Shown here: one piece after another, positions 1 through 64,000 of the stretch
Numbering within the stretch: the stretch's first letter is position 1
Layout of the letters: each line of letters opens with the position of its first letter
Assembly (NCBI RefSeq): GCF_021298855.1
Contig: NZ_JAJTHI010000006.1
Location: 1-64,000 of the forward strand
Source: Gemmatimonas sp.
GTDB taxonomy: Bacteria; Gemmatimonadota; Gemmatimonadetes; Gemmatimonadales; Gemmatimonadaceae
Length of the DNA: 64,000 nt
Direction of reading: 5' to 3'
Position numbers and translations under genes: made by a program
The notes under the pieces: model-generated
Told to the model about the DNA's origin: nothing
The model's input: the letters and a program-made list of their open reading frames with translations, nothing else
Databases searched by the model: none

Positions 1-109
1 CCCCGCCAGCGCCGCGTCGCGGGCCCCCGACCCGGACCCCGACCAGCGCCGCGGTTGCCGCGCCAAGACCCGGGCCGGGACCCCGACCGCGACCCGGGCC
101 CAGCACTGG

Positions 110-186
110 CCCCGACTGCGGGAAGACCCCGACCGCGGTGGCTGTGCCCCGACTGCGGTGGCAGTACCCCGACCGTCGTGGCTGTA
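110..186. repeat. 20-bp tandem repeat (three full units plus a partial one)
   Basis: Three near-identical 20-base units lie at 127-146, 147-166 and 167-186 with consensus CCCCGACYGCGGTGGCWGTR, preceded by a partial unit at 110-126. The surrounding 1-254 is C-rich and repeats ccccgac and gacccgg motifs. The repeat ends about 70 bp before the helicase start. I see no convincing gene in 1-254. Confidence 0.7.
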
Positions 187-254
187 CCCTGGCCACCACC
201 ACCCCCGACCAACGCCGCCGTCGTCCGTGCCCGGACCCCGACAGGTAGATTGCG

Positions 255-2945
255 GTGGTGAGACAGACCACCGACCGCTTCCTGCCCCCCGACCGCGAGA
301 GCTATCTCGCGTCGAAGCCCGCCACCGGCCGCATCATCGTGATCGCGCCCACGCGCGCGGCATGCGAAACGATCGAGCTGGCCGTGGGATTGCACCTCGA
401 CACGTTCCTGGAGCGCACCCGCGGCGACGATCTCCGGCGGCTCGCCGCAAGCGGCCAGGGGTTCGGCATCGTCGCCGGTACCGGCACCGGCAAGACCCTC
501 GCCATCCGCCCCATCGCCGAAACCATCCTCGGCACCACCGACCTCCGGGTCGGCGTGGTGAACCGCGAGCGCGAAGCCACCCCGGAAACCCCCACGTGGA
601 ACGTGGTGGTGGTGACCACTGGCATCGCGCGGCGCTGGTTTCAGGACGGCGACATTCTGCCCACCGACACCCTGGTCGTGGACGAAATCCACCAGACCAG
701 TGCCGAGCTCGAGCTTTGTCTCGCCCTCGGCAAGCGCGTGGGGTGCCGCTACATCTGGCTCTCCGCCACCGTCGATCCCACCTTCTACGCGCGCTATCTC
801 GACAGCGCCGACGTGCTCAAGGTATCCGCCTTCGACGCGACCAAGGCGGCCAAGGTGGACGTGGAGCGCAAGCAACCGCTCGCCTTTCTCGATGATCGCT
901 TCCTGCAGAAACTCGCCCGCAGCGAGCGCGGTGTGGCGATCTTCCTTCCCACGCGGGCCGGTGTGGAAGAAGCGGCCGAGTGGGTGCGGCATCGATTCCC
1001 GCGCATTACCGCCGCCCACTATCACGGTGGCGAACCCATTCGCGTCATCCGCCCGTTTCTCGAGGGCGTGGTACCCAAGCCCTTCTTCCTGGCCATGACG
1101 GCGGCGGGGCAGAGCGCGCTCAATGTGCCGGGGCTCGACACCGTCATCATCGATGACACGCGCTTCACCAACCTCATCGATCGCGGACGCAACGTGCTCA
1201 CGCGCGTGCACCTCGGCGCCAACGAGATCCTGCAGATGGCGGGGCGCGTGCACGGCCGCGTGGAAGGCGGACGCGTGTACATCCTGAGCGATCGGGACAT
1301 TCGCTTCGAGGCGTTGCGCCCGACCGAGCCCGAATTCCAGCTGGCGGGTGACAGCGAGCGGGTCGCGCTCACCTGCGCCGACCTCGGTGTGCGGGCCGAT
1401 GCGCTCGACCTGCCCGTGCCCCTCGATCGCGCCGCCTACCGGAAGGCGGTGGCGCTGCTGGAGGCCCGTGGGCTCATCGAGAACGGTCGCCTTACCGCGT
1501 ATGGCCGCGCGGTGGAGAAGCTGCCCGTGGAGCGCGCGTGGGGGGAGCTCATTGTCAATGGCGACGACGAGCTGCTGCCTGCGTTGGCGGTGATGAGCGG
1601 CGTGGAAAGCCTTCATCGCATGACCCGCGAGGGGCGCGATCTCGAGGGGCTGGTGGTCCGGGGCAGCGATCATCTCACCGCGTACAACCTGTATGCGGAA
1701 GCATTTCGCGTGGCCGGCTACATCGGCGACGTGTACGGGCTGCCCCGTCATCTCTTCGAGGCGGAGCGCATTGCCCATTGGGCCGAGCAGCGCGGGGTGC
1801 TGGTGAAGGCGCTCGAGGACGCGGCACTGGCCATGGCCAGCGTGTATCGCAGCGTGGGAATGCCGTTGCCGCAAACCCTGCCCATTGCCGGCGCCGCGAT
1901 GCATCGCCGTTTCGCCGATCTGCTGGCCCGCTTCATGCCCTTCGATCTCGTCATCGAGGAGGAAACGGTGGATGGGCACGAGGCGCGTGTCTCCAAGACG
2001 AGCGTGTGCGGATCGTGGGGTGCGGTGGCCGGGTCGCTGCGCTACTTCGCCGACCGCCATGGCATCCCGCGCGCCGCCATTGAAGGGACACAGCTGTCGA
2101 TGGACCTCGTGCGTCAGTATGCGCAGCGGCACGAGCCCGAGCTGGCGCTCGACCTCGAGCGCAAGCACAGTCCGGTGCTGCTGCGGCGGCGTGTGACCTA
2201 CTTCGGTTTCGAACTCTCGCGCGACAGCGAACCGTTGCCGGTGTTCCCCGACGAGTTGGCGGCCGCCGCGCGCCATCTGTTGGCGGAGGCTGCCGCGCGC
2301 GGCGAGCTCCGCCACCCTGGCGTACGCCGCAACCAGCCCATTGTGGAGGAGATTCGCGAAGTCTGGCGGCGCCTTGGTGGCATCACCCCGCGACTGGGGC
2401 AAGCCGAGCTCACGTCGTGGTATGCCCAGCGCATGGGTGATGCGCGCAGTTGGGAAGACATACGGGCCATGCCGCTGCTGCTCGACCGGCGGGACTTCCT
2501 GAATGAGGCGCAGCTCGCCGCGGCACGCGCGCTGCCTGGTGCGGTGGAGATTCGCGACCGTACGGTGGGCATCGACTACGATGTGGAGGAGCTCGACGGC
2601 GGGCGCATGCCGGTGGCGCGGCTGCGACTGCCGGAGAAGCTGGCGCGCACGCTGGTGCCGGAGGAACTGCCGGTCCTCGACCGTGCCCTGCGTTTCGTGG
2701 TGCCGCGCGGGCAGCGCGGCGCGGTGCGTGCGAACGATCTGCACGAGTTGCAGGACAGGCTGGACCTCCCCTTCACCGACGAGGAGCGGGCGGCCCATGA
2801 CGCGCGGGGGCGTGGCGGTGCGGAGCGAGGGGGGCGCGGGGAGAGCCGTGGCGCCTCGAGCCGCGGCGGAAAGCCGGGCGGGGGACCGCGCGGTGGCGGG
2901 CGCCCCGGCAAGGGCGGACGGCACCCGGGGCGGCGGCGGCGATAG
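255..2945 (+). CDS. DEAH-family (HrpA/HrpB-like) ATP-dependent helicase
   Basis: An 896-residue superfamily 2 helicase, probably a cytoplasmic RNA helicase. Visible motifs are Walker A GTGTGKT (residues 75-81), a DEIH variant of the DEAH box (143-146), motif III SAT (170-172) and motif VI QMAGRVHGR (327-335). A region of about 150 residues after motif VI resembles the winged-helix/ratchet part of HrpA-type proteins. The last 50 residues are an Arg/Gly-rich basic tail, which in other helicases binds RNA. GTG at 255 is used because in-frame similarity begins close to it; GTG at 258 is equally possible. It stands alone, with a tandem repeat upstream and a weakly coding region downstream. Substrate unknown. 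Confidence 0.85.
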   Translation: MVRQTTDRFLPPDRESYLASKPATGRIIVIAPTRAACETIELAVGLHLDTFLERTRGDDLRRLAASGQGFGIVAGTGTGKTLAIRPIAETILGTTDLRVGVVNREREATPETPTWNVVVVTTGIARRWFQDGDILPTDTLVVDEIHQTSAELELCLALGKRVGCRYIWLSATVDPTFYARYLDSADVLKVSAFDATKAAKVDVERKQPLAFLDDRFLQKLARSERGVAIFLPTRAGVEEAAEWVRHRFPRITAAHYHGGEPIRVIRPFLEGVVPKPFFLAMTAAGQSALNVPGLDTVIIDDTRFTNLIDRGRNVLTRVHLGANEILQMAGRVHGRVEGGRVYILSDRDIRFEALRPTEPEFQLAGDSERVALTCADLGVRADALDLPVPLDRAAYRKAVALLEARGLIENGRLTAYGRAVEKLPVERAWGELIVNGDDELLPALAVMSGVESLHRMTREGRDLEGLVVRGSDHLTAYNLYAEAFRVAGYIGDVYGLPRHLFEAERIAHWAEQRGVLVKALEDAALAMASVYRSVGMPLPQTLPIAGAAMHRRFADLLARFMPFDLVIEEETVDGHEARVSKTSVCGSWGAVAGSLRYFADRHGIPRAAIEGTQLSMDLVRQYAQRHEPELALDLERKHSPVLLRRRVTYFGFELSRDSEPLPVFPDELAAAARHLLAEAAARGELRHPGVRRNQPIVEEIREVWRRLGGITPRLGQAELTSWYAQRMGDARSWEDIRAMPLLLDRRDFLNEAQLAAARALPGAVEIRDRTVGIDYDVEELDGGRMPVARLRLPEKLARTLVPEELPVLDRALRFVVPRGQRGAVRANDLHELQDRLDLPFTDEERAAHDARGRGGAERGGRGESRGASSRGGKPGGGPRGGGRPGKGGRHPGRRRR

Positions 2946-3553
2946 CAGGGGCGGTGGCCCACGTCGCGACGGAACGGGCGGTCGATCGCGAACGCGTTCA
3001 GCCCCCGGAGGGTACGTGGATGGCGAGGCCGGTCCACTCGACGAAGGCGCGGAACGCTGCTTCGCGCTGGTGCAGGGGCTCATCGCGCTGTCGGAGCTCA
3101 CGCGAGCGATCGGACTGGCGGCCGCGCCGAGTTCGCGCTCCCGGTCGACGTCGTCGAAGCAGGGGGCAGGCGGATTCGAGGACCGGGGGGAGCCCGATTG
3201 CGGGCGGGGGCTTCGCCGAAATACCGGCGCCGCTGACGCAGCAGGTACGGACGCACTTACAGCCACGCGCGCCTGGGAACGCAGGGTGGGCTGCGCCCAG
3301 GGGGCATGCCACTCGCGCGCCGGCCGGGCGATGGCCGGCGGCGCACACGACCACGGGTGTCGGGCACCCGAGTGAAGGCAGGGTTCGTCTCACCATGCTG
3401 CCGCGCGTGGGCCCGGGTGGGACGCCAGATGGACAGCCGGGGGATGTCACGTAGGACCATGCGGTCCGAAAACGTTGCCTTTCCGGCGTCTGCCGCGGGG
3501 CTCCCCGTGTCGGGTGTGTGAATGTAACCCGTTGTTTCACAGAGCATTATGTT

Positions 3554-3573
3554 GCAAGAGGGATCGCTCTTGC
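3554..3573. promoter_or_regulatory. Inverted repeat upstream of the TetR gene
   Basis: GCAAGAG (3554-3560) and CTCTTGC (3567-3573) form perfect 7-bp arms around a 6-base spacer, 34 bp upstream of the regulator's ATG. Position and symmetry fit an operator for autoregulation. A role as a transcript hairpin is also possible. Confidence 0.5.
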
Positions 3574-3578
3574 GCATT

Positions 3579-3592
3579 GGACCACTTGGTCC
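3579..3592. promoter_or_regulatory. Candidate TetR operator palindrome
   Basis: GGACCA-CT-TGGTCC is a palindrome with perfect 6-bp arms, ending 15 bp before the ATG at 3608. TetR-family repressors commonly bind such a site over their own promoter. It lies 5 bp from the other inverted repeat, so the two may form a double operator or compete. Confidence 0.55.
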
Positions 3593-3607
3593 TATCATAT
3601 CTGCACG

Positions 3608-4225
3608 ATGTCAGACAGACGCACGCAGATCCTCGACGCCGCCGCCACGCTCATCTCTGAGCGGGGATTCACGTCCACGTCGGTAGACGACGTGATCAAG
3701 GGGGCGAAGCTGAGTGGCAAGAGCCACTTCTATCACTACTTCAAGTCCAAGGAAGAGTTGGGCTATGAGGTACTGAACCGGCAGTTCGAGCGGTTTGCCG
3801 AGCGTGGTCTGGCCATCCTGCGCGAGCCGATGATCGACCCGCTGGAACGGTTGAATCTGTTCATCGATGCGGTCGTGGCGCTCCAGTCGGAGAGCGGCGG
3901 CCGGCGGGGGTCGCCGTTCGGGAATCTGGCGGCGGAATTGGCCGATGCGCACGAGGGGTTCCGGGTGCGTATCGAGGCGGTGTTCGAGCGGTGGGCGAGT
4001 CAGATCCGCTCGTTGCTCTGGGAAGCCCGGCCACAGTTGCACGACGATGTCGATGCCGTGCGGTTGTCACGGTTCATCATCGCGGCGCTGGAAGGGGCGG
4101 TGCTCATGACGCGGGTCAAGCGTGACCTGTCGGTGCTCGAAGGGATCGCGGCGGATCTCAAACGATTCATAGCGATGCATATCCGCGACGGCGCGGTGAT
4201 GCAGCACAGCCGGAATCTCGAATAG
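3608..4225 (+). CDS. TetR/AcrR family transcriptional regulator
   Basis: A 205-residue one-component repressor. The N-terminal helix-turn-helix (about residues 5-52) has the typical TetR pattern: QILDAAATLISERGF, then TSVDDVIKGAKLSGKSHFYH, then YFKSKEEL. The C-terminal ligand-binding half is helical and not assignable to a ligand class. The ATG at 3608 places the HTH at the usual distance from the N-terminus; an upstream in-frame start at 3518 would translate through both palindromes and is less likely. No obvious target gene is adjacent, since the next gene is an ECF sigma factor in the same direction 110 bp away. Confidence 0.9.
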   Translation: MSDRRTQILDAAATLISERGFTSTSVDDVIKGAKLSGKSHFYHYFKSKEELGYEVLNRQFERFAERGLAILREPMIDPLERLNLFIDAVVALQSESGGRRGSPFGNLAAELADAHEGFRVRIEAVFERWASQIRSLLWEARPQLHDDVDAVRLSRFIIAALEGAVLMTRVKRDLSVLEGIAADLKRFIAMHIRDGAVMQHSRNLE

Positions 4226-4335
4226 GCCCTCAGCGGCCCACACGAGTACTTGTCGAGAACACGCGCGGGGGCATGTCGGTCCCTTCGGTGGCAGGATGAC
4301 GCGACGGTCGCCCGAGCGGCCCTTGGAGACGGATC

Positions 4336-5025
4336 ATGGTGAGCATGGACGAGCAGGCGATGGAGCAGGCGGTCGTGACACGCGACGGGCCGGAGGCGGC
4401 GAACCGCGGCGACGTGGCGGCCACGGCGGATCGTGCGGCGCGCCGCGCGCAATTCGAGCGCGAGGCGCTTGTGCACCTCGACGCGCTGTATTCCTTCGCG
4501 CTCAAACTCGCGCGTTCGCGCGATGACGCCGAGGATCTCGTGTCCGATACGCTCCTGCGGGCGCTTGAGCGCTGGGAACAGTACCATCTCGGCACCAACA
4601 TCCGGGCGTGGCTCTTCACGATCCTGTACCATGTCTTCGTGAGCCGCAAGCGTCGCATCGACGCGCGCGAGGTCCAGCAGCCCGAGGACACCGAGGGGTG
4701 GGCGCTCTTCGAGGCGGTGGGGGAAGCCGACCCGGAGGGCAAGTTCTACGATTCATTCCTCGACGAGGAGATCACGCGGGCCATCCGTTCGCTCCCCGAG
4801 GAGTACCGCTCGGCCGTGGTGCTGAGCGACCTGCAGGGGCTGCGCTACGCGGAGATCGCGAACGTGCTGGGCGTTCCCGAAGGCACCGTGAAGTCGCGCC
4901 TCTTCCGTGGCCGGCGTCTGCTGCAGCGCAAGCTGGCCAACTACGCCGTCGAAATGGGCTACCTCAAGGAGTCGGTGGTGCGCGCGGTCATGGCCCCGTC
5001 GGTCACCACGCTCCTGAGCGCGTAA
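4336..5025 (+). CDS. RNA polymerase ECF sigma factor
   Basis: A 229-residue sigma-70 family protein of ECF size. Region 2 spans about 45-110 (YSFALKLARSRDDAEDLVSD and NIRAWLFTILYHVFVSRKRR), and region 4 about 150-210, with the HTH in LRYAEIANVLGVPEGTVKSR. A negatively charged linker follows residue 110. The first 40 residues are not conserved sigma sequence, so an internal start such as the second ATG (4345) is possible. No anti-sigma gene is adjacent: TetR lies upstream and a convergent coiled-coil gene downstream. Its regulator, if any, is elsewhere or post-translational. Confidence 0.88.
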   Translation: MVSMDEQAMEQAVVTRDGPEAANRGDVAATADRAARRAQFEREALVHLDALYSFALKLARSRDDAEDLVSDTLLRALERWEQYHLGTNIRAWLFTILYHVFVSRKRRIDAREVQQPEDTEGWALFEAVGEADPEGKFYDSFLDEEITRAIRSLPEEYRSAVVLSDLQGLRYAEIANVLGVPEGTVKSRLFRGRRLLQRKLANYAVEMGYLKESVVRAVMAPSVTTLLSA

Positions 5026-5082
5026 GCACCGCATCGACCGCCGCACCGCACTGCCTGCCCCGAACTCGCGACCCGGAACCGA

Positions 5083-5784
5083 TCAGTTCCGGAAATCGGG
5101 TTCGGGTGGCGCGTGTGCGGGGCGCATGTCGGCAATCTCCGTGGCTTCGGCCGCCAGCGCCTCCAGCGCCCGCTCGACATTGCTGCTCCACTGACTGAGC
5201 TGTTCGCGAAGCGTGGCGAGCTGCTGGCGGGCTGCCTGGGACTGGGCGGCCGCGTCATCGTGCATCACGGCAAGCTCCATCACCCGCTCCTGCATGACCT
5301 CGAGCTGGGCCACCGCTTCATCGCGTACCCGCTCGGCTCCTTCCAGCAGCTCCTGCACGCCGGCTCGCGTGTGCGTCAGCAGCGTGCACATGGCCCGCCA
5401 CGCGTCGCGCTCCAGCGTGAGCTGCTGCCGCGTGGCCGTGTCTTCGGCGAGACGCTCCCGCAAGCGATGCAGCCGTTGCACGAGCGAGCCGTTGCCATTC
5501 ACGCTCGTCCCGGGCCCCAGCAGCGCCAGCGCCGCGTGCAACTCGCGGTCGAGTTCCGCGTTGCGCCGCAGCTGCTCGTCACGCGCAGCGCGTGTTTCAT
5601 CGAGCGTGGCGAGCGCCTCCTGCAGGGCGCGCAACTCCACGGCAATGCGCCGCACGCCGCGCGCATCGCCTTCAGCCACCAACCAGCGCAGCGAGGCGAC
5701 GAATCCACGCTCGAGTGACAGATCGGGGGTCGACGATGCCGTCACGGCATCGACCGCGCGGGCGGGGGTGCGCGGTGTCGTCAC
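5083..5784 (-). CDS. Coiled-coil protein of unknown function
   Basis: A protein of about 233 residues dominated by heptad-rich helices, for example RRNAELDRELHAALALL, LRERLAEDTATRQQLTLERD and MQERVMELAVMHDDAAAQSQ. No signal peptide or membrane segment is seen. The GTG at 5784 avoids overlapping the upstream zinc-finger gene, which ends at 5813. The frame is open to an ATG at 5913, which would overlap that gene by about 100 bp and adds a low-complexity N-terminus. Probably cotranscribed with the CGNR gene. Function unknown. Confidence 0.6.
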   Translation of the reverse strand: MTTPRTPARAVDAVTASSTPDLSLERGFVASLRWLVAEGDARGVRRIAVELRALQEALATLDETRAARDEQLRRNAELDRELHAALALLGPGTSVNGNGSLVQRLHRLRERLAEDTATRQQLTLERDAWRAMCTLLTHTRAGVQELLEGAERVRDEAVAQLEVMQERVMELAVMHDDAAAQSQAARQQLATLREQLSQWSSNVERALEALAAEATEIADMRPAHAPPEPDFRN

Positions 5785-5812
5785 GATGGACGGGCCACGG
5801 TTCGGCTCCCCG

Positions 5813-6466
5813 TCACTTCGGTTCTCCGTGGCGCGCCCGGTGTCGCGCGGCCTTGGCGCGATTGCCGCAGGTTCCCATGTCACACCAACGGCGGAGGCCG
5901 TTCTTGGTGCCATCGAGAAACACCCGGTGGCATCGCGGGTCGGCGCAGCGCCGCACGCGCGGCAACTCGTCGCCGATGAGGGTGTCGGCCGCCGACTCGA
6001 CGATGGGAATCATGAGACCGGCAAACGCGTCACCCGTGGGCACAAAGCTGCGGGTGTAGCGCCCATCGATCCCCGGGTCGAGGCGACGGGTGCCGGCGCT
6101 GCGACCGAGCACCCGGTTGATCTCCACCACGGCGTCCTCGCGGACCTTGTCCTGCGTCTCCCCGCGCTCAGCCAGGGCCCGCAAGGCGGCGCGCACCCGT
6201 CGGGCATCCACCAGCGTCGCGGCCGCCGCTGCGGGCTGCAACACGGCACGCCGGCGGATTCCGGCCGCCCGCTCCTCATCCACCGCGGCATGCTCCTGCA
6301 GCCACCCAAGCAGCGCCTCGAAATCGCGCAACAAATCGCCCCCGGGCAATTGCGCGGCGGCATCGGTGTTGACGAAATCGAGCCACAGGCGCGTGCGGGG
6401 AGGAACCGGCCCCGGCATTCGGTCGCGCGCCGTGGCCCGCTTCGTATCGGTGGCGGGAGCGGGCAT
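5813..6466 (-). CDS. CGNR zinc-finger protein (ABATE domain)
   Basis: A 217-residue protein. The C-terminal 45 residues form the CGNR zinc finger: RRCADPRCHRVFLD, then RWCDMGTCGNRAKAARHRAR, with four Cys as ligands and a basic tail. The N-terminal part has the ABATE-type start LWLDFVNTD (about 28-36). The family is thought to be transcriptional regulators or stress-related nucleic-acid binders; its targets are unknown. The downstream coiled-coil gene lies in the same direction. The YjjX-type gene starts divergently 92 bp away. Confidence 0.85.
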   Translation of the reverse strand: MPAPATDTKRATARDRMPGPVPPRTRLWLDFVNTDAAAQLPGGDLLRDFEALLGWLQEHAAVDEERAAGIRRRAVLQPAAAAATLVDARRVRAALRALAERGETQDKVREDAVVEINRVLGRSAGTRRLDPGIDGRYTRSFVPTGDAFAGLMIPIVESAADTLIGDELPRVRRCADPRCHRVFLDGTKNGLRRWCDMGTCGNRAKAARHRARHGEPK

Positions 6467-6558
6467 ATGGTGGAGTCAGTTCGACAGAGGTTACTTGTCC
6501 ACGTGCCTGCAAGCAAGCGGGTTGCCGGTTACTTCCTCACAATCCTGCTCCCACCGCC

Positions 6559-7122
6559 ATGCCACTGCTGTCGCTGCACGACATACACCGGGTCATCGTC
6601 GGGTCTGCCAACCCCGTGAAGATTGCCGCCGTGCGGGCCGTCCTGACGTCGGTGCTCCCGAAGGTCGAGGTACGCGGGGTGGCGGTGCCGAGCGGGGTCC
6701 CTGACCAGCCGTTTGGCGACGAGGAGACGCAGCAGGGCGCGCGACAGCGGGCGCAGGCCGCGCTGGTGGCCGCAGCCGACGCGTCGCTTGGGGTGGGGCT
6801 GGAGGGGGGAGTCGTGGCGCTTCCCGGCGGGCGACTGCGTACCTGCGCCTGGGCAGTGGTGGTGGACCGAGAGGGGCGCGAAGGGGTGGGCGGCTCGCTC
6901 AGCATGCCGTTGCCGGACCAGGTGGCAGCACGCATCCGGCAGGGCGAGGAGCTCGGGCATGCCATGGACGCCGTGGCGCACACCACGGGTACCAAGACGG
7001 GGCGAGGGGCCGTGGGCATCCTCACCGCCGGACTCGTGGACCGACAGCGTGCCTACGAGCCCATGGTGGCGTATGCGCTCGCCCCCTGGCTGGCGCCGGA
7101 GCTGTTCCTGCCGGCGCCCTAG
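6559..7122 (+). CDS. yjjX: Inosine/xanthosine triphosphatase (YjjX/DUF84 family)
   Basis: A 187-residue homologue of YjjX, which hydrolyses non-canonical ITP/XTP to keep them out of nucleic acids. Family hallmarks are the start [17 protein letters not shown] (residues 12-28), [21 protein letters not shown], the acidic GVGLEGGV motif (about 78-85), [14 protein letters not shown], and [21 protein letters not shown] near the end. Length is typical. The ATG at 6559 begins the N-terminal strand directly. It converges on a universal stress protein gene with a 21 bp gap. Confidence 0.85.
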
Positions 7123-7143
7123 CCGTGCGGCGACGCCGTGGCC

Positions 7144-8070
7144 CTACGACGCGTGCGGCGCAGGGCGGTACACGAGCACCGGCTTGTGCGCATGCCGCAG
7201 GACCTCGTCGGTGACACTGCCCAGCACCAGCCGCTTGAATCCGCCACGTCCGTGCGTGGCGATCGCGATGGCGCCGCATGCGACCTCCTCGGCCGCCTCG
7301 AGGATGCCGCGCGACACACTCATGTCCGTCAGCGCGCGCACCGTGGTCCCCGGCGGACAGCTGGCGGCAATGCGCTGCAGGTACTCCTCGCGCACATGTT
7401 CCTCGGCACTCAGCGCGCTGTCATCGGCCAGCAGGGCCTCGGTGCCGAACGGGGCCATGGAGATGGCGTGCGGGACGGTCACCGCCACCAGATGCATGCG
7501 CAGGCCGGTGGCCTCGGCAAAGGTGCGCGCGTGCGGCAGGACGGCCTCGGCAAACGCGGAGCCATCGAGGGTGCACAAGAGCGCCCCCGAGGGGAGCGGC
7601 TGATCGTCATCCGGGTGCTCGCTGCCCGCGCCGCGCACGAGCAGCACCGGCACGGTGGCGCGCGTCAGGAACGCGGTGGCCACGCTGCCCAGGCGCAACC
7701 GCTCGAACCCGCTGCGGCCGTGCGTGGTCATGATGACGAGATCGGTGCCCGCCGCCAGGACATGCTCCTCGAGCGCTTCCACGATGGTGCCATCGAGCAG
7801 TACGCCCGTGGCTTTCACGCCCTGGTGGGTCAGGTGCGCCACCGCCATGTCGAGCGCCTGCCGGTCGCGGTCCCGGTGCGCCTGCACGAGCTCCTGATCG
7901 TACACGGGGATGGCCACCTCGCCGGGGACGAACGGGATGTACGCACTCGGGTCGTGAACGATGGCCAGCTGCACGCTGGCGCCGGTGCGTGCCGCCAGCG
8001 CGGCCGCCACCGGGAGGGCACGGGCGCTGTGCGCCGAGCCGTCATAGGGCACAAGGATGGAGGTATACAT
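7144..8070 (-). CDS. Tandem-domain universal stress protein
   Basis: A protein of about 308 residues with two UspA domains. The first starts [15 protein letters not shown] and ends with the ATP-binding motif [21 protein letters not shown]. The second contains [17 protein letters not shown] and ends [21 protein letters not shown]. Both carry the G-x2-G-x9-G(S/T) loop of ATP-binding Usps. The ATG at 8070 is preferred because it opens directly on the first strand; a GTG lies 15 bp upstream. A second USP gene of the same architecture occurs at 54580-55521. Confidence 0.88.
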
Positions 8071-8209
8071 GCTTTGAGGGTGCACGCGTGACGCCGTTTC
8101 GGCCAGAGGGGAATCCCCGTCGTGATGTCACGGTTTCGGTGCGCCGGTGCGTCACGGCCGGGGCCGGGCCGCCCCTCTCGTCCGTGCCGGGAGCGACTAG
8201 ATTTCCGGA

Positions 8210-9493
8210 ATGGCCCACAGCACCCATGAGACGGCATCGGCGGCGAGTCCAACCGCCGCGCCCGCCACGACATACGTCCGCAAGGGTTTCGGCCTCAAGG
8301 CCGAAGTACAGGACACGCTCGCCGCCGACTATACCGGACACCTGGTGGACCTGCTGCGGGCGCGTGACTACGCGCTGACCGTTGGCGACACCACGATTCG
8401 TCTGGCGCGCGAGTTCGGCTTTTGCTACGGCGTGGAGCGCGCGGTCGACTACGCCTACCAGACGCGACTCAAGTTTCCGGACAAGCGCATCTTCCTGGCC
8501 GGCGAGATCATCCACAATCCGCATGTCAACGACAAACTGCGGGAGATGGGTGTGGTGTTTCTCTCGGTGAGCGGCAAGGGCTTCGACTACTCACCGGTGG
8601 CGGCGCAGGATGTGGTCATCCTGCCGGCTTTCGGCGTCACCATCCAGGACTTTCAAACGCTGCGGGACCTGGGGTGCGTCATCGTGGACACCACCTGCGG
8701 GTCCGTGCTGAACGTGTGGAAGCGGGTGGAGGTGTACGCGCGCGACGGCTACACCTCGCTCATTCACGGCAAGTACTACCACGAAGAGACGCGGGCGACG
8801 GCCTCGCAGGTGGAGAAGTACGCCAAAGGCCAGTATCTGGTGGTGCGCGACATGGCCGAGGCCGAGCTGGTGATGGACTACATCGAGGCGCGCGCGGGGC
8901 GGACGCCGCCTCGGCCCGTGCTGTCGCGGGAGGCCTTCCTCGAGAAGTTCTCGGTGGCGGCGTCCGACGGCTTCGATCCCGATGTGCACCTCGACCGCAT
9001 TGGCGTGGCCAACCAGACCACGATGCTGGCGCGTGAGTCGCTGGCCATTGGCGCGGCGGTGGGCGAGGCGATGGCCCGGGCGTACGGGGAGTCGCACAAG
9101 GCGGAGCATTTCCGCACGTTCGACACCATCTGCAGCGCCACGCAGGACCGCCAGGATGCGGTGCTGGAGCTGCTGCGCGAACCCATCGACCTCATGGTGG
9201 TGGTGGGCGGATACAACTCCAGCAATACGATTTCCCTGGCCGCATTGTGTGCGGAGCAGGTGCCCACGTATCACATTGCGGATCCCGATGAGATCGATGT
9301 GGCGTTGAACGCCGTGCGCTACCGGCGCATTGCCCGGCACCATGTGGAGGACACGATGCAGCCCTGGCTTGCCACGGCCGGCGCCTTGCGGGTGGGGATC
9401 ACGGCCGGCGCGAGCACACCCAACAACAAGATCGGCCAGGCGGTGGCCCGGGTCTTCGCCATTCGCGGGATCGATCCGGCCGACGTGACCTGA
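8210..9493 (+). CDS. ispH: 4-hydroxy-3-methylbut-2-enyl diphosphate reductase, long form
   Basis: A 427-residue IspH, the last enzyme of the MEP isoprenoid pathway. It reduces HMBPP to IPP and DMAPP with a [4Fe-4S] cluster. The three cluster cysteines sit in GFCYGVERAV, DTTCGSVLNVW and TICSATQDRQ. Substrate-binding signatures include EIIHNPHVND, HGKYYHEET and GGYNSSNT. The length and extended N-terminal 50 residues match the plant/cyanobacterial-type long IspH rather than the 310-residue E. coli form. It is monocistronic or leads into the dienelactone hydrolase 75 bp downstream. No other MEP gene is near. Confidence 0.93.
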   Translation: MAHSTHETASAASPTAAPATTYVRKGFGLKAEVQDTLAADYTGHLVDLLRARDYALTVGDTTIRLAREFGFCYGVERAVDYAYQTRLKFPDKRIFLAGEIIHNPHVNDKLREMGVVFLSVSGKGFDYSPVAAQDVVILPAFGVTIQDFQTLRDLGCVIVDTTCGSVLNVWKRVEVYARDGYTSLIHGKYYHEETRATASQVEKYAKGQYLVVRDMAEAELVMDYIEARAGRTPPRPVLSREAFLEKFSVAASDGFDPDVHLDRIGVANQTTMLARESLAIGAAVGEAMARAYGESHKAEHFRTFDTICSATQDRQDAVLELLREPIDLMVVVGGYNSSNTISLAALCAEQVPTYHIADPDEIDVALNAVRYRRIARHHVEDTMQPWLATAGALRVGITAGASTPNNKIGQAVARVFAIRGIDPADVT

Positions 9494-9568
9494 CGGACTG
9501 GCAATTGCAGGTCGGGGGGCGGAACTTGGCGGTATCCTCCTCCCGATTCCCTTCATCTGGCCTGCGCC

Positions 9569-10282
9569 ATGTCCGAACTCCGTGGAACGATGATGCAGTT
9601 TCCTGTCGCAGGCGCCAACGCGCCCGCGGGCCTCGCTACCGGGTACCTGTCACTCCCGCCATCGGGGAGCGGGCCCGGGCTGATTCTGCTGCAGGAGTGG
9701 TGGGGGCTCGTCGACCACATCAAGCAGGTTGCCGATCGGCTGGCGGCCGAGGGGTACGTGGTGCTGGCGCCGGATCTGTACCGCGGCGCATCCACGAGCA
9801 GCCCCGATGACGCCCAGCGGCTCATGATGGCGCTCGACCTGCCGTTTGCGGCGCAGGCCATGGGTGGTGCCGCCGACTGGCTGCATGCGCACGAGGCGGT
9901 CCACCCCAAGCGCGTGGGGGCGATGGGGTTCTGCATGGGGGGCCAGCTGGCGCTGTACGCGGCCACGGTCCATCCCGAGGCGATCGACGCCGTGGTGGAC
10001 TTCTACGGCGTGTTCAATCCGCACGTGCCGGTGGATTTGCGCCAGCTGCGGGCGCCGGTGCTGGCCCATTTCGGGGTGCACGACCGATCGATTCCCCGCG
10101 AGCAGGCGGAGCGCCTGTTGCGGGACATCACGCATGCCGGCGCCGATTGCGATGGCTACTTCTACGAAGCGGGGCACGCGTTCTTCAACGATTCGCGCCC
10201 GGCCGTGTATGACGCGGCGGCGGCGGCGCTGGCGTGGAACCGCACGCTGCCGTTCCTGCACTCCACGCTTGCCACGCACTGA
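9569..10282 (+). CDS. Dienelactone hydrolase family protein
   Basis: A 237-residue alpha/beta hydrolase. The nucleophile elbow GFCMGG carries the Cys typical of dienelactone hydrolases. The Asp of GVHDRSIP and the His of AGHAFFN complete the Cys-Asp-His triad. EWWGLVDHIKQVADRLA near residue 43 is a family signature. No ring-cleavage genes are nearby, so a role in chlorocatechol breakdown is unlikely; general ester or lactone hydrolysis is all that can be inferred. The 5'-nucleotidase gene starts 2 bp after the stop, so the two are probably cotranscribed. Confidence 0.88.
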   Translation: MSELRGTMMQFPVAGANAPAGLATGYLSLPPSGSGPGLILLQEWWGLVDHIKQVADRLAAEGYVVLAPDLYRGASTSSPDDAQRLMMALDLPFAAQAMGGAADWLHAHEAVHPKRVGAMGFCMGGQLALYAATVHPEAIDAVVDFYGVFNPHVPVDLRQLRAPVLAHFGVHDRSIPREQAERLLRDITHAGADCDGYFYEAGHAFFNDSRPAVYDAAAAALAWNRTLPFLHSTLATH

Positions 10283-10284
10283 TC

Positions 10285-11829
10285 ATGGCCCGTTCAGGAA
10301 TCGGTCTGCTGCTGTCGCTGCTCTGTGGTGCCTGCCTTCGTGCGCCGGCCGCGCCCACGCCGGCGCTGTCGACCGCGCCCGCCACCGTGCGCATGCTGCT
10401 GGTGAACGATGTGTACGTATCCGACACGCTGCGCGACGGCACGGGGGGACTGGCGCGCGTGGCGGCGTTGCGGGATTCCATTGAACGGGCGACGAACGCC
10501 AGGGTGCTGTTCATGCTTGCCGGGGATGTGCTCTCCCCGAGCGTGCTGGGGAAGTGGTACGGTGGCGCGCAGATGGTGGACGGCTTCAATGCCGCACGAC
10601 TGGATCTGGCCACCCTGGGCAATCACGAGTTCGACAACCCGCGCGCCAATCTCGTGGCACGGCTCGGGGAGTCGAGGTTCCAGTGGCTGAGTGGCAACTG
10701 CGGCGAGGCGAACGGCGCCCCCTTTCCCGGCGTGAAGGGGTGGGACACGCTGCGTGTGGGCACTGTGAAGGTGGGCATTCTGGGGACCACGGTCGTGCGT
10801 GACTATGCCCCTTGGGTGCGTTGCCGCAATGCCGACAGCGCCACCACCGCCCTGACAGACACGCTCGTGGCGCAGGGGGCGGAGCTCATCGTGGCACTCA
10901 CGCACCGCTTCATCTTCGAGGATGCGGTCACGCTCGCCACCGAGCCGCGCATTCAGGCCATTCTGGGCGGGCACGAGCATGATGGCCAGCGCGTGGTGCG
11001 CGACGGCCGGCTGCTCGTGAAAGCGGTCTCCAACGCGCGCACGGCGGTGCTGGTCACCTTCACGCGTGAAGGGAGCGGCGCCACCGCGCGCTGGCGCGTC
11101 GCCGACCAGCGCTTCGCGCTGACGCGCGGCATGCGCGAGGATCCGGCCACGCTGGCGTCGGTGCAGCGCTGGCGCGATACCCTCACCCGGCGCATCGGCC
11201 CCGACCGGGTTCTCGGTATCGCGCCGGAGCCCATCAACGCCATCGACTCCGTCTCCAAGCGGGAGAGTCGTTTCGGCAACATGATCACCGATGGCATGCG
11301 TGCCGGCACGGGGGCCGACGTGGCGCTGATCAATTCCGGCGCGTTGCGTTTCGACGACATGATGGCCGCCGGGCCGATCACCCGTCATCTCCTCGAAGCG
11401 GTGTTTCTGTTTGCCGACGAAACGCGGGCCGTGACCTTCCCGCTCACCGGGGCGCGCCTGCGCGAACTGCTGGAAACAGGGGTTCGCCAGGGGGCGCTGG
11501 GCGGCGGGGCCTATCCGCAGGTGAGCGGCGTGCACTTCCGGATCGACGCCAGACGCCCCAGCGGGAGTCGGGTGGTGGGCGACCTCACCCGCGACGATGG
11601 TCGGGTGATAGCACCGGGCGAGACCCTGCGCGTGACGTTCGTGACCTATCCGGCGTGCCGGTCGGGTGATGGGTATCGCATTCCCGAAGCGTCGGCCGCG
11701 TGCGAGCAGATCGCGCGGCAGCCGTCATCGGCCCCGCGTACGGTGGATCTCGTCGTGCAGCACCTCGAGCGCATGAACGGGCGCATCGTGGCGCCGCCAC
11801 TCGGGCGTGTGACGCGTCTCGACCGATAG
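10285..11829 (+). CDS. Exported 5'-nucleotidase / metallophosphoesterase
   Basis: A 514-residue secreted enzyme of the UshA family. A hydrophobic signal (LLLSLLCGACL) opens the protein; a Cys there may make it a lipoprotein, although the lipobox is atypical. The metallophosphatase domain has LLVNDVY (NDxH variant), AGDVLSP, LGNHEFDN and GGHEHDGQ. The C-terminal 5_nucleotid_C domain has FGNMITDGMR, INSGALR and TFPLTGARLRELLE. The usual His of the NDFH motif is replaced in NDVY, so activity may be altered. Probable role: periplasmic nucleotide dephosphorylation for phosphate or nucleoside salvage. Confidence 0.85.
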   Translation: MARSGIGLLLSLLCGACLRAPAAPTPALSTAPATVRMLLVNDVYVSDTLRDGTGGLARVAALRDSIERATNARVLFMLAGDVLSPSVLGKWYGGAQMVDGFNAARLDLATLGNHEFDNPRANLVARLGESRFQWLSGNCGEANGAPFPGVKGWDTLRVGTVKVGILGTTVVRDYAPWVRCRNADSATTALTDTLVAQGAELIVALTHRFIFEDAVTLATEPRIQAILGGHEHDGQRVVRDGRLLVKAVSNARTAVLVTFTREGSGATARWRVADQRFALTRGMREDPATLASVQRWRDTLTRRIGPDRVLGIAPEPINAIDSVSKRESRFGNMITDGMRAGTGADVALINSGALRFDDMMAAGPITRHLLEAVFLFADETRAVTFPLTGARLRELLETGVRQGALGGGAYPQVSGVHFRIDARRPSGSRVVGDLTRDDGRVIAPGETLRVTFVTYPACRSGDGYRIPEASAACEQIARQPSSAPRTVDLVVQHLERMNGRIVAPPLGRVTRLDR

Positions 11830-11886
11830 TGGTCCCGGGTGCACATTCGGGCACTCGCTTTCCCTGGCTCTTCCCACGCCCTCCCC

Positions 11887-12699
11887 ATGAGCTCCCATCA
11901 CGAAGGACACGAGCCGTTGACGCCGCCTGGCGCCGACGTGTCATCCCGCTTCCGGCTCGACGGCAAGGTGGCCATCGTGACCGGCGGGACACGCGGCATC
12001 GGCCTGTCGGTCGCGTGCACCCTGGCGCGCGCGGGCGCGCGCGTGATGCTCTCGAGCCGCAAGGCCGACCATGTGGACAGCGCCGTGCGGGCGCTGCGGG
12101 CCGAAGGCCACGAGGTGCAGGGGCTGGTGGCCAACATGGGCAAGCCCCGTGAGGCGCACGAGCTGGCCGCGCGCACGGTCGAGCATTTCGACGGCATCGA
12201 CATCATCGTGAACAACGCGGCGACCAATCCCATCTTCGGCCCCCTGCAGCAGGCCACGGCGGACGCCTTCGACAAGATCTTCGACGTGAACGTGAAGGGG
12301 CCGTTCGAGCTGTGCAAGACGGCGCATGCCGTGATGGTCGAACGCGGCGGTGGGGCCATCGTGAACGTGTCGAGCATTGGCGGGATCACGCCGGAGGCCG
12401 GACTGGGGCTCTACAGCATGAGCAAGTCGGCGCTCATTTCGCTGACCAAGGTCATGGCCCAGGAGTGGGGTGCCGACGGCATCCGGGCCAACGCGATCTG
12501 CCCCGGGCTCATTCGCACGAGGTTCTCGGCGGCGCTGTGGCAGGATGGCGATATCGCCGAAAAGGTGCTGGGGCATCAGCCGATCCGCCGCATCGGTGTT
12601 CCCGACGATGTGGCCGGTCTGGCGCTCTTCCTGGCCTCGGACGCGTCGGCGTACTGCACCGGCGCCGTGTACATGGTGGACGGCGGATACCTGGCATGA
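11887..12699 (+). CDS. SDR family oxidoreductase (LvaD-like position)
   Basis: A 270-residue short-chain dehydrogenase. The cofactor loop is TGGTRGIG, with NNAATNP following, the catalytic Ser in IVNVSSIGG, Tyr and Lys in YSMSKSA, and a C-terminal VDGGYLA. It is a classical NAD(P)-dependent SDR. The ATG at 11887 gives a short N-terminal extension; an upstream start at 11839 is possible. Its stop overlaps the ATG of the acyl-CoA dehydrogenase (ATGA), so translation is coupled. With the APH-type kinase this makes a three-gene unit like part of the levulinate/4-hydroxyacid pathway. Confidence 0.88.
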   Translation: MSSHHEGHEPLTPPGADVSSRFRLDGKVAIVTGGTRGIGLSVACTLARAGARVMLSSRKADHVDSAVRALRAEGHEVQGLVANMGKPREAHELAARTVEHFDGIDIIVNNAATNPIFGPLQQATADAFDKIFDVNVKGPFELCKTAHAVMVERGGGAIVNVSSIGGITPEAGLGLYSMSKSALISLTKVMAQEWGADGIRANAICPGLIRTRFSAALWQDGDIAEKVLGHQPIRRIGVPDDVAGLALFLASDASAYCTGAVYMVDGGYLA

Positions 12700-13955
12700 C
12701 CGTACGGTCCTCGGAGTCCGCTCTGACCATCACGCCGTGGACGGCGCTGGAGCCACTGCTCGAAACGGCCCGGCGATTCGTGCGCGAGGAGTTGGTCCCG
12801 CTCGAAGGGACCATGCTCACGCAGCCTTGGCACGCCACGGAGGCAACCCTCAACGTCTTGCGCGTGCGGGCGCGCGCCCTGGGATTGTGGGCGCCGTTCC
12901 TGCCGGTGGAGTACGGTGGTCTCGACATGCCGCTCGACGCGTTTGCGCAGCTGAGCGAAGTGCTGGGGTGGACGCCGTTCGGACACTACGTGTGCAACTG
13001 CCAGGCCCCCGACGTGGGGAACATGGAGCTGCTGCTGGCCTTCGGCACGGAGGCGCAGAAGCGGGAGTATCTGGAGCCGCTCGCGCGCGGCGACATCCGC
13101 AGCTGCTTCGCGATGACGGAGCCGGAGCACGCCGGATCGAATCCCGTGGTGCTGTCCACCACGGCCGTGCGCGACGAGACGCACTGGGTCATCAACGGCC
13201 ACAAATGGTTCACCAGCAGCGCCGACGGCGCGGCGTTCGCGGTGGTCATGGCGGTGACCGACGCCGACGAAACGCGTCGGCACGCTCGTGCCAGCCAGAT
13301 CCTCGTGCCGCTGCAGAGCCCCGGCGTGCGCCTCGTGCGCAACATCTCGGTCATGGGAGAATCGGGGGGCGGGTGGGGCAGTCATGCCGAGCTGCGCTTC
13401 GAGGACGTGCGCGTGCCGGTGGATCAGCTCATCGGTCTGCAGGGGCATGGCTTCGCCCTCGCGCAGGAGCGTCTGGGGCCTGGTCGCATTCACCACTGCA
13501 TGCGCTGGATCGGCATCTGCGAGCGCGCTTTCGACCTCATGTGCCGTCACGCAACCTCACGCGAGCTGGCTCCCGGCGAGCTGCTGGCCAGCAAGCAGCA
13601 GGTGGAGTTCTGGATCGCCGAGTCGCGCATCGAGATTCATGCGTCGCGGCTCATGGTGCTCGACGCCGCGCGCCGCACGGCCGCGCAGGGTCAGGAAGCG
13701 GCGCGCGAGGAGATCGGGTACATCAAGGTGTTCGTGGCCAACACGCTGCAGCGGGTGCTCGATCGTGCCATTCAGGTGCACGGGGCGCGGGGAGTCACGG
13801 ACGACACGCCGCTGGCCTGGTGGTATCGCCATGAGCGCGCGGCGCGCATCTACGACGGCGCCGACGAAGTACACAAGTCGGTCATCGCGCGGCGGGCCCT
13901 GCGAGGGTATCTGACGGAGCGCCGGCCGCCGCGCGCGCCGGGCGCACCGCTCTAG
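12696..13955 (+). CDS. Acyl-CoA dehydrogenase family protein (ACAD11/LvaC-like)
   Basis: A 419-residue flavoprotein. Recognisable segments are FAMTEPEHAGSNP (FAD/substrate loop), INGHKWFTSSADGA, GGWGSHAELRFEDVRVP, GRIHHCMRWIG and, near the end, QVHGARGVTDDTPLAWWYRHERAARIYDGADEVH. The C-terminal segment and the GRIHHCMR motif match the ACAD10/ACAD11 branch. In that branch the enzyme works with an APH-type kinase domain on 4-hydroxyacyl-CoAs. The start codon overlaps the SDR stop. The kinase gene follows 14 bp downstream. Confidence 0.88.
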   Translation: MTVRSSESALTITPWTALEPLLETARRFVREELVPLEGTMLTQPWHATEATLNVLRVRARALGLWAPFLPVEYGGLDMPLDAFAQLSEVLGWTPFGHYVCNCQAPDVGNMELLLAFGTEAQKREYLEPLARGDIRSCFAMTEPEHAGSNPVVLSTTAVRDETHWVINGHKWFTSSADGAAFAVVMAVTDADETRRHARASQILVPLQSPGVRLVRNISVMGESGGGWGSHAELRFEDVRVPVDQLIGLQGHGFALAQERLGPGRIHHCMRWIGICERAFDLMCRHATSRELAPGELLASKQQVEFWIAESRIEIHASRLMVLDAARRTAAQGQEAAREEIGYIKVFVANTLQRVLDRAIQVHGARGVTDDTPLAWWYRHERAARIYDGADEVHKSVIARRALRGYLTERRPPRAPGAPL

Positions 13956-13969
13956 CGCGGGCGGCGCGC

Positions 13970-15061
13970 GTGAGTGACGCGACCATCCCGCCGGGCGACG
14001 TCCGCGCGCTGCCGGTGGCGACACTGCACCGGTGGTTGACGGGCGCCCTCCCGTCCCTCGTGTCCGGCGCCAGTACGATCACGGTGGAGCAGTTTCCGGC
14101 GGGCTTCTCCAACCTCACGTACCGTGTGGATGTGGACAACGGCGGATGCGCGCATTCGCTCGTCTTGCGGCGACCGCCGCACGGGGTGGCGGGCGGCGTC
14201 GCTCACGACATGGTGCGTGAGTACGGCATTCTGGAGGCGCTGCAGGGAACCGGGGTTCCCGTTCCGGCACCCCTGGCCTGCTGTGCCGACCCCGCCGTTG
14301 TTGGCGCGCCGTTCTATGTGATGGAACTGGTGGAGGGGCGCATCGTTCGCGGCGCGCCACCGCCGGACTGGGCGCGAGATGAGCAGGGGCTCGCGGCGCG
14401 CATGCGGCAGCTGTCGCACGCGTTCGCGACGACGCTGGCGGCGCTGCATGCGGTCCCCGTACACGGCGCCCTCGCGTCGTTGGGGCGACCGCAGGGCTAC
14501 GTGGCGCGCCAGGTGGAGGGGTGGACCCGCCGCTGGATCGCCGCGCGTACGCACGACGTGCCTGCCATGGATCGGCTCGCCACCTGGCTGGCCGCACACC
14601 AACCCGCCAGTGAGCGCGTCGCCCTGCTGCACAACGACTTCAAGATCGACAACCTCGTGCTCGATGACGATGGCACCACCGTGCGTGCCATTCTCGATTG
14701 GGAGATGGCCACCATCGGCGATCCGCTGCTCGACCTGGGCACGAGCCTCGCGTACTGGGTGGAGGCGGGCGATCCGCCCCTCTTCGCGGCCCTCGGGCTC
14801 GGCGTCACGGCACTGCCGGGCAGCCTCACTCGCCGCGAGCTCATCGAGGCCTATGGGCAGGCCGTGGGGGAGCCGGTGATGAACGCCCGCTTCGCGCTCT
14901 GTTTCGGCCGATTCAAGGTGGCCGTGATTGCCCAGCAGATCTTCGCGCGCTACCGCCAGGGGCACACCACCGACCGGCGGTTCGCGATACTGGGTGACGT
15001 CGTGCCGGCCCTCGCCACGCTGGCAGCGCAGGAGCTGGAGGGGACCGGACGGGGCCGGTGA
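13970..15061 (+). CDS. APH-family phosphotransferase (ACAD10/11-type kinase)
   Basis: A 363-residue protein of the aminoglycoside phosphotransferase fold. It has FPAGFSNLTYRV (nucleotide-loop region), LVLRRPP with the ATP-contacting basic residues, VPVPAPLACC, FYVMELVEGRIV (hinge), a Brenner-type catalytic motif in LLHNDFKIDNLVL and the metal-binding ILDWEMATIGDPLLDLG. These features match the kinase half of ACAD10/11 and LvaA-like enzymes rather than antibiotic resistance kinases. In that pathway it phosphorylates the 4-hydroxyl group of 4-hydroxyacyl-CoA. GTG start at 13970. Third gene of the SDR-ACAD-APH operon. Confidence 0.85.
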   Translation: MSDATIPPGDVRALPVATLHRWLTGALPSLVSGASTITVEQFPAGFSNLTYRVDVDNGGCAHSLVLRRPPHGVAGGVAHDMVREYGILEALQGTGVPVPAPLACCADPAVVGAPFYVMELVEGRIVRGAPPPDWARDEQGLAARMRQLSHAFATTLAALHAVPVHGALASLGRPQGYVARQVEGWTRRWIAARTHDVPAMDRLATWLAAHQPASERVALLHNDFKIDNLVLDDDGTTVRAILDWEMATIGDPLLDLGTSLAYWVEAGDPPLFAALGLGVTALPGSLTRRELIEAYGQAVGEPVMNARFALCFGRFKVAVIAQQIFARYRQGHTTDRRFAILGDVVPALATLAAQELEGTGRGR

Positions 15062-15124
15062 TTGCGGCGGAAGGCGAAGGAAGGCAGAATCGTGCGTTCC
15101 CCTCCTTCCCTTCCGTCGACTCCC

Positions 15125-18100
15125 ATGCCTCGTTCCCCCCTGTTCGCCGCCCTGACCGCGCCGCTGTGCACGTGGTCGTTGAGCACGTTGTCGTTGTGCG
15201 CCACGCTCGGGGCGCAGTCCGCACGTCAGGCGGCGCCCGCCCCGCGCGGAGTGCCCGACTCCACCTTTTTCGGGCTGTCGTATCGCAACATCGGTCCCGC
15301 CAACATGAGCGGCCGCATCGCGACCGTCGTCGGCGTACCGGGCGACCCGTCGCTCATCTATGTGGGCAGTGCCTCGGGTGGTGTGTGGAAGTCCACCAAT
15401 GCGGGCACCACGTGGACCCCCATCTTCGACCGGCAGCCGGTGCAGACGATCGGGGACATCGTGCTCGAGCCGGGAAATCCGGACGTCGTGTACGTGGGGT
15501 CGGGTGAGGGCAATCCGCGCAACTCGGTGTCGTTCGGCAACGGGATCTACCGGAGCCGCGACGGCGGCAAGTCGTGGACGTGGCTTGGCCTCGCCGATTC
15601 CCGGCACATCACGCGCATGGCCATCAATCCGCGTGATCCGCGCACGGTGTACGCGGCGGCGCTGGGGTCCGAGTACGGCCCCGGTACCGAGCGGGGGGTG
15701 TTCATGTCGGAGGACGGCGGCGAAACGTGGAAGCGCACGCTGTACGTGAGCGATCGCCACGGCGCCTCGGATCTCGATATCGACCCGCAGAACCCGAATG
15801 TGCTGTACGCCGGCATGTGGTACTTCGACCGCAAGCAGTGGACGCACACCTCGGGCGACGACAAGGGTGGCCTGTTCAAATCGGTCGATGGGGGCAAGAC
15901 GTGGACGAAGCTCACCAAGGGGTTGCCGGCGCTCATGGGGCGCATTGGCGTGAAGGTGGCCCCGAGCAATCCGCGCACGGTGTACGCGGTGATGGAAACG
16001 AAAGAAGGGTTCGTGTTCCGCTCCGACGACGCCGGGGAGAGCTGGCAGAAGGTGAGCAGCAACGCCAACACGATTGGCCGTGGCTTCTATTATGCCGACC
16101 TGCGCGTGGACCCGAAGAACGAGCATCACGTGTACACCCTCGGGATGTCGTTCATGCACAGCATCGATGGCGGGCGCACCTTCACGAACGTGCCGGGCAA
16201 CTTTCACGGCGATCATCAGGCGCTCTGGATCGATCCGCTCAACCCGAAGCGGTTGCTCATGGGTGACGACGGCGGTCTCGAGGTGAGCTACGACGGCGCC
16301 GGTGGCTGGGAGTGGTTCGGCAATCTCCCGCTCGGGCAGTTCTACCAGCTGTCGTACGATATGCGCGAGCCCTTCTACCATGTGGCCGGCGGACTGCAGG
16401 ACAACGGCGTGTGGACCGGCCCGACCCGCACGCGGAAGAGCGCCATCTTCCTCTGGGACTGGCGCTTCATCCAGTACGGTGACGGGTACTATGCCATCTC
16501 GCATCCCGATGATCCCGACTGGTTCCTGAGCGACTATCAGGCCGGTGGCATTCAGGCCACGCATCTGGGGCGCTACGAGGTGCGCGAAGCGTCGCCGCAG
16601 CCCAAGCGCATGGATGGCTATTCCGCCGACTCCAATGCGGTGCGCTTCAACTGGAACGCGCCCATCGTGCCGTCTCCGCACGATCCGCGCGTGGTGTACT
16701 TCGGTGGCAGCACGCTCTTCCGCAGCACGGACTGGGGGCGCACCTGGACGGCGCTGGGCGGAGACCTGAGCAAGAACGACAAGACGCGGCAGGGGAACGC
16801 CGGCGGCCCCATTCTCAAGGAAAACACGGTGGCCGAGTACTACGGCACCATCTATTCGTTCGCCGAAAGCCCGGCCCGGAAAGGCGTGCTGTGGGCGGGC
16901 ACCGATGACGGCAACCTGCAGGTCTCGCAGGATGATGGAAAGACGTGGACGAACGTCGCGCCCAACGTGCCGGGGATGGGGCCCGACGCGGTGGTCAGCG
17001 GTATCGAAGCGTCTCGCACCGCCGCCGGCACGGCGTACGCGACCTTCGAACGGCACATGAGCGACGACTTCAAGCCGTATGTGTTCAAGACCACCGACTT
17101 CGGGCGAACGTGGACCAACATCACCGGCAACCTGCCGGCGAACGCCTACGCGCAGGTGATTCGCGAAGATCCCAGAAACCCGAACCTGCTGTACTACGGT
17201 TCGGAGTATGGCCTGTTCGCCAGCTGGACCGGCGGAACCCAATGGACGAAGCTGTCGCTCAAGAACCTGCCCAACGTGGCGGTGCACGAAGTGCTGGTGC
17301 ATCCGCGGGAGAACGACCTCATCGTGGCCACGCACGGCCGGGCCCTCTGGGTGTTCGATGACGCGTCGCCCATTCAGCAGATGTCCGCCGCGATCGCGGC
17401 GAAGCCGGTGCACCTCTTCCCCATGCGTGTGGCAACGCGATTCAATCTGGGCGATCAGTCGCTCAACTTCGGCCACAAGCAGTACCGCGGGCAGAATGCG
17501 GCGTACGGCGCCCTCATCACCTACTGGCTCGCGCGCAGCGACAGCTCGGTGACGGTGGAGATCCTGAAGGACGGGCAGGTCATTCGGCAGCTGCGCAAGC
17601 CACCTGTGGCCGCCGGGTTCAACCGCACCACGTGGGACCTGCGCATGGCCCCGTCGCTGGCGTTGAGCGAAACACCCGCCGACAGCGCCGACGAGGATGG
17701 CGCCCGGGGGCGTGTACCGGGAGCGCAGGTGCTGCCGGGGAGCTACACGGTGCGCATCACGGTGGGCGGGCAGAGCCAGGAGCAGCCGCTCACGGTGCGG
17801 CTCGATCCGACGGCCACCTTTGCCGATGCCGACGTGAAGCTGCAGTTCGCCCAGGCCACACGGCTTGTCGCGACGGTGAACACCCTCATCGAGACGGAAC
17901 GCGGGCTGGCCGCCTTTGCGGTGCAGGCGCAGGAGCGGTCGAACACGGCCAACACCCTGCGCGCCGACGCCGCGCGGGAGCTGGTCGCCGCGACGAAGGA
18001 GGAACTGCGGAAGCTCGATTCGGTTCGGCTGCAGCTCACGCGTCCCTCCACCGACGTGGCGCCCTACTACTCGGAAGGCCCGCGGCCGCTGCAGCGCGCA

Positions 18101-18310
18101 TCGGCGCTGCTCGCCAACATCGATGCCGGGCTCACGCCCGTCATTCCCGGACAGGTGGAGTACACCGGAGAGGTGCGGCGTGATGCCGACGTGGTGATGA
18201 CGATGATCGATACGCAGATTCGCGCCACCGCCACCCGACTCAACCCCATGCTGGAGAAGCTCGACCTGCCCAAGCTGGTGGTGCCGGTGAAGAAACCTCT
18301 GGCCATGTAA
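15125..18310 (+). CDS. Secreted BNR/sortilin (VPS10)-like repeat protein
   Basis: A protein of about 1061 residues exported by a Sec signal ending near LGAQSA. The body is a set of beta-propeller blades with repeated Asp-box motifs (SxDxGxTW type): STNAGTTWTPI, SRDGGKSWTWLG, SEDGGETWKRT, SVDGGKTWTKL, SDDAGESWQKV, STDWGRTWTALG, SQDDGKTWTNV and TTDFGRTWTNI. A C-terminal beta-sandwich/helical portion follows (residues 760-1061). It resembles the glycosyl-hydrolase/photosystem-assembly-like BNR proteins often annotated as VPS10. True activity is unknown; glycan binding or cleavage is possible. A strong terminator follows. Confidence 0.85.
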   Translation: MPRSPLFAALTAPLCTWSLSTLSLCATLGAQSARQAAPAPRGVPDSTFFGLSYRNIGPANMSGRIATVVGVPGDPSLIYVGSASGGVWKSTNAGTTWTPIFDRQPVQTIGDIVLEPGNPDVVYVGSGEGNPRNSVSFGNGIYRSRDGGKSWTWLGLADSRHITRMAINPRDPRTVYAAALGSEYGPGTERGVFMSEDGGETWKRTLYVSDRHGASDLDIDPQNPNVLYAGMWYFDRKQWTHTSGDDKGGLFKSVDGGKTWTKLTKGLPALMGRIGVKVAPSNPRTVYAVMETKEGFVFRSDDAGESWQKVSSNANTIGRGFYYADLRVDPKNEHHVYTLGMSFMHSIDGGRTFTNVPGNFHGDHQALWIDPLNPKRLLMGDDGGLEVSYDGAGGWEWFGNLPLGQFYQLSYDMREPFYHVAGGLQDNGVWTGPTRTRKSAIFLWDWRFIQYGDGYYAISHPDDPDWFLSDYQAGGIQATHLGRYEVREASPQPKRMDGYSADSNAVRFNWNAPIVPSPHDPRVVYFGGSTLFRSTDWGRTWTALGGDLSKNDKTRQGNAGGPILKENTVAEYYGTIYSFAESPARKGVLWAGTDDGNLQVSQDDGKTWTNVAPNVPGMGPDAVVSGIEASRTAAGTAYATFERHMSDDFKPYVFKTTDFGRTWTNITGNLPANAYAQVIREDPRNPNLLYYGSEYGLFASWTGGTQWTKLSLKNLPNVAVHEVLVHPRENDLIVATHGRALWVFDDASPIQQMSAAIAAKPVHLFPMRVATRFNLGDQSLNFGHKQYRGQNAAYGALITYWLARSDSSVTVEILKDGQVIRQLRKPPVAAGFNRTTWDLRMAPSLALSETPADSADEDGARGRVPGAQVLPGSYTVRITVGGQSQEQPLTVRLDPTATFADADVKLQFAQATRLVATVNTLIETERGLAAFAVQAQERSNTANTLRADAARELVAATKEELRKLDSVRLQLTRPSTDVAPYYSEGPRPLQRASALLANIDAGLTPVIPGQVEYTGEVRRDADVVMTMIDTQIRATATRLNPMLEKLDLPKLVVPVKKPLAM

Positions 18311-18325
18311 GGCACCCGAGGCACA

Positions 18326-18366
18326 AAACTCGAAACTCCCCGTGAGCCGCGGGGAGTTTCGAGTTT
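18326..18366. terminator. Bidirectional hairpin terminator
   Basis: A perfect 17-bp inverted repeat, arms 18326-18342 and 18350-18366 with a 7-base loop, lies between two convergent genes (stops at 18310 and 18409). There is no long T-run, but each arm ends in an A/T triplet on its outer side. Position and symmetry fit termination from both directions. Confidence 0.8.
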
Positions 18367-18408
18367 CGGGGTACGGGGAGACCACGCGAACAACGCCAGC
18401 TGCATACC

Positions 18409-19584
18409 TCAGCCCGCGAACACCTCGAAGATGCCTGCCGCGCCCATGCCACCGCCGATGCACATGGTCACCATGCCATAGCCGCCACCACGCCGACGCA
18501 GTTCATGCACCAGCTGCGTGGTGAGTTTGGCGCCGGTGGCACCCAGCGGATGCCCCAGCGCGATCGCACCCCCGTTCACGTTGATGATGTCGGTCGGCAG
18601 GTCGAGCTCCTTGATGACGGCGAGTGCCTGAGCGGCAAACGCCTCGTTGAACTCGATGAGATTGAGGTCGGCGAGCGTGAGCCCGGCGCGCGCCAGCGCC
18701 TTGGGCACCGCCGCAATGGGACCGACCCCCATGATGTCGGGTGAGACGCCCCCGGTGGCGAAGCTCACGAAGCGGGCGAGCGGCGTGAGCCCCAGCGCCT
18801 GCGCCCGGTCGGCGCGCATGAGCAGCACCGCGCCCGCACCGTCCGAATAGGGACTCGCGTTGCCGGCCGTCACGGTCCCGGTGGGAACAAACGCCGGACG
18901 CAGCTTGGCGAGGCCGTCCAGCGTCGTCTCCGCACGCGGGGTTTCATCGGTATCGAACAGCACATCGGTGACCGCCTTCTCGGCGCCCTGCCACCGGTAC
19001 GACTGCGTGCGGATGGGGACGATCTCCTCCCGGAACACGCCGTTCGCAATGGCACGTACGGCGCGCTGCTGGCTGTCGAAGGCGAACTGGTCCTGCTGCT
19101 CGCGCGTGATGGACCACTGCTTCGCCACGCGCTCGGCGGTGAATCCCATGCCGATGTAGCTCTCGGTGAGGTCCGGTGAGAGCCGCGTGTTGTAGCCGCT
19201 CATGGGGACCTGTGACATCATCTCGATGCCACCCGCCAGGACGGCATCCCCGTGTCCGGCCATGATGGCCTGCGCGGCATACGCCACCGACTGCAGCCCG
19301 GAGGCGCAGAAGCGGTTGATGGTGGCGGCGGACGTGGTCACCGGCAGCCCACCCCGCAGCCACGCCAGCCGCGCGTGATTGAGTCCCTGCGACGCCTCGG
19401 GCATGGCGCACCCCCATTGCACATCCTCGATGTGCGCCGGGTCCACCCCGGCGCGGTCAATCGCCGCCTTCATGACGGCGGCGGACAGATCCACCGGGTG
19501 CACGCCCGCCAACGCCCCATCGCTCTTGCCGCGCGCCACGGCGCTGCGGGCACAACTGACGATCACGACCTCGGTCATCTCCAT
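18409..19584 (-). CDS. fadA: Thiolase, acetyl-CoA C-acyltransferase
   Basis: A 391-residue thiolase. The acyl-accepting Cys lies in [10 protein letters not shown]. The C-terminal motifs [29 protein letters not shown] (catalytic His) and [10 protein letters not shown] (second Cys) are intact. It catalyses the last step of beta-oxidation, CoA-dependent cleavage of 3-ketoacyl-CoA. It lies 12 bp downstream of the dehydrogenase/hydratase gene in the same operon, the FadN-FadA arrangement, which supports beta-oxidation rather than acetoacetyl-CoA synthesis. Confidence 0.92.
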
Positions 19585-19596
19585 CTCCTGTCGCGC

Positions 19597-21909
19597 TCAG
19601 TTGCGCAGCGGCTTGCCGGTCTTGAGGGTGTAGGCGATGCGCTCCTGTGTTTCCCTGGTGCCCAGGAGCGACAGGAACTGCTCGCGTTCGAGGTCGAGGA
19701 TGTCCTGCTCCGTCACGTCACGCGCCGTACCGTCGCCGCCGCAGAGGACGTAGGCCACGGCGCGCCCCACGCGCACGTCGTGGGCACTCGCCTGACCGGC
19801 TTCCTTCGCCGCCCAGAGCGCATACTCGAGATTGCCGATGCCTTCACGCCCCAGCGCGCGCACGCGACGCTCGAGGGGTGGCAGGTATCCCGGCGCCAGA
19901 TCGAGCACTCGCTGCTTCGCGTCGCTGATCTGGTGGTCACGGTTCATGGAGATGCGGTCGCCGTCGCGAAGGAAGCCGAAGGCGCGCGCCTCGAAGGCCG
20001 ACGTGCTGGTGGTGGCGAAGGCAATGAGCTTGAAGGCGCGCTTGACGGCGGCAAAGAGATCCACCTCCTCGTACTGCTGCAGCTCACCGGTGAAGCGCAT
20101 GAGCAGCTCCTTGGTCCCGCCGCCGCCGGGAAGCAGCCCCACGCCCACCTCCACCAGCCCCATGTACGTCTCGGCGTGCGCCTGCACCGCAGCGGCGTGC
20201 AGCGTGAACTCCGCGCCGCCGCCCAGCGTCATGCCCGCGGGGGCCACGACCACGGGAAACGGGGCGCGCCGAATGGACATGGTGGCGTTCTGGAAGGTGC
20301 GGATGGACGCGTCGATATCGTCCCACGCTCCGGCCGAGACGGCGAAGGATACCAGCGAGAGGTCGGCGCCCACACTGAAGGCGCGCGCATCCTCGTTGCC
20401 GATGATCATGCCGTTGAAACCAAGCTGTTCGACCTTCCGGAGCGACTGCTCCAGCCCTTCCAGCACACCCTGTCCCAGGCTGTTCATCTTGCTGCGGAAC
20501 TCGAAGCAGGCCACCCCATCGCCCACATCGAGCAGGCGCGAGAGACCATTGTCCATGAGGACGCGCCCGCTGGCGGCCAGGCCGGCCAGCGCGATACGCC
20601 CCGGGATGCCGGGGATCGGTTCGTAGGTACCGTCGAAGGTGAGGTACTCGCCCTGCCGATAGAAGCTGCCCTGCGCAAGATCGAGGAGCGCGGGAATGTC
20701 GAGTCCCTCGGCCTTGAACTGTTCGCGCAGCCAGTCGAGGCCGAGCGCGTCCATGACCTGAAACGGACCCGCTTCCCACCCGTAGCCCCACTCCATGGCA
20801 CGATCGATCGCCACGATGTCATGGGCCAGTTGCGAGGCGAGCGTGAGCGTGTAGTGCGCCGCATCCACGACATGATCGCGGATGAAGGCGCCTAGCGCGC
20901 CGGGAATGCTCTTGATGGCGGGGAGTCGCTGTGCCGCTGGAAGGCGAATGGCCGCGCCGATGTCTCCGCCTTCGAGCCGCTGCTGCGGCACATACTCCTT
21001 GGTCTTCCAGTCGAAGGTGAGCGTGCCCGCCTTCGTCTTCTGGTAGAAGCCACCGCCGCTCTTGTCGCCCAGCTTGCCCTTGGCCACGAGCTCGTCGTGC
21101 ACCCATGCCGGGAGTGCGAAGTCCTCGCCAGTGGTGGCGCCAATACCGCGAGTGACGTGGGCCAGCACATCGAGTCCGGAGAGATCGCCGGTGCGGAACG
21201 TGGCCGAGCGGGCCCGGCCGATGAGCGACCCCGTGAGTCCGTCCACCTCGTCGATGGTGAGGCCGTGCTGCTCCATGCGCCGCATGGTGGCGACCATGCC
21301 GAACACGCCGAGGCGGTTGGCAATGAACCCCGGCACGTCCTTGGCGAGCACGATCCCCTTGCCGAGCGTTCGCTCGGCAAAGCTGCGCATGGCTCCGATG
21401 ACGGCATGATCGGTCTCGGGGGTGGGGATCACCTCGAGCAGGTGCATGTACCGCGGCGGATTGAAGAAGTGCGTGCCCAGGAAGCGGCGGCGGAATCTTT
21501 CGCCGCGCCCCTCGAGCAGGACGGCCATGGGGATGCCCGACGTGTTCGAGGAGACGATCGCCGTGGGCTTCATGAGCGCCTCGATCTTCGCGAACAGCTC
21601 CTGCTTGGGCGCGGGCTGCTCGATGATCGCCTCGCAGATCCAGTCGCACTCGGCAAGCCACGACAGATGATCGGCGGTGTTGCCGGTCCGCACGCGGCTG
21701 GCCGCTGCCGCTTCCATGAAGCTGGCCGGCTTGCTCTTGATGGCCTTCTGCAAGCCGGTGCGAGCGGGGGCACTGCGATTGGGCGACGCAGGATCCGGGT
21801 CACCGGGGATGTCGAGCAGCACGACACGGCACCCGGCTGACGCCGCCAGTGCCGCGATGCCGCTCCCCATGGCGCCGGCGCCTACCACGCCGACGGTCGT
21901 CACACGCAT
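19597..21909 (-). CDS. fadN: 3-hydroxyacyl-CoA dehydrogenase / enoyl-CoA hydratase (FadN type)
   Basis: A 770-residue bifunctional enzyme with the dehydrogenase first. The NAD fold GVVGAGAMGSGIAALAA is at residues 5-21, and the catalytic region includes SSNTSGI, GTHFFNPPRYMHLLEVI and VLAKDVPGFIANRLG. The hydratase module is in the C-terminal third, with GMTLGGGAEFTLHA and MGLVEVGVGLLPGGGG carrying the oxyanion Gly and Glu. This order (HADH then ECH) is FadN-like, unlike FadB. ATG at 21909 sits directly before the Rossmann strand. Upstream, 167 bp separates it from the divergent hybrid kinase. Confidence 0.9.
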   Translation of the reverse strand: MRVTTVGVVGAGAMGSGIAALAASAGCRVVLLDIPGDPDPASPNRSAPARTGLQKAIKSKPASFMEAAAASRVRTGNTADHLSWLAECDWICEAIIEQPAPKQELFAKIEALMKPTAIVSSNTSGIPMAVLLEGRGERFRRRFLGTHFFNPPRYMHLLEVIPTPETDHAVIGAMRSFAERTLGKGIVLAKDVPGFIANRLGVFGMVATMRRMEQHGLTIDEVDGLTGSLIGRARSATFRTGDLSGLDVLAHVTRGIGATTGEDFALPAWVHDELVAKGKLGDKSGGGFYQKTKAGTLTFDWKTKEYVPQQRLEGGDIGAAIRLPAAQRLPAIKSIPGALGAFIRDHVVDAAHYTLTLASQLAHDIVAIDRAMEWGYGWEAGPFQVMDALGLDWLREQFKAEGLDIPALLDLAQGSFYRQGEYLTFDGTYEPIPGIPGRIALAGLAASGRVLMDNGLSRLLDVGDGVACFEFRSKMNSLGQGVLEGLEQSLRKVEQLGFNGMIIGNEDARAFSVGADLSLVSFAVSAGAWDDIDASIRTFQNATMSIRRAPFPVVVAPAGMTLGGGAEFTLHAAAVQAHAETYMGLVEVGVGLLPGGGGTKELLMRFTGELQQYEEVDLFAAVKRAFKLIAFATTSTSAFEARAFGFLRDGDRISMNRDHQISDAKQRVLDLAPGYLPPLERRVRALGREGIGNLEYALWAAKEAGQASAHDVRVGRAVAYVLCGGDGTARDVTEQDILDLEREQFLSLLGTRETQERIAYTLKTGKPLRN

Positions 21910-22075
21910 TCGGGCTCTCTCCGTAAGGGATGCGTGGAACTTCCGCCCGGGACACGGGGAGCGGAAGGGGGTGGCCGGGAAAAAGACGACGGGGGCGTCA
22001 TGTTTTGCCGCAGCCGCGCGGCGGCGTTGCCGTGATGGCCGGAAACGGCACGCCCCCCATGCGGCGGGGGGCACC

Positions 22076-23275
22076 GTGGCGGGGGAGGGCACGCCGCTGT
22101 TGCTGTCCGGGTTGTCGCCGGACATCACCACCGGCAAGACTGCCGAACGGGCGCTCCCGGTGGCGAATCGTCGCAAGGATGCGTTGCTGGCCACACTCGC
22201 GCACGCGTTGCGCTCTCCGCTCGCGCCCATCCGCCGCGCGGCCGAAGTCTTGCGGATGCTCGCCCACAAGGACCCCACCAGGCAGAACGCGGTGGGTATC
22301 ATCGACCCTCAGGTGAGCCAAATGGTACGACACGTGGACAACCTGCTCGACGTGCACCGCATCAGCCGCGGCGACATGCTGCTGCGTGCCGAACGCGTGG
22401 ACGTGGCGAGTGCCGTGCGGGCCGCCGTGGAAACGAGCCGGCCTCTCATCGAGGCCGGCGAGCACCACGTGCTGATGAGCCTGCCGCACGCGCCCATCAC
22501 CATCACCGGCGATGCGGCACGCCTGGCGCAGGCGCTGTCGAACCTGCTCGACCACGCCGCGCACGACACGCCCACGGGCGGACAGATCGCGTTGACGGTG
22601 GTGCGCGACGGAGCTCGGGTGCGCATTGCCGTGACCGGCAATGGCGGCGGCCTCCTCGCCGACCGATGCGACGATGTCTTCGCGTTGTCCAGCCGGGTGC
22701 AGCACGATGGGCAGGGCGCGCTCGGCATTGGTCTCGCACTGGTCCGGGGCATCGTGCAGCTGCACGGGGGCGAGGTGCGCGCGCTCGGCGACGGTCAGGG
22801 GCAGGGGTGTAGCTTCGAGATGTGGTTGCCTGTGACAGAACCGCTCCCCTCCCCCGACATGGCGCCGTCGGTCACGGCCAATGGGGTGCCGGCAGCAGCG
22901 GTGGGCGCCAAAGCGCAGGGGCTGCGCATTCTCATCGTGGACGACAACGTCGATTTCGCCGAGAGCGAAGCGACGATGCTCGAACTCACGCAGCACATCG
23001 TGTGTGTGGTGCACGATGCACGCGCCGCCCTCGATGTGGTGCCCGTTTTCGCGCCTGATGTGGCGCTCCTCGACATTGGCCTGCCGGGAATGGACGGGTA
23101 CGAACTGGCGGCCCGGTTGCGCGCGGATCCGGCCAACGCCGACCTCGTGCTCATTGCACAGACGGGGTGGGGACAGCCGGCCGACCGGGAGCGCGCGTTG
23201 GCTCTGGGGTTCCGCGCGCACCTCACCAAGCCGGTGGACTGGGCCACGCTCGAGCGTGTCCTCGTGCGCGCGTGA
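22076..23275 (+). CDS. Hybrid histidine kinase-like protein with degenerate ATP site
   Basis: A protein of about 399 residues with three modules. The HisKA region (about 30-95) has the H-box LLATLAHALRSPLAPIRRA with His43. The HATPase_c region (about 140-255) follows. The receiver (about 284-398) has phospho-acceptor Asp in LLDIGLPGMDGYE and Lys in HLTKPVDW. In the ATPase domain the N-box reads NLLDHAAHDTP, so the Mg-binding Asn is replaced by His160. The G1 box reads VTGNGGGL, with Gly188 in place of the adenine-binding Asp. The G2 box GIGLALVRGIVQLHGG is normal. No sensor domain is present. GTG at 22076 has a G-rich tract 5 bp upstream; the true start is uncertain. Confidence 0.75.
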   Translation: MAGEGTPLLLSGLSPDITTGKTAERALPVANRRKDALLATLAHALRSPLAPIRRAAEVLRMLAHKDPTRQNAVGIIDPQVSQMVRHVDNLLDVHRISRGDMLLRAERVDVASAVRAAVETSRPLIEAGEHHVLMSLPHAPITITGDAARLAQALSNLLDHAAHDTPTGGQIALTVVRDGARVRIAVTGNGGGLLADRCDDVFALSSRVQHDGQGALGIGLALVRGIVQLHGGEVRALGDGQGQGCSFEMWLPVTEPLPSPDMAPSVTANGVPAAAVGAKAQGLRILIVDDNVDFAESEATMLELTQHIVCVVHDARAALDVVPVFAPDVALLDIGLPGMDGYELAARLRADPANADLVLIAQTGWGQPADRERALALGFRAHLTKPVDWATLERVLVRA

Positions 23276-23294
23276 GCACGCCCGGTCCCGGTGG

Positions 23295-23906
23295 CTAGAT
23301 CTGCTGCTGGCGGTCGTACCCGCGTACACCGGCGTACAGCGACCGCACGCGCGCGATCCCCTCGCCGATATCGGCTTCATCGGGGGTGATCGTGGGCCCC
23401 AGGCGCACCAGCTTGTGCTCCCAATCGAGCGCCACGAGGCAGATGGGGATGCCGGCACCCTTCGCCACGTGCCAGAATCCGGTGCGCCATTCGGTGACGG
23501 CCTTGCGCGTGCCTTCCGGCGCCAGGGCCAGGGCGAACCGTTCACTGCGTTGTGCCAGCTCCACCGTGCGCTGCACGGCGTTGCCCTTGTTGCGACGGTC
23601 CACGGGAATGCCACCGTTGGCGCGCATGAACCAGCCAAGCGGGGGGCGGAAGAGCGTGTCCTTGCCCCACCAGTGGGCATCGAAGCCAAGCGCCCACTTG
23701 GCCGCGAGCCCCACGGGAAAGTCCCAGTTCGAGGTGTGGGGGGCCACGATGCAGACGAACTTGGGGATGTCCGGCATGGAACCGGCAAAGTCCCAGCCTG
23801 CGCGGCGCATGAGGAACCACCCGAGCGCGCGCAGCCAGCGGCGATGAGATTGGGGGGCGTTGGGACCGAGCTGCCAACTGGCGTGGGGTGACGACATGGC
23901 GTTCAT
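23295..23906 (-). CDS. PlsC-like 1-acylglycerol-3-phosphate acyltransferase family protein
   Basis: A 203-residue acyltransferase. Motif I (H-x4-D) is HTSNWD (about 57-62), motif II includes FRPPLGWFMRANGGIPVDRR, and motif III is APEGTRK (about 129-135). The basic, short form matches the small PlsC-like proteins found alone in many bacteria. It probably acylates a lysophospholipid or a related lipid at the inner membrane. Start at 23906 or at the ATG at 23897. The start is only 8 bp from the divergent PorV-like start. Confidence 0.85.
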   Translation of the reverse strand: MNAMSSPHASWQLGPNAPQSHRRWLRALGWFLMRRAGWDFAGSMPDIPKFVCIVAPHTSNWDFPVGLAAKWALGFDAHWWGKDTLFRPPLGWFMRANGGIPVDRRNKGNAVQRTVELAQRSERFALALAPEGTRKAVTEWRTGFWHVAKGAGIPICLVALDWEHKLVRLGPTITPDEADIGEGIARVRSLYAGVRGYDRQQQI

Positions 23907-23914
23907 TTGAACGC

Positions 23915-24946
23915 ATGAGCCATTTCCACCGCAAGGGACGCGGGCGTTCTGGGTCCCGCGTTGCTGCCGCGGTTCGTGTGCTGCCGTTCATCGGGGCCGC
24001 CGTTGGGCTGCCGTTCTTCGCGCCCTTCGACCTGCCGGCTCAGGGGACGCGTCCGCAGCCGGCGACACCCCAGTCCACGAGCGACGGCGCACGATTCGAA
24101 GGCCCCCTGGTGCTGCGCCTCCCCGCCAGCGCGCGGCTGCTGGGGATGGCCAATGCCGGAGCGGCTGCGGCCGACGGCGACGCGGTGTTCTACAACCCCG
24201 GCATGTTGCCCCAGGCGCGGGGGGTTGCCGTTTCCGCGCAGCGGTACGGCGCGCGCGCCACCAGCGGATCCTTCGGGAGCGTGCAGACCTTCGGGGCCTG
24301 GTCCATTGGACTCGGGGCGCAGCTGCTGCAGTACCAAGGGGACGCGGCAGACCCGGTGGGTGCCAACGACCGGGGTGGCCCACGGCTTTCCGACGGCGGG
24401 ACCGTCACGGCGGCGAGCACCGCGTTTGTATTCGGGGTGGCGCGCATCATCAAGGGCGTGCGCGTTGGCGCCAGTGCCAAGTATGCCGAAGAGCGACTCG
24501 ACGCCATTCATGACGGGGGCGTCGCGCTGGATGTCGGGGTGAGCAAGCCGCTCGGTCCTGCCACGCTGGCCATGGCCGTGCAGAACATTGGCAGCGATCC
24601 CGATCTCGACGTCCTGCCGGGGGCGTTGCCGACGCGCTTCACCGTGGGCTATGGCGGCGGCCTCCTTCCGCTGTGGGAGCACTGGGACCTGGGCATGCAG
24701 ACCCAGGTGAGCGTGGAACGGGATGGGTTCGTACGCCCTGCCGGTGGTGTGGAGCTGGGGTACGTGCCCATCGAGGGGGTCGCGGTCATCGTGCGCAGCG
24801 GGCTGCGGCTCCCGCGGGAGCGTGATGAGCCGCTGGCAACGGCAGGGTTCGGTCTCAACGTCGACCGGTTCTCTTTCGATTGGGCCGTGGAACCGATGCG
24901 AGGCGGCCGGCCGGTGGTGCATCGCGTGGGTATCCGGCTGCGGTAA
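23915..24946 (+). CDS. PorV/PorQ-like (UPF0164) outer-membrane beta-barrel protein
   Basis: A 343-residue exported protein. A basic N-terminus and hydrophobic stretch (VLPFIGAAVGLPFFAPF) precede the mature part. The motif SARLLGMANAGAAAADGDAVFYNPG is typical of the PorV/PorQ family, with the conserved placement of D-A-x-x-NP. The rest is alternating beta strands ending RVGIRLR. In Bacteroidetes PorV helps type IX secretion, but this family is broader and no other T9SS gene is nearby, so the role here is unknown. A strong terminator follows. Confidence 0.78.
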   Translation: MSHFHRKGRGRSGSRVAAAVRVLPFIGAAVGLPFFAPFDLPAQGTRPQPATPQSTSDGARFEGPLVLRLPASARLLGMANAGAAAADGDAVFYNPGMLPQARGVAVSAQRYGARATSGSFGSVQTFGAWSIGLGAQLLQYQGDAADPVGANDRGGPRLSDGGTVTAASTAFVFGVARIIKGVRVGASAKYAEERLDAIHDGGVALDVGVSKPLGPATLAMAVQNIGSDPDLDVLPGALPTRFTVGYGGGLLPLWEHWDLGMQTQVSVERDGFVRPAGGVELGYVPIEGVAVIVRSGLRLPRERDEPLATAGFGLNVDRFSFDWAVEPMRGGRPVVHRVGIRLR

Positions 24947-25040
24947 CGGCAACCCGGTACCCGTTGCTCGACGGCACGACGCACCACCCGAATCGGGGGT
25001 CGTGCATGCGAGTGTCGAGTTGGCCGTGCCCGAAGACGAA

Positions 25041-25066
25041 AACGCCCGGCCATCTGGCCGGGCGTT
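25041..25066. terminator. Hairpin terminator between convergent genes
   Basis: AACGCCCGGCCA (25041-25052) pairs perfectly with TGGCCGGGCGTT (25055-25066). The flanking A and T ends provide short A/T tracts on both sides, so it can act for the PorV-like gene on the plus strand and the lipoprotein gene on the minus strand. Confidence 0.85.
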
Positions 25067-25088
25067 GTGCATCGGAGGGTGGGATTCG

Positions 25089-26000
25089 TCAGCCGCAGTT
25101 GGGACGGCCGCGCGGCAACGACATGGTGCAGCTCCTGGTGGTGCCATCCTGCGTGATCGTCACCTTGGCCGTGGTCGACCCGTCGTACTCCACTACTTCG
25201 CGGCGCTCCTTCACACTGGGCGTGCCGCCGGCCACCGTCGTGGTGACCTTCATGGTGCGCACGACCCTGCCGGCCGTGGGGTGCCGCGGTCCGGTGGTGG
25301 ACACCGGCACCACGAGATTGACGGTCGTGTCGGCCGAGAGGCGCACGGCGGTGAAGGCCTGACCGTCGCGATTGGTGCCGGTGGTGTTCTCGGTGCCGCG
25401 CGAGGTGCCGTTCACCGTGCGCTGCGTGCTGCTGGCGGCGAGCCCCGTCACGGTACGATCACTGGCGTGATTCACGGTGGCCGTCACGTTCGCCCCGTCG
25501 CGGCCGCGCGTGCTGGTCCCGGTAACCGTGGTGCGCGTGCGCACCGAATTGGTGGTGATGGTGTCGATGCGCGTTTGCGCGGCGCCGGCCGCGTCGCGAA
25601 TGGTGTAGATGGTGGTGGCGGTGAGGCCGTTGCCGGTGCGCGCGCAGGTGACGTCACCAGCGCTCACGGTGCAGGTGGAGTCGATGCGTGCCGCGAACGG
25701 ACCGCGATGGGCCCCGCGCCCGAAGCCGCCGGTGCCGAGGAAGTCGGCACCCATGCCGCCGCCCATGAGTCCCATCATGCCGGGGCCTCCGGGACCACGG
25801 CCGCGGCGCGGCCCCCCCCACGCGCCTTCGCTGTCGGGGGAGAAGGAGCTGGCCGCGGCATCGAGTCCGGTCGGGGCGCTGTCGAACGCCGAGTCGAACT
25901 GCATGGTGTCGCCGGGACCGCCAAGCGCGTCGAACGTGCAGGCCGTCGCGCCGAGCAGCGTGGTCGCCGTTGCCAATACGCGAAACAGGGTGCGTGCCAT
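25089..26000 (-). CDS. Putative Thr-rich lipoprotein, unknown function
   Basis: A 303-residue exported protein. The N-terminus (MARTLFRVLATATTLLGATAC) is a signal peptide with a likely lipobox Cys at 21. A Gly/Met/Arg-rich low-complexity segment (residues about 60-95) follows. The remainder is a Thr/Ser-rich beta-type region with repeated TVT/TTT strands and two Cys pairs near STCTVSAGDVTCA and RSCTMSLPRGRPNC that may form disulfides. It follows the ECF sigma gene by 95 bp in the same direction, so it may be coexpressed with, or a target of, that factor. I do not recognise a family. Confidence 0.7.
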   Translation of the reverse strand: MARTLFRVLATATTLLGATACTFDALGGPGDTMQFDSAFDSAPTGLDAAASSFSPDSEGAWGGPRRGRGPGGPGMMGLMGGGMGADFLGTGGFGRGAHRGPFAARIDSTCTVSAGDVTCARTGNGLTATTIYTIRDAAGAAQTRIDTITTNSVRTRTTVTGTSTRGRDGANVTATVNHASDRTVTGLAASSTQRTVNGTSRGTENTTGTNRDGQAFTAVRLSADTTVNLVVPVSTTGPRHPTAGRVVRTMKVTTTVAGGTPSVKERREVVEYDGSTTAKVTITQDGTTRSCTMSLPRGRPNCG

Positions 26001-26026
26001 GGGAAAATCCTGGGGTGATGCCGAGC

Positions 26027-26051
26027 CACGCCGGCGACCGTCGTCGGCGTG
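26027..26051 (-). promoter_or_regulatory. Hairpin in the leader of the lipoprotein gene
   Basis: CACGCCGGCGAC (26027-26038) can pair with GTCGTCGGCGTG (26040-26051), with one G-T wobble and an effective loop of about 7 bases. It lies between the ECF sigma stop and the lipoprotein start, 27 bp before the latter. It could be an attenuator or mRNA stabiliser within this operon. Confidence 0.4.
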
Positions 26052-26095
26052 CACTCGGGCGTTCAGGCAGGGGAACACCGCAGCCGCGGCGAACC

Positions 26096-26647
26096 CTAGC
26101 TGTCTGCCGATCGGTGCAAGAATGGGGCGAGTTTTTCGCGCAGCTGTCGCAAGGCGCGGCTCATGTTGGCCTCCACGGCCTTCACGCTCACGCCAAGCTG
26201 CGCCGCGATCTCGCCGTACTTGAGGTTGCGTTCGCGGTTGAGAAGAAACACTTCCCGCGTGCGTGGCGGCAACTCGGTGATGGCCTGCTGCACGGCCCGC
26301 TCGAGCTCGTTGGCGTGAGCGTCGGCGTCGGCGTGCTCCGCGGGCTCATGGAGCGCCTCCACGTACAGCTGCGACTTCTTCTGCACCTGCAGGTGGCGGA
26401 GATGATTGAGGGCCCGGTTGCGTGCCGCCTGCACCAGATAGCCGGCCACACTGCTGCCGTCGGGCAGCCGATCACGCCGCCGCCACAGCTCGAGAAAGAC
26501 GTCCTGCGCAATCTCCTCGGCGACGCCCGGTTCATGCAGGATGCGATTGGCCGACCGTACGACCGGCTCGTACCACTGCCGGAAGATGGCGTCGAACGCC
26601 GCGTGCTCCCCCTGACGAAGTCGAGTCAGCAGGTCGGCGTCGGTCAC
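26096..26647 (-). CDS. ECF sigma factor (FecI-like context)
   Basis: A 183-residue ECF sigma factor starting with GTG. Region 2 is about 15-85 (AFDAIFRQWYEPVVRSANRI, GVAEEIAQDVFLELWRRRD, SVAGYLVQAARNRALNHLR). Region 4 is about 120-175 (ELPPRTREVFLLNRERNLKY, then EIAAQLGVSVKAVEANMSRA). It lies divergent to a FecR-type regulator and a TonB receptor with an STN domain, the usual setup for cell-surface signalling across the envelope. It probably drives the receptor operon and possibly the downstream lipoprotein. The 170 bp between sigma and FecR genes includes an AT-richer patch at 26711-26740. Confidence 0.9.
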   Translation of the reverse strand: MTDADLLTRLRQGEHAAFDAIFRQWYEPVVRSANRILHEPGVAEEIAQDVFLELWRRRDRLPDGSSVAGYLVQAARNRALNHLRHLQVQKKSQLYVEALHEPAEHADADAHANELERAVQQAITELPPRTREVFLLNRERNLKYGEIAAQLGVSVKAVEANMSRALRQLREKLAPFLHRSADS

Positions 26648-26817
26648 GGGGCGGTGGATCGGGGGCGCACAGGCAGCGGAGCGAGCGGTGGACGAACGAG
26701 GACAGTCCGTTCAGGTGAATAATGCTAAGTTTCCGATCGCGCCATGCGGTCCGGGTTGCACTGCGGGGCGTGGCCGACCGACGTAGGGTTCCGATCCGCT
26801 CCCGTGTTCCCGCTTTC

Positions 26818-27912
26818 ATGTCCGACCGTCCCGACGAACTCCGACCTTCTTCCGGCCTGCCGCCGGACGCCGATTGGGAGGCGATCGCCCGCCATCTGGC
26901 GGGCGAGAGCGACCCGAGTGAGGCGTCGTCCGTTCGGAGCTGGCTTGCCACGCATGCGGAAGACGCCAGGCTGGTCGATCTCGTTAAGGGGTATACCGCC
27001 AATGCCGAGCAGCGGGCCGACGTGACGGTGGATACCGAGCGCGCCCTGGCCGCCGTGCGCGCGCGCATGGCAACGGAGGCCGCCGCTCCCCGCCTGTCGG
27101 TGGAGCGGGGGGGAGCGCCAGGGGCGGCAAACGCGCCGTCGGTGCCGCCGGCGCGGCGCCGGTGGTCGTGGGTGGCCGGTGCGCTGGCCGCCGGGGTGGC
27201 CGCGGTGGCGGCCCTCTCGCAGTTCCGCAGTGCTCCCGGGACGAATGCACCGCGTGAGTACCGCACGGCCGTGGGGCAGCGCGACAGCGTGCGGTTGCCC
27301 GATGGCAGCATGGTGGTGCTGGCTCCGGGGAGTCGGCTGGTGGTGGCCGCCGCGTACGGCGTTGCCACGCGTGACGTGGAGCTGGACGGTGCGGCGTACT
27401 TCGACGTGAAGCACGATGCCGCGCACCCCTTCGCGGTACACACGGCCAGTGCCGACATTCGCGACATTGGGACGGCGTTCGCGGTCAAGACGAGCGAGGG
27501 CGGCGAAGTGGCGGTGGATGTGACGCACGGGATCGTCGCGCTGAGTGCGGCACGCTCGACCGTGGCCCCGGTGGAACTGCACGCCGGCGACCGCGGCGTG
27601 CTGGTGCGCGAGGGGGTGTCCGTCCGTCGGGGGACGGTGACCGCCGACGATGTGGCATGGACCCGCGGCCTGCTGTCGTACCGGGACGCGTCGCTCACGG
27701 AAGTGCGGGCCGACGTGCGGCGGTGGTACGGTATCGACCTTCGCGTTCCCGACAGCGCCCTGGCGGCGCGCACGCTCACGGCCTCCTTCCGCGGGGATTC
27801 CGCCACCCAGGTGCTGCGGGTGATCGCGTTGGCCCTGGGGGCGGAGTTGGTGCAACGGGGAGACACGGTGACGCTGCAACCGCAGGGTGTCGATTCCTCG
27901 ACGCCGCGCTGA
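26818..27912 (+). CDS. FecR-family anti-sigma regulator
   Basis: A 364-residue inner-membrane protein. A cytoplasmic N-terminal part (about 1-110) binds the sigma factor. One membrane span, SWVAGALAAGVAAVAALSQF, lies at about 118-137. The periplasmic part has the FecR signature REYRTAVGQRDSVRLPDGSMVVLAPGS and AYFDVKHDAAHPFAVHT, IGTAFAVKT. The C-terminal 70 residues resemble a secretin/STN-interaction domain (RTLTASFRGDSATQVLRVIA). The ATG at 26818 is chosen over an upstream start at 26722. The receptor gene follows 4 bp after the stop. Confidence 0.9.
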   Translation: MSDRPDELRPSSGLPPDADWEAIARHLAGESDPSEASSVRSWLATHAEDARLVDLVKGYTANAEQRADVTVDTERALAAVRARMATEAAAPRLSVERGGAPGAANAPSVPPARRRWSWVAGALAAGVAAVAALSQFRSAPGTNAPREYRTAVGQRDSVRLPDGSMVVLAPGSRLVVAAAYGVATRDVELDGAAYFDVKHDAAHPFAVHTASADIRDIGTAFAVKTSEGGEVAVDVTHGIVALSAARSTVAPVELHAGDRGVLVREGVSVRRGTVTADDVAWTRGLLSYRDASLTEVRADVRRWYGIDLRVPDSALAARTLTASFRGDSATQVLRVIALALGAELVQRGDTVTLQPQGVDSSTPR

Positions 27913-27916
27913 TGAC

Positions 27917-30532
27917 ATGAGGCCGGGCTTGGGAGCGCGCGGTGCGGGGCGAGGGTCCGTCGGCCGTCGTGGCCGCGCCGTACGCGCGGCGGTCGCTCTC
28001 CTCGTGGCGTGGGGTGTGCTCCCCCTTCCCGTGCGCGCAGCGCCGACGAGTCCCGGCGTGCGCGTGCGCGCCGGGCACGCAGACCCGTCGTGCACCGTTC
28101 GCGTCGCTGCGGCCGATCGCGCGGCCTTGTGGGCGCCGCCACTCGACCGGCTGGTGTCGCTGCGCGTGAGCGACCTGACGGTTCGTGAGGCCGTGGACCG
28201 TCTCGCGGGCGTGGCGCGTCTCGATCTGTCCTACAGTGCCGATCTGTTGCCCCCGGAACGGCGGGTCTGCCTGGCCCTCGAGCGCGTGCCGGTGGGAGCG
28301 GTGCTCGATCATCTGCTCGAGGGGTCGGCGCTCAGTCCCATCGTGCTGGGCAGTGCGCAGGTCGTACTGGCCCCATCGCGTGTGTCCACCGGCGTACCGG
28401 TTGCCACCGTATCTCGGCGCACCAGCCTGCTCGATCGTGTCGTGGTGACCGGTTCTCCTGATGGGGCCGCGCAACGCGGGTCACCATTCGCGCTCGATGT
28501 GGTGGATGGCGCGCAGCTGGCCGAGCATGGCGTGAGTACTCTTGGCGAAGCGCTGGAGCTGTCGGTTCCCGGGGTGTGGAGCTGGACGACGCCCGCCGGT
28601 TCGGTGACGGCGCGCTACGGCAGCATTCGCGGGGCCAGTTCGTTCGGCGTGAGCGCTCCCAAGGTCTACCTTGACGGCATCGAGGTGGCGAACCCGCTGC
28701 TCGTGACCCAGCTGGATCCGGCGCGCGTGGCGCGGGTGGAAGTGATTCGCGGCCCACAGGGCGCCGCGCTGTACGGCGCGGATGCCATCAGCGGCGTCGT
28801 GAACATTCTCACGCGCCACGACGGGACGCCGGATGGGCAGCGCGAAGTACAGGTGCAGGCGGCGGCGGGGGTGACGAGCACCGCATTCGCGGCGCGTGAT
28901 CCCTTCGTGCAGGAGCACTCCCTGTCGCTGCGGCGCGGGTCGGCGGCACGCAATGTGGGTCTTGGCGTGAACGTGAGCACCGTGGGTGCCTACGTGCCGG
29001 GCGCGGCGGAGCGCCGCCTGCTCCTCGACGCCGACGGACGCTTTTCGCGGCAACGCGCCATCTACACGGGGTTCAGCCGCCTCGCCCTGCAGCGTGCCAA
29101 CGCCGCCTCGTCGATACCGCTCGCGGTGGACAGTGTGGGTGGGCAGGAGATGGCGCAGTACACGGTGGGAGGCAGTATCGCCATGATGCCCTCCATGCAG
29201 TGGACGCACACGATTATCGCCGGGGTCGATGGCTATCGTCTGCGCGGACTGTCGCCGTACTCGCTCGTGGGCCCGCAGCAGCTGTCGGCAGCGGCGGCGG
29301 TCGGGAGCTCGGAAGGGGCCGCCGACCGGGCATCGGTGCGCGTGCGCACGGTGGGGCGCTTCGACGTGGCACCGGGGGCGCTGCTCACGCTCACATTGGG
29401 GGCCGAGCAGGCGTTCACGCACGAGGTGACACGCGGTGCCATGGCGGGGGCCGTCGGTGCTGCCGCGCCACTCCCGGTGCTGGGACCGGGGAGCGGAGGG
29501 CCCGGCGGCGCCTCCGCGTTCGCGGGGCTGCGTGCCACCGCCGCCTCGGGGGCGTCGCAGACCACGTACGACAACGCCGGCCTGCTCACGCAGGTGCAGT
29601 TCGCGTGGCAGGATCGCTGGTTCGCTTCGGCGGGCGTTCGCGGGGAGCGCATTCAGGGCGCGACCCCCAATGCCCAGCATATGGCGCTGCCCATGCTGGG
29701 TGCCGCCTACGTGCGTGACGTCGGGAATACGGTGGTCAAGGTGCGCAGCGCCTTCGGCACCGGCATTCGCCCCGCGCGTACGCTGCTACGCTCATCGTCG
29801 TGGATGGGACAGGGGCAGGGCATCCTGCTGTCCGCGCTCGACCCGGAGCAGCAGTCGGGTACGGAGCTGGGCGTGGACCTGATGCTCGGCGGTCGCGTGG
29901 CCGTGCACGTGACCCGGTTCGACCAGCGCGCCACCGGTCTCATCCAGCCGGTGTCACGCGTGGTGACCGCCGTGAACAGCGCCGGGCGTCTGGCACGCAC
30001 CATGGCGTTCACGCTGCAGAACGTGGGCGCCATCAGCAACCGGGGCTGGGAGGTGGAGGCGACGGCGCGGGTGCGGACGCTGTCGCTGGCGGCGACTATG
30101 ACGCAGGTGGACAGCCGCGTGACGCGACTGGCGTTGGGATATCGGGGTGACCTGCGCACCGGCGACCGTATGCTGGATGTGCCCGCGCACACGGTGAGTG
30201 TGTCGGCGGTGTGGACCCACGGGCGCTGGATGCTCACGAGCACGGCGGTGCACGCCGCCGATTGGATAGGCTACGACCGAACGGCCGTGGGGGCGCTGCT
30301 GGCAGCCGGTGAGCAATCCCCGCGCGGCCTCGAGGGGAACAACTTGCGCCAGTACTGGATGCGTTATGGCGGCGTGACGCGATGGCGCGCCGGCATGCAG
30401 TTCCGGCTGCGCGGTGACCTGGCCTTCACGGCGGCGGGGGAGAATCTGCTCGACGTGCAGACGGGGGCGCCCGACAATGCCACCGTGATCGCGGGGCGCA
30501 CGCTTACCTTCGGCGTGCGCACCACGTTCTGA
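27917..30532 (+). CDS. TonB-dependent receptor with N-terminal STN signalling domain
   Basis: An 871-residue outer-membrane receptor. A signal peptide (AAVALLVAWGVLPLPVRA) is followed by an STN domain (about 60-140: LRVSDLTVREAVDRLAGVARLDLSYS). The plug (about 165-280) includes SVPGVWSW, VYLDGIEVAN and VEVIRGPQGAALYGADAISGVVNIL. A 22-strand barrel ends in LTFGVRTTF with terminal Phe. With the FecR and ECF genes it forms a FecI-FecR-FecA type sensory receptor. The substrate is unknown; iron chelators or polymeric nutrients are the common cases. A perfect hairpin follows the stop. Confidence 0.92.
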   Translation: MRPGLGARGAGRGSVGRRGRAVRAAVALLVAWGVLPLPVRAAPTSPGVRVRAGHADPSCTVRVAAADRAALWAPPLDRLVSLRVSDLTVREAVDRLAGVARLDLSYSADLLPPERRVCLALERVPVGAVLDHLLEGSALSPIVLGSAQVVLAPSRVSTGVPVATVSRRTSLLDRVVVTGSPDGAAQRGSPFALDVVDGAQLAEHGVSTLGEALELSVPGVWSWTTPAGSVTARYGSIRGASSFGVSAPKVYLDGIEVANPLLVTQLDPARVARVEVIRGPQGAALYGADAISGVVNILTRHDGTPDGQREVQVQAAAGVTSTAFAARDPFVQEHSLSLRRGSAARNVGLGVNVSTVGAYVPGAAERRLLLDADGRFSRQRAIYTGFSRLALQRANAASSIPLAVDSVGGQEMAQYTVGGSIAMMPSMQWTHTIIAGVDGYRLRGLSPYSLVGPQQLSAAAAVGSSEGAADRASVRVRTVGRFDVAPGALLTLTLGAEQAFTHEVTRGAMAGAVGAAAPLPVLGPGSGGPGGASAFAGLRATAASGASQTTYDNAGLLTQVQFAWQDRWFASAGVRGERIQGATPNAQHMALPMLGAAYVRDVGNTVVKVRSAFGTGIRPARTLLRSSSWMGQGQGILLSALDPEQQSGTELGVDLMLGGRVAVHVTRFDQRATGLIQPVSRVVTAVNSAGRLARTMAFTLQNVGAISNRGWEVEATARVRTLSLAATMTQVDSRVTRLALGYRGDLRTGDRMLDVPAHTVSVSAVWTHGRWMLTSTAVHAADWIGYDRTAVGALLAAGEQSPRGLEGNNLRQYWMRYGGVTRWRAGMQFRLRGDLAFTAAGENLLDVQTGAPDNATVIAGRTLTFGVRTTF

Positions 30533-30545
30533 TGTGCACCGTGCG

Positions 30546-30573
30546 CTGTCGGCACCCGCACGGGTGCCGACAG
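30546..30573. terminator. Hairpin terminator between convergent genes
   Basis: CTGTCGGCACCCG (30546-30558) and CGGGTGCCGACAG (30561-30573) are perfect 13-bp arms around two bases. It lies between the receptor stop (30532) and the hydrolase stop (30584) and probably ends both transcripts. There is no T-tract. Confidence 0.8.
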
Positions 30574-30583
30574 CCGGAGGGGG

Positions 30584-32518
30584 TCAGCGCGACGAGATCC
30601 CCACGTCGTCGAGCGTGATGGCGCCGACCTTCTTGCGGTCGAAGACCAGGCGGATGGCACGCAGCGTTGCCGGATCGAAGGCGGTGTTCGCATCGCGGAA
30701 GCGGGCGAGCGGCATCGTGTAGGTCTGCATCACCGGTTCGGCGAGCGTGGGGAACTGCGTCTTGTCGCGATTGCGCCGCCGGTAGATGTAGCTCTCGAAG
30801 GGCATACGCACGGGGCCGAAGGTGGAGAGGGGCAGGCGCGCGATCTGCCCGCTGCCGTCCTCGAGCTCCACGGTGAGGTCCGGCGCGACCGTATCCTTGG
30901 CCGGCTTCTTCGGTCGGCGCGGCGCGGAGGGGCGAGAGCCCGTGCGGGATCCCGCACGGGCGCTGTCGCGCGCCGTGCTGTCGCGGCGCGCGGTGTCCCG
31001 CGGCACCTTGCGGGGACCCGGCTTCTGATCGGTGCTGCCAATGGTGAGCAGCAGCGTGCCGGACGACGACACCGACCAGGCGCGGCGCAGGGAATCGGGC
31101 ACGGTCACGGTCACTCGCGCGGGCCATCGCGTGATCGTGCTGTCCTTTCCGGCGGCCGTATTGTTCCAGCCGAAGGTGGCGTTGTTGCTGCGGAAGGTCG
31201 ACGCGCGCGAACGCGCCGGGGCGTCGGCTTCCTTCCAGGTGCTCACCGAATCGGCGGCGATGCGGACCCCGGGGGCCGTGCCCGTCGTGACATCGACGTC
31301 CTCCTCGAAGGTGGCGAGCCACCGGGTGTTCGCGTCGGCATAGCGGGTGAGGTACATCTCGGGGGGCAGCCAGTCGCCCGCCGTGCGATGGTCGCGGAAC
31401 AGGGGCCGGTACTCGTCACGTCCATGGAGCGTCGCCTCGAGAAAACCGCCAATCACCACCCGTCCGAATCGCCGCTGCTCCTCCCCGCTCACCAGCGCGT
31501 CGAGCTGCAGCGCGCGGACGGAGTAGCTGCCGTTGTCCTTGTTGTTCCACTCGGTATTCCACTGTCCGTGATTGGCGCGGTGCATCCAGATGGCGCTCTT
31601 GAATTCGGGCCCCGGCCGCGTGAAGCGAAAGCGGTTGTACTGGGTGAGCCCCATGAAGCTCGACACATCGCCATCGTGCGACCCATGAATGACGAGGTAG
31701 TTGTAGTCGCTCACCGGCGTGGGTTGCTCCGCCGGGCGGTACTGCCCATCGACCGGCGCGATCGCCACGAGCGACTTGATGGCGAAGTTGAAGTTGAAGC
31801 GGATGGTGGCGTCGTCGGGGTAGTGCGGCAGCCGGTTGAAGGCCCCGGCAATGGCCACGGCTTCCCCGCCACGCGAATGGCCCATGAGCGCGATGCGCGA
31901 CAGGTCGAGCTTGCCGAAGAGCGGCTTGCCGGCGCTGTCGTTGAGGGCGCGGAACACCTCGAGGTGCTTGAGCAGCATCCAGCCGCGGGCGTCGTTCTCG
32001 CCACGCAGGTTGCCGTTGAGGAAGTTCTCGTCAATGGATGCGAGCACGAAGCCGCGTGAGGCGAGCAGCTCGCCCAGCCACTGATAGCCGGGGTCGGAGA
32101 ACTCGCGCATGTTGTGATTGCCGTGCACCACGAGCACGAGCGGGAAGGGCCCGTTTCCTTCGGGATACCACACCCGCGCATTGAGCGGAAACGCCGTGTT
32201 GTCGTACCCCCAGTACGTCTTGCGCGCTTTGGCGTTGGCCGGTTCGGTGCGCGCGAACGGCGACGCGTCCACCGGGGCCGTGCGGTAGGTGATGGAGTCC
32301 CGGTACTCGGGGCGCCGGCGATCCTTGCCACTGCCGTAGTACAGGAAGCGCACAGCGTGCGGGCCGGGGTCGCCGGGGTTGGCGGCGGTGATGGAGCGGC
32401 GCGCGAGCACGGTGGCCGCATCGCTCGGGGCGATGGTCAGCGGTTGAGCACAGGCCGCCAGGCCGGCCAGCAACGCCGTGGCCAACACGGACCGGCGGGA
32501 GAGTCGAAAGCAGCGCAT
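30584..32518 (-). CDS. Alpha/beta-hydrolase lipoprotein
   Basis: A 644-residue exported hydrolase. The N-terminus has a twin-Arg-like stretch and a clear lipobox LAAC (cleavage before Cys22). The hydrolase core (about 90-330) has LVLVVHGNHN (oxyanion loop) and GHSRGGEAVA (nucleophile Ser). Candidate acid and base residues lie in HGSHDGDVSS and ANHGQWN. The C-terminal 250 residues form beta-rich domains, interrupted by a charged Arg/Ser/Pro linker near KKPAKDT. Probably an envelope esterase or peptidase-like enzyme; substrate unknown. Monocistronic, ended by the shared hairpin. Confidence 0.8.
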   Translation of the reverse strand: MRCFRLSRRSVLATALLAGLAACAQPLTIAPSDAATVLARRSITAANPGDPGPHAVRFLYYGSGKDRRRPEYRDSITYRTAPVDASPFARTEPANAKARKTYWGYDNTAFPLNARVWYPEGNGPFPLVLVVHGNHNMREFSDPGYQWLGELLASRGFVLASIDENFLNGNLRGENDARGWMLLKHLEVFRALNDSAGKPLFGKLDLSRIALMGHSRGGEAVAIAGAFNRLPHYPDDATIRFNFNFAIKSLVAIAPVDGQYRPAEQPTPVSDYNYLVIHGSHDGDVSSFMGLTQYNRFRFTRPGPEFKSAIWMHRANHGQWNTEWNNKDNGSYSVRALQLDALVSGEEQRRFGRVVIGGFLEATLHGRDEYRPLFRDHRTAGDWLPPEMYLTRYADANTRWLATFEEDVDVTTGTAPGVRIAADSVSTWKEADAPARSRASTFRSNNATFGWNNTAAGKDSTITRWPARVTVTVPDSLRRAWSVSSSGTLLLTIGSTDQKPGPRKVPRDTARRDSTARDSARAGSRTGSRPSAPRRPKKPAKDTVAPDLTVELEDGSGQIARLPLSTFGPVRMPFESYIYRRRNRDKTQFPTLAEPVMQTYTMPLARFRDANTAFDPATLRAIRLVFDRKKVGAITLDDVGISSR

Positions 32519-32699
32519 ACGGGCACGATACGCCGCGGACGCGTCAGACGCGACCACCGTGCGCGGGCCAGTTGCGCTCAGGGCTCGCGCCGGGACCTGC
32601 CTCTGGTGCTCGGCGCTGGCGACCGTGAACGGCACGGGTCGCGGGGGCGGTTGCCGCTGCGCCTCTCGCGGGGCGTCGTTGCGTGCGGCATGTTGTGGT

Positions 32700-34055
32700 A
32701 TGGACCGCCGCCTTTTCGTTGCCGCGCTTGCCGGGACCTCCGCCCTCCCGGCGCTCTCCGCACCCCGTTTCGCGCCCGGGGCCATACGCCGTCTGCTCGA
32801 CGCTGCCGACGTGGCCCGAAGCCGAGGAGGTGCCCTGGTCGATCCGGCCACCGGCGCCTGGCAGGGGAACGCCGAGGAGGCGCAGCGGTTCGCCGCCGAC
32901 GAAGACTTCTGGGAGCCCGTGCAACGGGCCTTCGACCTCGATCGCACGTGGATCAACCTGAACAACGGCGGCTGCTCGCCCGCTCCCACGCATGTCATGG
33001 CGCAGCTCGAACGGGACCTGCGCTACAGCAACGAGCTGCCCGTGATTCATATGTGGCGCGACCTCGAACCGCGCATCGAGGTGGTCCGCCGCGAACTCGC
33101 GCGCGAGTTCGGATGCGACACCGAGGAGATGGCCGTGACGCGCAACGCCTCCGAAGCGTTGCTGACGCTCATTCACGGCATCGACCTCAAGCCCGGCGAC
33201 GAGGTGCTGCTGAGCAACCAGAACTACGGCCGCATGATCAACGGCTGGAAGCAGCGGGCACGTCGGCAGGGCATCGTGGTGAAGGAGATCTCGTTCCCCG
33301 TCCCGTGCACCACGCCGCAGCAGATCGTCGATGCCTTTGCCGCCGGCATCACCCCGCGAACCCGGGTCATGGAGATCACGCACATCACCAATCTCACCGG
33401 CCAGATCCTGCCGGTGAAGGAACTGGTGGCCATGGCGCGGGCGCGTGGAGTGGAAACATTCGTCGACGGGGCGCACGCGTTCGCGCAGTTTCCGTTCACC
33501 CGTGACGAGTTGGGGTGTGATTACTACGGCACGAGCCTGCACAAGTGGCTGCTGGCGCCCATCGGCACGGGGTTCCTGTATGTGCGGCGTGACCGCATCC
33601 CGCGAATCTGGCCCCTGTACGCCGAGAACGAGGGGCAGGTTGGCGACATTCGCAAGTACGAGGAGGTGGGCACGCATCCGGCGGCGAATCACAATGCGGT
33701 GTCGGTGTCCCTGGCCTTCCACCGGGCGCTGGGCGCCGCGCGCAAGTCGGCGCGTCTGGTGTACCTGCGCGACCGGTGGGCGAAGCGCCTGCTGGCGGAG
33801 GGCGCCGGACGGGTGCGCGTACTCACGCCGCTGGATTCCCCGTGGGGCGGCGGGCTCGGCTTCTTCAATGTCGACGGACTCGACCCGGCGAAACTCGGCG
33901 ACTGGCTGTACAGCAAGCATCGCGTGGTGCAGACGCCCATCGTGCATTCGGAGTTCAAGGGGATCCGCGTGACGCCGAACGTGTACACCTCGCTCGATGA
34001 GATCGACCGGTTCGCCGAACTGGTGCTGACCGCCATCCACAAGGGGCTGGCCTGA
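32700..34055 (+). CDS. Class V aminotransferase-fold PLP enzyme, exported
   Basis: A 451-residue PLP enzyme of the cysteine desulfurase / isopenicillin-N epimerase type. MDRRLFVAALAGTSALPALSA looks like a Tat-type signal. Core motifs are TWINLNNGGCSPAP, TRNASEALLTLIHG, HITNLTGQILPV, VDGAHAFAQFPF and the PLP Lys in YYGTSLHKWLLAPIGTG. Tat export would suit a cofactor enzyme folded before transport. The substrate cannot be told. The DUF4412 gene starts at the last base of its stop (TGATG), so the two are translationally coupled. Confidence 0.85.
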   Translation: MDRRLFVAALAGTSALPALSAPRFAPGAIRRLLDAADVARSRGGALVDPATGAWQGNAEEAQRFAADEDFWEPVQRAFDLDRTWINLNNGGCSPAPTHVMAQLERDLRYSNELPVIHMWRDLEPRIEVVRRELAREFGCDTEEMAVTRNASEALLTLIHGIDLKPGDEVLLSNQNYGRMINGWKQRARRQGIVVKEISFPVPCTTPQQIVDAFAAGITPRTRVMEITHITNLTGQILPVKELVAMARARGVETFVDGAHAFAQFPFTRDELGCDYYGTSLHKWLLAPIGTGFLYVRRDRIPRIWPLYAENEGQVGDIRKYEEVGTHPAANHNAVSVSLAFHRALGAARKSARLVYLRDRWAKRLLAEGAGRVRVLTPLDSPWGGGLGFFNVDGLDPAKLGDWLYSKHRVVQTPIVHSEFKGIRVTPNVYTSLDEIDRFAELVLTAIHKGLA

Positions 34056-34717
34056 TGTCCTGCCGGGGAATGGTTGCCGGCGTGACGATGGCCGGAGCGC
34101 TGCTGGCGGCCCCGCGTCTGCACGCGCAGGCGTTCGAGGGGAGCATCACCATGCGCATGGGGTCGCGTGGCCCGCAGGGGGCGATGAGCCAAGTGGTCGA
34201 GTATCTCGTGCGCGGCGGCAAGATGCGCGTGACCATGGGCGGCCCCATGGGCGGCGCGGCGATGATCGTGTCGCCGACGGAAAAGAAGCTCTACATGCTG
34301 CTGGCGGCGCAAAACAGCTACATGGAGATGAGCCTTCCCGACAGTGCCGCTGATCGGGCGCGTACCGCGGCCGCCGGGGCGGACAGTGTGACGGTCACGC
34401 GCACCGGCCGTCGGGAGCAGGTCGCCGGGTTGACCTGCGAGCATGTGCTCGTGAGCAGCCGCGGCTCGGCCACGGACCTGTGCCTGACCCCGGAGCTCGG
34501 ACGGTTCGTGAATCCCATGGCAAGCCTGCAGGGCGGGGCGCTGGCGCCGTGGCAACGGCAGCTGGGGGCGGAGTTTCCGCTCAAGGTCACCATGGCCGAC
34601 GGCTCCGTACCGCTGGAAGTGACCAAGGTGGAGCGCAAGCGCTTGTCCAATGACCTGTTTGCGGTGCCCAACTCCTACACCAAGGTGACCATGCCGCCGC
34701 GCCGTTCGCCCGGGTGA
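34055..34717 (+). CDS. DUF4412 exported protein
   Basis: A 220-residue protein with a signal peptide (MVAGVTMAGALLAAPRLHA) and a beta-rich mature part. Typical DUF4412 features are EYLVRGGKMRVTM near the start, the Met-rich GGPMGGAAMIV, SPTEKKLYMLL, and the Cys-containing VAGLTCEHVLVSS and TDLCLTPELGRF, which could form a disulfide. Related proteins are periplasmic, with no known reaction. It overlaps the aminotransferase stop by one base, suggesting joint use. Confidence 0.82.
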   Translation: MSCRGMVAGVTMAGALLAAPRLHAQAFEGSITMRMGSRGPQGAMSQVVEYLVRGGKMRVTMGGPMGGAAMIVSPTEKKLYMLLAAQNSYMEMSLPDSAADRARTAAAGADSVTVTRTGRREQVAGLTCEHVLVSSRGSATDLCLTPELGRFVNPMASLQGGALAPWQRQLGAEFPLKVTMADGSVPLEVTKVERKRLSNDLFAVPNSYTKVTMPPRRSPG

Positions 34718-34819
34718 AACCTGTGTGGCGCGGCGCCGTTAGGGTGAGCAGCCCCGCGCGCTCGGCCTGAACCGACATCTCACGGCCCCCCGCGCCCACG
34801 TTGCCACTCCGGAGGATCC

Positions 34820-35113
34820 ATGAACTCCCTGTTCGTTTCGATTGCCATTGCCAGCGTGCTGTTCGTCGTGCTGCACGGATCCACCCGCCGGTTCGTACGC
34901 ACCCGTCTGCGGTATGTGGATGCCGTGCAGAAGTCGCTGGCCCCGTGGGTGGCCGGTGGCGCCGTGTTCCTGGTGGGGAGCGCCGCCGCCGGTTTGCTCC
35001 CTCTGGTCGGCGTGGGGACGGCGCTCTCGGCGGCGTTCGCCGTGGGAGCAGGCGTTGCTGCCGGTGCACGTGACATCCGGCAGGGCACGGCGCCCATCGT
35101 GTACGGCCCGTAA
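34820..35113 (+). CDS. Small membrane protein, unknown
   Basis: A 97-residue protein with two hydrophobic stretches: SLFVSIAIASVLFVVLHG at the N-terminus, and the pair WVAGGAVFLVGSAAAGLLPLVGVGTALSAAFAVGAGVAAG. The start is fixed by a strong Shine-Dalgarno GGAGG at 34811-34815, four bases before the ATG. Glycine-rich helices suggest tight packing or oligomerisation. Family not recognised. Confidence 0.72.
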   Translation: MNSLFVSIAIASVLFVVLHGSTRRFVRTRLRYVDAVQKSLAPWVAGGAVFLVGSAAAGLLPLVGVGTALSAAFAVGAGVAAGARDIRQGTAPIVYGP

Positions 35114-35179
35114 TCCGGCGCCCGGGCCATGGGCCTCGCGTCTCACGTGACGTCGGGCGATTCGCATGTAATTTGAGGC

Positions 35180-35878
35180 ATGGCCGTCACCGACCTGCCC
35201 ACTGCCTCCGCGGCGCCTCCCTCGGCACTCCCGTGGGTGGCGCCGTTTGCCGCTTTTCTGCTGTGGTTGCTGGTGTGGCCGTACGTGCCGCTCGACGAGC
35301 TGCGCGTCGAGCTGCTGCGGCTCGGGCTGCTGGCCATGGTGCTGCTGACCGTGTCACGCGGCATCGTGGCGTCGTTGCGCGTGACGCGCTGGCTGTCCAG
35401 CCTCACGGTGGGCCTGCTGGTGGCCGGGCTCTGGCTGCTGCCAGGGCTGCTGTGGCCGGGATACCGCGAGCAGCGCCTGTTTCAGAACGGCATCACGGGC
35501 GACACCGTGAGTGCGCTGCCCGACAGCTGGCTGGCCAGTCCGCTGCTCCTGTCGCTGCGCATTGCGCGCGCGACGCTGCTCGTGCCCTTGGTGGAGGAGA
35601 TCTTCTGGCGCGGTTTCCTCCCCCGCTGGGTCCTGCGGAACAACTGGGACGCCGTTCCCATGGGCAGCTACAACCTCCTCGCATTCGCGGCCACGGCCGT
35701 GCTGTTTGCCGCCCAGCACGGCCCCTACTGGGATGTGGCGCTCATGTGCGGGCTCATCTTCAACTGGTACATGTGGACCACACGCTCGCTGGGAGACCTG
35801 GTGCTTGCGCATGTGGCCACCAACGCCGCCTTGGCGGCCTACGCGGTCGCGACGAAGCAGTACGTCTTCTGGTTGTGA
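35180..35878 (+). CDS. CPBP/CAAX-type intramembrane metalloprotease (exosortase-associated-like)
   Basis: A 232-residue polytopic membrane protein. Catalytic motifs of the CPBP/Abi family are present: EEIFWRGFLPRW (motif 1, about 136-147), FAAQHGPYW (motif 2) and HVATNAALAAY (motif 3). The arrangement LVPLVEEIFWRGFLPRWV, FNWYMWTTRSLGDLVLAHVATN is close to the CAAX-related proteins that accompany PEP-CTERM/exosortase systems. No exosortase is in the window. It converges on a small gene at 35899 with a 20 bp gap. Confidence 0.85.
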   Translation: MAVTDLPTASAAPPSALPWVAPFAAFLLWLLVWPYVPLDELRVELLRLGLLAMVLLTVSRGIVASLRVTRWLSSLTVGLLVAGLWLLPGLLWPGYREQRLFQNGITGDTVSALPDSWLASPLLLSLRIARATLLVPLVEEIFWRGFLPRWVLRNNWDAVPMGSYNLLAFAATAVLFAAQHGPYWDVALMCGLIFNWYMWTTRSLGDLVLAHVATNAALAAYAVATKQYVFWL

Positions 35879-35898
35879 GTGCCTTCACGCACCGGTCG

Positions 35899-36216
35899 TC
35901 ACGACGCCGCGGTACCGGCGCCGCGCACCTCACGCACCAGCAGCGCCCGCGGACCGCCAAAGTCGAAGAGCAGGCTGTCACCTTCCCCGTGACTCAGCCG
36001 TACGGACATGGCATGCGGCGCCGCCGGATTCTCGGTGTGCAGCACCTCGCCCTCCACGCGATAGAGCAGGTCGATGGTCTGATCGACGCCGCCCACGTCC
36101 ACGTGATAGCGCAATACGCCACCGGGAAGAAATTCCATGCGCACACCGGGCGCGAAGTCCAGCGGTTCGTCGGCGCGCACGAGGCGCCAGGTGCCCATCA
36201 GCCAATCCGTCGACAT
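35899..36216 (-). CDS. Small hypothetical protein
   Basis: A 105-residue, probably cytoplasmic, all-beta protein. It begins STDWLMGTWRLVRAD and has regular hydrophobic alternation (LRYHVDV, TIDLLYRVEGEVL, MSVRLSHGEGDSLLFDFGG), like a lipocalin or fatty-acid-binding fold of minimal size. No signal or Cys. It diverges from the DUF547 gene with only 12 bp between starts. Function unknown. Confidence 0.65.
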   Translation of the reverse strand: MSTDWLMGTWRLVRADEPLDFAPGVRMEFLPGGVLRYHVDVGGVDQTIDLLYRVEGEVLHTENPAAPHAMSVRLSHGEGDSLLFDFGGPRALLVREVRGAGTAAS

Positions 36217-36228
36217 GGGTGAAGCATA

Positions 36229-37032
36229 ATGCCCGACACAACGCGCATCCGGCGCGTGAGCCCGATCCTGCTCGCCCTGGCGGCCATGGTCGTGCTGTGC
36301 CCGCCGCTCCGTGCGCAGGCCGCGCTGCACGAGCCCTTCGACCGCCTGCTGCGCGCGCACGTGCGTGATGGTCTGGTGGACTACGACGCCTTCGCGAAAG
36401 CGCCCGAGTTTGCCCGATACCTCGCGTCGCTCGATACGGTGCGTCCGGCGACCCTGAGTGAGGACGATCGGCTGGCCTACTGGATCAACGTGTACAACGC
36501 GTACACCATTCAGCTCATCATCTCGCACGGCGAACGGACGTCGATCCGCCACATCAACCGCACGCTGGGCTTCCTGCAGCTCAAGGGGCCGTGGAACGAG
36601 CGACTCGTGCGCGCCGGTGGGCAGATCTACAGCCTCGACCAGCTGCTGCACCGCGTCCTGCGCAAGGAGTTCCGCGAGCCGCGAGTGCATTTCGCGCTGG
36701 TACCGGCAGCCAAGGGTGCGCCGCCGCTGCGCAGCGAAGCCTACACCGGTGCTCGCCTGGTCGAGCAGCTGGAGGACCAGGCGCGTCGCCTGCTCTCCGA
36801 CACGACGAGGACGTGGTACCGCAATGGGGTACTGGGGGTCAATCCGCTGCTCATCGCCTACGAGCGGGATTTCGGATCGACGCGGCGGGAATGGGTGCAG
36901 TACGTGGCACCGTACATCACACTGCGCCCCACGGAGCCGCAGAAGCAGCGCCTGCTGGACGGAAAGGCCATCGTGCGGCCACGCACGTACGACTGGTCGC
37001 TCAACATCCAGAAGCGGCACGGTGTGTCGTGA
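36229..37032 (+). CDS. DUF547 exported protein
   Basis: A 267-residue protein with a signal peptide (ILLALAAMVVLCPPLRAQA). DUF547 signatures include DYDAFAKAPEFARYLASLD, RLAYWINVYNAYTIQLI (about 80-96), LGFLQLKGPWNE and VHFALVPAAKGAPPLRSEAY. The fold is thought to be related to transglutaminase-like or cysteine-protease domains, but no catalytic Cys stands out here. Activity unknown. It converges on the HerA-like gene with a 15 bp gap. Confidence 0.85.
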   Translation: MPDTTRIRRVSPILLALAAMVVLCPPLRAQAALHEPFDRLLRAHVRDGLVDYDAFAKAPEFARYLASLDTVRPATLSEDDRLAYWINVYNAYTIQLIISHGERTSIRHINRTLGFLQLKGPWNERLVRAGGQIYSLDQLLHRVLRKEFREPRVHFALVPAAKGAPPLRSEAYTGARLVEQLEDQARRLLSDTTRTWYRNGVLGVNPLLIAYERDFGSTRREWVQYVAPYITLRPTEPQKQRLLDGKAIVRPRTYDWSLNIQKRHGVS

Positions 37033-37047
37033 GTCGGAGATGCGGGG

Positions 37048-39486
37048 TCATCCCCACGCCTTGCTCACGATGCCGTTGCCATCTTTGACATACGGCACCC
37101 ACAACAGGGCGCACAGCTGCACGTGCACGTCGGCAGCCTTGGCCTTCACCACGACCTCCTCCAGCGCCTCCTGCTGCGCGTCGTAGGCCGCACCAAGCGC
37201 GTCCACGTCGGCCTGCAGTCTGGCTTCGAGGTCGGCGTACTGCTGCCGAACCGCCTCGACCGATTCCTGTGCGCGGGTCACGTCACCCGCTTGCTGTGCG
37301 GCGCGACCGGCACCGCGCGTGGCGGTGGCCACTTTGTCCAGCGTGCCCACGCCCACCTTGCCGCGCCCGAAGATGGCGCCAAGGATGGCGCCGCCCACCG
37401 AAATGGCGGTGTCCATCTTCGCTTGCGAGGCCTGCTGCGCTTCGCGCTGCACGGCCTGTTCCGCGCGCCGCAACTTGTCCTGCAGCGCCGACAGCCGCGT
37501 GGTGTACTTGCCACGCAGTACCTCGATCTTCGCATCGCGCGTTTCGTGCGCCATGACCTGCAGGCGCACGCGGAACTGCCCTTCGCTCTCGCCTGGCTGT
37601 GAGGTGGCCTTGAACGCCGCGCTCTTGAACAGCGTCACGGTTTCGTTGGCCACTACCCACTTCTGCAGCGTCTTGCTCCAGACGGCGTAGTTCCTGGCCT
37701 TGGTGGCCACCGGGGGCAAGGCGCCGAACGCCGCGCCGTCGTGTGGTCGCTGCTCGAGGGCCGATGGCTCCAGCTCCACACGCTCGGCGGCATCCCATTC
37801 CAGCGCGATCGGTCCGTCGTCCACCGACGACATGAGTATGACGCGGCGCTGTTCGGTGACTCCGAGCTTGGCGTTGGCAAAGCTCACATCGGCGAGCCCC
37901 AGGACCACCGGATTGTAGAGCAGGGCGCCGTCCCGGGTCGGTGGCAGGAAGTACTGCGGGACATCAGGGGGCAGCACGGGGGCCACGGCCGCACGCGCAT
38001 CGAGCGACGCGAACCCGCCACCGGTGGCGGCGGTGCTCAACGCCGGTGCCGACGCCAGCGCTGCCGTGGGCGCCGGCGCCGGGGCCAGCGCCGTCACGCT
38101 GCGAATCTGCTCGCGGGTCATGGGGCCGGCGAGATACGACAGCGTCCACCGGGTTTCGAAGGTGATGGGCGCCGGCTCGTGCACGCTGTGCAGCAGGAAC
38201 ACGCGCTTGCCGAGCCCGGCAATGGTCTGCTCCATGGCGCCCTTGTCGAACGGCTGGCCGCCGCTCACGCCTTCGAGTCCTTCCATGACCCGCATCTTGT
38301 CGCGCTCGGTCTGCAGACGGCCAATGAACCACGTACCCGTATTGGACAGACCGCGATAGTCGAGATCGACAGGGTTCTGCGTGGCCAGCACCACGCCCAG
38401 ACCGAAGGCACGCGCCTGCTTGAGCAGCGTGAGCAGCAGCACCTTGCTGGGCGGGTTCGTCACCGGCGGCATGTAGCCGAACAGCTCGTCGATGTAGAGA
38501 ATGGCGCGCAGCGATCCGGTACCGGGCTGCGTGCGCACCCACGCCAGAATGTCCGACAGCAGCAGCGTCATGAAGAACATGCGCTCGGCGTCGTTCAAAT
38601 GGGCGATGGAAATGACGCTGCCGCGTGGCTTGCCGTTGGGGTCGTAGAGCAGCGTGGCCGTGTCGAGCGGTTCCCCCTGCATCCACGTCTGGAACCCGGG
38701 CGCGGCGAGCAGGTTGTTGAGCTGCATCGCGAGCGTCATGCGGTCCTTGGGCGGGAAGACCGTGTCCAGCGGCATGACGCCCACCGTGGTGAACGGGGGG
38801 CTCTGGATGCCGCCAATGAGCCCGGCGAGATCGAGGCTGCGCCCCTCCCGCCACGCGTGGTGCAGCAGGTTGGCCACGAGGATGTGTTCGCGGCTCGAGA
38901 TGGGATCGGCGTCGATGCCGAGCAGCGCGAGCAGCGAGGTGGTGGTGGCGTTGACGCGCTCCTGCAGCGCCTCGGCATCGTCACGCACCGCCGCGGGTGG
39001 GGCATCGAAGGCCTTGAGCAGAGACAGCGGTTGCCCCGCGGTGGACCCGGGCGTGTAGATGGTGATGTCGGCCGCGTCGTGATAGCGCTGAATGCGGGCG
39101 CCGTCCTGTCCCCAGCCGGCGAGTCCGTTCTTCCAGAGGTCGGCCTGCTGCGCCGCGAACTGATCCGCCGTCATGCCGGCGTTGGTGGCCTGCTGCGGAT
39201 CCACCCACGGACGGAAGTCACTCGCGCCGAGGGCGGGGAAGCGCAACGCCAGGTTGCCGAGGTCACCCTTGGGGTCCACGGCGATCACCGGCACCTTGTC
39301 GATGAGCGCCTCTTCGAGCAGTCCCACCCCGAGACCGGTCTTGCCGCTGCCGGTCATGCCGATGATCACGGCGTGGGTGGTGAGATCCTTCGCGTCGTAC
39401 AACACGTAGTCGTCGCGACGGGCGCGCGAGGGCATGTCGTAGCGCTTGCCGAGGTAGAAGGCGCCGAGGGTTTCGAAGTCCGTCAT
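37048..39486 (-). CDS. HerA-like (DUF87/DUF853) ATPase with C-terminal coiled coil
   Basis: An 812-residue P-loop ATPase. Walker A is GMTGSGKT (43-50) and Walker B is AILYIDELFGYM, with Gln/Arg sensor-type motifs VVLATQNPVDLDYRG and FIGRLQTERDKMR downstream. The central part is the HerA/FtsK-like motor. A Pro/Ala linker follows. The last 250 residues contain a long coiled coil (LSALQDKLRRAEQAVQREAQQ and ESVEAVRQQYADLEARLQADVD) around a short Gly-rich segment. HerA family members translocate DNA, often with the nuclease NurA, but no nuclease is adjacent. It appears monocistronic, so its partner is unknown. Confidence 0.8.
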   Translation of the reverse strand: MTDFETLGAFYLGKRYDMPSRARRDDYVLYDAKDLTTHAVIIGMTGSGKTGLGVGLLEEALIDKVPVIAVDPKGDLGNLALRFPALGASDFRPWVDPQQATNAGMTADQFAAQQADLWKNGLAGWGQDGARIQRYHDAADITIYTPGSTAGQPLSLLKAFDAPPAAVRDDAEALQERVNATTTSLLALLGIDADPISSREHILVANLLHHAWREGRSLDLAGLIGGIQSPPFTTVGVMPLDTVFPPKDRMTLAMQLNNLLAAPGFQTWMQGEPLDTATLLYDPNGKPRGSVISIAHLNDAERMFFMTLLLSDILAWVRTQPGTGSLRAILYIDELFGYMPPVTNPPSKVLLLTLLKQARAFGLGVVLATQNPVDLDYRGLSNTGTWFIGRLQTERDKMRVMEGLEGVSGGQPFDKGAMEQTIAGLGKRVFLLHSVHEPAPITFETRWTLSYLAGPMTREQIRSVTALAPAPAPTAALASAPALSTAATGGGFASLDARAAVAPVLPPDVPQYFLPPTRDGALLYNPVVLGLADVSFANAKLGVTEQRRVILMSSVDDGPIALEWDAAERVELEPSALEQRPHDGAAFGALPPVATKARNYAVWSKTLQKWVVANETVTLFKSAAFKATSQPGESEGQFRVRLQVMAHETRDAKIEVLRGKYTTRLSALQDKLRRAEQAVQREAQQASQAKMDTAISVGGAILGAIFGRGKVGVGTLDKVATATRGAGRAAQQAGDVTRAQESVEAVRQQYADLEARLQADVDALGAAYDAQQEALEEVVVKAKAADVHVQLCALLWVPYVKDGNGIVSKAWG

Positions 39487-39540
39487 GTGCGGGGAGGGAG
39501 GAGCGGCCCTGGGTAGTCTCTCCCCAATTCTACACCGTCC

Positions 39541-41197
39541 TCAGACCGGCGTCGGTTCCGGCCACCGAGGGCGCAACGCCCGGTTCACTTCCTGCATGGC
39601 GTCGACATGGCGCTGCAACTCATGCACGACCTCGAGCTCCTGCGTGAGCTGGCCGGGGAGCGTGCGGTTGGCTTCGAGCCGCAGCAGGTCGAGACGGATG
39701 TTCTCGAGAGCGGCAATGGCAGCGCCAAGGCGCGCCTGCACCTCGGCGCGCTCGGCTTCGAGCCGGAGCAGCGCATCCGCCGCCCAGCCAGCCCACCACG
39801 CGCCGGGCGAGCGGCTTGCGGACGAATGCGTAGGACAAGGCCCCCATGCTCGACTCGCGCCGCGCACTGGCCAGTGCACGCTGGATGATTACCGGCGGCG
39901 TCAGCACGGTTATCACGTTCCCCACGAACTCGAGGGGGCCCGGCAGTCCGAGGAGGTCCACCCGGGCCTGTGCAAGGGCGAGGGCGCTTGCGCCCGCAAG
40001 CATCACCGTGGTCTTCAGGGTCCCCACGCGCTCCTGCGAGGCCTCTGGCGGCGGCGCCAGCGCGTCCGCCACATCGTCGGGTGCCACGCCGCGCTGCAGT
40101 GCGGTGCGGGCGGCGAGCACCGCTTCGACACCACGCACGGCGGTGGCGATCGCGGCAAAGGTCAGCACCCCCTCGGCCACCCCCCGCATGATCATCCGGC
40201 CGAACGACCCCGACTCCTCACCCATGACCATGAAGAACGCCGCGTAGCCGATGGCGAAGGTCCAGTCGGCCAGTGTACCGGCGCCAGTCGCCGCCACGCG
40301 GGTTGCGCGCGCCTCGACGGGCAACTCCCCGCCATCGGGGGTGCGCTCGAGTGCCTGAACGAAGCGGGCCACGTCATCGAAGCGTTCACTGGGGCGAATG
40401 GCCAGGCACTGATCGATGGCATCTGCCACCGCGGCCGACAGGCGAGGGGCGCGCGTGCGCACCGACGGCGCGGGCTCGGCGCTTTGCTGTGCGACGATCG
40501 CCACCAGCGACTGGCCGTCGTACGGATACGTGCCCGTTGCCGCCACGTGGAGCGTGACCCCCAGCGCATACAGATCGGCACGGCCATCCACGGTCTCCCC
40601 CAGCGCCTGTTCGGGGGCCATGTAGCGAGCCGTCCCCGCCACCTCTCCACTCTGCGACGGCCCGTGATGGGAGATCGCGATGCCGAAATCGGCGATGAGC
40701 GCCCGCCCCGTCCCGCGCTCGATCAGGATGTTCTCCGGCTTCACATCGCGGTGCACCACGCCGCGTTCATGCGCGTAGGCCAGCGCCCAGCCGATCTCGC
40801 GGCCAAGGCGGCGCACATCTTCTGCCGGCAACGGGCCCACGCGTCGCAACCGATCGGCCAGCGATTCGCCCGCGACGTACGCCATGACGAACCACGCGAG
40901 GTCACCCGCTTCGGCCACTTCATGAATGGGCACGATGTTGGGGTGAAAGCACTGGGCCGCCAGACGCGCTTCCCGCAGGAACCGGCGGCGCATGTCCTCG
41001 CGGGCGGCCAGCGCCGGCGCCAGCAGCTTGATGGCCACGGGACGTTCGAGAATGACGTCGCGGGCGAGGTAGACGATACCCATGCCGCCGCGGCCAAGTT
41101 CGCTTTCAAGGGAGAAGCGACCGGCGACGGCGGACTGCAGGGCGATGAACGACGGGTCGATGGGGGCGGAGCTCACGCTGTGCCGTACGCGCGACAA
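39541..41197 (-). pseudogene. Ser/Thr protein kinase, membrane-anchored, with a frameshift near the C-terminus
   Basis: A Hanks-type kinase. It shows the Gly-loop LGRGGMGIVYLA, Lys in VAIKLL, catalytic loop HRDVKPENIL, DFG, and APEQALG, so the kinase domain (about 25-290) is intact. Two or three membrane helices follow. At the CCC triplet 39783-39785 the frame breaks: the first frame runs into low-quality sequence, while the shifted frame continues as a coiled coil (RLEAERAEVQARLGAAIAALEN) to a stop at 39541. Removing one base of that triplet joins both into one protein of about 550 residues. This may be a real lesion, slippage or an assembly error. The start is uncertain (TTG at 41197 or GTG at 41176). 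Confidence 0.72.
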
Positions 41198-41219
41198 CCC
41201 GGCGCGAGTGTCTTCTGTG

Positions 41220-41396
41220 TCAGAACTCGCGGCGCTTCATTTCCTTGAAGATTTCCTTGGCTTCCGAGTCGTCGCGCTCCTCGGCGCCACGCGTGGCCGC
41301 GAGGGTGGGATCGTAGGCCTGCTTGGTGGGCTTCTTGACCTGCGCGGCCTTGGCCTGGGTCTTCTTGAGCAGCGACTTGAGCTGGTTGTCCTTCAT
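41220..41396 (-). CDS. Small Lys-rich protein
   Basis: A 58-residue charged protein, MKDNQLKSLLKKTQAKAAQ at the start and DDSEAKEIFKEMKRREF at the end, rich in Lys, Ala and Glu and probably helical. A GGAG motif lies about 9 bases before the ATG. It sits between the esterase gene and the kinase gene on the same strand. No family recognised; it may be a nucleic-acid or ribosome-associated small protein. Confidence 0.6.
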   Translation of the reverse strand: MKDNQLKSLLKKTQAKAAQVKKPTKQAYDPTLAATRGAEERDDSEAKEIFKEMKRREF

Positions 41397-41486
41397 CGCG
41401 GGGGCTCCGGGTGGGGGAAAGGCGATGAATGGAGGATGCCGCCCGCAGCGCATCCTGTAAAGCGCGGTCGGGTCAGCGTCCCGGCT

Positions 41487-42458
41487 TCAGGGGGGCGTCA
41501 TCCCGAGCAGACGCCGTGTCTGGCGAATGGCCTCGGCGCCCGCCGCGGTACGCGGTGCATTGACTTCGAAGTGTCCGCCCGGCACGGTCACGTTTGCTGG
41601 CGGCGCATCGCCTGCCGCCACGGCGGCTCGTGCGTAGGCGGCACGGACGGGCTCGGGGGCGATGCCATCCTGCGCGCCGGCCACGTGCGCTGTGGGCACG
41701 CCCAGCGGCAGGCGGCGAATGGGTGAGGCGAGCGCCACACGATCGGGCAGCGAAGCCAGGGGACCGCCCAAGAGCATCGAGGCGCCGCGACCGCATCCGC
41801 TTGGCATGCGTCCGACAAACTCCTCGAGATCCGTGACACCGCCCAGCGACACCACGCCGGTCAGGCGGAGCGGCGCCGCGCTGGAGAGTGGCGTACCGGC
41901 TGGAAGCGACGGTCTCCCGGCGAGCCACAGCGCGAGATGCCCGCCCGCGGAATGCCCCACGGCTACCACGCGGGCGGTGTCGAGCGGATACTCGCGCGCC
42001 AGTACCCGGAGGTGGTCGGCGGCCCGAGCGATATCCGTGAAGGTGCCAGGCCACCCGCCTCCGGGGTGATCGGCACGGCGGTATTCCACATTCCAAGTAG
42101 CGACACCGTTGGCTGCCAGGGCGTCGGCCAGTGCCGCGGTATTCCGGAGCGTCGCAAACGAGGAGATCCAGCACCCACCATGGATCACCACCGCCACCGG
42201 GGCGCGCGCGCCACTCCGGAGCCCCGGGGGCAACCGCAGTTCGCCAAAGTGCAGCGAGTCGTCGCCGTAGGCGATGCGGCGACCGGCATCGCGCAGGGAG
42301 AGGGTGTCGAGGTCACTCGCCCGCAGCAACCGCGACGCCCCGGCAGGCTGTGCGTGGGCGGGGCGGACCGGGACCGCGAGCGGGAGCACGAGGAGCGCCA
42401 TGGCGAGCAGCCGATACGCGGATGCAGGCAAGCGATGGGGGGGCAGGAGACAGGGCAT
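41487..42458 (-). CDS. Exported HGG-motif alpha/beta hydrolase (esterase)
   Basis: A 323-residue enzyme with a signal peptide (LLAMALLVLPLAVPVRPAHA). The oxyanion HGGCW motif, nucleophile GHSAGGH, Asp in GAQDGIAP and His in GGHFEVN form an intact triad. It resembles the kynurenine-formamidase/carboxylesterase group. The start is divergent from the cold-shock gene, with a 363 bp gap that is mostly the cold-shock leader. Substrate unknown. Confidence 0.82.
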   Translation of the reverse strand: MPCLLPPHRLPASAYRLLAMALLVLPLAVPVRPAHAQPAGASRLLRASDLDTLSLRDAGRRIAYGDDSLHFGELRLPPGLRSGARAPVAVVIHGGCWISSFATLRNTAALADALAANGVATWNVEYRRADHPGGGWPGTFTDIARAADHLRVLAREYPLDTARVVAVGHSAGGHLALWLAGRPSLPAGTPLSSAAPLRLTGVVSLGGVTDLEEFVGRMPSGCGRGASMLLGGPLASLPDRVALASPIRRLPLGVPTAHVAGAQDGIAPEPVRAAYARAAVAAGDAPPANVTVPGGHFEVNAPRTAAGAEAIRQTRRLLGMTPP

Positions 42459-42549
42459 GGCGGGGAACGTGGAGCCGTGGGTCGTTGGCGTCCAGCGACT
42501 CCGGCGGAGGGTGTGGCCGGAGCGTGACCAGCGGGCCGGAATTTCAGTA

Positions 42550-42578
42550 TTGACGCGTTGTTCCGGCCGCGCTAACGT
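42550..42578 (+). promoter_or_regulatory. Predicted sigma-70 promoter of the cold-shock gene
   Basis: TTGACG (42550-42555), a 17-base spacer and TAACGT (42573-42578) make a good -35/-10 pair. Transcription would start near 42585, giving a 5' leader of about 237 bases before the ATG at 42822. Such long leaders are known for cold-shock genes in enterobacteria. Confidence 0.55.
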
Positions 42579-42821
42579 CTTGCAGCACTCAGATCATGAT
42601 GGGCGCGCCACGGCGCGGGAAACGCAGAAGCAGGCGACTTCGGGGACCTGCCTCAAGGCGGGTCCCTCGTTTGTACACGCGCATTGCGATGTGAATGCTT
42701 GGTCGCCGTTGCACGACGACGACTAACCCGCGCGGGGGAACGGTCCGCGAATCAACACGAGTGCTCGGTGCGTACGGCAGGGCCGGACTCCGAACACCCA
42801 GTAACACACAGGAGCAGTGCC

Positions 42822-43034
42822 ATGCGTACGACCGGCAAGGTGAAGTGGTTCAACGACGCCAAGGGCTTTGGCTTCATCACGCCCGATGACGGCTCGAAGG
42901 ATTGCTTCGTCCACCACTCGGCCATTCAGGGCGGCGGCTTCCGCACCCTGGCCGAGGGCGAGCGTGTCGAATTCGACATCGTGCAGGGCCAGAAGGGCCC
43001 CGCGGCCGAGCAGGTCGTGAAGCTCCGCGGCTAA
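42822..43034 (+). CDS. Cold-shock protein (CspA family)
   Basis: A 70-residue single cold-shock domain: [15 protein letters not shown] (RNP1) and [16 protein letters not shown] (RNP2 region), then [21 protein letters not shown]. It is a single-stranded RNA/DNA chaperone in the cytoplasm, here likely a general rather than strictly cold-inducible member. An AGGAG Shine-Dalgarno at 42810-42814 precedes the ATG by about 7 bases. A strong hairpin terminates it. Its control region is long. Confidence 0.93.
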
Positions 43035-43059
43035 TCGCCGCGTCTTCAGCGAACTGACC

Positions 43060-43091
43060 ACGGGCCATCAGTCATGCGACTGGTGGCCCGT
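43060..43091 (+). terminator. Hairpin terminator of the cold-shock gene
   Basis: ACGGGCCATCAGTC (43060-43073) pairs with GACTGGTGGCCCGT (43078-43091) with one G-T pair and a 4-base loop. It starts 25 bp after the cold-shock stop and ends 35 bp before the next start. Confidence 0.8.
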
Positions 43092-43126
43092 TGGCATTCG
43101 TGGCGTTGGTGGTGCTCATTGCCTGT

Positions 43127-43831
43127 ATGACCGACCCTTCGGCCCCCGACGCGCCCACGGGCATGCGCAGCGCACGCCGCCAGCTGGCCGTGCTGTACGA
43201 CGACGTGCGCCGGCGCCGCGACGAGGCGCTGGTCGCGGTGGGCACGCCGCACGAAGCCGGCTGGCTGGTGGCGCTCGTACCAGTTCACCGCGCCGTGCTG
43301 CAGCCCACGGCGGCTGAACGGCACGCCGCCTTCGCGCACCGCCTGCGCGAGCTTGTGGCGTTCGTGCGTGCGCACGGCCCCGACGAGGATCCGCGCACGC
43401 TGGCCGAGCCGCCGGCCATGCGCGACCTCGCCGCCCGACTCGTGAGCGCCACCTGCAGCGCCTGTGGTGGCGCCTGTTGCGGCAACGGCGGCGATCACGC
43501 GTTCCTGCGCAGCGGCACCGTGCGCGCCTTCATGACGCGCCACCCCCACCTGGATGACGATGGCGTCGTGGCGGCCTACCTGGCCTTCCTGCCACGCGAG
43601 GCCATGCACCCGGGGTGTGTGTATCAGGGTGTCGCCGGATGTACGCTGCCACGCGACATGCGCAGCACGATCTGCAATGCGTACCTGTGCGGCGGGTTGC
43701 AGCATGCGCTGCACGCGCTGCAGGCGCTGGCGCCGGGCGAGACCCGTGGTGTCTATGTGGCGCAGCGCGACGGCCGCGCGGTCACGGGCGGCGTGCTGCA
43801 GCGCGTGGCAGCCCCGTCGGCAACTTCGTAG
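43127..43831 (+). CDS. Cys-cluster (YkgJ-like) protein
   Basis: A 234-residue cytoplasmic protein. The central CSACGGACCGNGGDHAFL (Cys110, 113, 117, 118) and later GCVYQGVAGCTLP and TICNAYLCGG provide six or more Cys, suitable for a Zn or Fe-S site as in YkgJ/UPF0153 proteins. The N-terminal 100 residues are helical. The start at 43127 removes a short hydrophobic upstream extension read from 43091. Function unknown; metal binding is inferred. Confidence 0.72.
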   Translation: MTDPSAPDAPTGMRSARRQLAVLYDDVRRRRDEALVAVGTPHEAGWLVALVPVHRAVLQPTAAERHAAFAHRLRELVAFVRAHGPDEDPRTLAEPPAMRDLAARLVSATCSACGGACCGNGGDHAFLRSGTVRAFMTRHPHLDDDGVVAAYLAFLPREAMHPGCVYQGVAGCTLPRDMRSTICNAYLCGGLQHALHALQALAPGETRGVYVAQRDGRAVTGGVLQRVAAPSATS

Positions 43832-43944
43832 CACATCCGACTGACACCGTCGCACGACGAGGCAAACATGGGCGTGTTCGACGGCGCCCTGGAGGACATG
43901 AGGTAGTACGCGGGGTCGCTGGTGCGCGAAGGCTGCCGCTGCAG

Positions 43945-44043
43945 CCCCGCGCGCTGGGCGGCGACGGCCTCGTCCCACACGTCGCCACTGGTGGTGAAGC
44001 CGGAAATGAGGACAAGGGGCGCGCCCGTGCCGACAACGCGCAC
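43945..44043 (-). pseudogene. Remnant of an alpha/beta hydrolase
   Basis: About 33 codons on the minus strand encode RVVGTGAPLVLISGFTTSGDVWDEAVAA, clearly the N-terminal strand and oxyanion-loop segment of an alpha/beta hydrolase. The reading frame then leaves recognisable sequence. In another frame just upstream, VGIARAAAQSM looks like the tail of its signal peptide. The rest of the gene is missing, so this is a decayed fragment in a 470 bp gap (43832-44302) that holds no other gene I can support. Confidence 0.55.
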
Positions 44044-44302
44044 GGAACTGGGGGCGTGGCGCCGGTGTTCGGCATTGATTGCGCCGCAGCGCGGGCGATG
44101 CCCACCGATTGCAGCACCGCCGAGACGGGGGCATACCGGTGCCTCGGAATGCCCAGGGACATGACTCCTGCCCAGGGGTCCATCGAGGATGACACGGATC
44201 TCGATGGACCCATCGCCGGGCGGCAGCGCCGGCTTCGCTGCGTCGCCGCCCGGTCTGGCGGATGTTTTCCAGCCGCGCTGACCGTGACGATACGGCCGTC
44301 GG

Positions 44303-46747
44303 TCAGAAGCTCGTGTTCACCGAGAGGAAGAGCTGACGCGGAGCGCCGGTGAGGAAGGTCGGCAGATCGCCGCGGGCCACGAAACCGCCGCTCCCCATGG
44401 TCGCGATGTAGCGCTCGTCGAGGACGTTGTTGGCGTTGAGCTGCAGCTCGATCGACTTGAGGGCGCCGATCGACCCCACGCGGTAGCGCGCCGAGATGTC
44501 GGAGACGAAGTAGCCCGGCACCTTGCCCGCGCCGTCACCAACCGTGGCCAGATCGTTCGTGTAGGTGAAGAACCGTTCGCCCACGTAGCGGCCGCCGAGC
44601 GACAGATTGAGCCTGCGACGCGTGTAGGACAGCGACCCGTTGAGCATCTGCTGCGGGGCATCCTGCACGAACTTGTCCCTGGTGTTCACCAGCGAGTTGG
44701 GATCGCTCGGGTTGGTGCGATAATCCTCGCCGAACCGCGAGCGGTTGAAGGTGGCCGAGCCGAAGAGACGCAGGCCGCGCCCGAGGTCGGCGTTGAGCAC
44801 GCCTTCGAGCCCCATCGTGTTCACGGAGCCGACGTTGCCGAAGCCCGAGGCGCAGGTGACGGTCTGCGGGCAGAGCGCCACGCCCAGCAGGCGATTGCGG
44901 TAATCGATCGTGTACGCGGTGAGCCCTGCCTCGATGGCGCCGCGCCGGGTGCGTGCACCCACCTCGAGCGTCGTGGCCCGCTCCGGCTTCGCGGTGGACT
45001 TGAAGAACTCGAAGGTGGTGACCGCCGTGTTGTACACGCCACCGGCGGGGTTGAGCGGAAACTGATTGACGTTCTCCGACCAGTTGGCGAAGAGCTCGTT
45101 GCGCTCATTGACCTTGAACACGGCACCAACCTGCGGCAGCAGCCCGCCATCCATCTCGATGTTGAGCGACGGACGACCCTGATCGGCGAAGATGGGGGCC
45201 GTGCGGCCGTTCACCGGCGTGTTGCCATTGTTGCGGAAGTCGGCGTTGACCAGCAGATACTTGGCACCGTACGTGAGCGTGAGGCGGTCCTGCAGCAACC
45301 GGCTGGTGTTCTGCGCGTACAGGAGGTTGGTGGTCACGTCGGCCGTGCGATCGTAGTCCAGGCGGAGCACATTGGTGAAGTCCACCTCGGGTCCCTGCTG
45401 ATAGTTGACGAGGCGCCACCGCGGGCGACGATTGTTCGACTCGTTCATCTCGTACCAGCCGCCCACCTCGAACTGGTTGGCCACCGACCCCATGGTGAAG
45501 GTGCCGCTGCCCTTGGCCATCACGCCCATGCGATTGGCGTTGTACTGGGTCTGACGGAACATGATGGGGTCGGGGCTGTACGCCGCCCCGTAGCTGGGGG
45601 CGTGCCAGTCACCGCCACCACGATTGATATGCAGGTACGGCTGCACCTCGAGGCGCGTGGTCGCGGTGGGCTTGAACTCGCCCTTGAGATAGGCCAGGTG
45701 GTCCATGCGCGCACCCTGCGCGGAGTTGTAGTAGGCCGCATCGGTCAGGGGCGTGTATCGGGGAATGCTCGCTTCGGCGAACTGCCTGGCGGTGCTCCAG
45801 TTGGTGAAGTAGTCGAACATGGGCCCGAAGCCGAACTGCGAGGATCCCTGCTCGGTGCCGTTGAACACACCGAGCGACAGGTCCATGAAGTCGCTCTCCT
45901 TGCGATTGGCGTAATTGTAGAACGCCGTGATCTTGCTCGAACCCAGGAACAGATTGGTCTTGAGGTTCACCTGTTCGTGCCACGTTTCGCCGGCGCCGCC
46001 CAGGAAGCCACTCTGTCCGAAGAGCAGATTCTGCTCGCCGGGGAAGTTCGACAGACGTCGGCCAGCCCCTTTCCACTTGTCGGTGTCGAAGCGCGAGACG
46101 GACACGAACGCCGATACGCCGTTGCTGCCGCCGCCGAAGGTGCGGAGCCCCAGATCGTAGCGCAGCATGCTGCGCCGCGCGGCGTACTGGCCGCCCATCT
46201 GTTGCAGCATGAACTGCTGGCGCGCCGCGGGCTCGGCGGTGGCGTACTGCACCACGCCACCCAAGTTGTTGGCCGAGGCGGTGGCAAGCGCGCCCGTGCC
46301 CTGCGTGACCGACGCCGACTCCAGATTGGCCGCGTCGACGGCACGCCCGACGCCGAGGCCGTTCCAGTTGCCGTAGGACATGTCGCCCAGCGGGATCCCG
46401 TCCATCGTCTGGCCGATCTGCGCGCTCTGGAAGCCGCGCATGGTGATGCGGTTGGACCATTCGTACATACCGAAACCGTCCACCGATTGCATGTTCACGC
46501 CGGGAATGCGTTCGATGGCCTTGAGCGCATTCGTGCCGGGGGTGGTCTGCTTGAGCACGGCGGTGTCGACCACCGAGGCGGCCCGCGCACTGCCGCGTCC
46601 GGTCACGCCGGTGACGACCACCTTCCCCAGGGACTGTGCGGAGTCGCGGGTGGCGGCTGCCTGGGCGAAGAGGGTGAACGGAGAGATCGTCAGCAGGGAC
46701 GCTGCCGACAGGAGCGCGAACTGGAGCGCACGCGGGTCGTTTCGCAT
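44303..46747 (-). CDS. TonB-dependent receptor
   Basis: An 814-residue outer-membrane receptor. The signal peptide is ALLSAASLLTISPFTLFAQA. A plug (about 40-170: GKVVVTGVTGRGS, ALKAIERIPGVNMQSVDG, ITMRGFQSAQIGQTMDGIPLG, LGGVVQYATAEP) precedes the barrel, which ends QLFLSVNTSF with the terminal Phe needed for assembly. No STN domain, so it does not signal directly. The ATG at 46747 is chosen over a GTG 36 bp upstream. Substrate unknown. It follows dnaE2 on the same strand with a 142 bp gap but is probably separately transcribed. Confidence 0.9.
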   Translation of the reverse strand: MRNDPRALQFALLSAASLLTISPFTLFAQAAATRDSAQSLGKVVVTGVTGRGSARAASVVDTAVLKQTTPGTNALKAIERIPGVNMQSVDGFGMYEWSNRITMRGFQSAQIGQTMDGIPLGDMSYGNWNGLGVGRAVDAANLESASVTQGTGALATASANNLGGVVQYATAEPAARQQFMLQQMGGQYAARRSMLRYDLGLRTFGGGSNGVSAFVSVSRFDTDKWKGAGRRLSNFPGEQNLLFGQSGFLGGAGETWHEQVNLKTNLFLGSSKITAFYNYANRKESDFMDLSLGVFNGTEQGSSQFGFGPMFDYFTNWSTARQFAEASIPRYTPLTDAAYYNSAQGARMDHLAYLKGEFKPTATTRLEVQPYLHINRGGGDWHAPSYGAAYSPDPIMFRQTQYNANRMGVMAKGSGTFTMGSVANQFEVGGWYEMNESNNRRPRWRLVNYQQGPEVDFTNVLRLDYDRTADVTTNLLYAQNTSRLLQDRLTLTYGAKYLLVNADFRNNGNTPVNGRTAPIFADQGRPSLNIEMDGGLLPQVGAVFKVNERNELFANWSENVNQFPLNPAGGVYNTAVTTFEFFKSTAKPERATTLEVGARTRRGAIEAGLTAYTIDYRNRLLGVALCPQTVTCASGFGNVGSVNTMGLEGVLNADLGRGLRLFGSATFNRSRFGEDYRTNPSDPNSLVNTRDKFVQDAPQQMLNGSLSYTRRRLNLSLGGRYVGERFFTYTNDLATVGDGAGKVPGYFVSDISARYRVGSIGALKSIELQLNANNVLDERYIATMGSGGFVARGDLPTFLTGAPRQLFLSVNTSF

Positions 46748-46889
46748 AGACACGGAGGAGGAGGGGGGCCGCCCGTTGACCACGTCACGGGATGTGGTCC
46801 AAGCTCCGTGTCGATCGTGCCGAGGCGATGATGATCGTGTCGCGAAACGGCTACGGCAGGGTCACGAGTGTCAGACCGGTACGGGTGCG

Positions 46890-49800
46890 CTACCGGTAGT
46901 TGTGCCCCTTCACATGCTGTTCGCCGCCGCCGAGTTCGAGGGCGCGGACCTGCTTCGCGCGCACGTTCACTACCTGCTGCTCCACCTGCAGGGTGCCGCG
47001 CACGAGCAACAGGGGCGTCGTGGAGATGAGCAGCGCGTGCTGTTCGAAGCGGTCGGGGGTGATGACGATGTTGATCATCCCCGTTTCGTCTTCGAGGGTG
47101 AGAAAGACGAACCCCTTGGCGGTGCCGGGGCGCTGGCGGCAGATGACGAGACCGGCCACGGCTACGGGCTGCCCGTCCTTGCCGCTCTCGTGCGCGTCGC
47201 GCGCGGTGCGCACGCCGTTGAGGGCCAGATGCGCCCGCACGTGCACCATGGGGTGCCCGGTGAGCGACAGACCGGTCATGCGGAAGTCCGCTTCGGTGAG
47301 TTCCACCGGCGTATAGGCGGGCAGCGGCGCCCGCCGGGCAGTGGTGGGCGTGGCGCGTGGCGCGAGTGGCAATTCCGGTCTGCGCGAGACGGCCATGACC
47401 TCCCACAACGCGGCTCGGCGGCGGCGTTCGGGCGGTTCGTGCGCGAACAGGGTGTCGAAGGCACCGGCCTCGGCGAGGTGGCGCCATGCGGCCCGGTCGA
47501 GGGGCACTCGCTGTACGGCGTCCTCCACGCTGGTGAATGGCCCGTCGCGCAGCGCGGCTTCGAGACTGCGGCGGGCGCGCGCGCCGAGGCCACGCACGAG
47601 GCGGAGGCCGAGTCGGACCGCGACATCGCGTGGGGGGGGAGGAGTTTGGAGTTCCGAGTTGCAGTTGTTGGTTGTCAGTGCTCCCCATCTGACGGTACCG
47701 TCATGGGCGTACAGGACGCGGCCATCGGACAACTCGAGGCTGTGGTCCCACACACTTTTCGTGAGATCGAGGGGGAGCACCCGCACGCCGTGGCGTCTGG
47801 CATCCTCGATGAGCGTGCCGGGAGAGTAGAACCCCATGGGCTGTGCGTTGAGGATGGCGCACAGATACTCGGGCGCGTAGTAGTGCCGCAGCCACGCGGT
47901 GGCGTACACGATGAGCGCAAAACTGGCCGCGTGGCTCTCGGGAAAGCCGTAGTCGGCGAAGGCATTGATCTGGTTGTAAATGCGACGTGCAGTCTCCTCG
48001 GGAATGCCGTTGCGCTGCATGCCGGCAATGAGCTCTTCGCAAATGGCCGCCATGCGTTCGCGCGAGCGCTTGTGCCCCATGGCACGACGCAGCACATCGG
48101 CCTGCCCGGGGGTGAAGCCGGCGGCGGCAATGGCCACCTGCATTCCCTGCTCCTGGAAGAGCGGCACGCCGAGCGTGCGCCGCAACACGTGCTCCACACT
48201 GGGATGCGGATACGTGATGGGTTCCAGCCCCGCCCGCCGGCGCAGATACGGGTGCACCATCTCCCCCTGAATGGGGCCCGGCCGAATGAGCGCCACTTCC
48301 ACCACGAGATCGTAGAAACAGCGCGGCTTGAGACGCGGCAGCGTGTTCATCTGCGCACGGCTTTCGATCTGGAAGAGTCCCACCGTATCGGCGCGGCACA
48401 TGACGTCGTACACGGCGGCGTCGCTCATGTCGAGCTGCCCCAGATCCACGGTCACCCCGCGCGTGTGGCGGATGTACAGCAGACAGTCCTGCACGACCGT
48501 GAGCATGCCGAGCCCCAGCAGGTCGATTTTCACGAGCCCCACGGGATCGAGATCGTCCTTCTCCCATTGAATGACCGTGCGCCCGGGCATGGACGCCGGT
48601 TCGAGAGGTACCACGCCGCCGAGCGGCTCCTCGGTGAGGATGAACCCGCCCACGTGGATGGACCGGTGGCGGGGCAGGGCGTGCAGGCCGTGCACCACGT
48701 GCGCGAGCTGCCGCACGCGCGGATCGTCGGGATCGAGTCCGGCACGCTGCAGCAGTGCGCGCCCCGACGGGCCCTCACGAGTGGCGGTGGTGCGGTTGCG
48801 CCCCTCCACGAACTCGGCGTGGGTCTCACGCTCGGCGCCCTTGGCGAGCGGGCCCAGCTGCGCGTGTTCGTCGCTCGCGAGCTTCTGTTCGGTACGCAAG
48901 TCCATGAGCTGCTGCCAGGTGGCGTCGCGCTCGGTGATGCTCTTGGGGGGCGGGGGCTGGGTCGTGGACTGGGTCGGGGAGAAACGCGTGCCCGCAGCGC
49001 TCACCGAGGCGGTGGAGGGCACCGAGGACGACGTGCGCGTAGCGGCCACCGTGCGGGCGCGCTCACGGACAACGCGCGCCTTGGTCGTCGCTTCGGTGCC
49101 GCGGATCATGTGCTGGCCATGACGTGCAGCGTCACTGCTGTTAGCGTTCCCGGTACCCTCCACCGCCTCGGTGCGCTCTGTGTGATCGCGTTTCCCCCCG
49201 ACCTCAGCGCCGCCCTCGACCCCAGCCCCGTTACCGACCTCGTCCACGCGCAACGCCTCCGCGGTGCTCCTGGCACTGAAGCGATCACTCAAGGCCGCCA
49301 GCATGTCCGCCTGCTCGGTGCTGAACCCCAGGACGCGCGCGGCATCACGCACGGCACTGCGGCCGCGCCACGTGATCTGCTCGCACACCATGGCCGCGTG
49401 TTCGCGCCCGTAGCGGTTGTACACGTACTGCAGCACGCGCTCGCGGTCGCGGTGCGCAAAGTCGATGTCGATGTCGGGCGGTTCCTGGCGCTCTTCGCTG
49501 AGAAACCGTTCGAAGAGCAGCTCCATGCGAATGGGATCGACCGCCGTGATGCCGAGGCAGAAGCAGACGGCGGAGTTGGCCGCCGAGCCACGCCCCTGAC
49601 AGAGGATGCCCTCGCGCCTGGCGAAGCGCACGATGTCCCACACGATGAGGAAGAAGCCGGCCAGCTCGAGCTTGCGGATCATGCCCAATTCGTGGGCGAG
49701 TTGCCGGTCGTGCGTGGGCGTGCGGTTGTTGCCCCAGCGCTCGTGCGCCCCCTGCTCCACGAGCCGCGCGAGATATTCGTTGGCCGTGACTCCCGGCGGC

Positions 49801-50660
49801 AGTGGAAAGGCCGGCAAGCTGGGTTTGAGCTGCTCCAGCCGGAACGCGCAGCGCTCGGCGATGTCCACGGTGGCCCGCACCCCCTCTTCGGCCCCACGCC
49901 AGCGCCGGTAGATGCGCGCCACGGGCTTGAGCGCCCATTCGGCGTTGGGCTTGAGTCGTGTGCCCATGGTGTCGAGCGTACGCTCGTGTCGCAGGGTGTG
50001 CAGCACGTCGTGCACGATGCGCGCCGCAGGGTCGGCGTAATGCACGTTGTTGGTGACTACCCACGGCACGCCAAGTCGTGCGGCGAGCGGGCGCAGCTGC
50101 CCGACCAGCGCGCGCTCCTCGGGGAGCCGATGATCCCAGCACTCGATGGCCAGCTGGGTGCCGAAGACATCGCGCAGCTCACAGGCGGCGGTCCAGGCGA
50201 GGTCGGCGCGCCCCTCGGCGAGCAGTTGCGGCAGCCAGCCTCGGGGACAGCCGGTGAGTGCGGTGACCCCCTCCACGTGCCGGGTGACAAGTGCCCAGGG
50301 GACGCTGGGGCGCCCGCGCTCGCTGTCCATGCGGGCCCGGGTGACGAGCGTGGCAATGTTGTGGTAGCCGGTGTGCGATTCGGCGAGCAGCACCAGATGC
50401 GTACGTCGCTCGCCGCCACGTCCGGCGAGCTCAGGCATGCGTACCGTGAGCTCGGCCCCCAGGATGCCCGGGAGCGCCAGAGCCGCGCAGGCGGTGCCGA
50501 AGCGCACCACGCCCCCCATCTCGTCGTGATCGGTGAGGGCGAGGGCCCGGTAGCCCAGCGCCGCCGCCCGTTCGGCGAGCGTCTCAGGGAGAGAGGCGCC
50601 GTCGAGCAGCGAGAGAGCGGAATGACAGTGGAGTTCGGCGTACGCGGGACTGGCCATCAT
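46890..50660 (-). CDS. dnaE2: Error-prone DNA polymerase III alpha subunit DnaE2
   Basis: A 1256-residue C-family polymerase of the mutasome, acting in damage-induced mutagenic translesion synthesis with ImuA and ImuB. The N-terminal PHP domain starts YAELHCHSALSLLDGAS. The catalytic Asp pair is in PPDIDIDFAHRDRERV. Also visible are CQGRGSAANSAVCF, PRHRSIHVGGFILTEEPLGG, WEKDDLDPVGLVKIDLLGLGML and FQIESRAQMNTLPRLKP. An OB domain with VAGLVICRQRPGTAKGFVFLTLEDETG lies near the end. It is about 200 residues longer than usual, mainly from a disordered insert (about 48,760-49,270). ATG at 50660 or 50657; a CCGAA direct repeat sits immediately upstream. Confidence 0.93.
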   Translation of the reverse strand: MMASPAYAELHCHSALSLLDGASLPETLAERAAALGYRALALTDHDEMGGVVRFGTACAALALPGILGAELTVRMPELAGRGGERRTHLVLLAESHTGYHNIATLVTRARMDSERGRPSVPWALVTRHVEGVTALTGCPRGWLPQLLAEGRADLAWTAACELRDVFGTQLAIECWDHRLPEERALVGQLRPLAARLGVPWVVTNNVHYADPAARIVHDVLHTLRHERTLDTMGTRLKPNAEWALKPVARIYRRWRGAEEGVRATVDIAERCAFRLEQLKPSLPAFPLPPGVTANEYLARLVEQGAHERWGNNRTPTHDRQLAHELGMIRKLELAGFFLIVWDIVRFARREGILCQGRGSAANSAVCFCLGITAVDPIRMELLFERFLSEERQEPPDIDIDFAHRDRERVLQYVYNRYGREHAAMVCEQITWRGRSAVRDAARVLGFSTEQADMLAALSDRFSARSTAEALRVDEVGNGAGVEGGAEVGGKRDHTERTEAVEGTGNANSSDAARHGQHMIRGTEATTKARVVRERARTVAATRTSSSVPSTASVSAAGTRFSPTQSTTQPPPPKSITERDATWQQLMDLRTEQKLASDEHAQLGPLAKGAERETHAEFVEGRNRTTATREGPSGRALLQRAGLDPDDPRVRQLAHVVHGLHALPRHRSIHVGGFILTEEPLGGVVPLEPASMPGRTVIQWEKDDLDPVGLVKIDLLGLGMLTVVQDCLLYIRHTRGVTVDLGQLDMSDAAVYDVMCRADTVGLFQIESRAQMNTLPRLKPRCFYDLVVEVALIRPGPIQGEMVHPYLRRRAGLEPITYPHPSVEHVLRRTLGVPLFQEQGMQVAIAAAGFTPGQADVLRRAMGHKRSRERMAAICEELIAGMQRNGIPEETARRIYNQINAFADYGFPESHAASFALIVYATAWLRHYYAPEYLCAILNAQPMGFYSPGTLIEDARRHGVRVLPLDLTKSVWDHSLELSDGRVLYAHDGTVRWGALTTNNCNSELQTPPPPRDVAVRLGLRLVRGLGARARRSLEAALRDGPFTSVEDAVQRVPLDRAAWRHLAEAGAFDTLFAHEPPERRRRAALWEVMAVSRRPELPLAPRATPTTARRAPLPAYTPVELTEADFRMTGLSLTGHPMVHVRAHLALNGVRTARDAHESGKDGQPVAVAGLVICRQRPGTAKGFVFLTLEDETGMINIVITPDRFEQHALLISTTPLLLVRGTLQVEQQVVNVRAKQVRALELGGGEQHVKGHNYR

Positions 50661-50661
50661 A

Positions 50662-50677
50662 CCGAATATATGCCGAA
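50662..50677. promoter_or_regulatory. CCGAA-N6-CCGAA direct repeat at the dnaE2 start (candidate SOS operator)
   Basis: CCGAATATATGCCGAA, read on the gene strand as TTCGGCATATATTCGG, ends one or two bases before the dnaE2 start codon. Near-identical copies occur at 61322-61337 before imuA and at 61505-61520. Alphaproteobacterial LexA sites are also direct repeats with 11-bp period, which makes this a reasonable LexA-type box. Such a position implies a very short or absent leader. Confidence 0.6.
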
Positions 50678-50802
50678 GCGCGACGACGCGCGCGAGGGGC
50701 GCTGAAGCAGGGCTGAATGCCGGCTGGATCACGGCGGAATCACCGCCTCGCGTTCGCGCGTTATTCTTGGACGTACCTCCCCAGGACTCCCGTACCACCC
50801 CG

Positions 50803-51222
50803 ATGCCCAACCGCTACAAGCAGCAGATCGACGAGGTCCTCGAGGCCGCCGATCACATGACCACCGAGGAGCTGGACCGCCTGCCGTACGGCATGATCCA
50901 ACTCGATGCGAGCGGTCGCATTCTCAACTACAACGCGCTCGAATCTTCCCTGGCGTCGCTCAGCAAGGGAGACGCCATCGGCAAGCAGTTCTTCACCGAG
51001 ATTGCGCCGTGCACGCGCGTGCAGGAGTTCTACGGGCGCTTCAAGGAAGGGGTGATACGCGAAGCGCTCGACACGAGCTTCCGCTTCCACTTCGCCTTCA
51101 AGCAGAACCCGCGTGATGTGACGGTGCGGCTGCTGTACTCCAAGCGCTCGCGCACGGTGTGGGTGCTGATCTCCGATCACGACGGCAAGCCATTGCGCGC
51201 GCAGGCCACCGACGAGGAGTAA
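50803..51222 (+). CDS. pyp: Photoactive yellow protein-like PAS protein
   Basis: A 139-residue PAS protein closely resembling photoactive yellow protein. The stretch LPYGMIQLDASGRILNYN, the following ALES, then IGKQFFTEIAPCT and EFYGRFKEGV match PYP segment by segment. The chromophore Cys (Cys70 here, Cys69 in PYP), the Tyr (Tyr43/Tyr42) and the Glu (Glu47/Glu46) that hold the p-coumaric acid are conserved. The Thr50 and Arg52 equivalents are Ala51 and Leu53. This suggests a light- or redox-sensing PAS, perhaps with tuned chemistry. No genes for chromophore synthesis are in view. It is divergent from dnaE2, 142 bp apart. Confidence 0.8.
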   Translation: MPNRYKQQIDEVLEAADHMTTEELDRLPYGMIQLDASGRILNYNALESSLASLSKGDAIGKQFFTEIAPCTRVQEFYGRFKEGVIREALDTSFRFHFAFKQNPRDVTVRLLYSKRSRTVWVLISDHDGKPLRAQATDEE

Positions 51223-51243
51223 CCGCGGGGCGCGCGGCGGCGA

Positions 51244-52488
51244 TCAGCGGCGCAGGATGGCGAGTGAATCCGGCGAGCCGTCGTTGGGTGCCGGCGTGAT
51301 CCCCAGCAGGCGGGCCAGCAGCGGGTACACGTGGACGTTGGCTACGGGGCCGATCACGCGCCCCGGCTGAATGTCGGGCCCCGCCGCCACGAACAGCGCG
51401 CCCATGCTGGGCAGGAAGTTGTCGTAGCCGTGCGTGCCGCCACGCGGCATACCGAGCCGCTGCAGGCGCTCGGTGCTGCTGATGGTCCAGCCTTCGTCGG
51501 CGAGCAGCACGATGGGCGTGATGCGCGGGTGAGCGCGATAGCGATAGCGCGCCGGCACGCTGTCCTTGAGAAACACCTGCGCGTGCGGTACTCGCTGCAA
51601 GGCGCGATACACATCGCGCAGCTTCCCCAGTGCCGGCGTGATGGCTGCTACCGGCATCCAGTCCACCACCTCCATGTCGTCGAGCGATACGTACTCGTCG
51701 AGGCGAACGACACGCGCGCTGTCGATCTCGGTCATACCATGATCAGAGACGATCACCAGGTTCACCTGCCCGGACAGCCCGCGGGTGGCGAGGCCATCCA
51801 CGAGCGCCCCCACGAGCGAATCCACGTGGGCGATGGCGCTGTCCACCTGCGGAGCGGACGGCCCATAGCTGTGTCCCACGTCGTCGGTGGTGCTGACGTA
51901 CATTGCAATGAAGCGCGGCGCCCGTTCCGGCGGCAGTGCGAGCCACTCCAGCACCTGCTGCACCCGCTGCGTGTTGGGAACGCGCCCGTCGTACGGCCGA
52001 TAGTAGGTGGGAAACCGACCATTGATGGCGTAGTCGCTCCCCGGCCAGAAGAACCCCGCCGTTCGCACGCCCTGTCGCTCGGCGGTGTTCCAGATGGGTT
52101 CACCGCCCCACCATCGCGGATCACGCGCCACATTGGTGTCGCCGATGGTGAACGTGGTGCCGATGCGTGCATCCCGCATGGTGTTGGCCACGATGCCGTG
52201 ATGCTCCGGATGCAGCCCCGTAACCAGCGTGTAGTGATTGGGGAACGTCTTGCTGGGAAACGCCGGCACCAGGCGCTCCGCGCGCACGCCGCGCGCGGCC
52301 AGGGCACGCAGGCGCACCGCTCCCGGCCGCGCGAGGTAGTCAGCGCGGAAGCCATCGAGGGACAGTAGCACGGTGGCACGGGCCGCGGGGGCAGCATGGG
52401 AGCCATGCGGCGCTCGCTGTGTCGCGCAGCCGCACAGTACAACCGCCCACTGCAAGACGCCACGGGCAAGGACGCGAGCTGACATCAT
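51244..52488 (-). CDS. Exported type I phosphodiesterase / nucleotide pyrophosphatase family protein
   Basis: A 414-residue ENPP-type enzyme. The N-terminal signal ends in LCGCATQ, a plausible lipobox. The alkaline-phosphatase superfamily metal ligands are visible in LLSLDGFRADYL (Asp), PSKTFPNHYTLVTG (Thr nucleophile), TTDDVGHSYGP (Asp, His) and IVSDHGMTEI (Asp, His). GTHGYDNFLPSMGALFVAAGP provides the last His. Likely cleaves phosphodiesters outside the cell for phosphate gain. It is divergent from the PstS/PstB chimera, sharing a region with an 11-bp direct repeat. Confidence 0.87.
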   Translation of the reverse strand: MMSARVLARGVLQWAVVLCGCATQRAPHGSHAAPAARATVLLSLDGFRADYLARPGAVRLRALAARGVRAERLVPAFPSKTFPNHYTLVTGLHPEHHGIVANTMRDARIGTTFTIGDTNVARDPRWWGGEPIWNTAERQGVRTAGFFWPGSDYAINGRFPTYYRPYDGRVPNTQRVQQVLEWLALPPERAPRFIAMYVSTTDDVGHSYGPSAPQVDSAIAHVDSLVGALVDGLATRGLSGQVNLVIVSDHGMTEIDSARVVRLDEYVSLDDMEVVDWMPVAAITPALGKLRDVYRALQRVPHAQVFLKDSVPARYRYRAHPRITPIVLLADEGWTISSTERLQRLGMPRGGTHGYDNFLPSMGALFVAAGPDIQPGRVIGPVANVHVYPLLARLLGITPAPNDGSPDSLAILRR

Positions 52489-52547
52489 CCGTAATCGTGT
52501 CAGGGAAAACCCGGTGTACACACGAGCACGGCGCGTCGTGCGCGCAC

Positions 52548-52565
52548 CGTGACCAACTCGTGACG
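52548..52565. promoter_or_regulatory. CGTGAC direct repeat, possible Pho box
   Basis: CGTGACC-AACT-CGTGACG is a direct repeat of 7 bases with a 4-base spacer, the 11-bp period of PhoB/PhoP sites. It lies in the 120 bp between the divergent phosphodiesterase and PstS/PstB chimera genes. The sequence differs from the E. coli CTGTCAT box, so the assignment is by geometry and context only. Confidence 0.35.
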
Positions 52566-52608
52566 AAGTCCGACGGGCGCTTCGCCACTCGCATCGTAAC
52601 GTCAGGGG

Positions 52609-53517
52609 ATGCACCACTGGAAGCGGGATGGGCGCCGGCGCGGAACCCGATGGCGAGGATACGGCGTGCTGTTGCTGGTCGTACTCACCGGGGCAGCCGC
52701 CTGTGCGCGCGGCGACGGCGCCGATGTGGGTGCCGCCCCGGTGGTGCTGGCGGGTTCCACCTCGGTCCTTCCGTTCGCCGAGCGCTGGGCCGAGTTGTAC
52801 GGCGGCGGCAAGGTCACGGTGCAGGCGGGCGGGTCCACGGCGGGCATTCGCGCCGCGCGCGATGGCACGGCCGACATCGGCATGAGTTCGCGTGCGCTGC
52901 TGCGGTCGATCAACCGCATGAACGATCTCGTACCGGGCGTGCGGGTGTCCGGGCAGATCACGGTGAAGGGGGTGGAAGCGTACGGTGCCGGCATGTCCAC
53001 CGATGTGCTGCGGCGCCACGTGGGCATGGTGCTTCAGCGCCCCAACCCGTTTCCGCTGTCGGTACTCGATAACCTCGCGTACGGGCCGCGGCTCGACGGC
53101 CGACTGTCCGGTGGCAAGGCGCGTGAACTGGCCGAGTCGCTGCTCACCGAGGTCGGGCTGTGGGACGCGTTGCGCGACGGGCTCGACCGGTCGGCGCTGC
53201 GGCTGTCGCCGGAGCAGCAGCAACGCCTGTGCATTGCGCGGGCGCTGGCGACCCGGCCGGCGGTGCTGCTCATGGACGAACCATGCTCCGCGCTCGATCC
53301 CGAAGCCACGGCGCGCGTGGAGGCGCTCATGGTGCGCCTGGCGACGCAGCATGCGGTGGTGGTGGTGACGCACAACATGCAGCAGGCGCAGCGGGTGGCG
53401 TCGCACTGCGGGTTCATGCTGATGGGCGAGCTGGTGGAGTTCGGCGCCACCCTGCAGCTGTTTGCCGCCGCGCGGGACGGTCGTACCGCCGATTACGTGG
53501 CGGGTCGCTTCGGGTGA
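52609..53517 (+). CDS. PstS fragment fused in frame to a Walker-A-less PstB
   Basis: A 302-residue chimera. Residues 1-35 are a signal sequence with possible lipobox (AAAC). Residues 45-95 match the first lobe of the phosphate-binding protein PstS (VVLAGSTSVLPFAERWAELY, AGGSTAGIRAARDGTADIGMS). From about 97 the sequence is PstB starting after its Walker A: LLRSINRMNDLVPG, Q-loop GMVLQRPNPFPLSVLDNLAYGPRL, signature-region LSPEQQQRLCIARAL (SGG changed to SPE), Walker B/D-loop LLMDEPCSALDP, His loop VTHNMQQA, and the PstB C-terminus LVEFGATLQLF...RTADYVAGRFG. The frame is continuous. pstC, pstA and the rest of pstS are absent. It is either a deletion relic kept open or a repurposed protein. Confidence 0.82.
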   Translation: MHHWKRDGRRRGTRWRGYGVLLLVVLTGAAACARGDGADVGAAPVVLAGSTSVLPFAERWAELYGGGKVTVQAGGSTAGIRAARDGTADIGMSSRALLRSINRMNDLVPGVRVSGQITVKGVEAYGAGMSTDVLRRHVGMVLQRPNPFPLSVLDNLAYGPRLDGRLSGGKARELAESLLTEVGLWDALRDGLDRSALRLSPEQQQRLCIARALATRPAVLLMDEPCSALDPEATARVEALMVRLATQHAVVVVTHNMQQAQRVASHCGFMLMGELVEFGATLQLFAAARDGRTADYVAGRFG

Positions 53518-53527
53518 CGCCACGCGG

Positions 53528-54583
53528 TCAGGTGGGCGTTACGGAGCGCCAGTAGGCCAGCGCGATTCCCGCCACATAGCCCACCACCAGCAGGATGCTG
53601 CCCGGCTCGCGCGCCGCCGCCCGACGGGAGCGCAGCACCAGCGTGCCGAGGGCGATCGTCATGAGCACCACCGCCGCCAGTGCGGTGAGGATGTGATCGG
53701 CCGATGCGACGGCGAACATGGGCTGGGGGTGGAACGGGTCGAGGATGGCGAAGATCGTCATGTTGATGGCGTTGCTGCCGAACAGATTGCCCACCGCCAG
53801 ATCGTAGGCGCGCAGGCGCACGGCCGCCATGGAGGTCACGAGCTCCGGCAACGACGTGGACAGCCCCACGAGCCAGGTGCCCATGAAGGTGTGTCCCAGG
53901 CCGCTGACCACCGCGAGCCCCTCCGCCGCCGTGGCGAACTGCGGCGCCACAACGACGATCACCTGCGCGGCGCCAAGAAACGACCAGATCGCGCGACGCA
54001 ACGACATGGGGTGCGCATGGCTGGAAGGTGCTCCCTCGGCGCGACCCTCGTGGCTGCCGGTCGACTCGGCGCCGCTCATCTCGGTCACCTCACCGGCGGT
54101 CTGCGTGACCTGACTCACGCGAAACGCCAGGCTGGAGGTGACGGCATAGGTGGCAACAAGCAGCAACGACCAGGTGCCAATTCCGGCCACGCTGGAGCCC
54201 ACGCGCGTCACGAGTCCCATGGCCGCGAGAATCGTCATGATGATGGCGAGGCAGGCGTACAGCGCATGATCGAAGGCGGCGCGGCGGAACATGTCCACCC
54301 CGGCCGGCGCGAGACTGATGATGGCCAGGATGAGCATGTTGGCCATGCTGCTGCCCATGAGGTCCCCAACGGCGAGATCGATGGCGCCCAGCCGCACGGC
54401 CGCAATATCGGTGACGATTTCGGGGAGAGAGGTGGCCAGCGCGAGAAACACCGACCCCACCCAGGCGCCACCCAGCCGGGTGCGCGCCGCCACGACGTCG
54501 CCGGCGCGCGCCAGCACCGTGCCGGCGGCGATGACGATGACGGCGGCCACCAGGAAGCGTACAAGCAGTGCGCCGAGCGTCAC
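53528..54583 (-). CDS. Ca2+/cation antiporter (CaCA superfamily)
   Basis: A 351-residue membrane antiporter. The two alpha-repeats that form the ion path are ATSLPEIVTDIAAVRLGAIDLAVGDLMGSSMANM and STSLPELVTSMAAVRLRAYDLAVGNLFGSNAINM, with the conserved Glu in each (given here as two motifs of the same design). About ten helices are predicted. A hydrophilic His/Glu-rich loop (TEMSGAESTGSHEGRAEGA) separates the halves. It exchanges Ca2+ or Na+ for H+. Its ATG overlaps the stress-protein stop (ATGA). Confidence 0.88.
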   Translation of the reverse strand: MTLGALLVRFLVAAVIVIAAGTVLARAGDVVAARTRLGGAWVGSVFLALATSLPEIVTDIAAVRLGAIDLAVGDLMGSSMANMLILAIISLAPAGVDMFRRAAFDHALYACLAIIMTILAAMGLVTRVGSSVAGIGTWSLLLVATYAVTSSLAFRVSQVTQTAGEVTEMSGAESTGSHEGRAEGAPSSHAHPMSLRRAIWSFLGAAQVIVVVAPQFATAAEGLAVVSGLGHTFMGTWLVGLSTSLPELVTSMAAVRLRAYDLAVGNLFGSNAINMTIFAILDPFHPQPMFAVASADHILTALAAVVLMTIALGTLVLRSRRAAAREPGSILLVVGYVAGIALAYWRSVTPT

Positions 54584-55521
54584 GCCCCGCCCGCCGCGGT
54601 TGCGGGCATGCGATGCAGCAGTACCGGGTGACTGGTGGTGCGCAGCACCTTGTCGGCAACGCTCCCCAGCAGAAGGCGCCCCACGGGGCCGCGCCCGCGC
54701 GTGGCGAGCGCGATGAGGTCCACGTCGAGCGAGTCAGCGCAATCCCCGATGGCCCGCTGGGGATCGAACTCCTCGGGCGCGCAGTGCGTCGCCGCAACCC
54801 CCTCGCGTTGCAGCGCGCCTTCGACGCCGGTGAGGTATCTCGTCACGAGCGTACGCTGTTCGGCCAGATCACGCTCGTACTCGGCGCCGGTGGCCACGGC
54901 GCGCAGCATCGGGTGCAGTGGCGAGACCGCGCGCATGAGCACGCACTCGACGCTGTCCGCCAGGAGCGGCTTGAGTGGCGTGAGAACACTCTCGCTGTCC
55001 GGCGAGCCATCGAGGGGCACCAGGACCCGGCGCAACTGCCACTCGGGCAGTGTCTGCGGCGGCGGGGCGTCGGCCGGGCGGACCGCCACAACGGGTACCG
55101 GCGAGAGGCGAATGAGCGCGTCGGCGACCGATCCCAGCCAGGCCCGCGACGGGCCGCCACGCCCGTGAGTAGTCACGACGAGCATGGCGGCGTTGACGGC
55201 GGTGGCACAGCCGACGAGTGCGTCGGCGATGGGGCCGGTGAGGATGCGGGTGTGCACGACCGGCGCGTTGGTGAGCATGGCAATGCGTGCGGCGGCGCCA
55301 TCGAGGTAGCGCTGGACCGCCGTGCGCCACTCCGCCGCGTGCTCGTCCTCGAGACGGGAATCGGCAAATGGGGCACCGCCGGTGGCGTAGCGCCACGGGT
55401 CACTATCGAGGACCGAGACGAGCAGGAGGTCCGCGCGCAATCGCCGAGCCAGCCCCACCGCCACGGGGAGCGAGGCATCGGCAAACGATGAGCCATCAAG
55501 AGCGACGAGCAGGGTCGGCAT
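54580..55521 (-). CDS. Tandem-domain universal stress protein
   Basis: A 313-residue protein with two UspA domains. The first begins TLLVALDGSSFADASLPVAV and ends TTHGRGGPSRAWLGSVADALI. The second begins VLVPLDGSPDSESVLTP and ends ATRGRGPVGRLLLGSVADKVL; both keep the G-x2-G-x9 loop, so ATP binding is expected. Its start overlaps the Ca2+-ATPase stop by 26 bp and its stop overlaps the antiporter start, placing it in the middle of a translationally coupled ion-transport operon. Confidence 0.88.
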   Translation of the reverse strand: MPTLLVALDGSSFADASLPVAVGLARRLRADLLLVSVLDSDPWRYATGGAPFADSRLEDEHAAEWRTAVQRYLDGAAARIAMLTNAPVVHTRILTGPIADALVGCATAVNAAMLVVTTHGRGGPSRAWLGSVADALIRLSPVPVVAVRPADAPPPQTLPEWQLRRVLVPLDGSPDSESVLTPLKPLLADSVECVLMRAVSPLHPMLRAVATGAEYERDLAEQRTLVTRYLTGVEGALQREGVAATHCAPEEFDPQRAIGDCADSLDVDLIALATRGRGPVGRLLLGSVADKVLRTTSHPVLLHRMPATAAGGA

Positions 55522-58165
55522 ACAATCCTCGGCAACGGACCAGGAACTTCTCGAACTCCACGGCAACGAACACCAGTGATGCCATGACCACGCAGGCGGC
55601 CAGCTCTCCGGCCGTGAGCGGGACCGTGTGAAACAGGCGATTCATGGCCGGCACGTAAATGGTGGCGAGTTGGAGCAGCAGGGTGGCGACCACGGCCATC
55701 AGCAGGGCGGGGTTGCTCGTCACTCCCAGACGAAAGAGCGACTGGCGCTCCGACCGGATGGCCATGATATGCGTGAGTTGGGAAAGCGTGAGCACCGTGA
55801 AGGTCATGGTCTGCCAGTGCGCGTTGCCTGTGTGCCTGGCCCAGGCGAGGGTGCCGAGCGCCAGCGCCGCCATGAGCAGCCCCACCCACAGGGCATGCTG
55901 CCACAGACCATGGGCGAAGATGCCTTCCCGCGGCGGACGCGGCGGGCGCTGCATCACGTCGGGCTCCGCCCGCTCGGCGGCAAGCGCCAGTCCCGGCAAT
56001 CCGTCGGTGACGAGGTTCATCCACAGGATGTGAATGGGCAGCAACGGGAGTGGCAACCCCACAAAGGGCGCGAGGAAGAGCGTCCAGATCTCGCCCGCGT
56101 TGGTGGAGAGCACGAAGCGCACGAAGCGGCGGATGTTGTCGTAGATGCGCCGTCCCTCACGCACCGCCTGCACGATCGTGGCGAAGTTGTCGTCGAGCAG
56201 CACCATGTGCGAGGCCTCACGCGCGACATCGGTGCCGCCGCGACCCATGGCAATGCCGATGTCGGCATGGTTGAGCGCCGGTGCGTCGTTCACGCCGTCG
56301 CCGGTCATGGCGGCAAACTCGCCGCGTGCCTGCAACGCGCGCACAATGCGCAGCTTGTCTTCCGGCGCGACGCGCGCGTACACGCGCGTGTGCTCGACCT
56401 GTTCGCGCAGCGCCTCGTCGGTGAGCTCCCCCAGGGCGCGGCCGGTGAGCACCGGCGCGTCGGCGTCGGTCATGATGCCAAGGCGCAGGGCAATGGCGCG
56501 CGCGGTGGCCGGGTGATCGCCGGTAATCATCACCACACGAATCCCTGCCGTATGGCAGGTACGCACGGCAGCGGCGGCCTCCTGGCGTGGCGGGTCGATC
56601 AGGCCCACGAGCGCCAGGAGCAGTTGGTGCTCCTCGAGTGCGTCCGGTGGATCGCCCGGTGCCCTATGATCGCTGTTGGTGGCCACGGCCAGCACCCGTA
56701 GCCCCGCGGCCGCCATCTGCTCGGCCTGCTGCAGCACGGCCGCGCGATCGATGGGCACGAGCGCGCCGTCGCGCAGCATGCGGTCGCAGTGGGGCACTAC
56801 CCGCTCGGGGGCACCCTTCGTGCAGGCCAGGCGCTGCGCGTGTCCGGCCGCGGCGTGTACCGTTGTCATGCGCGCGCGCGCGGAGGTGAACGGCACCTCG
56901 GCGATACGCGGCCAGCGCTGCTCGAGTGACGGCTTGTGCGCGTCGTGTGCCGTCGCCCAGCGCACGAGCGCGGTTTCCGTGGGATCACCCACCAGTGCAT
57001 CGTCTCCCGCGCCCTGCACGTCGGTGCACAGGGTGGCAACACCAGCGATGGAGAGCGCTGCGTGCGGGAGCGGGGTACGCACGTGGGATGCATCGAGCGC
57101 GGCTCCGCACGGCGCCTGCGCCACATCCACGCGCATGCGGTTTTCGGTGAGCGTGCCGGTCTTGTCCGTGCAGATGTAGGTGACCGACCCCAGCGTTTCC
57201 ACTGCGGGGAGGCGCCGAATGAGCGCCTGCTGGCGAACCATGCGGCGGGCTCCCAGCGCCAGCGACACGGTAATGACGGCGGGCAGCGCTTCGGGGATGG
57301 CCGCCACCGCGAGGCTGAGGGCGGTCATGAACATGAGTCCCAGCGGTTCGCCGCGCAGCAGGCCAGTCACGAAGATGGCGGCGCAGAGGCCAATCACGAG
57401 CAGGGCGAGCCGGCGGCCGAAGGCGGCGAGGCGGAGCTGCAGCGGTGAGCGCACCGCGGTGTCGTCCTGCAGCATGGCGGCGATGCGGCCAAGTTCGGTG
57501 CGCATGCCGGTGGCCACGACCAGGCCGGTGCCACGGCCCGCCGCGACACTCGTGCCCTTGTAGAGCATGCCGTGGCGGTCGCCGAGCGGGGCGTCGGCAG
57601 CGCTGGTGGGGGCTGTGTCCTTTTCCACCGGCACCGACTCGCCGGTGAGGGCCGCTTCCTCCACGCTGAGGCGCGCGCTGTCGATGAGGCGGACATCGGC
57701 GGGAACCACATTGCCCGCTTCCAGCAGCACGAGGTCGCCCGGGACCAGGTCGTGCGAGGGGACGGTGCGCTCCTCCCCCGCGCGCCGCACCCGTGCACTC
57801 GGCGCGGCCATGGCGCCGAGGGCCGCGAGTGCCTGCTCGGCGCGGTATTCCTGCACGAAGCCGAGGAGCGCATTGAGGATGACGATGGCGACGATGGCCA
57901 CCGTATCCTCCGGGTCGCCGACCACGGCGGCAATGATGGCGGCACCGATGAGCACCAGCACCATGACGTCGGCGAACTGCGCGAGCAGCATGCGCAGGGG
58001 CCCACGTCGGGTGGCGGCGCGCAGGTTGTTGCTGCCGTACTCCTGCCGGCGGCGCGCCAGCTCGTCGGTGGTGAGCCCGCGGGCAGGGTCGACGCCCAGC
58101 AGGTTGGCGACGGCAGCGGGTGTCATGGTGTGCCACGGCCGTTCGAGTGGGCCGGGTGGGGTCAT
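55496..58165 (-). CDS. Ca2+-type P-type ATPase (PMCA/SERCA class)
   Basis: An 889-residue cation pump. The phosphorylation motif ICTDKTGTLTENRM, the hinge TGDGVNDAPALNHADIGIAMG, the actuator LTGESVPVEKD and the transmembrane IPEALPAVITVSLALG (PEALP in place of PEGLP) identify a P2-type pump. The M6 region (VLSTNAGEIWTLFLAPF) has the N-A-G-E acidic signature for Ca2+ binding. The N-terminal cation ATPase domain is present. It exports Ca2+ (or Mn2+) at the expense of ATP. Likely first gene of the three-gene operon with the stress protein and the antiporter. Confidence 0.92.
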   Translation of the reverse strand: MTPPGPLERPWHTMTPAAVANLLGVDPARGLTTDELARRRQEYGSNNLRAATRRGPLRMLLAQFADVMVLVLIGAAIIAAVVGDPEDTVAIVAIVILNALLGFVQEYRAEQALAALGAMAAPSARVRRAGEERTVPSHDLVPGDLVLLEAGNVVPADVRLIDSARLSVEEAALTGESVPVEKDTAPTSAADAPLGDRHGMLYKGTSVAAGRGTGLVVATGMRTELGRIAAMLQDDTAVRSPLQLRLAAFGRRLALLVIGLCAAIFVTGLLRGEPLGLMFMTALSLAVAAIPEALPAVITVSLALGARRMVRQQALIRRLPAVETLGSVTYICTDKTGTLTENRMRVDVAQAPCGAALDASHVRTPLPHAALSIAGVATLCTDVQGAGDDALVGDPTETALVRWATAHDAHKPSLEQRWPRIAEVPFTSARARMTTVHAAAGHAQRLACTKGAPERVVPHCDRMLRDGALVPIDRAAVLQQAEQMAAAGLRVLAVATNSDHRAPGDPPDALEEHQLLLALVGLIDPPRQEAAAAVRTCHTAGIRVVMITGDHPATARAIALRLGIMTDADAPVLTGRALGELTDEALREQVEHTRVYARVAPEDKLRIVRALQARGEFAAMTGDGVNDAPALNHADIGIAMGRGGTDVAREASHMVLLDDNFATIVQAVREGRRIYDNIRRFVRFVLSTNAGEIWTLFLAPFVGLPLPLLPIHILWMNLVTDGLPGLALAAERAEPDVMQRPPRPPREGIFAHGLWQHALWVGLLMAALALGTLAWARHTGNAHWQTMTFTVLTLSQLTHIMAIRSERQSLFRLGVTSNPALLMAVVATLLLQLATIYVPAMNRLFHTVPLTAGELAACVVMASLVFVAVEFEKFLVRCRGLYADPARRS

Positions 58166-58210
58166 GCAATTCCCGCGTTGGAGGGCTTTCGCAATGATGG
58201 GAGCCGTGGG

Positions 58211-60541
58211 TCAGTCGTACCACCCCTGCAGGTACCAGCCGGTCTCGGTGTGGTACACCAGCAAATCACCGTCGGTGGGGGCGGTGCAGCGCCAGTAGTC
58301 GCGGGCGTAGCCATCGCCGCGCCACCAGTCGCCGCTGAGCCGTTCCGGGCCGTGGGCGGCGGCGAGGTCGATGCGGCGGCCGCGCCACCAGACGGCGCCG
58401 GGTATGCCGTGCGGGGCTTCGATGTCGACGGGGTCGGGGGCGGGGAGGAGGCGGAGGACGGCGGCGGGCGCCGGGGCGTTGGCCTGGGCCGCCGCGGGGG
58501 CAGCGGGCAGGGGCGCGGCGGCGAGGGTGAGGGCGTCGGCGGGCGCCCAGCGACCGGCTTCCTCGGGGCGGTGCGTGTCTCGGGCCTCGGGGTGCACCAC
58601 GACGTCGCCGCGGTTGTCGGGGTCGAGCACGGCGCGCAGGCGGGCGAACACCGCGTCGGCATTCATGGCCGCATCGCGCCACGAGGGAATGAGCAGGTCG
58701 CCCTGGTCGGCGGCCAGCGGCGCCGTGGCGGGGATGCTCAGGGTCACCCCGATGACCGGCGCGGGGATGGGCCAGCGCTCGAGCAGGGCACGGCACTGAT
58801 CGAAGAGCGGCTCGAGCCGCGCGAGGGGGCGCGCGGGGCGCACTTCCCGGGTGATGGTGCGCTGGGGGATGCCGAGCACTGACGCGGCCGTGCGCGCGGC
58901 TGACGCCGCAGGAAGAGGGGGCAGGTGGCGGGGAGCCGGGAGCAGGGGGCAGGGGGGATCGGCATCGGCCTGCGTCGTGCCACCTGCTCCCCGCTTCCGG
59001 TCTCCTGCTCGCTGCTTCCTGGTGTGGTCGGAGTCATCACTCGTCTCCGGCACGTGCACATGCCCGCGCAGTTCACTGCCGATCTCCTCGATGGGGTACT
59101 GCCGCCCGGCATCGAGGACGAGCGTGATGGCCACGGCGGCCACGGCGCGACCGTCGTGCACGCACTCCTGCAGGAGCCGTTGCAGCTGGGCGCGCAGTAC
59201 GAAGAGAATGGGCTCGGCGCTTTCCACGGCCCCGGGCAACTCCACGCTCGCGCTGCGCGCGGCGTCGACACGCACGAGCCCCGGACGCCGCGGGTCGTCG
59301 CCACGCGCCAGCCGCCAGGCCGTGAGCCCCTCGGCCCCCCAGCGCTGCTCGACCTCCCCGGCGTCGAGGGCGGCGAGCGCCCCCACGGTGGTGAGGCCGA
59401 GCATGCGCAGGGCGTCGCGCACCTCGTCGCTCATGGGTACGAGCCCGAGCGGGGCGGGGGCGAGATAGCGGGCGCAGCCGCCGCGGGGAATCCGCGTGAT
59501 TTCCGCAGGGAGGGGGCAGGAGGCAGGAGGCAGGGGGCCGGGAGCAGGGGGGAACGACGCAGAGGACAACGAGGTCTGCTCCCTGCTGCCTGCCTCCTGC
59601 CCCCTGCTCCCTGTTCCGGAGGGTCGTTCGGCACCGGAGTGCCGGCGCACCGGCGCCCACGTGGCCGCGCGCGCCGCCACACAGCTGTCGGCAATGGCCA
59701 CACGCGCGTCGGGGTGCCACTGGCGCGCGATGGCGAGCAGGGTGCGCGCGAGTTGCTCCTCGCCGCCCAGCGCCTCGAAGCCGGTGGCCCCCACCCACCA
59801 TAACCCCGGGGCGCTGCTGGCCGGGGTGACCTGAGGGCTGGCCGCCAGCAGCGCCGTGGTCGCGGTGAGCATGGCGTCGGCCACAGCGTGATCGTCCCAC
59901 GGCCGCACCTCGAGCGCCGCACAGCGCGCTCTGGCGTCGGCAATGGTCATCCCCGCCCGCACACCGGCCCGTCCTGCTGCCAGCGAGACCACACGCAGGC
60001 GGGTGCCGTGGCTGAGCGCCCGTGGCAGTTCATCCCAATGCGGAAGGGGAGGCGGGGGCGGAGGTGGGATCGGGGCGCTCTTTCCGCGGGGCCGACTGCC
60101 CGCCGCCGCTGCCGAGGAGCGCCCCGGTGCGTTCCCGCGCCAACTCGCGGCGTCCCCGTCGGCCGAAGCCCGACTCGGCGGCGCGCCGTCGCCCGCGGGA
60201 TGTGGCCCAGTCGCGGGTGCGCCGGTCGAGCTCCCGGTCGAGCTCCCGGTTGAGCCCGAGCCGGTCGTTGCCCTCGGCGTGGTCGTTCCCGAGGCGGTCA
60301 CCGGGTTCATCGAGTCCAGCGGCAAGTCGAGCTGGATGTCCCGGAAGGTCAGTTCCGTACAGGTCGTGGCTGCCAACGCCGAGTCCGCCCCAGGTGACGG
60401 GGTGTTCGCTGCGCCGGGCGTCGTCGCCACCGTCGTCACTGTTGCCGCGGGCGGCCCAGGGATGACGCGCGCTGCGCGCCACCCCGCGCCGATCGGGAAT
60501 CTCGGGATGCGTACACAGGCGACGCGCCAGGATGACGACAC
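58211..60541 (-). CDS. imuB: ImuB, inactive Y-family polymerase partner of the mutasome
   Basis: A 776-residue ImuB-type protein, a scaffold joining the beta clamp, ImuA and DnaE2. The N-terminus WRVACVRIPRFPIG is the first palm strand. It is followed by about 140 residues of inserted low-complexity sequence, then LRVVSLAAGRAGVRAGMTIADARARC, the real continuation. The end has the typical ImuB C-terminus: GAVWWRGRRIDLAAAHGPERLSGDWW, then YARDYWRCTAPTDGDLLVYHTETGWYLQGWYD. A QLDLPL motif (residues 70-75, bases 60317-60334) resembles a clamp-binding peptide. Two palindromic G-rich repeats (58911-59024, 59506-59624) are translated. The first 512 bases overlap imuA out of frame. Confidence 0.85.
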   Translation of the reverse strand: MSSSWRVACVRIPRFPIGAGWRAARVIPGPPAATVTTVATTPGAANTPSPGADSALAATTCTELTFRDIQLDLPLDSMNPVTASGTTTPRATTGSGSTGSSTGSSTGAPATGPHPAGDGAPPSRASADGDAASWRGNAPGRSSAAAAGSRPRGKSAPIPPPPPPPLPHWDELPRALSHGTRLRVVSLAAGRAGVRAGMTIADARARCAALEVRPWDDHAVADAMLTATTALLAASPQVTPASSAPGLWWVGATGFEALGGEEQLARTLLAIARQWHPDARVAIADSCVAARAATWAPVRRHSGAERPSGTGSRGQEAGSREQTSLSSASFPPAPGPLPPASCPLPAEITRIPRGGCARYLAPAPLGLVPMSDEVRDALRMLGLTTVGALAALDAGEVEQRWGAEGLTAWRLARGDDPRRPGLVRVDAARSASVELPGAVESAEPILFVLRAQLQRLLQECVHDGRAVAAVAITLVLDAGRQYPIEEIGSELRGHVHVPETSDDSDHTRKQRAGDRKRGAGGTTQADADPPCPLLPAPRHLPPLPAASAARTAASVLGIPQRTITREVRPARPLARLEPLFDQCRALLERWPIPAPVIGVTLSIPATAPLAADQGDLLIPSWRDAAMNADAVFARLRAVLDPDNRGDVVVHPEARDTHRPEEAGRWAPADALTLAAAPLPAAPAAAQANAPAPAAVLRLLPAPDPVDIEAPHGIPGAVWWRGRRIDLAAAHGPERLSGDWWRGDGYARDYWRCTAPTDGDLLVYHTETGWYLQGWYD
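58911..59024. repeat. Translated palindromic G-rich repeat (copy 1)
   Basis: A left arm rich in GGGGGCAGG/GGGAGC/GCAGGGGG (58911-58957) is followed by a short loop and a right arm (58980-59024) which is roughly its reverse complement, containing CCACCTGCTCCCCGCTTCC and TCTCCTGCTCGCTGCTTCC. It lies inside imuB and is translated as an Arg/Gly then Pro/Leu-rich segment. Copies 2 and 3 share the GGGAGCAGG/GGCAGGAGG core. Confidence 0.55.
59506..59624. repeat. Translated palindromic G-rich repeat (copy 2)
   Basis: Left arm GGGAGGGGGCAGGAGGCAGG followed by AGGCAGGGGGCCGGGAGCAGG, loop of about 40 bases, and right arm CTGCTCCCTGCTGCCTGCC followed by TCCTGCCCCCTGCTCCCTG, an approximate inverted repeat. 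It sits in imuB and is read as PPAPGPLPPASCPLP, sharing LPPASC with the peptide read from copy 3 in imuA. Confidence 0.65.
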
Positions 60542-61313
60542 GGGGGACCTCGATGGAGGGAGAGCGGGTTCCGAGGCTGGCTCCTTTCTCGATCGTGAGC
60601 AGGGAGCAGGAGGCGGGGGGCAGGGAGCCGGGGGGCGGTGTCAGGGCGCGGGAAGCCGAGGGACGCCCTGCCGGAGCGCGCATGGATGGCGGAGGGCTCA
60701 GTGCCACCCGCACGCGCACCGTGCCGGCGAGCCGCTGGACCCGTGCTTCCCCGGGAGTGGCATGCTCCAGCACCACACAGGCGGCATCGCGTTCACGGGC
60801 GAGCTGTGCAAGGCGCACGCCGTGCACCCGGGAGAGGGGCGGCGCCCCGTCGAGCACGACCAGCCCGAAGACCCCGCTGCGCAGCAGCAGATCGGTGGTC
60901 CAGGCCGCCCGTTTGGCCTCGGGGAGGCGGATGACGACGAACCGCTCCCCCAGGTCGGCCCACGGGGCCGGGGCCAAGGTGCGGCCGGCATCGATCCAGG
61001 CCACCCAGGCCCCGCTCCCCAGCACCTGCGCCACCACCTGCCGCAGCAGCGCCGTCTTGCCCACCGCCAGCGGGCCGGTGAGCTCCGTGATACGCCCCCG
61101 GGGAATCCCGCCCCCCAACGCCCGGTCGAGTGCCGGCACCCCCGTGGACCAGGGCGCACCGGCCCGACGGCTACCCGCCACCACCCGGTGCACGTCGGCC
61201 TGCAGCGCCGGGGAAATGGTGGCCGGGAGCGCCTGCCCAGCCGATTCGGCCCCGACAGGTGGGGACTCCGCGTGAGGACGCAGCGCAGCGGACGACGGGG
61301 AGGTGCGTGACAT
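60030..61313 (-). CDS. imuA: ImuA, RecA-like mutasome protein
   Basis: A 427-residue ImuA-type protein. The RecA-like core (about 45-220) has Walker A GPLAVGKTALLRQV, a Walker B-like GLVVLDGAPPL, and the family segments LDRALGGGIPRGRITELTG and FVVIRLPEAKRAAWTTDLLLRSG. The last 170 residues are low-complexity Arg/Gly-rich sequence read in a frame that overlaps imuB; the natural end was probably near VVILARRLCTHPE. ATG at 61313 with a CCGAA direct repeat 8 bp upstream. It and ImuB bring DnaE2 to damaged DNA. Confidence 0.82.
   Translation of the reverse strand: MSRTSPSSAALRPHAESPPVGAESAGQALPATISPALQADVHRVVAGSRRAGAPWSTGVPALDRALGGGIPRGRITELTGPLAVGKTALLRQVVAQVLGSGAWVAWIDAGRTLAPAPWADLGERFVVIRLPEAKRAAWTTDLLLRSGVFGLVVLDGAPPLSRVHGVRLAQLARERDAACVVLEHATPGEARVQRLAGTVRVRVALSPPPSMRAPAGRPSASRALTPPPGSLPPASCSLLTIEKGASLGTRSPSIEVPRVVILARRLCTHPEIPDRRGVARSARHPWAARGNSDDGGDDARRSEHPVTWGGLGVGSHDLYGTDLPGHPARLAAGLDEPGDRLGNDHAEGNDRLGLNRELDRELDRRTRDWATSRGRRRAAESGFGRRGRRELARERTGALLGSGGGQSAPRKERPDPTSAPASPSALG
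60225..60262. repeat. 12-bp tandem repeat in the imuA/imuB overlap
   Basis: About three copies of a 12-base unit GGTCGAGCTCCC (the last altered to GGTTGAGCCCGA) lie here. They encode the Ser-Thr-Gly repeats (GSSTGSSTG) of the ImuB insert and the Arg-Glu-Leu-Asp repeats (RELDRELD) of the ImuA tail, so the expansion is visible in both frames. Confidence 0.6.
60597..60640. repeat. Translated palindromic G-rich repeat (copy 3, half)
   Basis: GAGCAGGGAGCAGGAGGCGG followed by GGGGCAGGGAGCCGG is a single arm of the same repeat family. It is read in imuA on the minus strand as PPGSLPPASCSLL, sharing the peptide LPPASC with copy 2 in imuB. Confidence 0.55.
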
Positions 61314-61321
61314 GGCTGATA

Positions 61322-61337
61322 CCGAACAAATGCCGAA
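61322..61337. promoter_or_regulatory. CCGAA-N6-CCGAA direct repeat before imuA (candidate SOS operator)
   Basis: CCGAACAAATGCCGAA lies 8 bp upstream of the imuA ATG on the gene's control side. It matches the dnaE2 copy in 13 of 16 bases, including both CCGAA repeats and the flanking TA. Shared sites on two mutasome genes imply common regulation. Confidence 0.6.
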
Positions 61338-61350
61338 AGTTCCGGGGCAG

Positions 61351-61374
61351 AAAAACCGCCGACTGAAGCGGCGG
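61351..61374 (-). terminator. Hairpin with T-run on the minus strand upstream of imuA
   Basis: CCGCCG (61356-61361) pairs with CGGCGG (61369-61374), followed on the minus strand by five Ts (A-run at 61351-61355). This is a classic Rho-independent terminator for leftward transcription, placed just upstream of the imuA operator. No leftward gene precedes it here, so it may end antisense or leader transcription and insulate imuA, or mark a small RNA. Confidence 0.6.
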
Positions 61375-61504
61375 ACCCGTTGTCAACAAAGTGTGCGCTG
61401 TCTGACAATTGCCGTGTTCATCCCTTCTTCCTCAGGGAGAACCATTCTTCCGGCGACGTCCCCGCGCAGCTCCGGCAGCAGGGCACCCGATATATTGGAC
61501 CCTA

Positions 61505-61520
61505 CCGAATATACTCCGAA
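61505..61520. promoter_or_regulatory. CCGAA-N6-CCGAA direct repeat before the pterin dehydratase gene
   Basis: CCGAATATACTCCGAA matches the dnaE2 copy in 14 of 16 bases. It lies 35 bp before the ATG at 61556 and overlaps the expected start region of a rightward promoter whose -10 could be TATATT (61490-61495). It is also about 190 bp upstream of imuA and could act there. Confidence 0.55.
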
Positions 61521-61555
61521 GTCGCAAGTGGCGGGCGGGGGGTTACTCTACCAGC

Positions 61556-61849
61556 ATGAGTTCCCTCCCCGTGCTTTCCGACATCGAGATCCAGCGCAGC
61601 CTGGGTGCCCTGCCCGGGTGGACCCGCAAGGGTGAGACGATCACGAAGAGCTACCACTTCGCGACCTTCCCCGCGGGTATCGCCTTCATTGCGAAGGTGG
61701 CCGACGTGGCCGAAGCGCAGCAGCATCACCCCGACGTGGACATTCGCTACACCAAGGTGACCTTCGCGCTGTCCACGCACGACAGCGGCGGCATCACCGC
61801 CAAGGACTTCACGCTCGCCGAAGCGATCGAGCGGCTCGCCGCCGAGTAG
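61556..61849 (+). CDS. Pterin-4a-carbinolamine dehydratase
   Basis: A 97-residue protein with the PCD signature: GWTRKGETITKSYHFATFP, FIAKVADVAEAQQHHPDVDI, YTKVTFALSTHDSGGITAKD. The His-His-Pro motif and its Asp form the active site that dehydrates 4a-hydroxytetrahydropterin, a by-product of aromatic amino acid hydroxylation. No phenylalanine hydroxylase is in the window. Start at 61556 gives the normal length. A candidate SOS-like repeat lies just upstream. Confidence 0.9.
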   Translation: MSSLPVLSDIEIQRSLGALPGWTRKGETITKSYHFATFPAGIAFIAKVADVAEAQQHHPDVDIRYTKVTFALSTHDSGGITAKDFTLAEAIERLAAE

Positions 61850-61858
61850 GACGGGCGC

Positions 61859-62725
61859 TCAGCTGCCCTTGCGCAGCGTGACCGATCCGTTGACGGTGCT
61901 CGCCCGCACGCGTGTCCGTCCGTCACCCACCGTGCCGCGCAGGCGGCGTGACGACAGCGTCCCCGACACCGTGATGGGGAAATCGGTGGACACGCGGCCG
62001 TTCACGGTGCTCAGCTCCAACTCGGCGCCGAAGCTGGCCGGCATCTCGAGGGTGATCGAGCCGTTCACCGTCTCGTACTGCAGCTCCTCGGCCCGCGCCA
62101 GTGATCCCATCGACACGCTGATGCTGCCGTTCACCGTCTTCGCGTAGACGGGCCCGCCCGCACTGCGCGCGCTGATGCTGCCGTTCACCGTCGTCGCCCG
62201 CACGGCGGTGGTCACGTCCCGCACCTCGATGCCGCCGTTCACCGTGGCGAGGTCCACGCGCGTCCCCTCCGGCACCTTCACCACGAAGCGCACCGAGACG
62301 TCGTTGCGATCGTTCCAGCGCATGCGCCGCTCCGACTTGATGCCGCTTTCGTCGCAGGTGGCGCCCTCGTTGTAGAGCGCGCAGATGACGATGTTGTCGC
62401 CCGACTTCTTCTGCTCGATGCGCACCATCTCCGGGTCGCCACGACGCCAGCGCTTCTCGCCCATGACTTCCACGCGGCCGTTGCTGCTGCGCTCCACCTG
62501 CACCCCCCCGTTCACGTTCTTGATGAACAGGGTGCCACCGGTGGGCACGCTCCCGGACCAGGTGAAGGCGGTTTCGCGATTGCCCTCCTGCGCGGCGAGT
62601 GCGGACGGCACGAGTGCGGACGGCGCGAGTGCGGATACCGAGAGCAGCGTGTACAGGACGCGGTGGGTGAGCGGACGCGAGACGACGAGTGCGGGCATGG
62701 AACGCTCCGGCAGTGAAAGGGTCAT
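61859..62725 (-). CDS. DUF4097 exported beta-helix-like protein
   Basis: A 288-residue protein with a signal peptide ending near ALAAQ. The body is built from repeats with the core TVNGxI/V: NVNGGVQV, TVNGGIEV, TVNGSISA, TVNGSISV, TVNGSITL, TVNGRVST, TVNGSVTL, spaced about 20-30 residues, the pattern of DUF4097 adhesin-like beta-helices. Two Cys (ALYNEGATCDE region) may pair. It is separated from the upstream paralogue by 7 bp, so they are cotranscribed. Role unknown; commonly follows ECF/anti-sigma genes. Confidence 0.82.
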   Translation of the reverse strand: MTLSLPERSMPALVVSRPLTHRVLYTLLSVSALAPSALVPSALAAQEGNRETAFTWSGSVPTGGTLFIKNVNGGVQVERSSNGRVEVMGEKRWRRGDPEMVRIEQKKSGDNIVICALYNEGATCDESGIKSERRMRWNDRNDVSVRFVVKVPEGTRVDLATVNGGIEVRDVTTAVRATTVNGSISARSAGGPVYAKTVNGSISVSMGSLARAEELQYETVNGSITLEMPASFGAELELSTVNGRVSTDFPITVSGTLSSRRLRGTVGDGRTRVRASTVNGSVTLRKGS

Positions 62726-62732
62726 GACCTGA

Positions 62733-63641
62733 TCAGAAGCGGAGCGCGCGCAGGAGGCGCACGCTACCGCTGAAGGTGGAGATGTCGATCTGGAGTCCGC
62801 GCGCGTCGCCCTTGGCGTCGCCCCCGAACTCGTACTGCTGTGCCCCGCGCCCCCGGTGTCCGCCGGTGACCGTGCCCGGGAGCATGGTGAGGGGGCCACC
62901 GGCGGAGAGTTCGCCGTTCACGGTGGAGTGCGAGAGCCGTCCGCGCGCCGCCTCGGGGAGCTGCAGCACCACGTCGCCCGAGTGCGTGTTCACCCGCACG
63001 CGTGCCGCCGCCCCGAGGCCCCCCTCCAGGCGCACGTCCCCCGACATCGACTCGGCGTCGAGTCGTGCAATGCCCGATCCACTCACCGTGACGTTGCCAC
63101 TGGTGGTGTGCAGGGCGATATCGCCACGCGCGTCACGCAGGCGCAGCTCGCCGCTCACCGTGCCCACACGCAAGTGCGTCCCCCCGCTGATGGCCACGTT
63201 GCCCGAGATCGTTTCCACGATCACCCGCCCACCCACGTCCTCGAGCCGGACATCCCCGCTGGTGCTCTGCACCTCGACGCCGCCGCGAATGTCACGCACC
63301 GCCACGTCGGCCGAACGCGTGGAGACCACGATTCGCACCCCGCGGGGCAAGTCGATCTCGAGCGCGCCACGACTCGCCGACTCGCCCTGCGCCGTGAGCG
63401 TGAGCGAAACCCCGCTGCTGCGCAGCTGGTAGTCGCCGGTGGACCCGCGCACACTCCCGATGCTGCCGTCAATGCCGCGCACGGTCAGGCGACCGCTGCG
63501 CACGGTGACATCCACCACCGCGTCCGGCACCAAGCGCACGGAGGTGTCGCGCGACTGGGCCGCGAGGGCCGGCGTCGTGAGCGCCACCGCCAGCAGTGCC
63601 CGCAGCGCCGGCCGCCACGGAGTCCCGTGAGCGGCACGCAT
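62733..63641 (-). CDS. DUF4097 exported protein (paralogue)
   Basis: A 302-residue protein with signal peptide ALRALLAVALTTPALAAQS. The repeated core is SGDVRL/SGNVxI: STSGDVRLED, TISGNVAISG, TVSGELRLRD, TTSGNVTVSG, SMSGDVRLEG, THSGDVVLQL, TVNGELSAGG. It ends FSGSVRLLRALRF. It shares architecture with the downstream gene but different repeat residues (Ser-Gly-Asp versus Val-Asn-Gly), so the pair is an old duplication. Its start overlaps the previous stop by one base (TGATG). Confidence 0.85.
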   Translation of the reverse strand: MRAAHGTPWRPALRALLAVALTTPALAAQSRDTSVRLVPDAVVDVTVRSGRLTVRGIDGSIGSVRGSTGDYQLRSSGVSLTLTAQGESASRGALEIDLPRGVRIVVSTRSADVAVRDIRGGVEVQSTSGDVRLEDVGGRVIVETISGNVAISGGTHLRVGTVSGELRLRDARGDIALHTTSGNVTVSGSGIARLDAESMSGDVRLEGGLGAAARVRVNTHSGDVVLQLPEAARGRLSHSTVNGELSAGGPLTMLPGTVTGGHRGRGAQQYEFGGDAKGDARGLQIDISTFSGSVRLLRALRF

Positions 63642-64000
63642 CAGAGCAACGCCACCCGGCGGAGCAGCTCGAGCTTGGCCTGCAGCGCCCGGTCGAGCTG
63701 CGACGACACCACCCCGCTGCGCGGATCGCGCGCGAGCGCCTGGCGGCTGTCGCTGATGGCCCGGTCGATGATGTCGAGATTGCGCCGCAACTCCGTCACG
63801 GTGCCGGGGTCGAGTTCGGTGAAGCGTTCATCCACGATGCGCCGCAGGGCGACGATCTCGCGTTCGAAGGTCACGTTGGGGTCGGCCGCATCGCGCTCGT
63901 CATCGGCAGCCGATGGGTCGGCATCGGCGGGCGCGGTGCGCATGATGGGCGCGCGCGCCGAGTTCACCCCGCTCACGCTGCTCATGGCGCCCACGGCAAA
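63641..64000 (-). CDS. Partial gene, helical C-terminus; possible anti-sigma or sigma-linked protein
   Basis: The gene enters from the right edge, so only the last 119 codons or so are seen. The visible part is a low-complexity acidic segment (about ADADPSAADDERDAADP) and a long helix VTFEREIVALRRIVDERFTE, then GTVTELRRNLDIIDRAISDSRQALARDPRSG and LDRALQAKLELLRRVALL. The motif with repeated xLDxAL helices resembles the C-terminal region of anti-sigma (zinc-finger) proteins found before DUF4097 genes. Which it is cannot be decided from this end. Confidence 0.6.
   Translation of the reverse strand, partial: FAVGAMSSVSGVNSARAPIMRTAPADADPSAADDERDAADPNVTFEREIVALRRIVDERFTELDPGTVTELRRNLDIIDRAISDSRQALARDPRSGVVSSQLDRALQAKLELLRRVALL

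Follow-up and report, generated by a model that had tools for sequence, protein, structure and literature searches.

The window, a stretch of 64,000 nucleotides from a Gemmatimonas genome (4.09 Mb in 91 contigs, 99.5% complete), carries a gene for a photoactive yellow protein (PYP) homologue beside dnaE2, with imuA and imuB further along the same stretch (Table 1). The pyp reading frame is present as the first-pass annotation had described it, and it is divergent from dnaE2, whose start at 50660 (MMASPAYAELHCHS) leaves the 142 bp to the pyp ATG that had been reported between the two genes. The dnaE2 product scores 1238 bits with NF004225 against a cut-off of 939, identifying it as a DnaE2-type polymerase, and it contains, at about residues 475-635, a low-complexity stretch that is variable.

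Table 1. Genes and predicted operator sites around pyp, in order of position in the window.
Feature	Position	Strand	Remarks
dnaE2 (imuC), error-prone DNA polymerase	46890..50660	-	NF004225; Pfam PHP, DNA_pol3_alpha, finger, HHH_6, OB
TTCGGCATATATTCGG, probable LexA box	50662..50677	-	directly before dnaE2 start, in dnaE2-pyp intergenic region
pyp (PYP1)	50803..51222	+	photoactive yellow protein homologue, 139 aa, Cys70/Tyr43/Glu47
Type I phosphodiesterase/nucleotide pyrophosphatase	51244..52500	-	PF01663 3e-96
Block: PstS-PstB chimera (+), Na/Ca exchanger (-), UspA (-), P-type ATPase (-)	52609..58165	mixed	
imuB, Y-family-like polymerase, IMS domain	58211..60541	-	PF00817 E 1.2e-5; pyp/dnaE2 neighbour in relatives
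imuA, RecA-like	60030..61313	-	PF00154 E 7.7e-13 over residues 54-156
TTCGGCATTTGTTCGG, probable LexA box	61322..61337	-	8 bp before imuA start
TTCGGAGTATATTCGG, further box	61505..61520	-	between imuA and pterin-carbinolamine dehydratase gene

The phosphodiesterase gene is convergent with pyp, a neighbourhood kept in close relatives only. The block at 52609-58165 separates these two genes from imuB, and its makeup depends on the species, being unlike even in the sister genome G015, whose PYP is 97% identical to that of the window. At one end of the block, a PstS-like N-terminal part is fused in frame to a PstB-like ATPase C-terminal part (52609-53517, plus strand, 302 aa), as if pstC and pstA along with parts of pstS- and pstB-like genes had been deleted; this chimera is not at the corresponding place in G015. 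In its C-terminal third, the imuA reading frame runs over imuB and is perhaps out of frame there. G-rich repeats of the GGAGCAGG type lie inside the imuB and imuA frames (58931-60634), with 8 occurrences in the window where 0.05 would be expected.

The photoactive yellow protein and its pocket

The pyp product matches TIGR02373, the photoactive yellow protein model, with an E value of 2.4e-30, and at 105 bits it misses the 143-bit cut-off of the model in the profile search. We did not take this cut-off as defining because TIGR02373 reportedly finds only some 20% of PYP homologues (PMC9664959). Crystallised PYPs align with residues 18-123 of the product free of gaps (E 1e-20 to 1e-23), and among solved structures its close relatives are PYPs only. 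An AlphaFold2 model made from 23 orthologues (pLDDT 75) found, as its best 40 matches in the PDB, PYPs or PYP-derived proteins (TM 0.78 by target). In a tree in which long branches leave the inner order loose, all PYPs formed a group apart, with 99/99 support, from seven ordinary PAS domains that the host genome also encodes, and grouping with ordinary PAS proteins was not seen. Judged by alignment, phylogeny and predicted fold, the window pyp is a gene for a genuine single-domain PYP and not for an ordinary PAS protein, bearing out the homology that had been proposed for it.

Like the PYP of H. halophila and the Ppr-PYP of R. centenum, the window protein has the same length, the PAS fold, Tyr42, Glu46 and Cys69, the other pocket residues and Trp119. 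It differs in about 15 additional C-terminal residues and, along with nearly all of its orthologues, in having Gln in place of Met100. The alignment to solved PYPs places Tyr43, Glu47 and Cys70 on the chromophore residues Tyr42, Glu46 and Cys69, APCT motif included, as the first-pass annotation had read them. That annotation had also pointed to Ala and Leu (here Ala51 and Leu53) at the Thr50 and Arg52 positions and expected an altered pocket. The substitutions are there; the oddity is not, as the consensus over 984 PYPs is itself Ser47, Leu49, Ala50 and Leu52 (PMC12826048), identical to the window PYP at each position. Of the remaining pocket residues listed in that survey, Ile31, Phe62, Ala67, Pro68 and Phe96 are identical and Val66 is replaced by Ile. 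Since absorption at 435-465 nm is known for four PYPs that have Ala50 (PMC12826048), the same range is predicted for the window PYP. Judging by Met100 mutants of PYP, Gln at position 100 would make its recovery slow.

Orthologues of the window protein, a type termed here PYP1 as distinct from the PYP2 and PYP3 types of relatives, were gathered at the genus, family and phylum level. None of the 37 orthologue rows, which span 63-100% identity, departs from Cys69 or Glu46; position 42 is Tyr except for Phe in three, and the Met100 position is Gln in nearly all. PYP2, a second PYP-like paralogue in Gemmatimonas with 38-45% identity (L032-L038, L081-L082, L084-L090), has lost the chromophore Cys69 to Ser or Gly in every copy seen, with some copies gaining a Cys at 67 or 42. 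The pocket kept in PYP1 against this loss in PYP2 is the best evidence from sequence that PYP1 may have been retained as a pigment-binding protein. We infer pigment binding and a photocycle for the window PYP, which is quite likely photoactive when p-coumarate is available.

The pyp-dnaE2 junction and the probable LexA boxes

Of the 37 genomes that carry an orthologue, 36 have pyp and dnaE2 in divergent orientation. The two genes are less than 200 bp apart in 32 genomes and have 3.3-4.4 kb inserted between them in four; the exception, G270, has PYP1 with dnaE2 absent within 8 kb. Among the 31 loci with long flanks, dnaE2 lies near pyp in 30 and ImuB in 12, and other gene families reach at most 8 each. 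The pyp-dnaE2 junction persists from genus to genus as the outer neighbours on both sides change, and the identities of PYP and dnaE2 correlate (r 0.81). At the same place in G021 (L031) is a PYP only 66% identical to that of the window, next to a dnaE2 of 88% identity; this PYP could be a replaced or a fast-evolving copy.

The cassette genes themselves adjoin pyp in other relatives, with imuB directly beyond a reversed pyp, then dnaE2 (L060, L074, L075, L077, L137), and imuA beyond imuB where the flank extends far enough. In relatives that lack pyp (L205, L211, L212, L215, L216, L219), imuA-imuB-dnaE2 are contiguous. The gene order thus shows that in several Gemmatimonadaceae genera pyp lies reversed between imuB and dnaE2 of an otherwise contiguous cassette. 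Much of the block of the window is also present in the phototrophic Gemmatimonas genomes G001 and G022 without a PYP1 gene, which suggests that the gene was lost there. With its RecA-like ImuA, Y-family-like ImuB, DnaE2 and predicted LexA-type operator, the cassette resembles the imuA-imuB-dnaE2 SOS cassette of Caulobacter, mycobacteria, Bacteroidetes and others; it differs in being split by a reversed photoreceptor gene, in a dnaE2 with its own box and, in the window species, in the further genes between imuB and pyp.

A genus-wide conserved ACCGAA-N5-ACCGAA in the dnaE2-pyp intergenic region reads TTCGG-N6-TTCGG on the opposite strand. This pattern occurs 3 times in the window, where shuffling leads one to expect 0.11, and has 13 exact matches genome-wide against 4 for a reversed-pattern control. 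Two copies precede lexA by 31 and 68 bp when its start is set at MPLTKRQREIL (G000 C22:16622-16674), and the relatives without pyp have box pairs before imuA. As a repeat common to the regions upstream of lexA, imuA and dnaE2, TTCGG-N6-TTCGG is probably the LexA operator, and LexA repression of imuA and dnaE2 through these boxes is strongly suggested. The alphaproteobacterial LexA box, GTTC-N7-GTTC (PMC9578287, PMC8565304), is likewise a direct repeat with an 11-bp period upstream of lexA and mutagenesis genes, whereas the half-site here is TTCGG. No LexA motif for Gemmatimonadota is described in the papers searched. The intergenic box abuts dnaE2 and is 125 bp from the pyp ATG; no TTCGG-N6-TTCGG lies close to the pyp start within the window, and a box at the dnaE2-pyp spot was not detected in several other genera. 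In the same intergenic region of the sister genome G015, a second TTCGG-N6-TTCGG is found some 90 bp ahead of pyp (L220 13182-13197).

PYP in Gemmatimonadota has already been catalogued, and the reported neighbours of pyp are kinases, c-di-GMP enzymes, chemoreceptors and chromophore genes (PMC9664959, PMC12826048). The window pyp, by contrast, is in a DNA-damage mutagenesis locus and away from genes of these kinds. The papers searched contain no link of PYP to imuB, dnaE2 or DNA repair; only one of them mentions PYP and ImuB or DnaE2 at all, and in separate places. A divergent partner could easily be missed because one survey counted the genes of pyp operons (PMC12826048) and the other had few Gemmatimonadota genomes (PMC9664959). 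By these comparisons, the window PYP is a new member of a known family, and its setting within an SOS mutagenesis locus is conserved and, by the papers searched, new.

Light sensing and damage tolerance

The host genome encodes the reaction-centre proteins L and M (pufLM). A clear reaction centre is found in 34 of the 298 genomes of the phylum and in 17 of the 21 PYP1 carriers. Fisher tests of PYP1 against reaction-centre genes gave 5e-15 by genome and 1.2e-4 by genus, values that overstate the association as neither genomes nor genera are independent; in a comparison confined to the genus, it is weak (Fisher 0.06) and at most suggestive. Four PYP1 carriers of one family (f6) are without reaction-centre genes. 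The five PYP carriers of another family (f5) are all phototrophic, with a PYP of a different type. Phototrophs of another Gemmatimonadota family have a PYP with an N-terminal CxxC...CxxC of zinc-ribbon-like look (L130 8361-8936, L132 7361-7870, L131 2147-2653).

One explanation for the locus, which we advance tentatively, is that a functional tie between light sensing and damage tolerance has kept a genuine PYP in its conserved place within imuA-imuB-dnaE2. In this view the p-coumaroyl chromophore would be thioester-linked to Cys70, kept in place by Tyr43 and Glu47 and isomerised by blue light, and the change in shape of the PYP that follows would carry a signal to a partner. We know of no signalling partner for the single-domain PYPs. 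Retention of pyp at the locus would then reflect joint use of light sensing and damage tolerance in phototrophic, light-exposed bacteria, which may photosensitise themselves via bacteriochlorophyll, and pyp and dnaE2 may be expressed from one divergent control region. The tie between light and the mutasome is the weakest part of this explanation, plausible and still somewhat short of probable. The first-pass annotation had suggested a possible link of this kind from the pyp-dnaE2 pair; the entire imuA-imuB-dnaE2 locus, the LexA-type boxes and the association with phototrophy strengthen its case, all of them as genomic context. Counting against it are the lack of a tyrosine ammonia-lyase, the locus of G270, the four carriers that have no reaction-centre genes, and a LexA-type box that adjoins dnaE2 and not pyp and goes undetected at this spot in several other genera.

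About equal weight goes to the alternative that PYP1 is a photoreceptor but only a positional passenger, having entered the imuA-imuB-dnaE2 locus in one ancient insertion and descended vertically while serving another light response, for example the regulation of phototrophy, pigments or motility. The co-divergence of PYP and dnaE2 weakens the functional tie because a single insertion with vertical inheritance explains the position, and the tie is weakened again because a divergent promoter region may resist insertion for reasons of its own. A passenger would also be consistent with the co-occurrence of PYP1 and reaction-centre genes, though less so with the four carriers that are not phototrophs. 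The insertions of 3-4 kb tolerated in four genomes, the placement of PYP1 elsewhere in G270 and the company of known PYPs, which go with chemotaxis, c-di-GMP and kinases and not with repair (PMC9664959, PMC12826048), point in the same direction. It is harder to reconcile with a pyp-dnaE2 junction that stays while both outer sides are rearranged between genera. That this junction outlasts the other junctions of the locus counts slightly in favour of the functional tie.

The stronger claim that a blue-light PYP controls or tunes SOS mutagenesis, coupling light to the expression or activity of the ImuA-ImuB-DnaE2 mutasome, we consider unlikely. If it were true, daylight would join DNA damage in setting the damage-tolerance machinery. 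A conserved pyp in a predicted LexA-controlled cassette offers a concrete candidate, open to experimental test, for the control of error-prone repair by light.

Chromophore supply

Less likely again is that PYP1 is no light sensor in this organism and, without a tyrosine ammonia-lyase (TAL), is an apoprotein or holds another ligand, acting as a redox, ligand or protein-binding PAS domain. Such a reading would fit the gene content of the host, in which, as a difference from the known PYP family, no TAL was found in the 99.5% complete genome. No TAL or ligase gene adjoins pyp, in agreement with the first-pass annotation, and the genome search that it had proposed returned a single aromatic ammonia-lyase. 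This enzyme is judged to be HutH because it scores as a histidine ammonia-lyase above the curated (HAL equivalog) cut-off, carries LQRNLVRSHAAGVG (the RSHAAG signature) and is encoded next to a urocanase gene; on the same grounds, HutH as a concealed TAL was rejected. Nearly all relatives with PYP1 likewise have one such lyase. Among the 12 AMP-binding matches in the host genome, none is named a 4-coumarate (p-coumarate) CoA ligase by a curated model. With no TAL found, import of p-coumarate or another synthesis would therefore be needed; HutH may have promiscuous activity, and generic acyl-CoA synthetases could substitute for the p-coumarate CoA ligase. Against a role other than light sensing, the chromophore-contact residues of PYP1 are all strongly conserved, unlike those of the Cys-less PYP2, and a TAL gene is present in only 5% of the 113 pyp operons surveyed, for which p-coumarate uptake has been proposed (PMC12826048).

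That the gene order is an assembly or chance artefact of a draft genome in 91 contigs is ruled out by the matching pyp-dnaE2 order in 36 genomes, the single-contig G028 and G029 included.

G028 also encodes a second lyase, with the signature LVYHLCSG, about 4 kb from PYP3; given its His-Leu signature, this lyase is presumably a TAL. At this locus (L083 of G028, 3012-5510 and 8623-8997), and also in L129 and L128, PYP3 is nearer to H. halophila PYP, with Met100 present, and its genes adjoin genes of no recognised kind.
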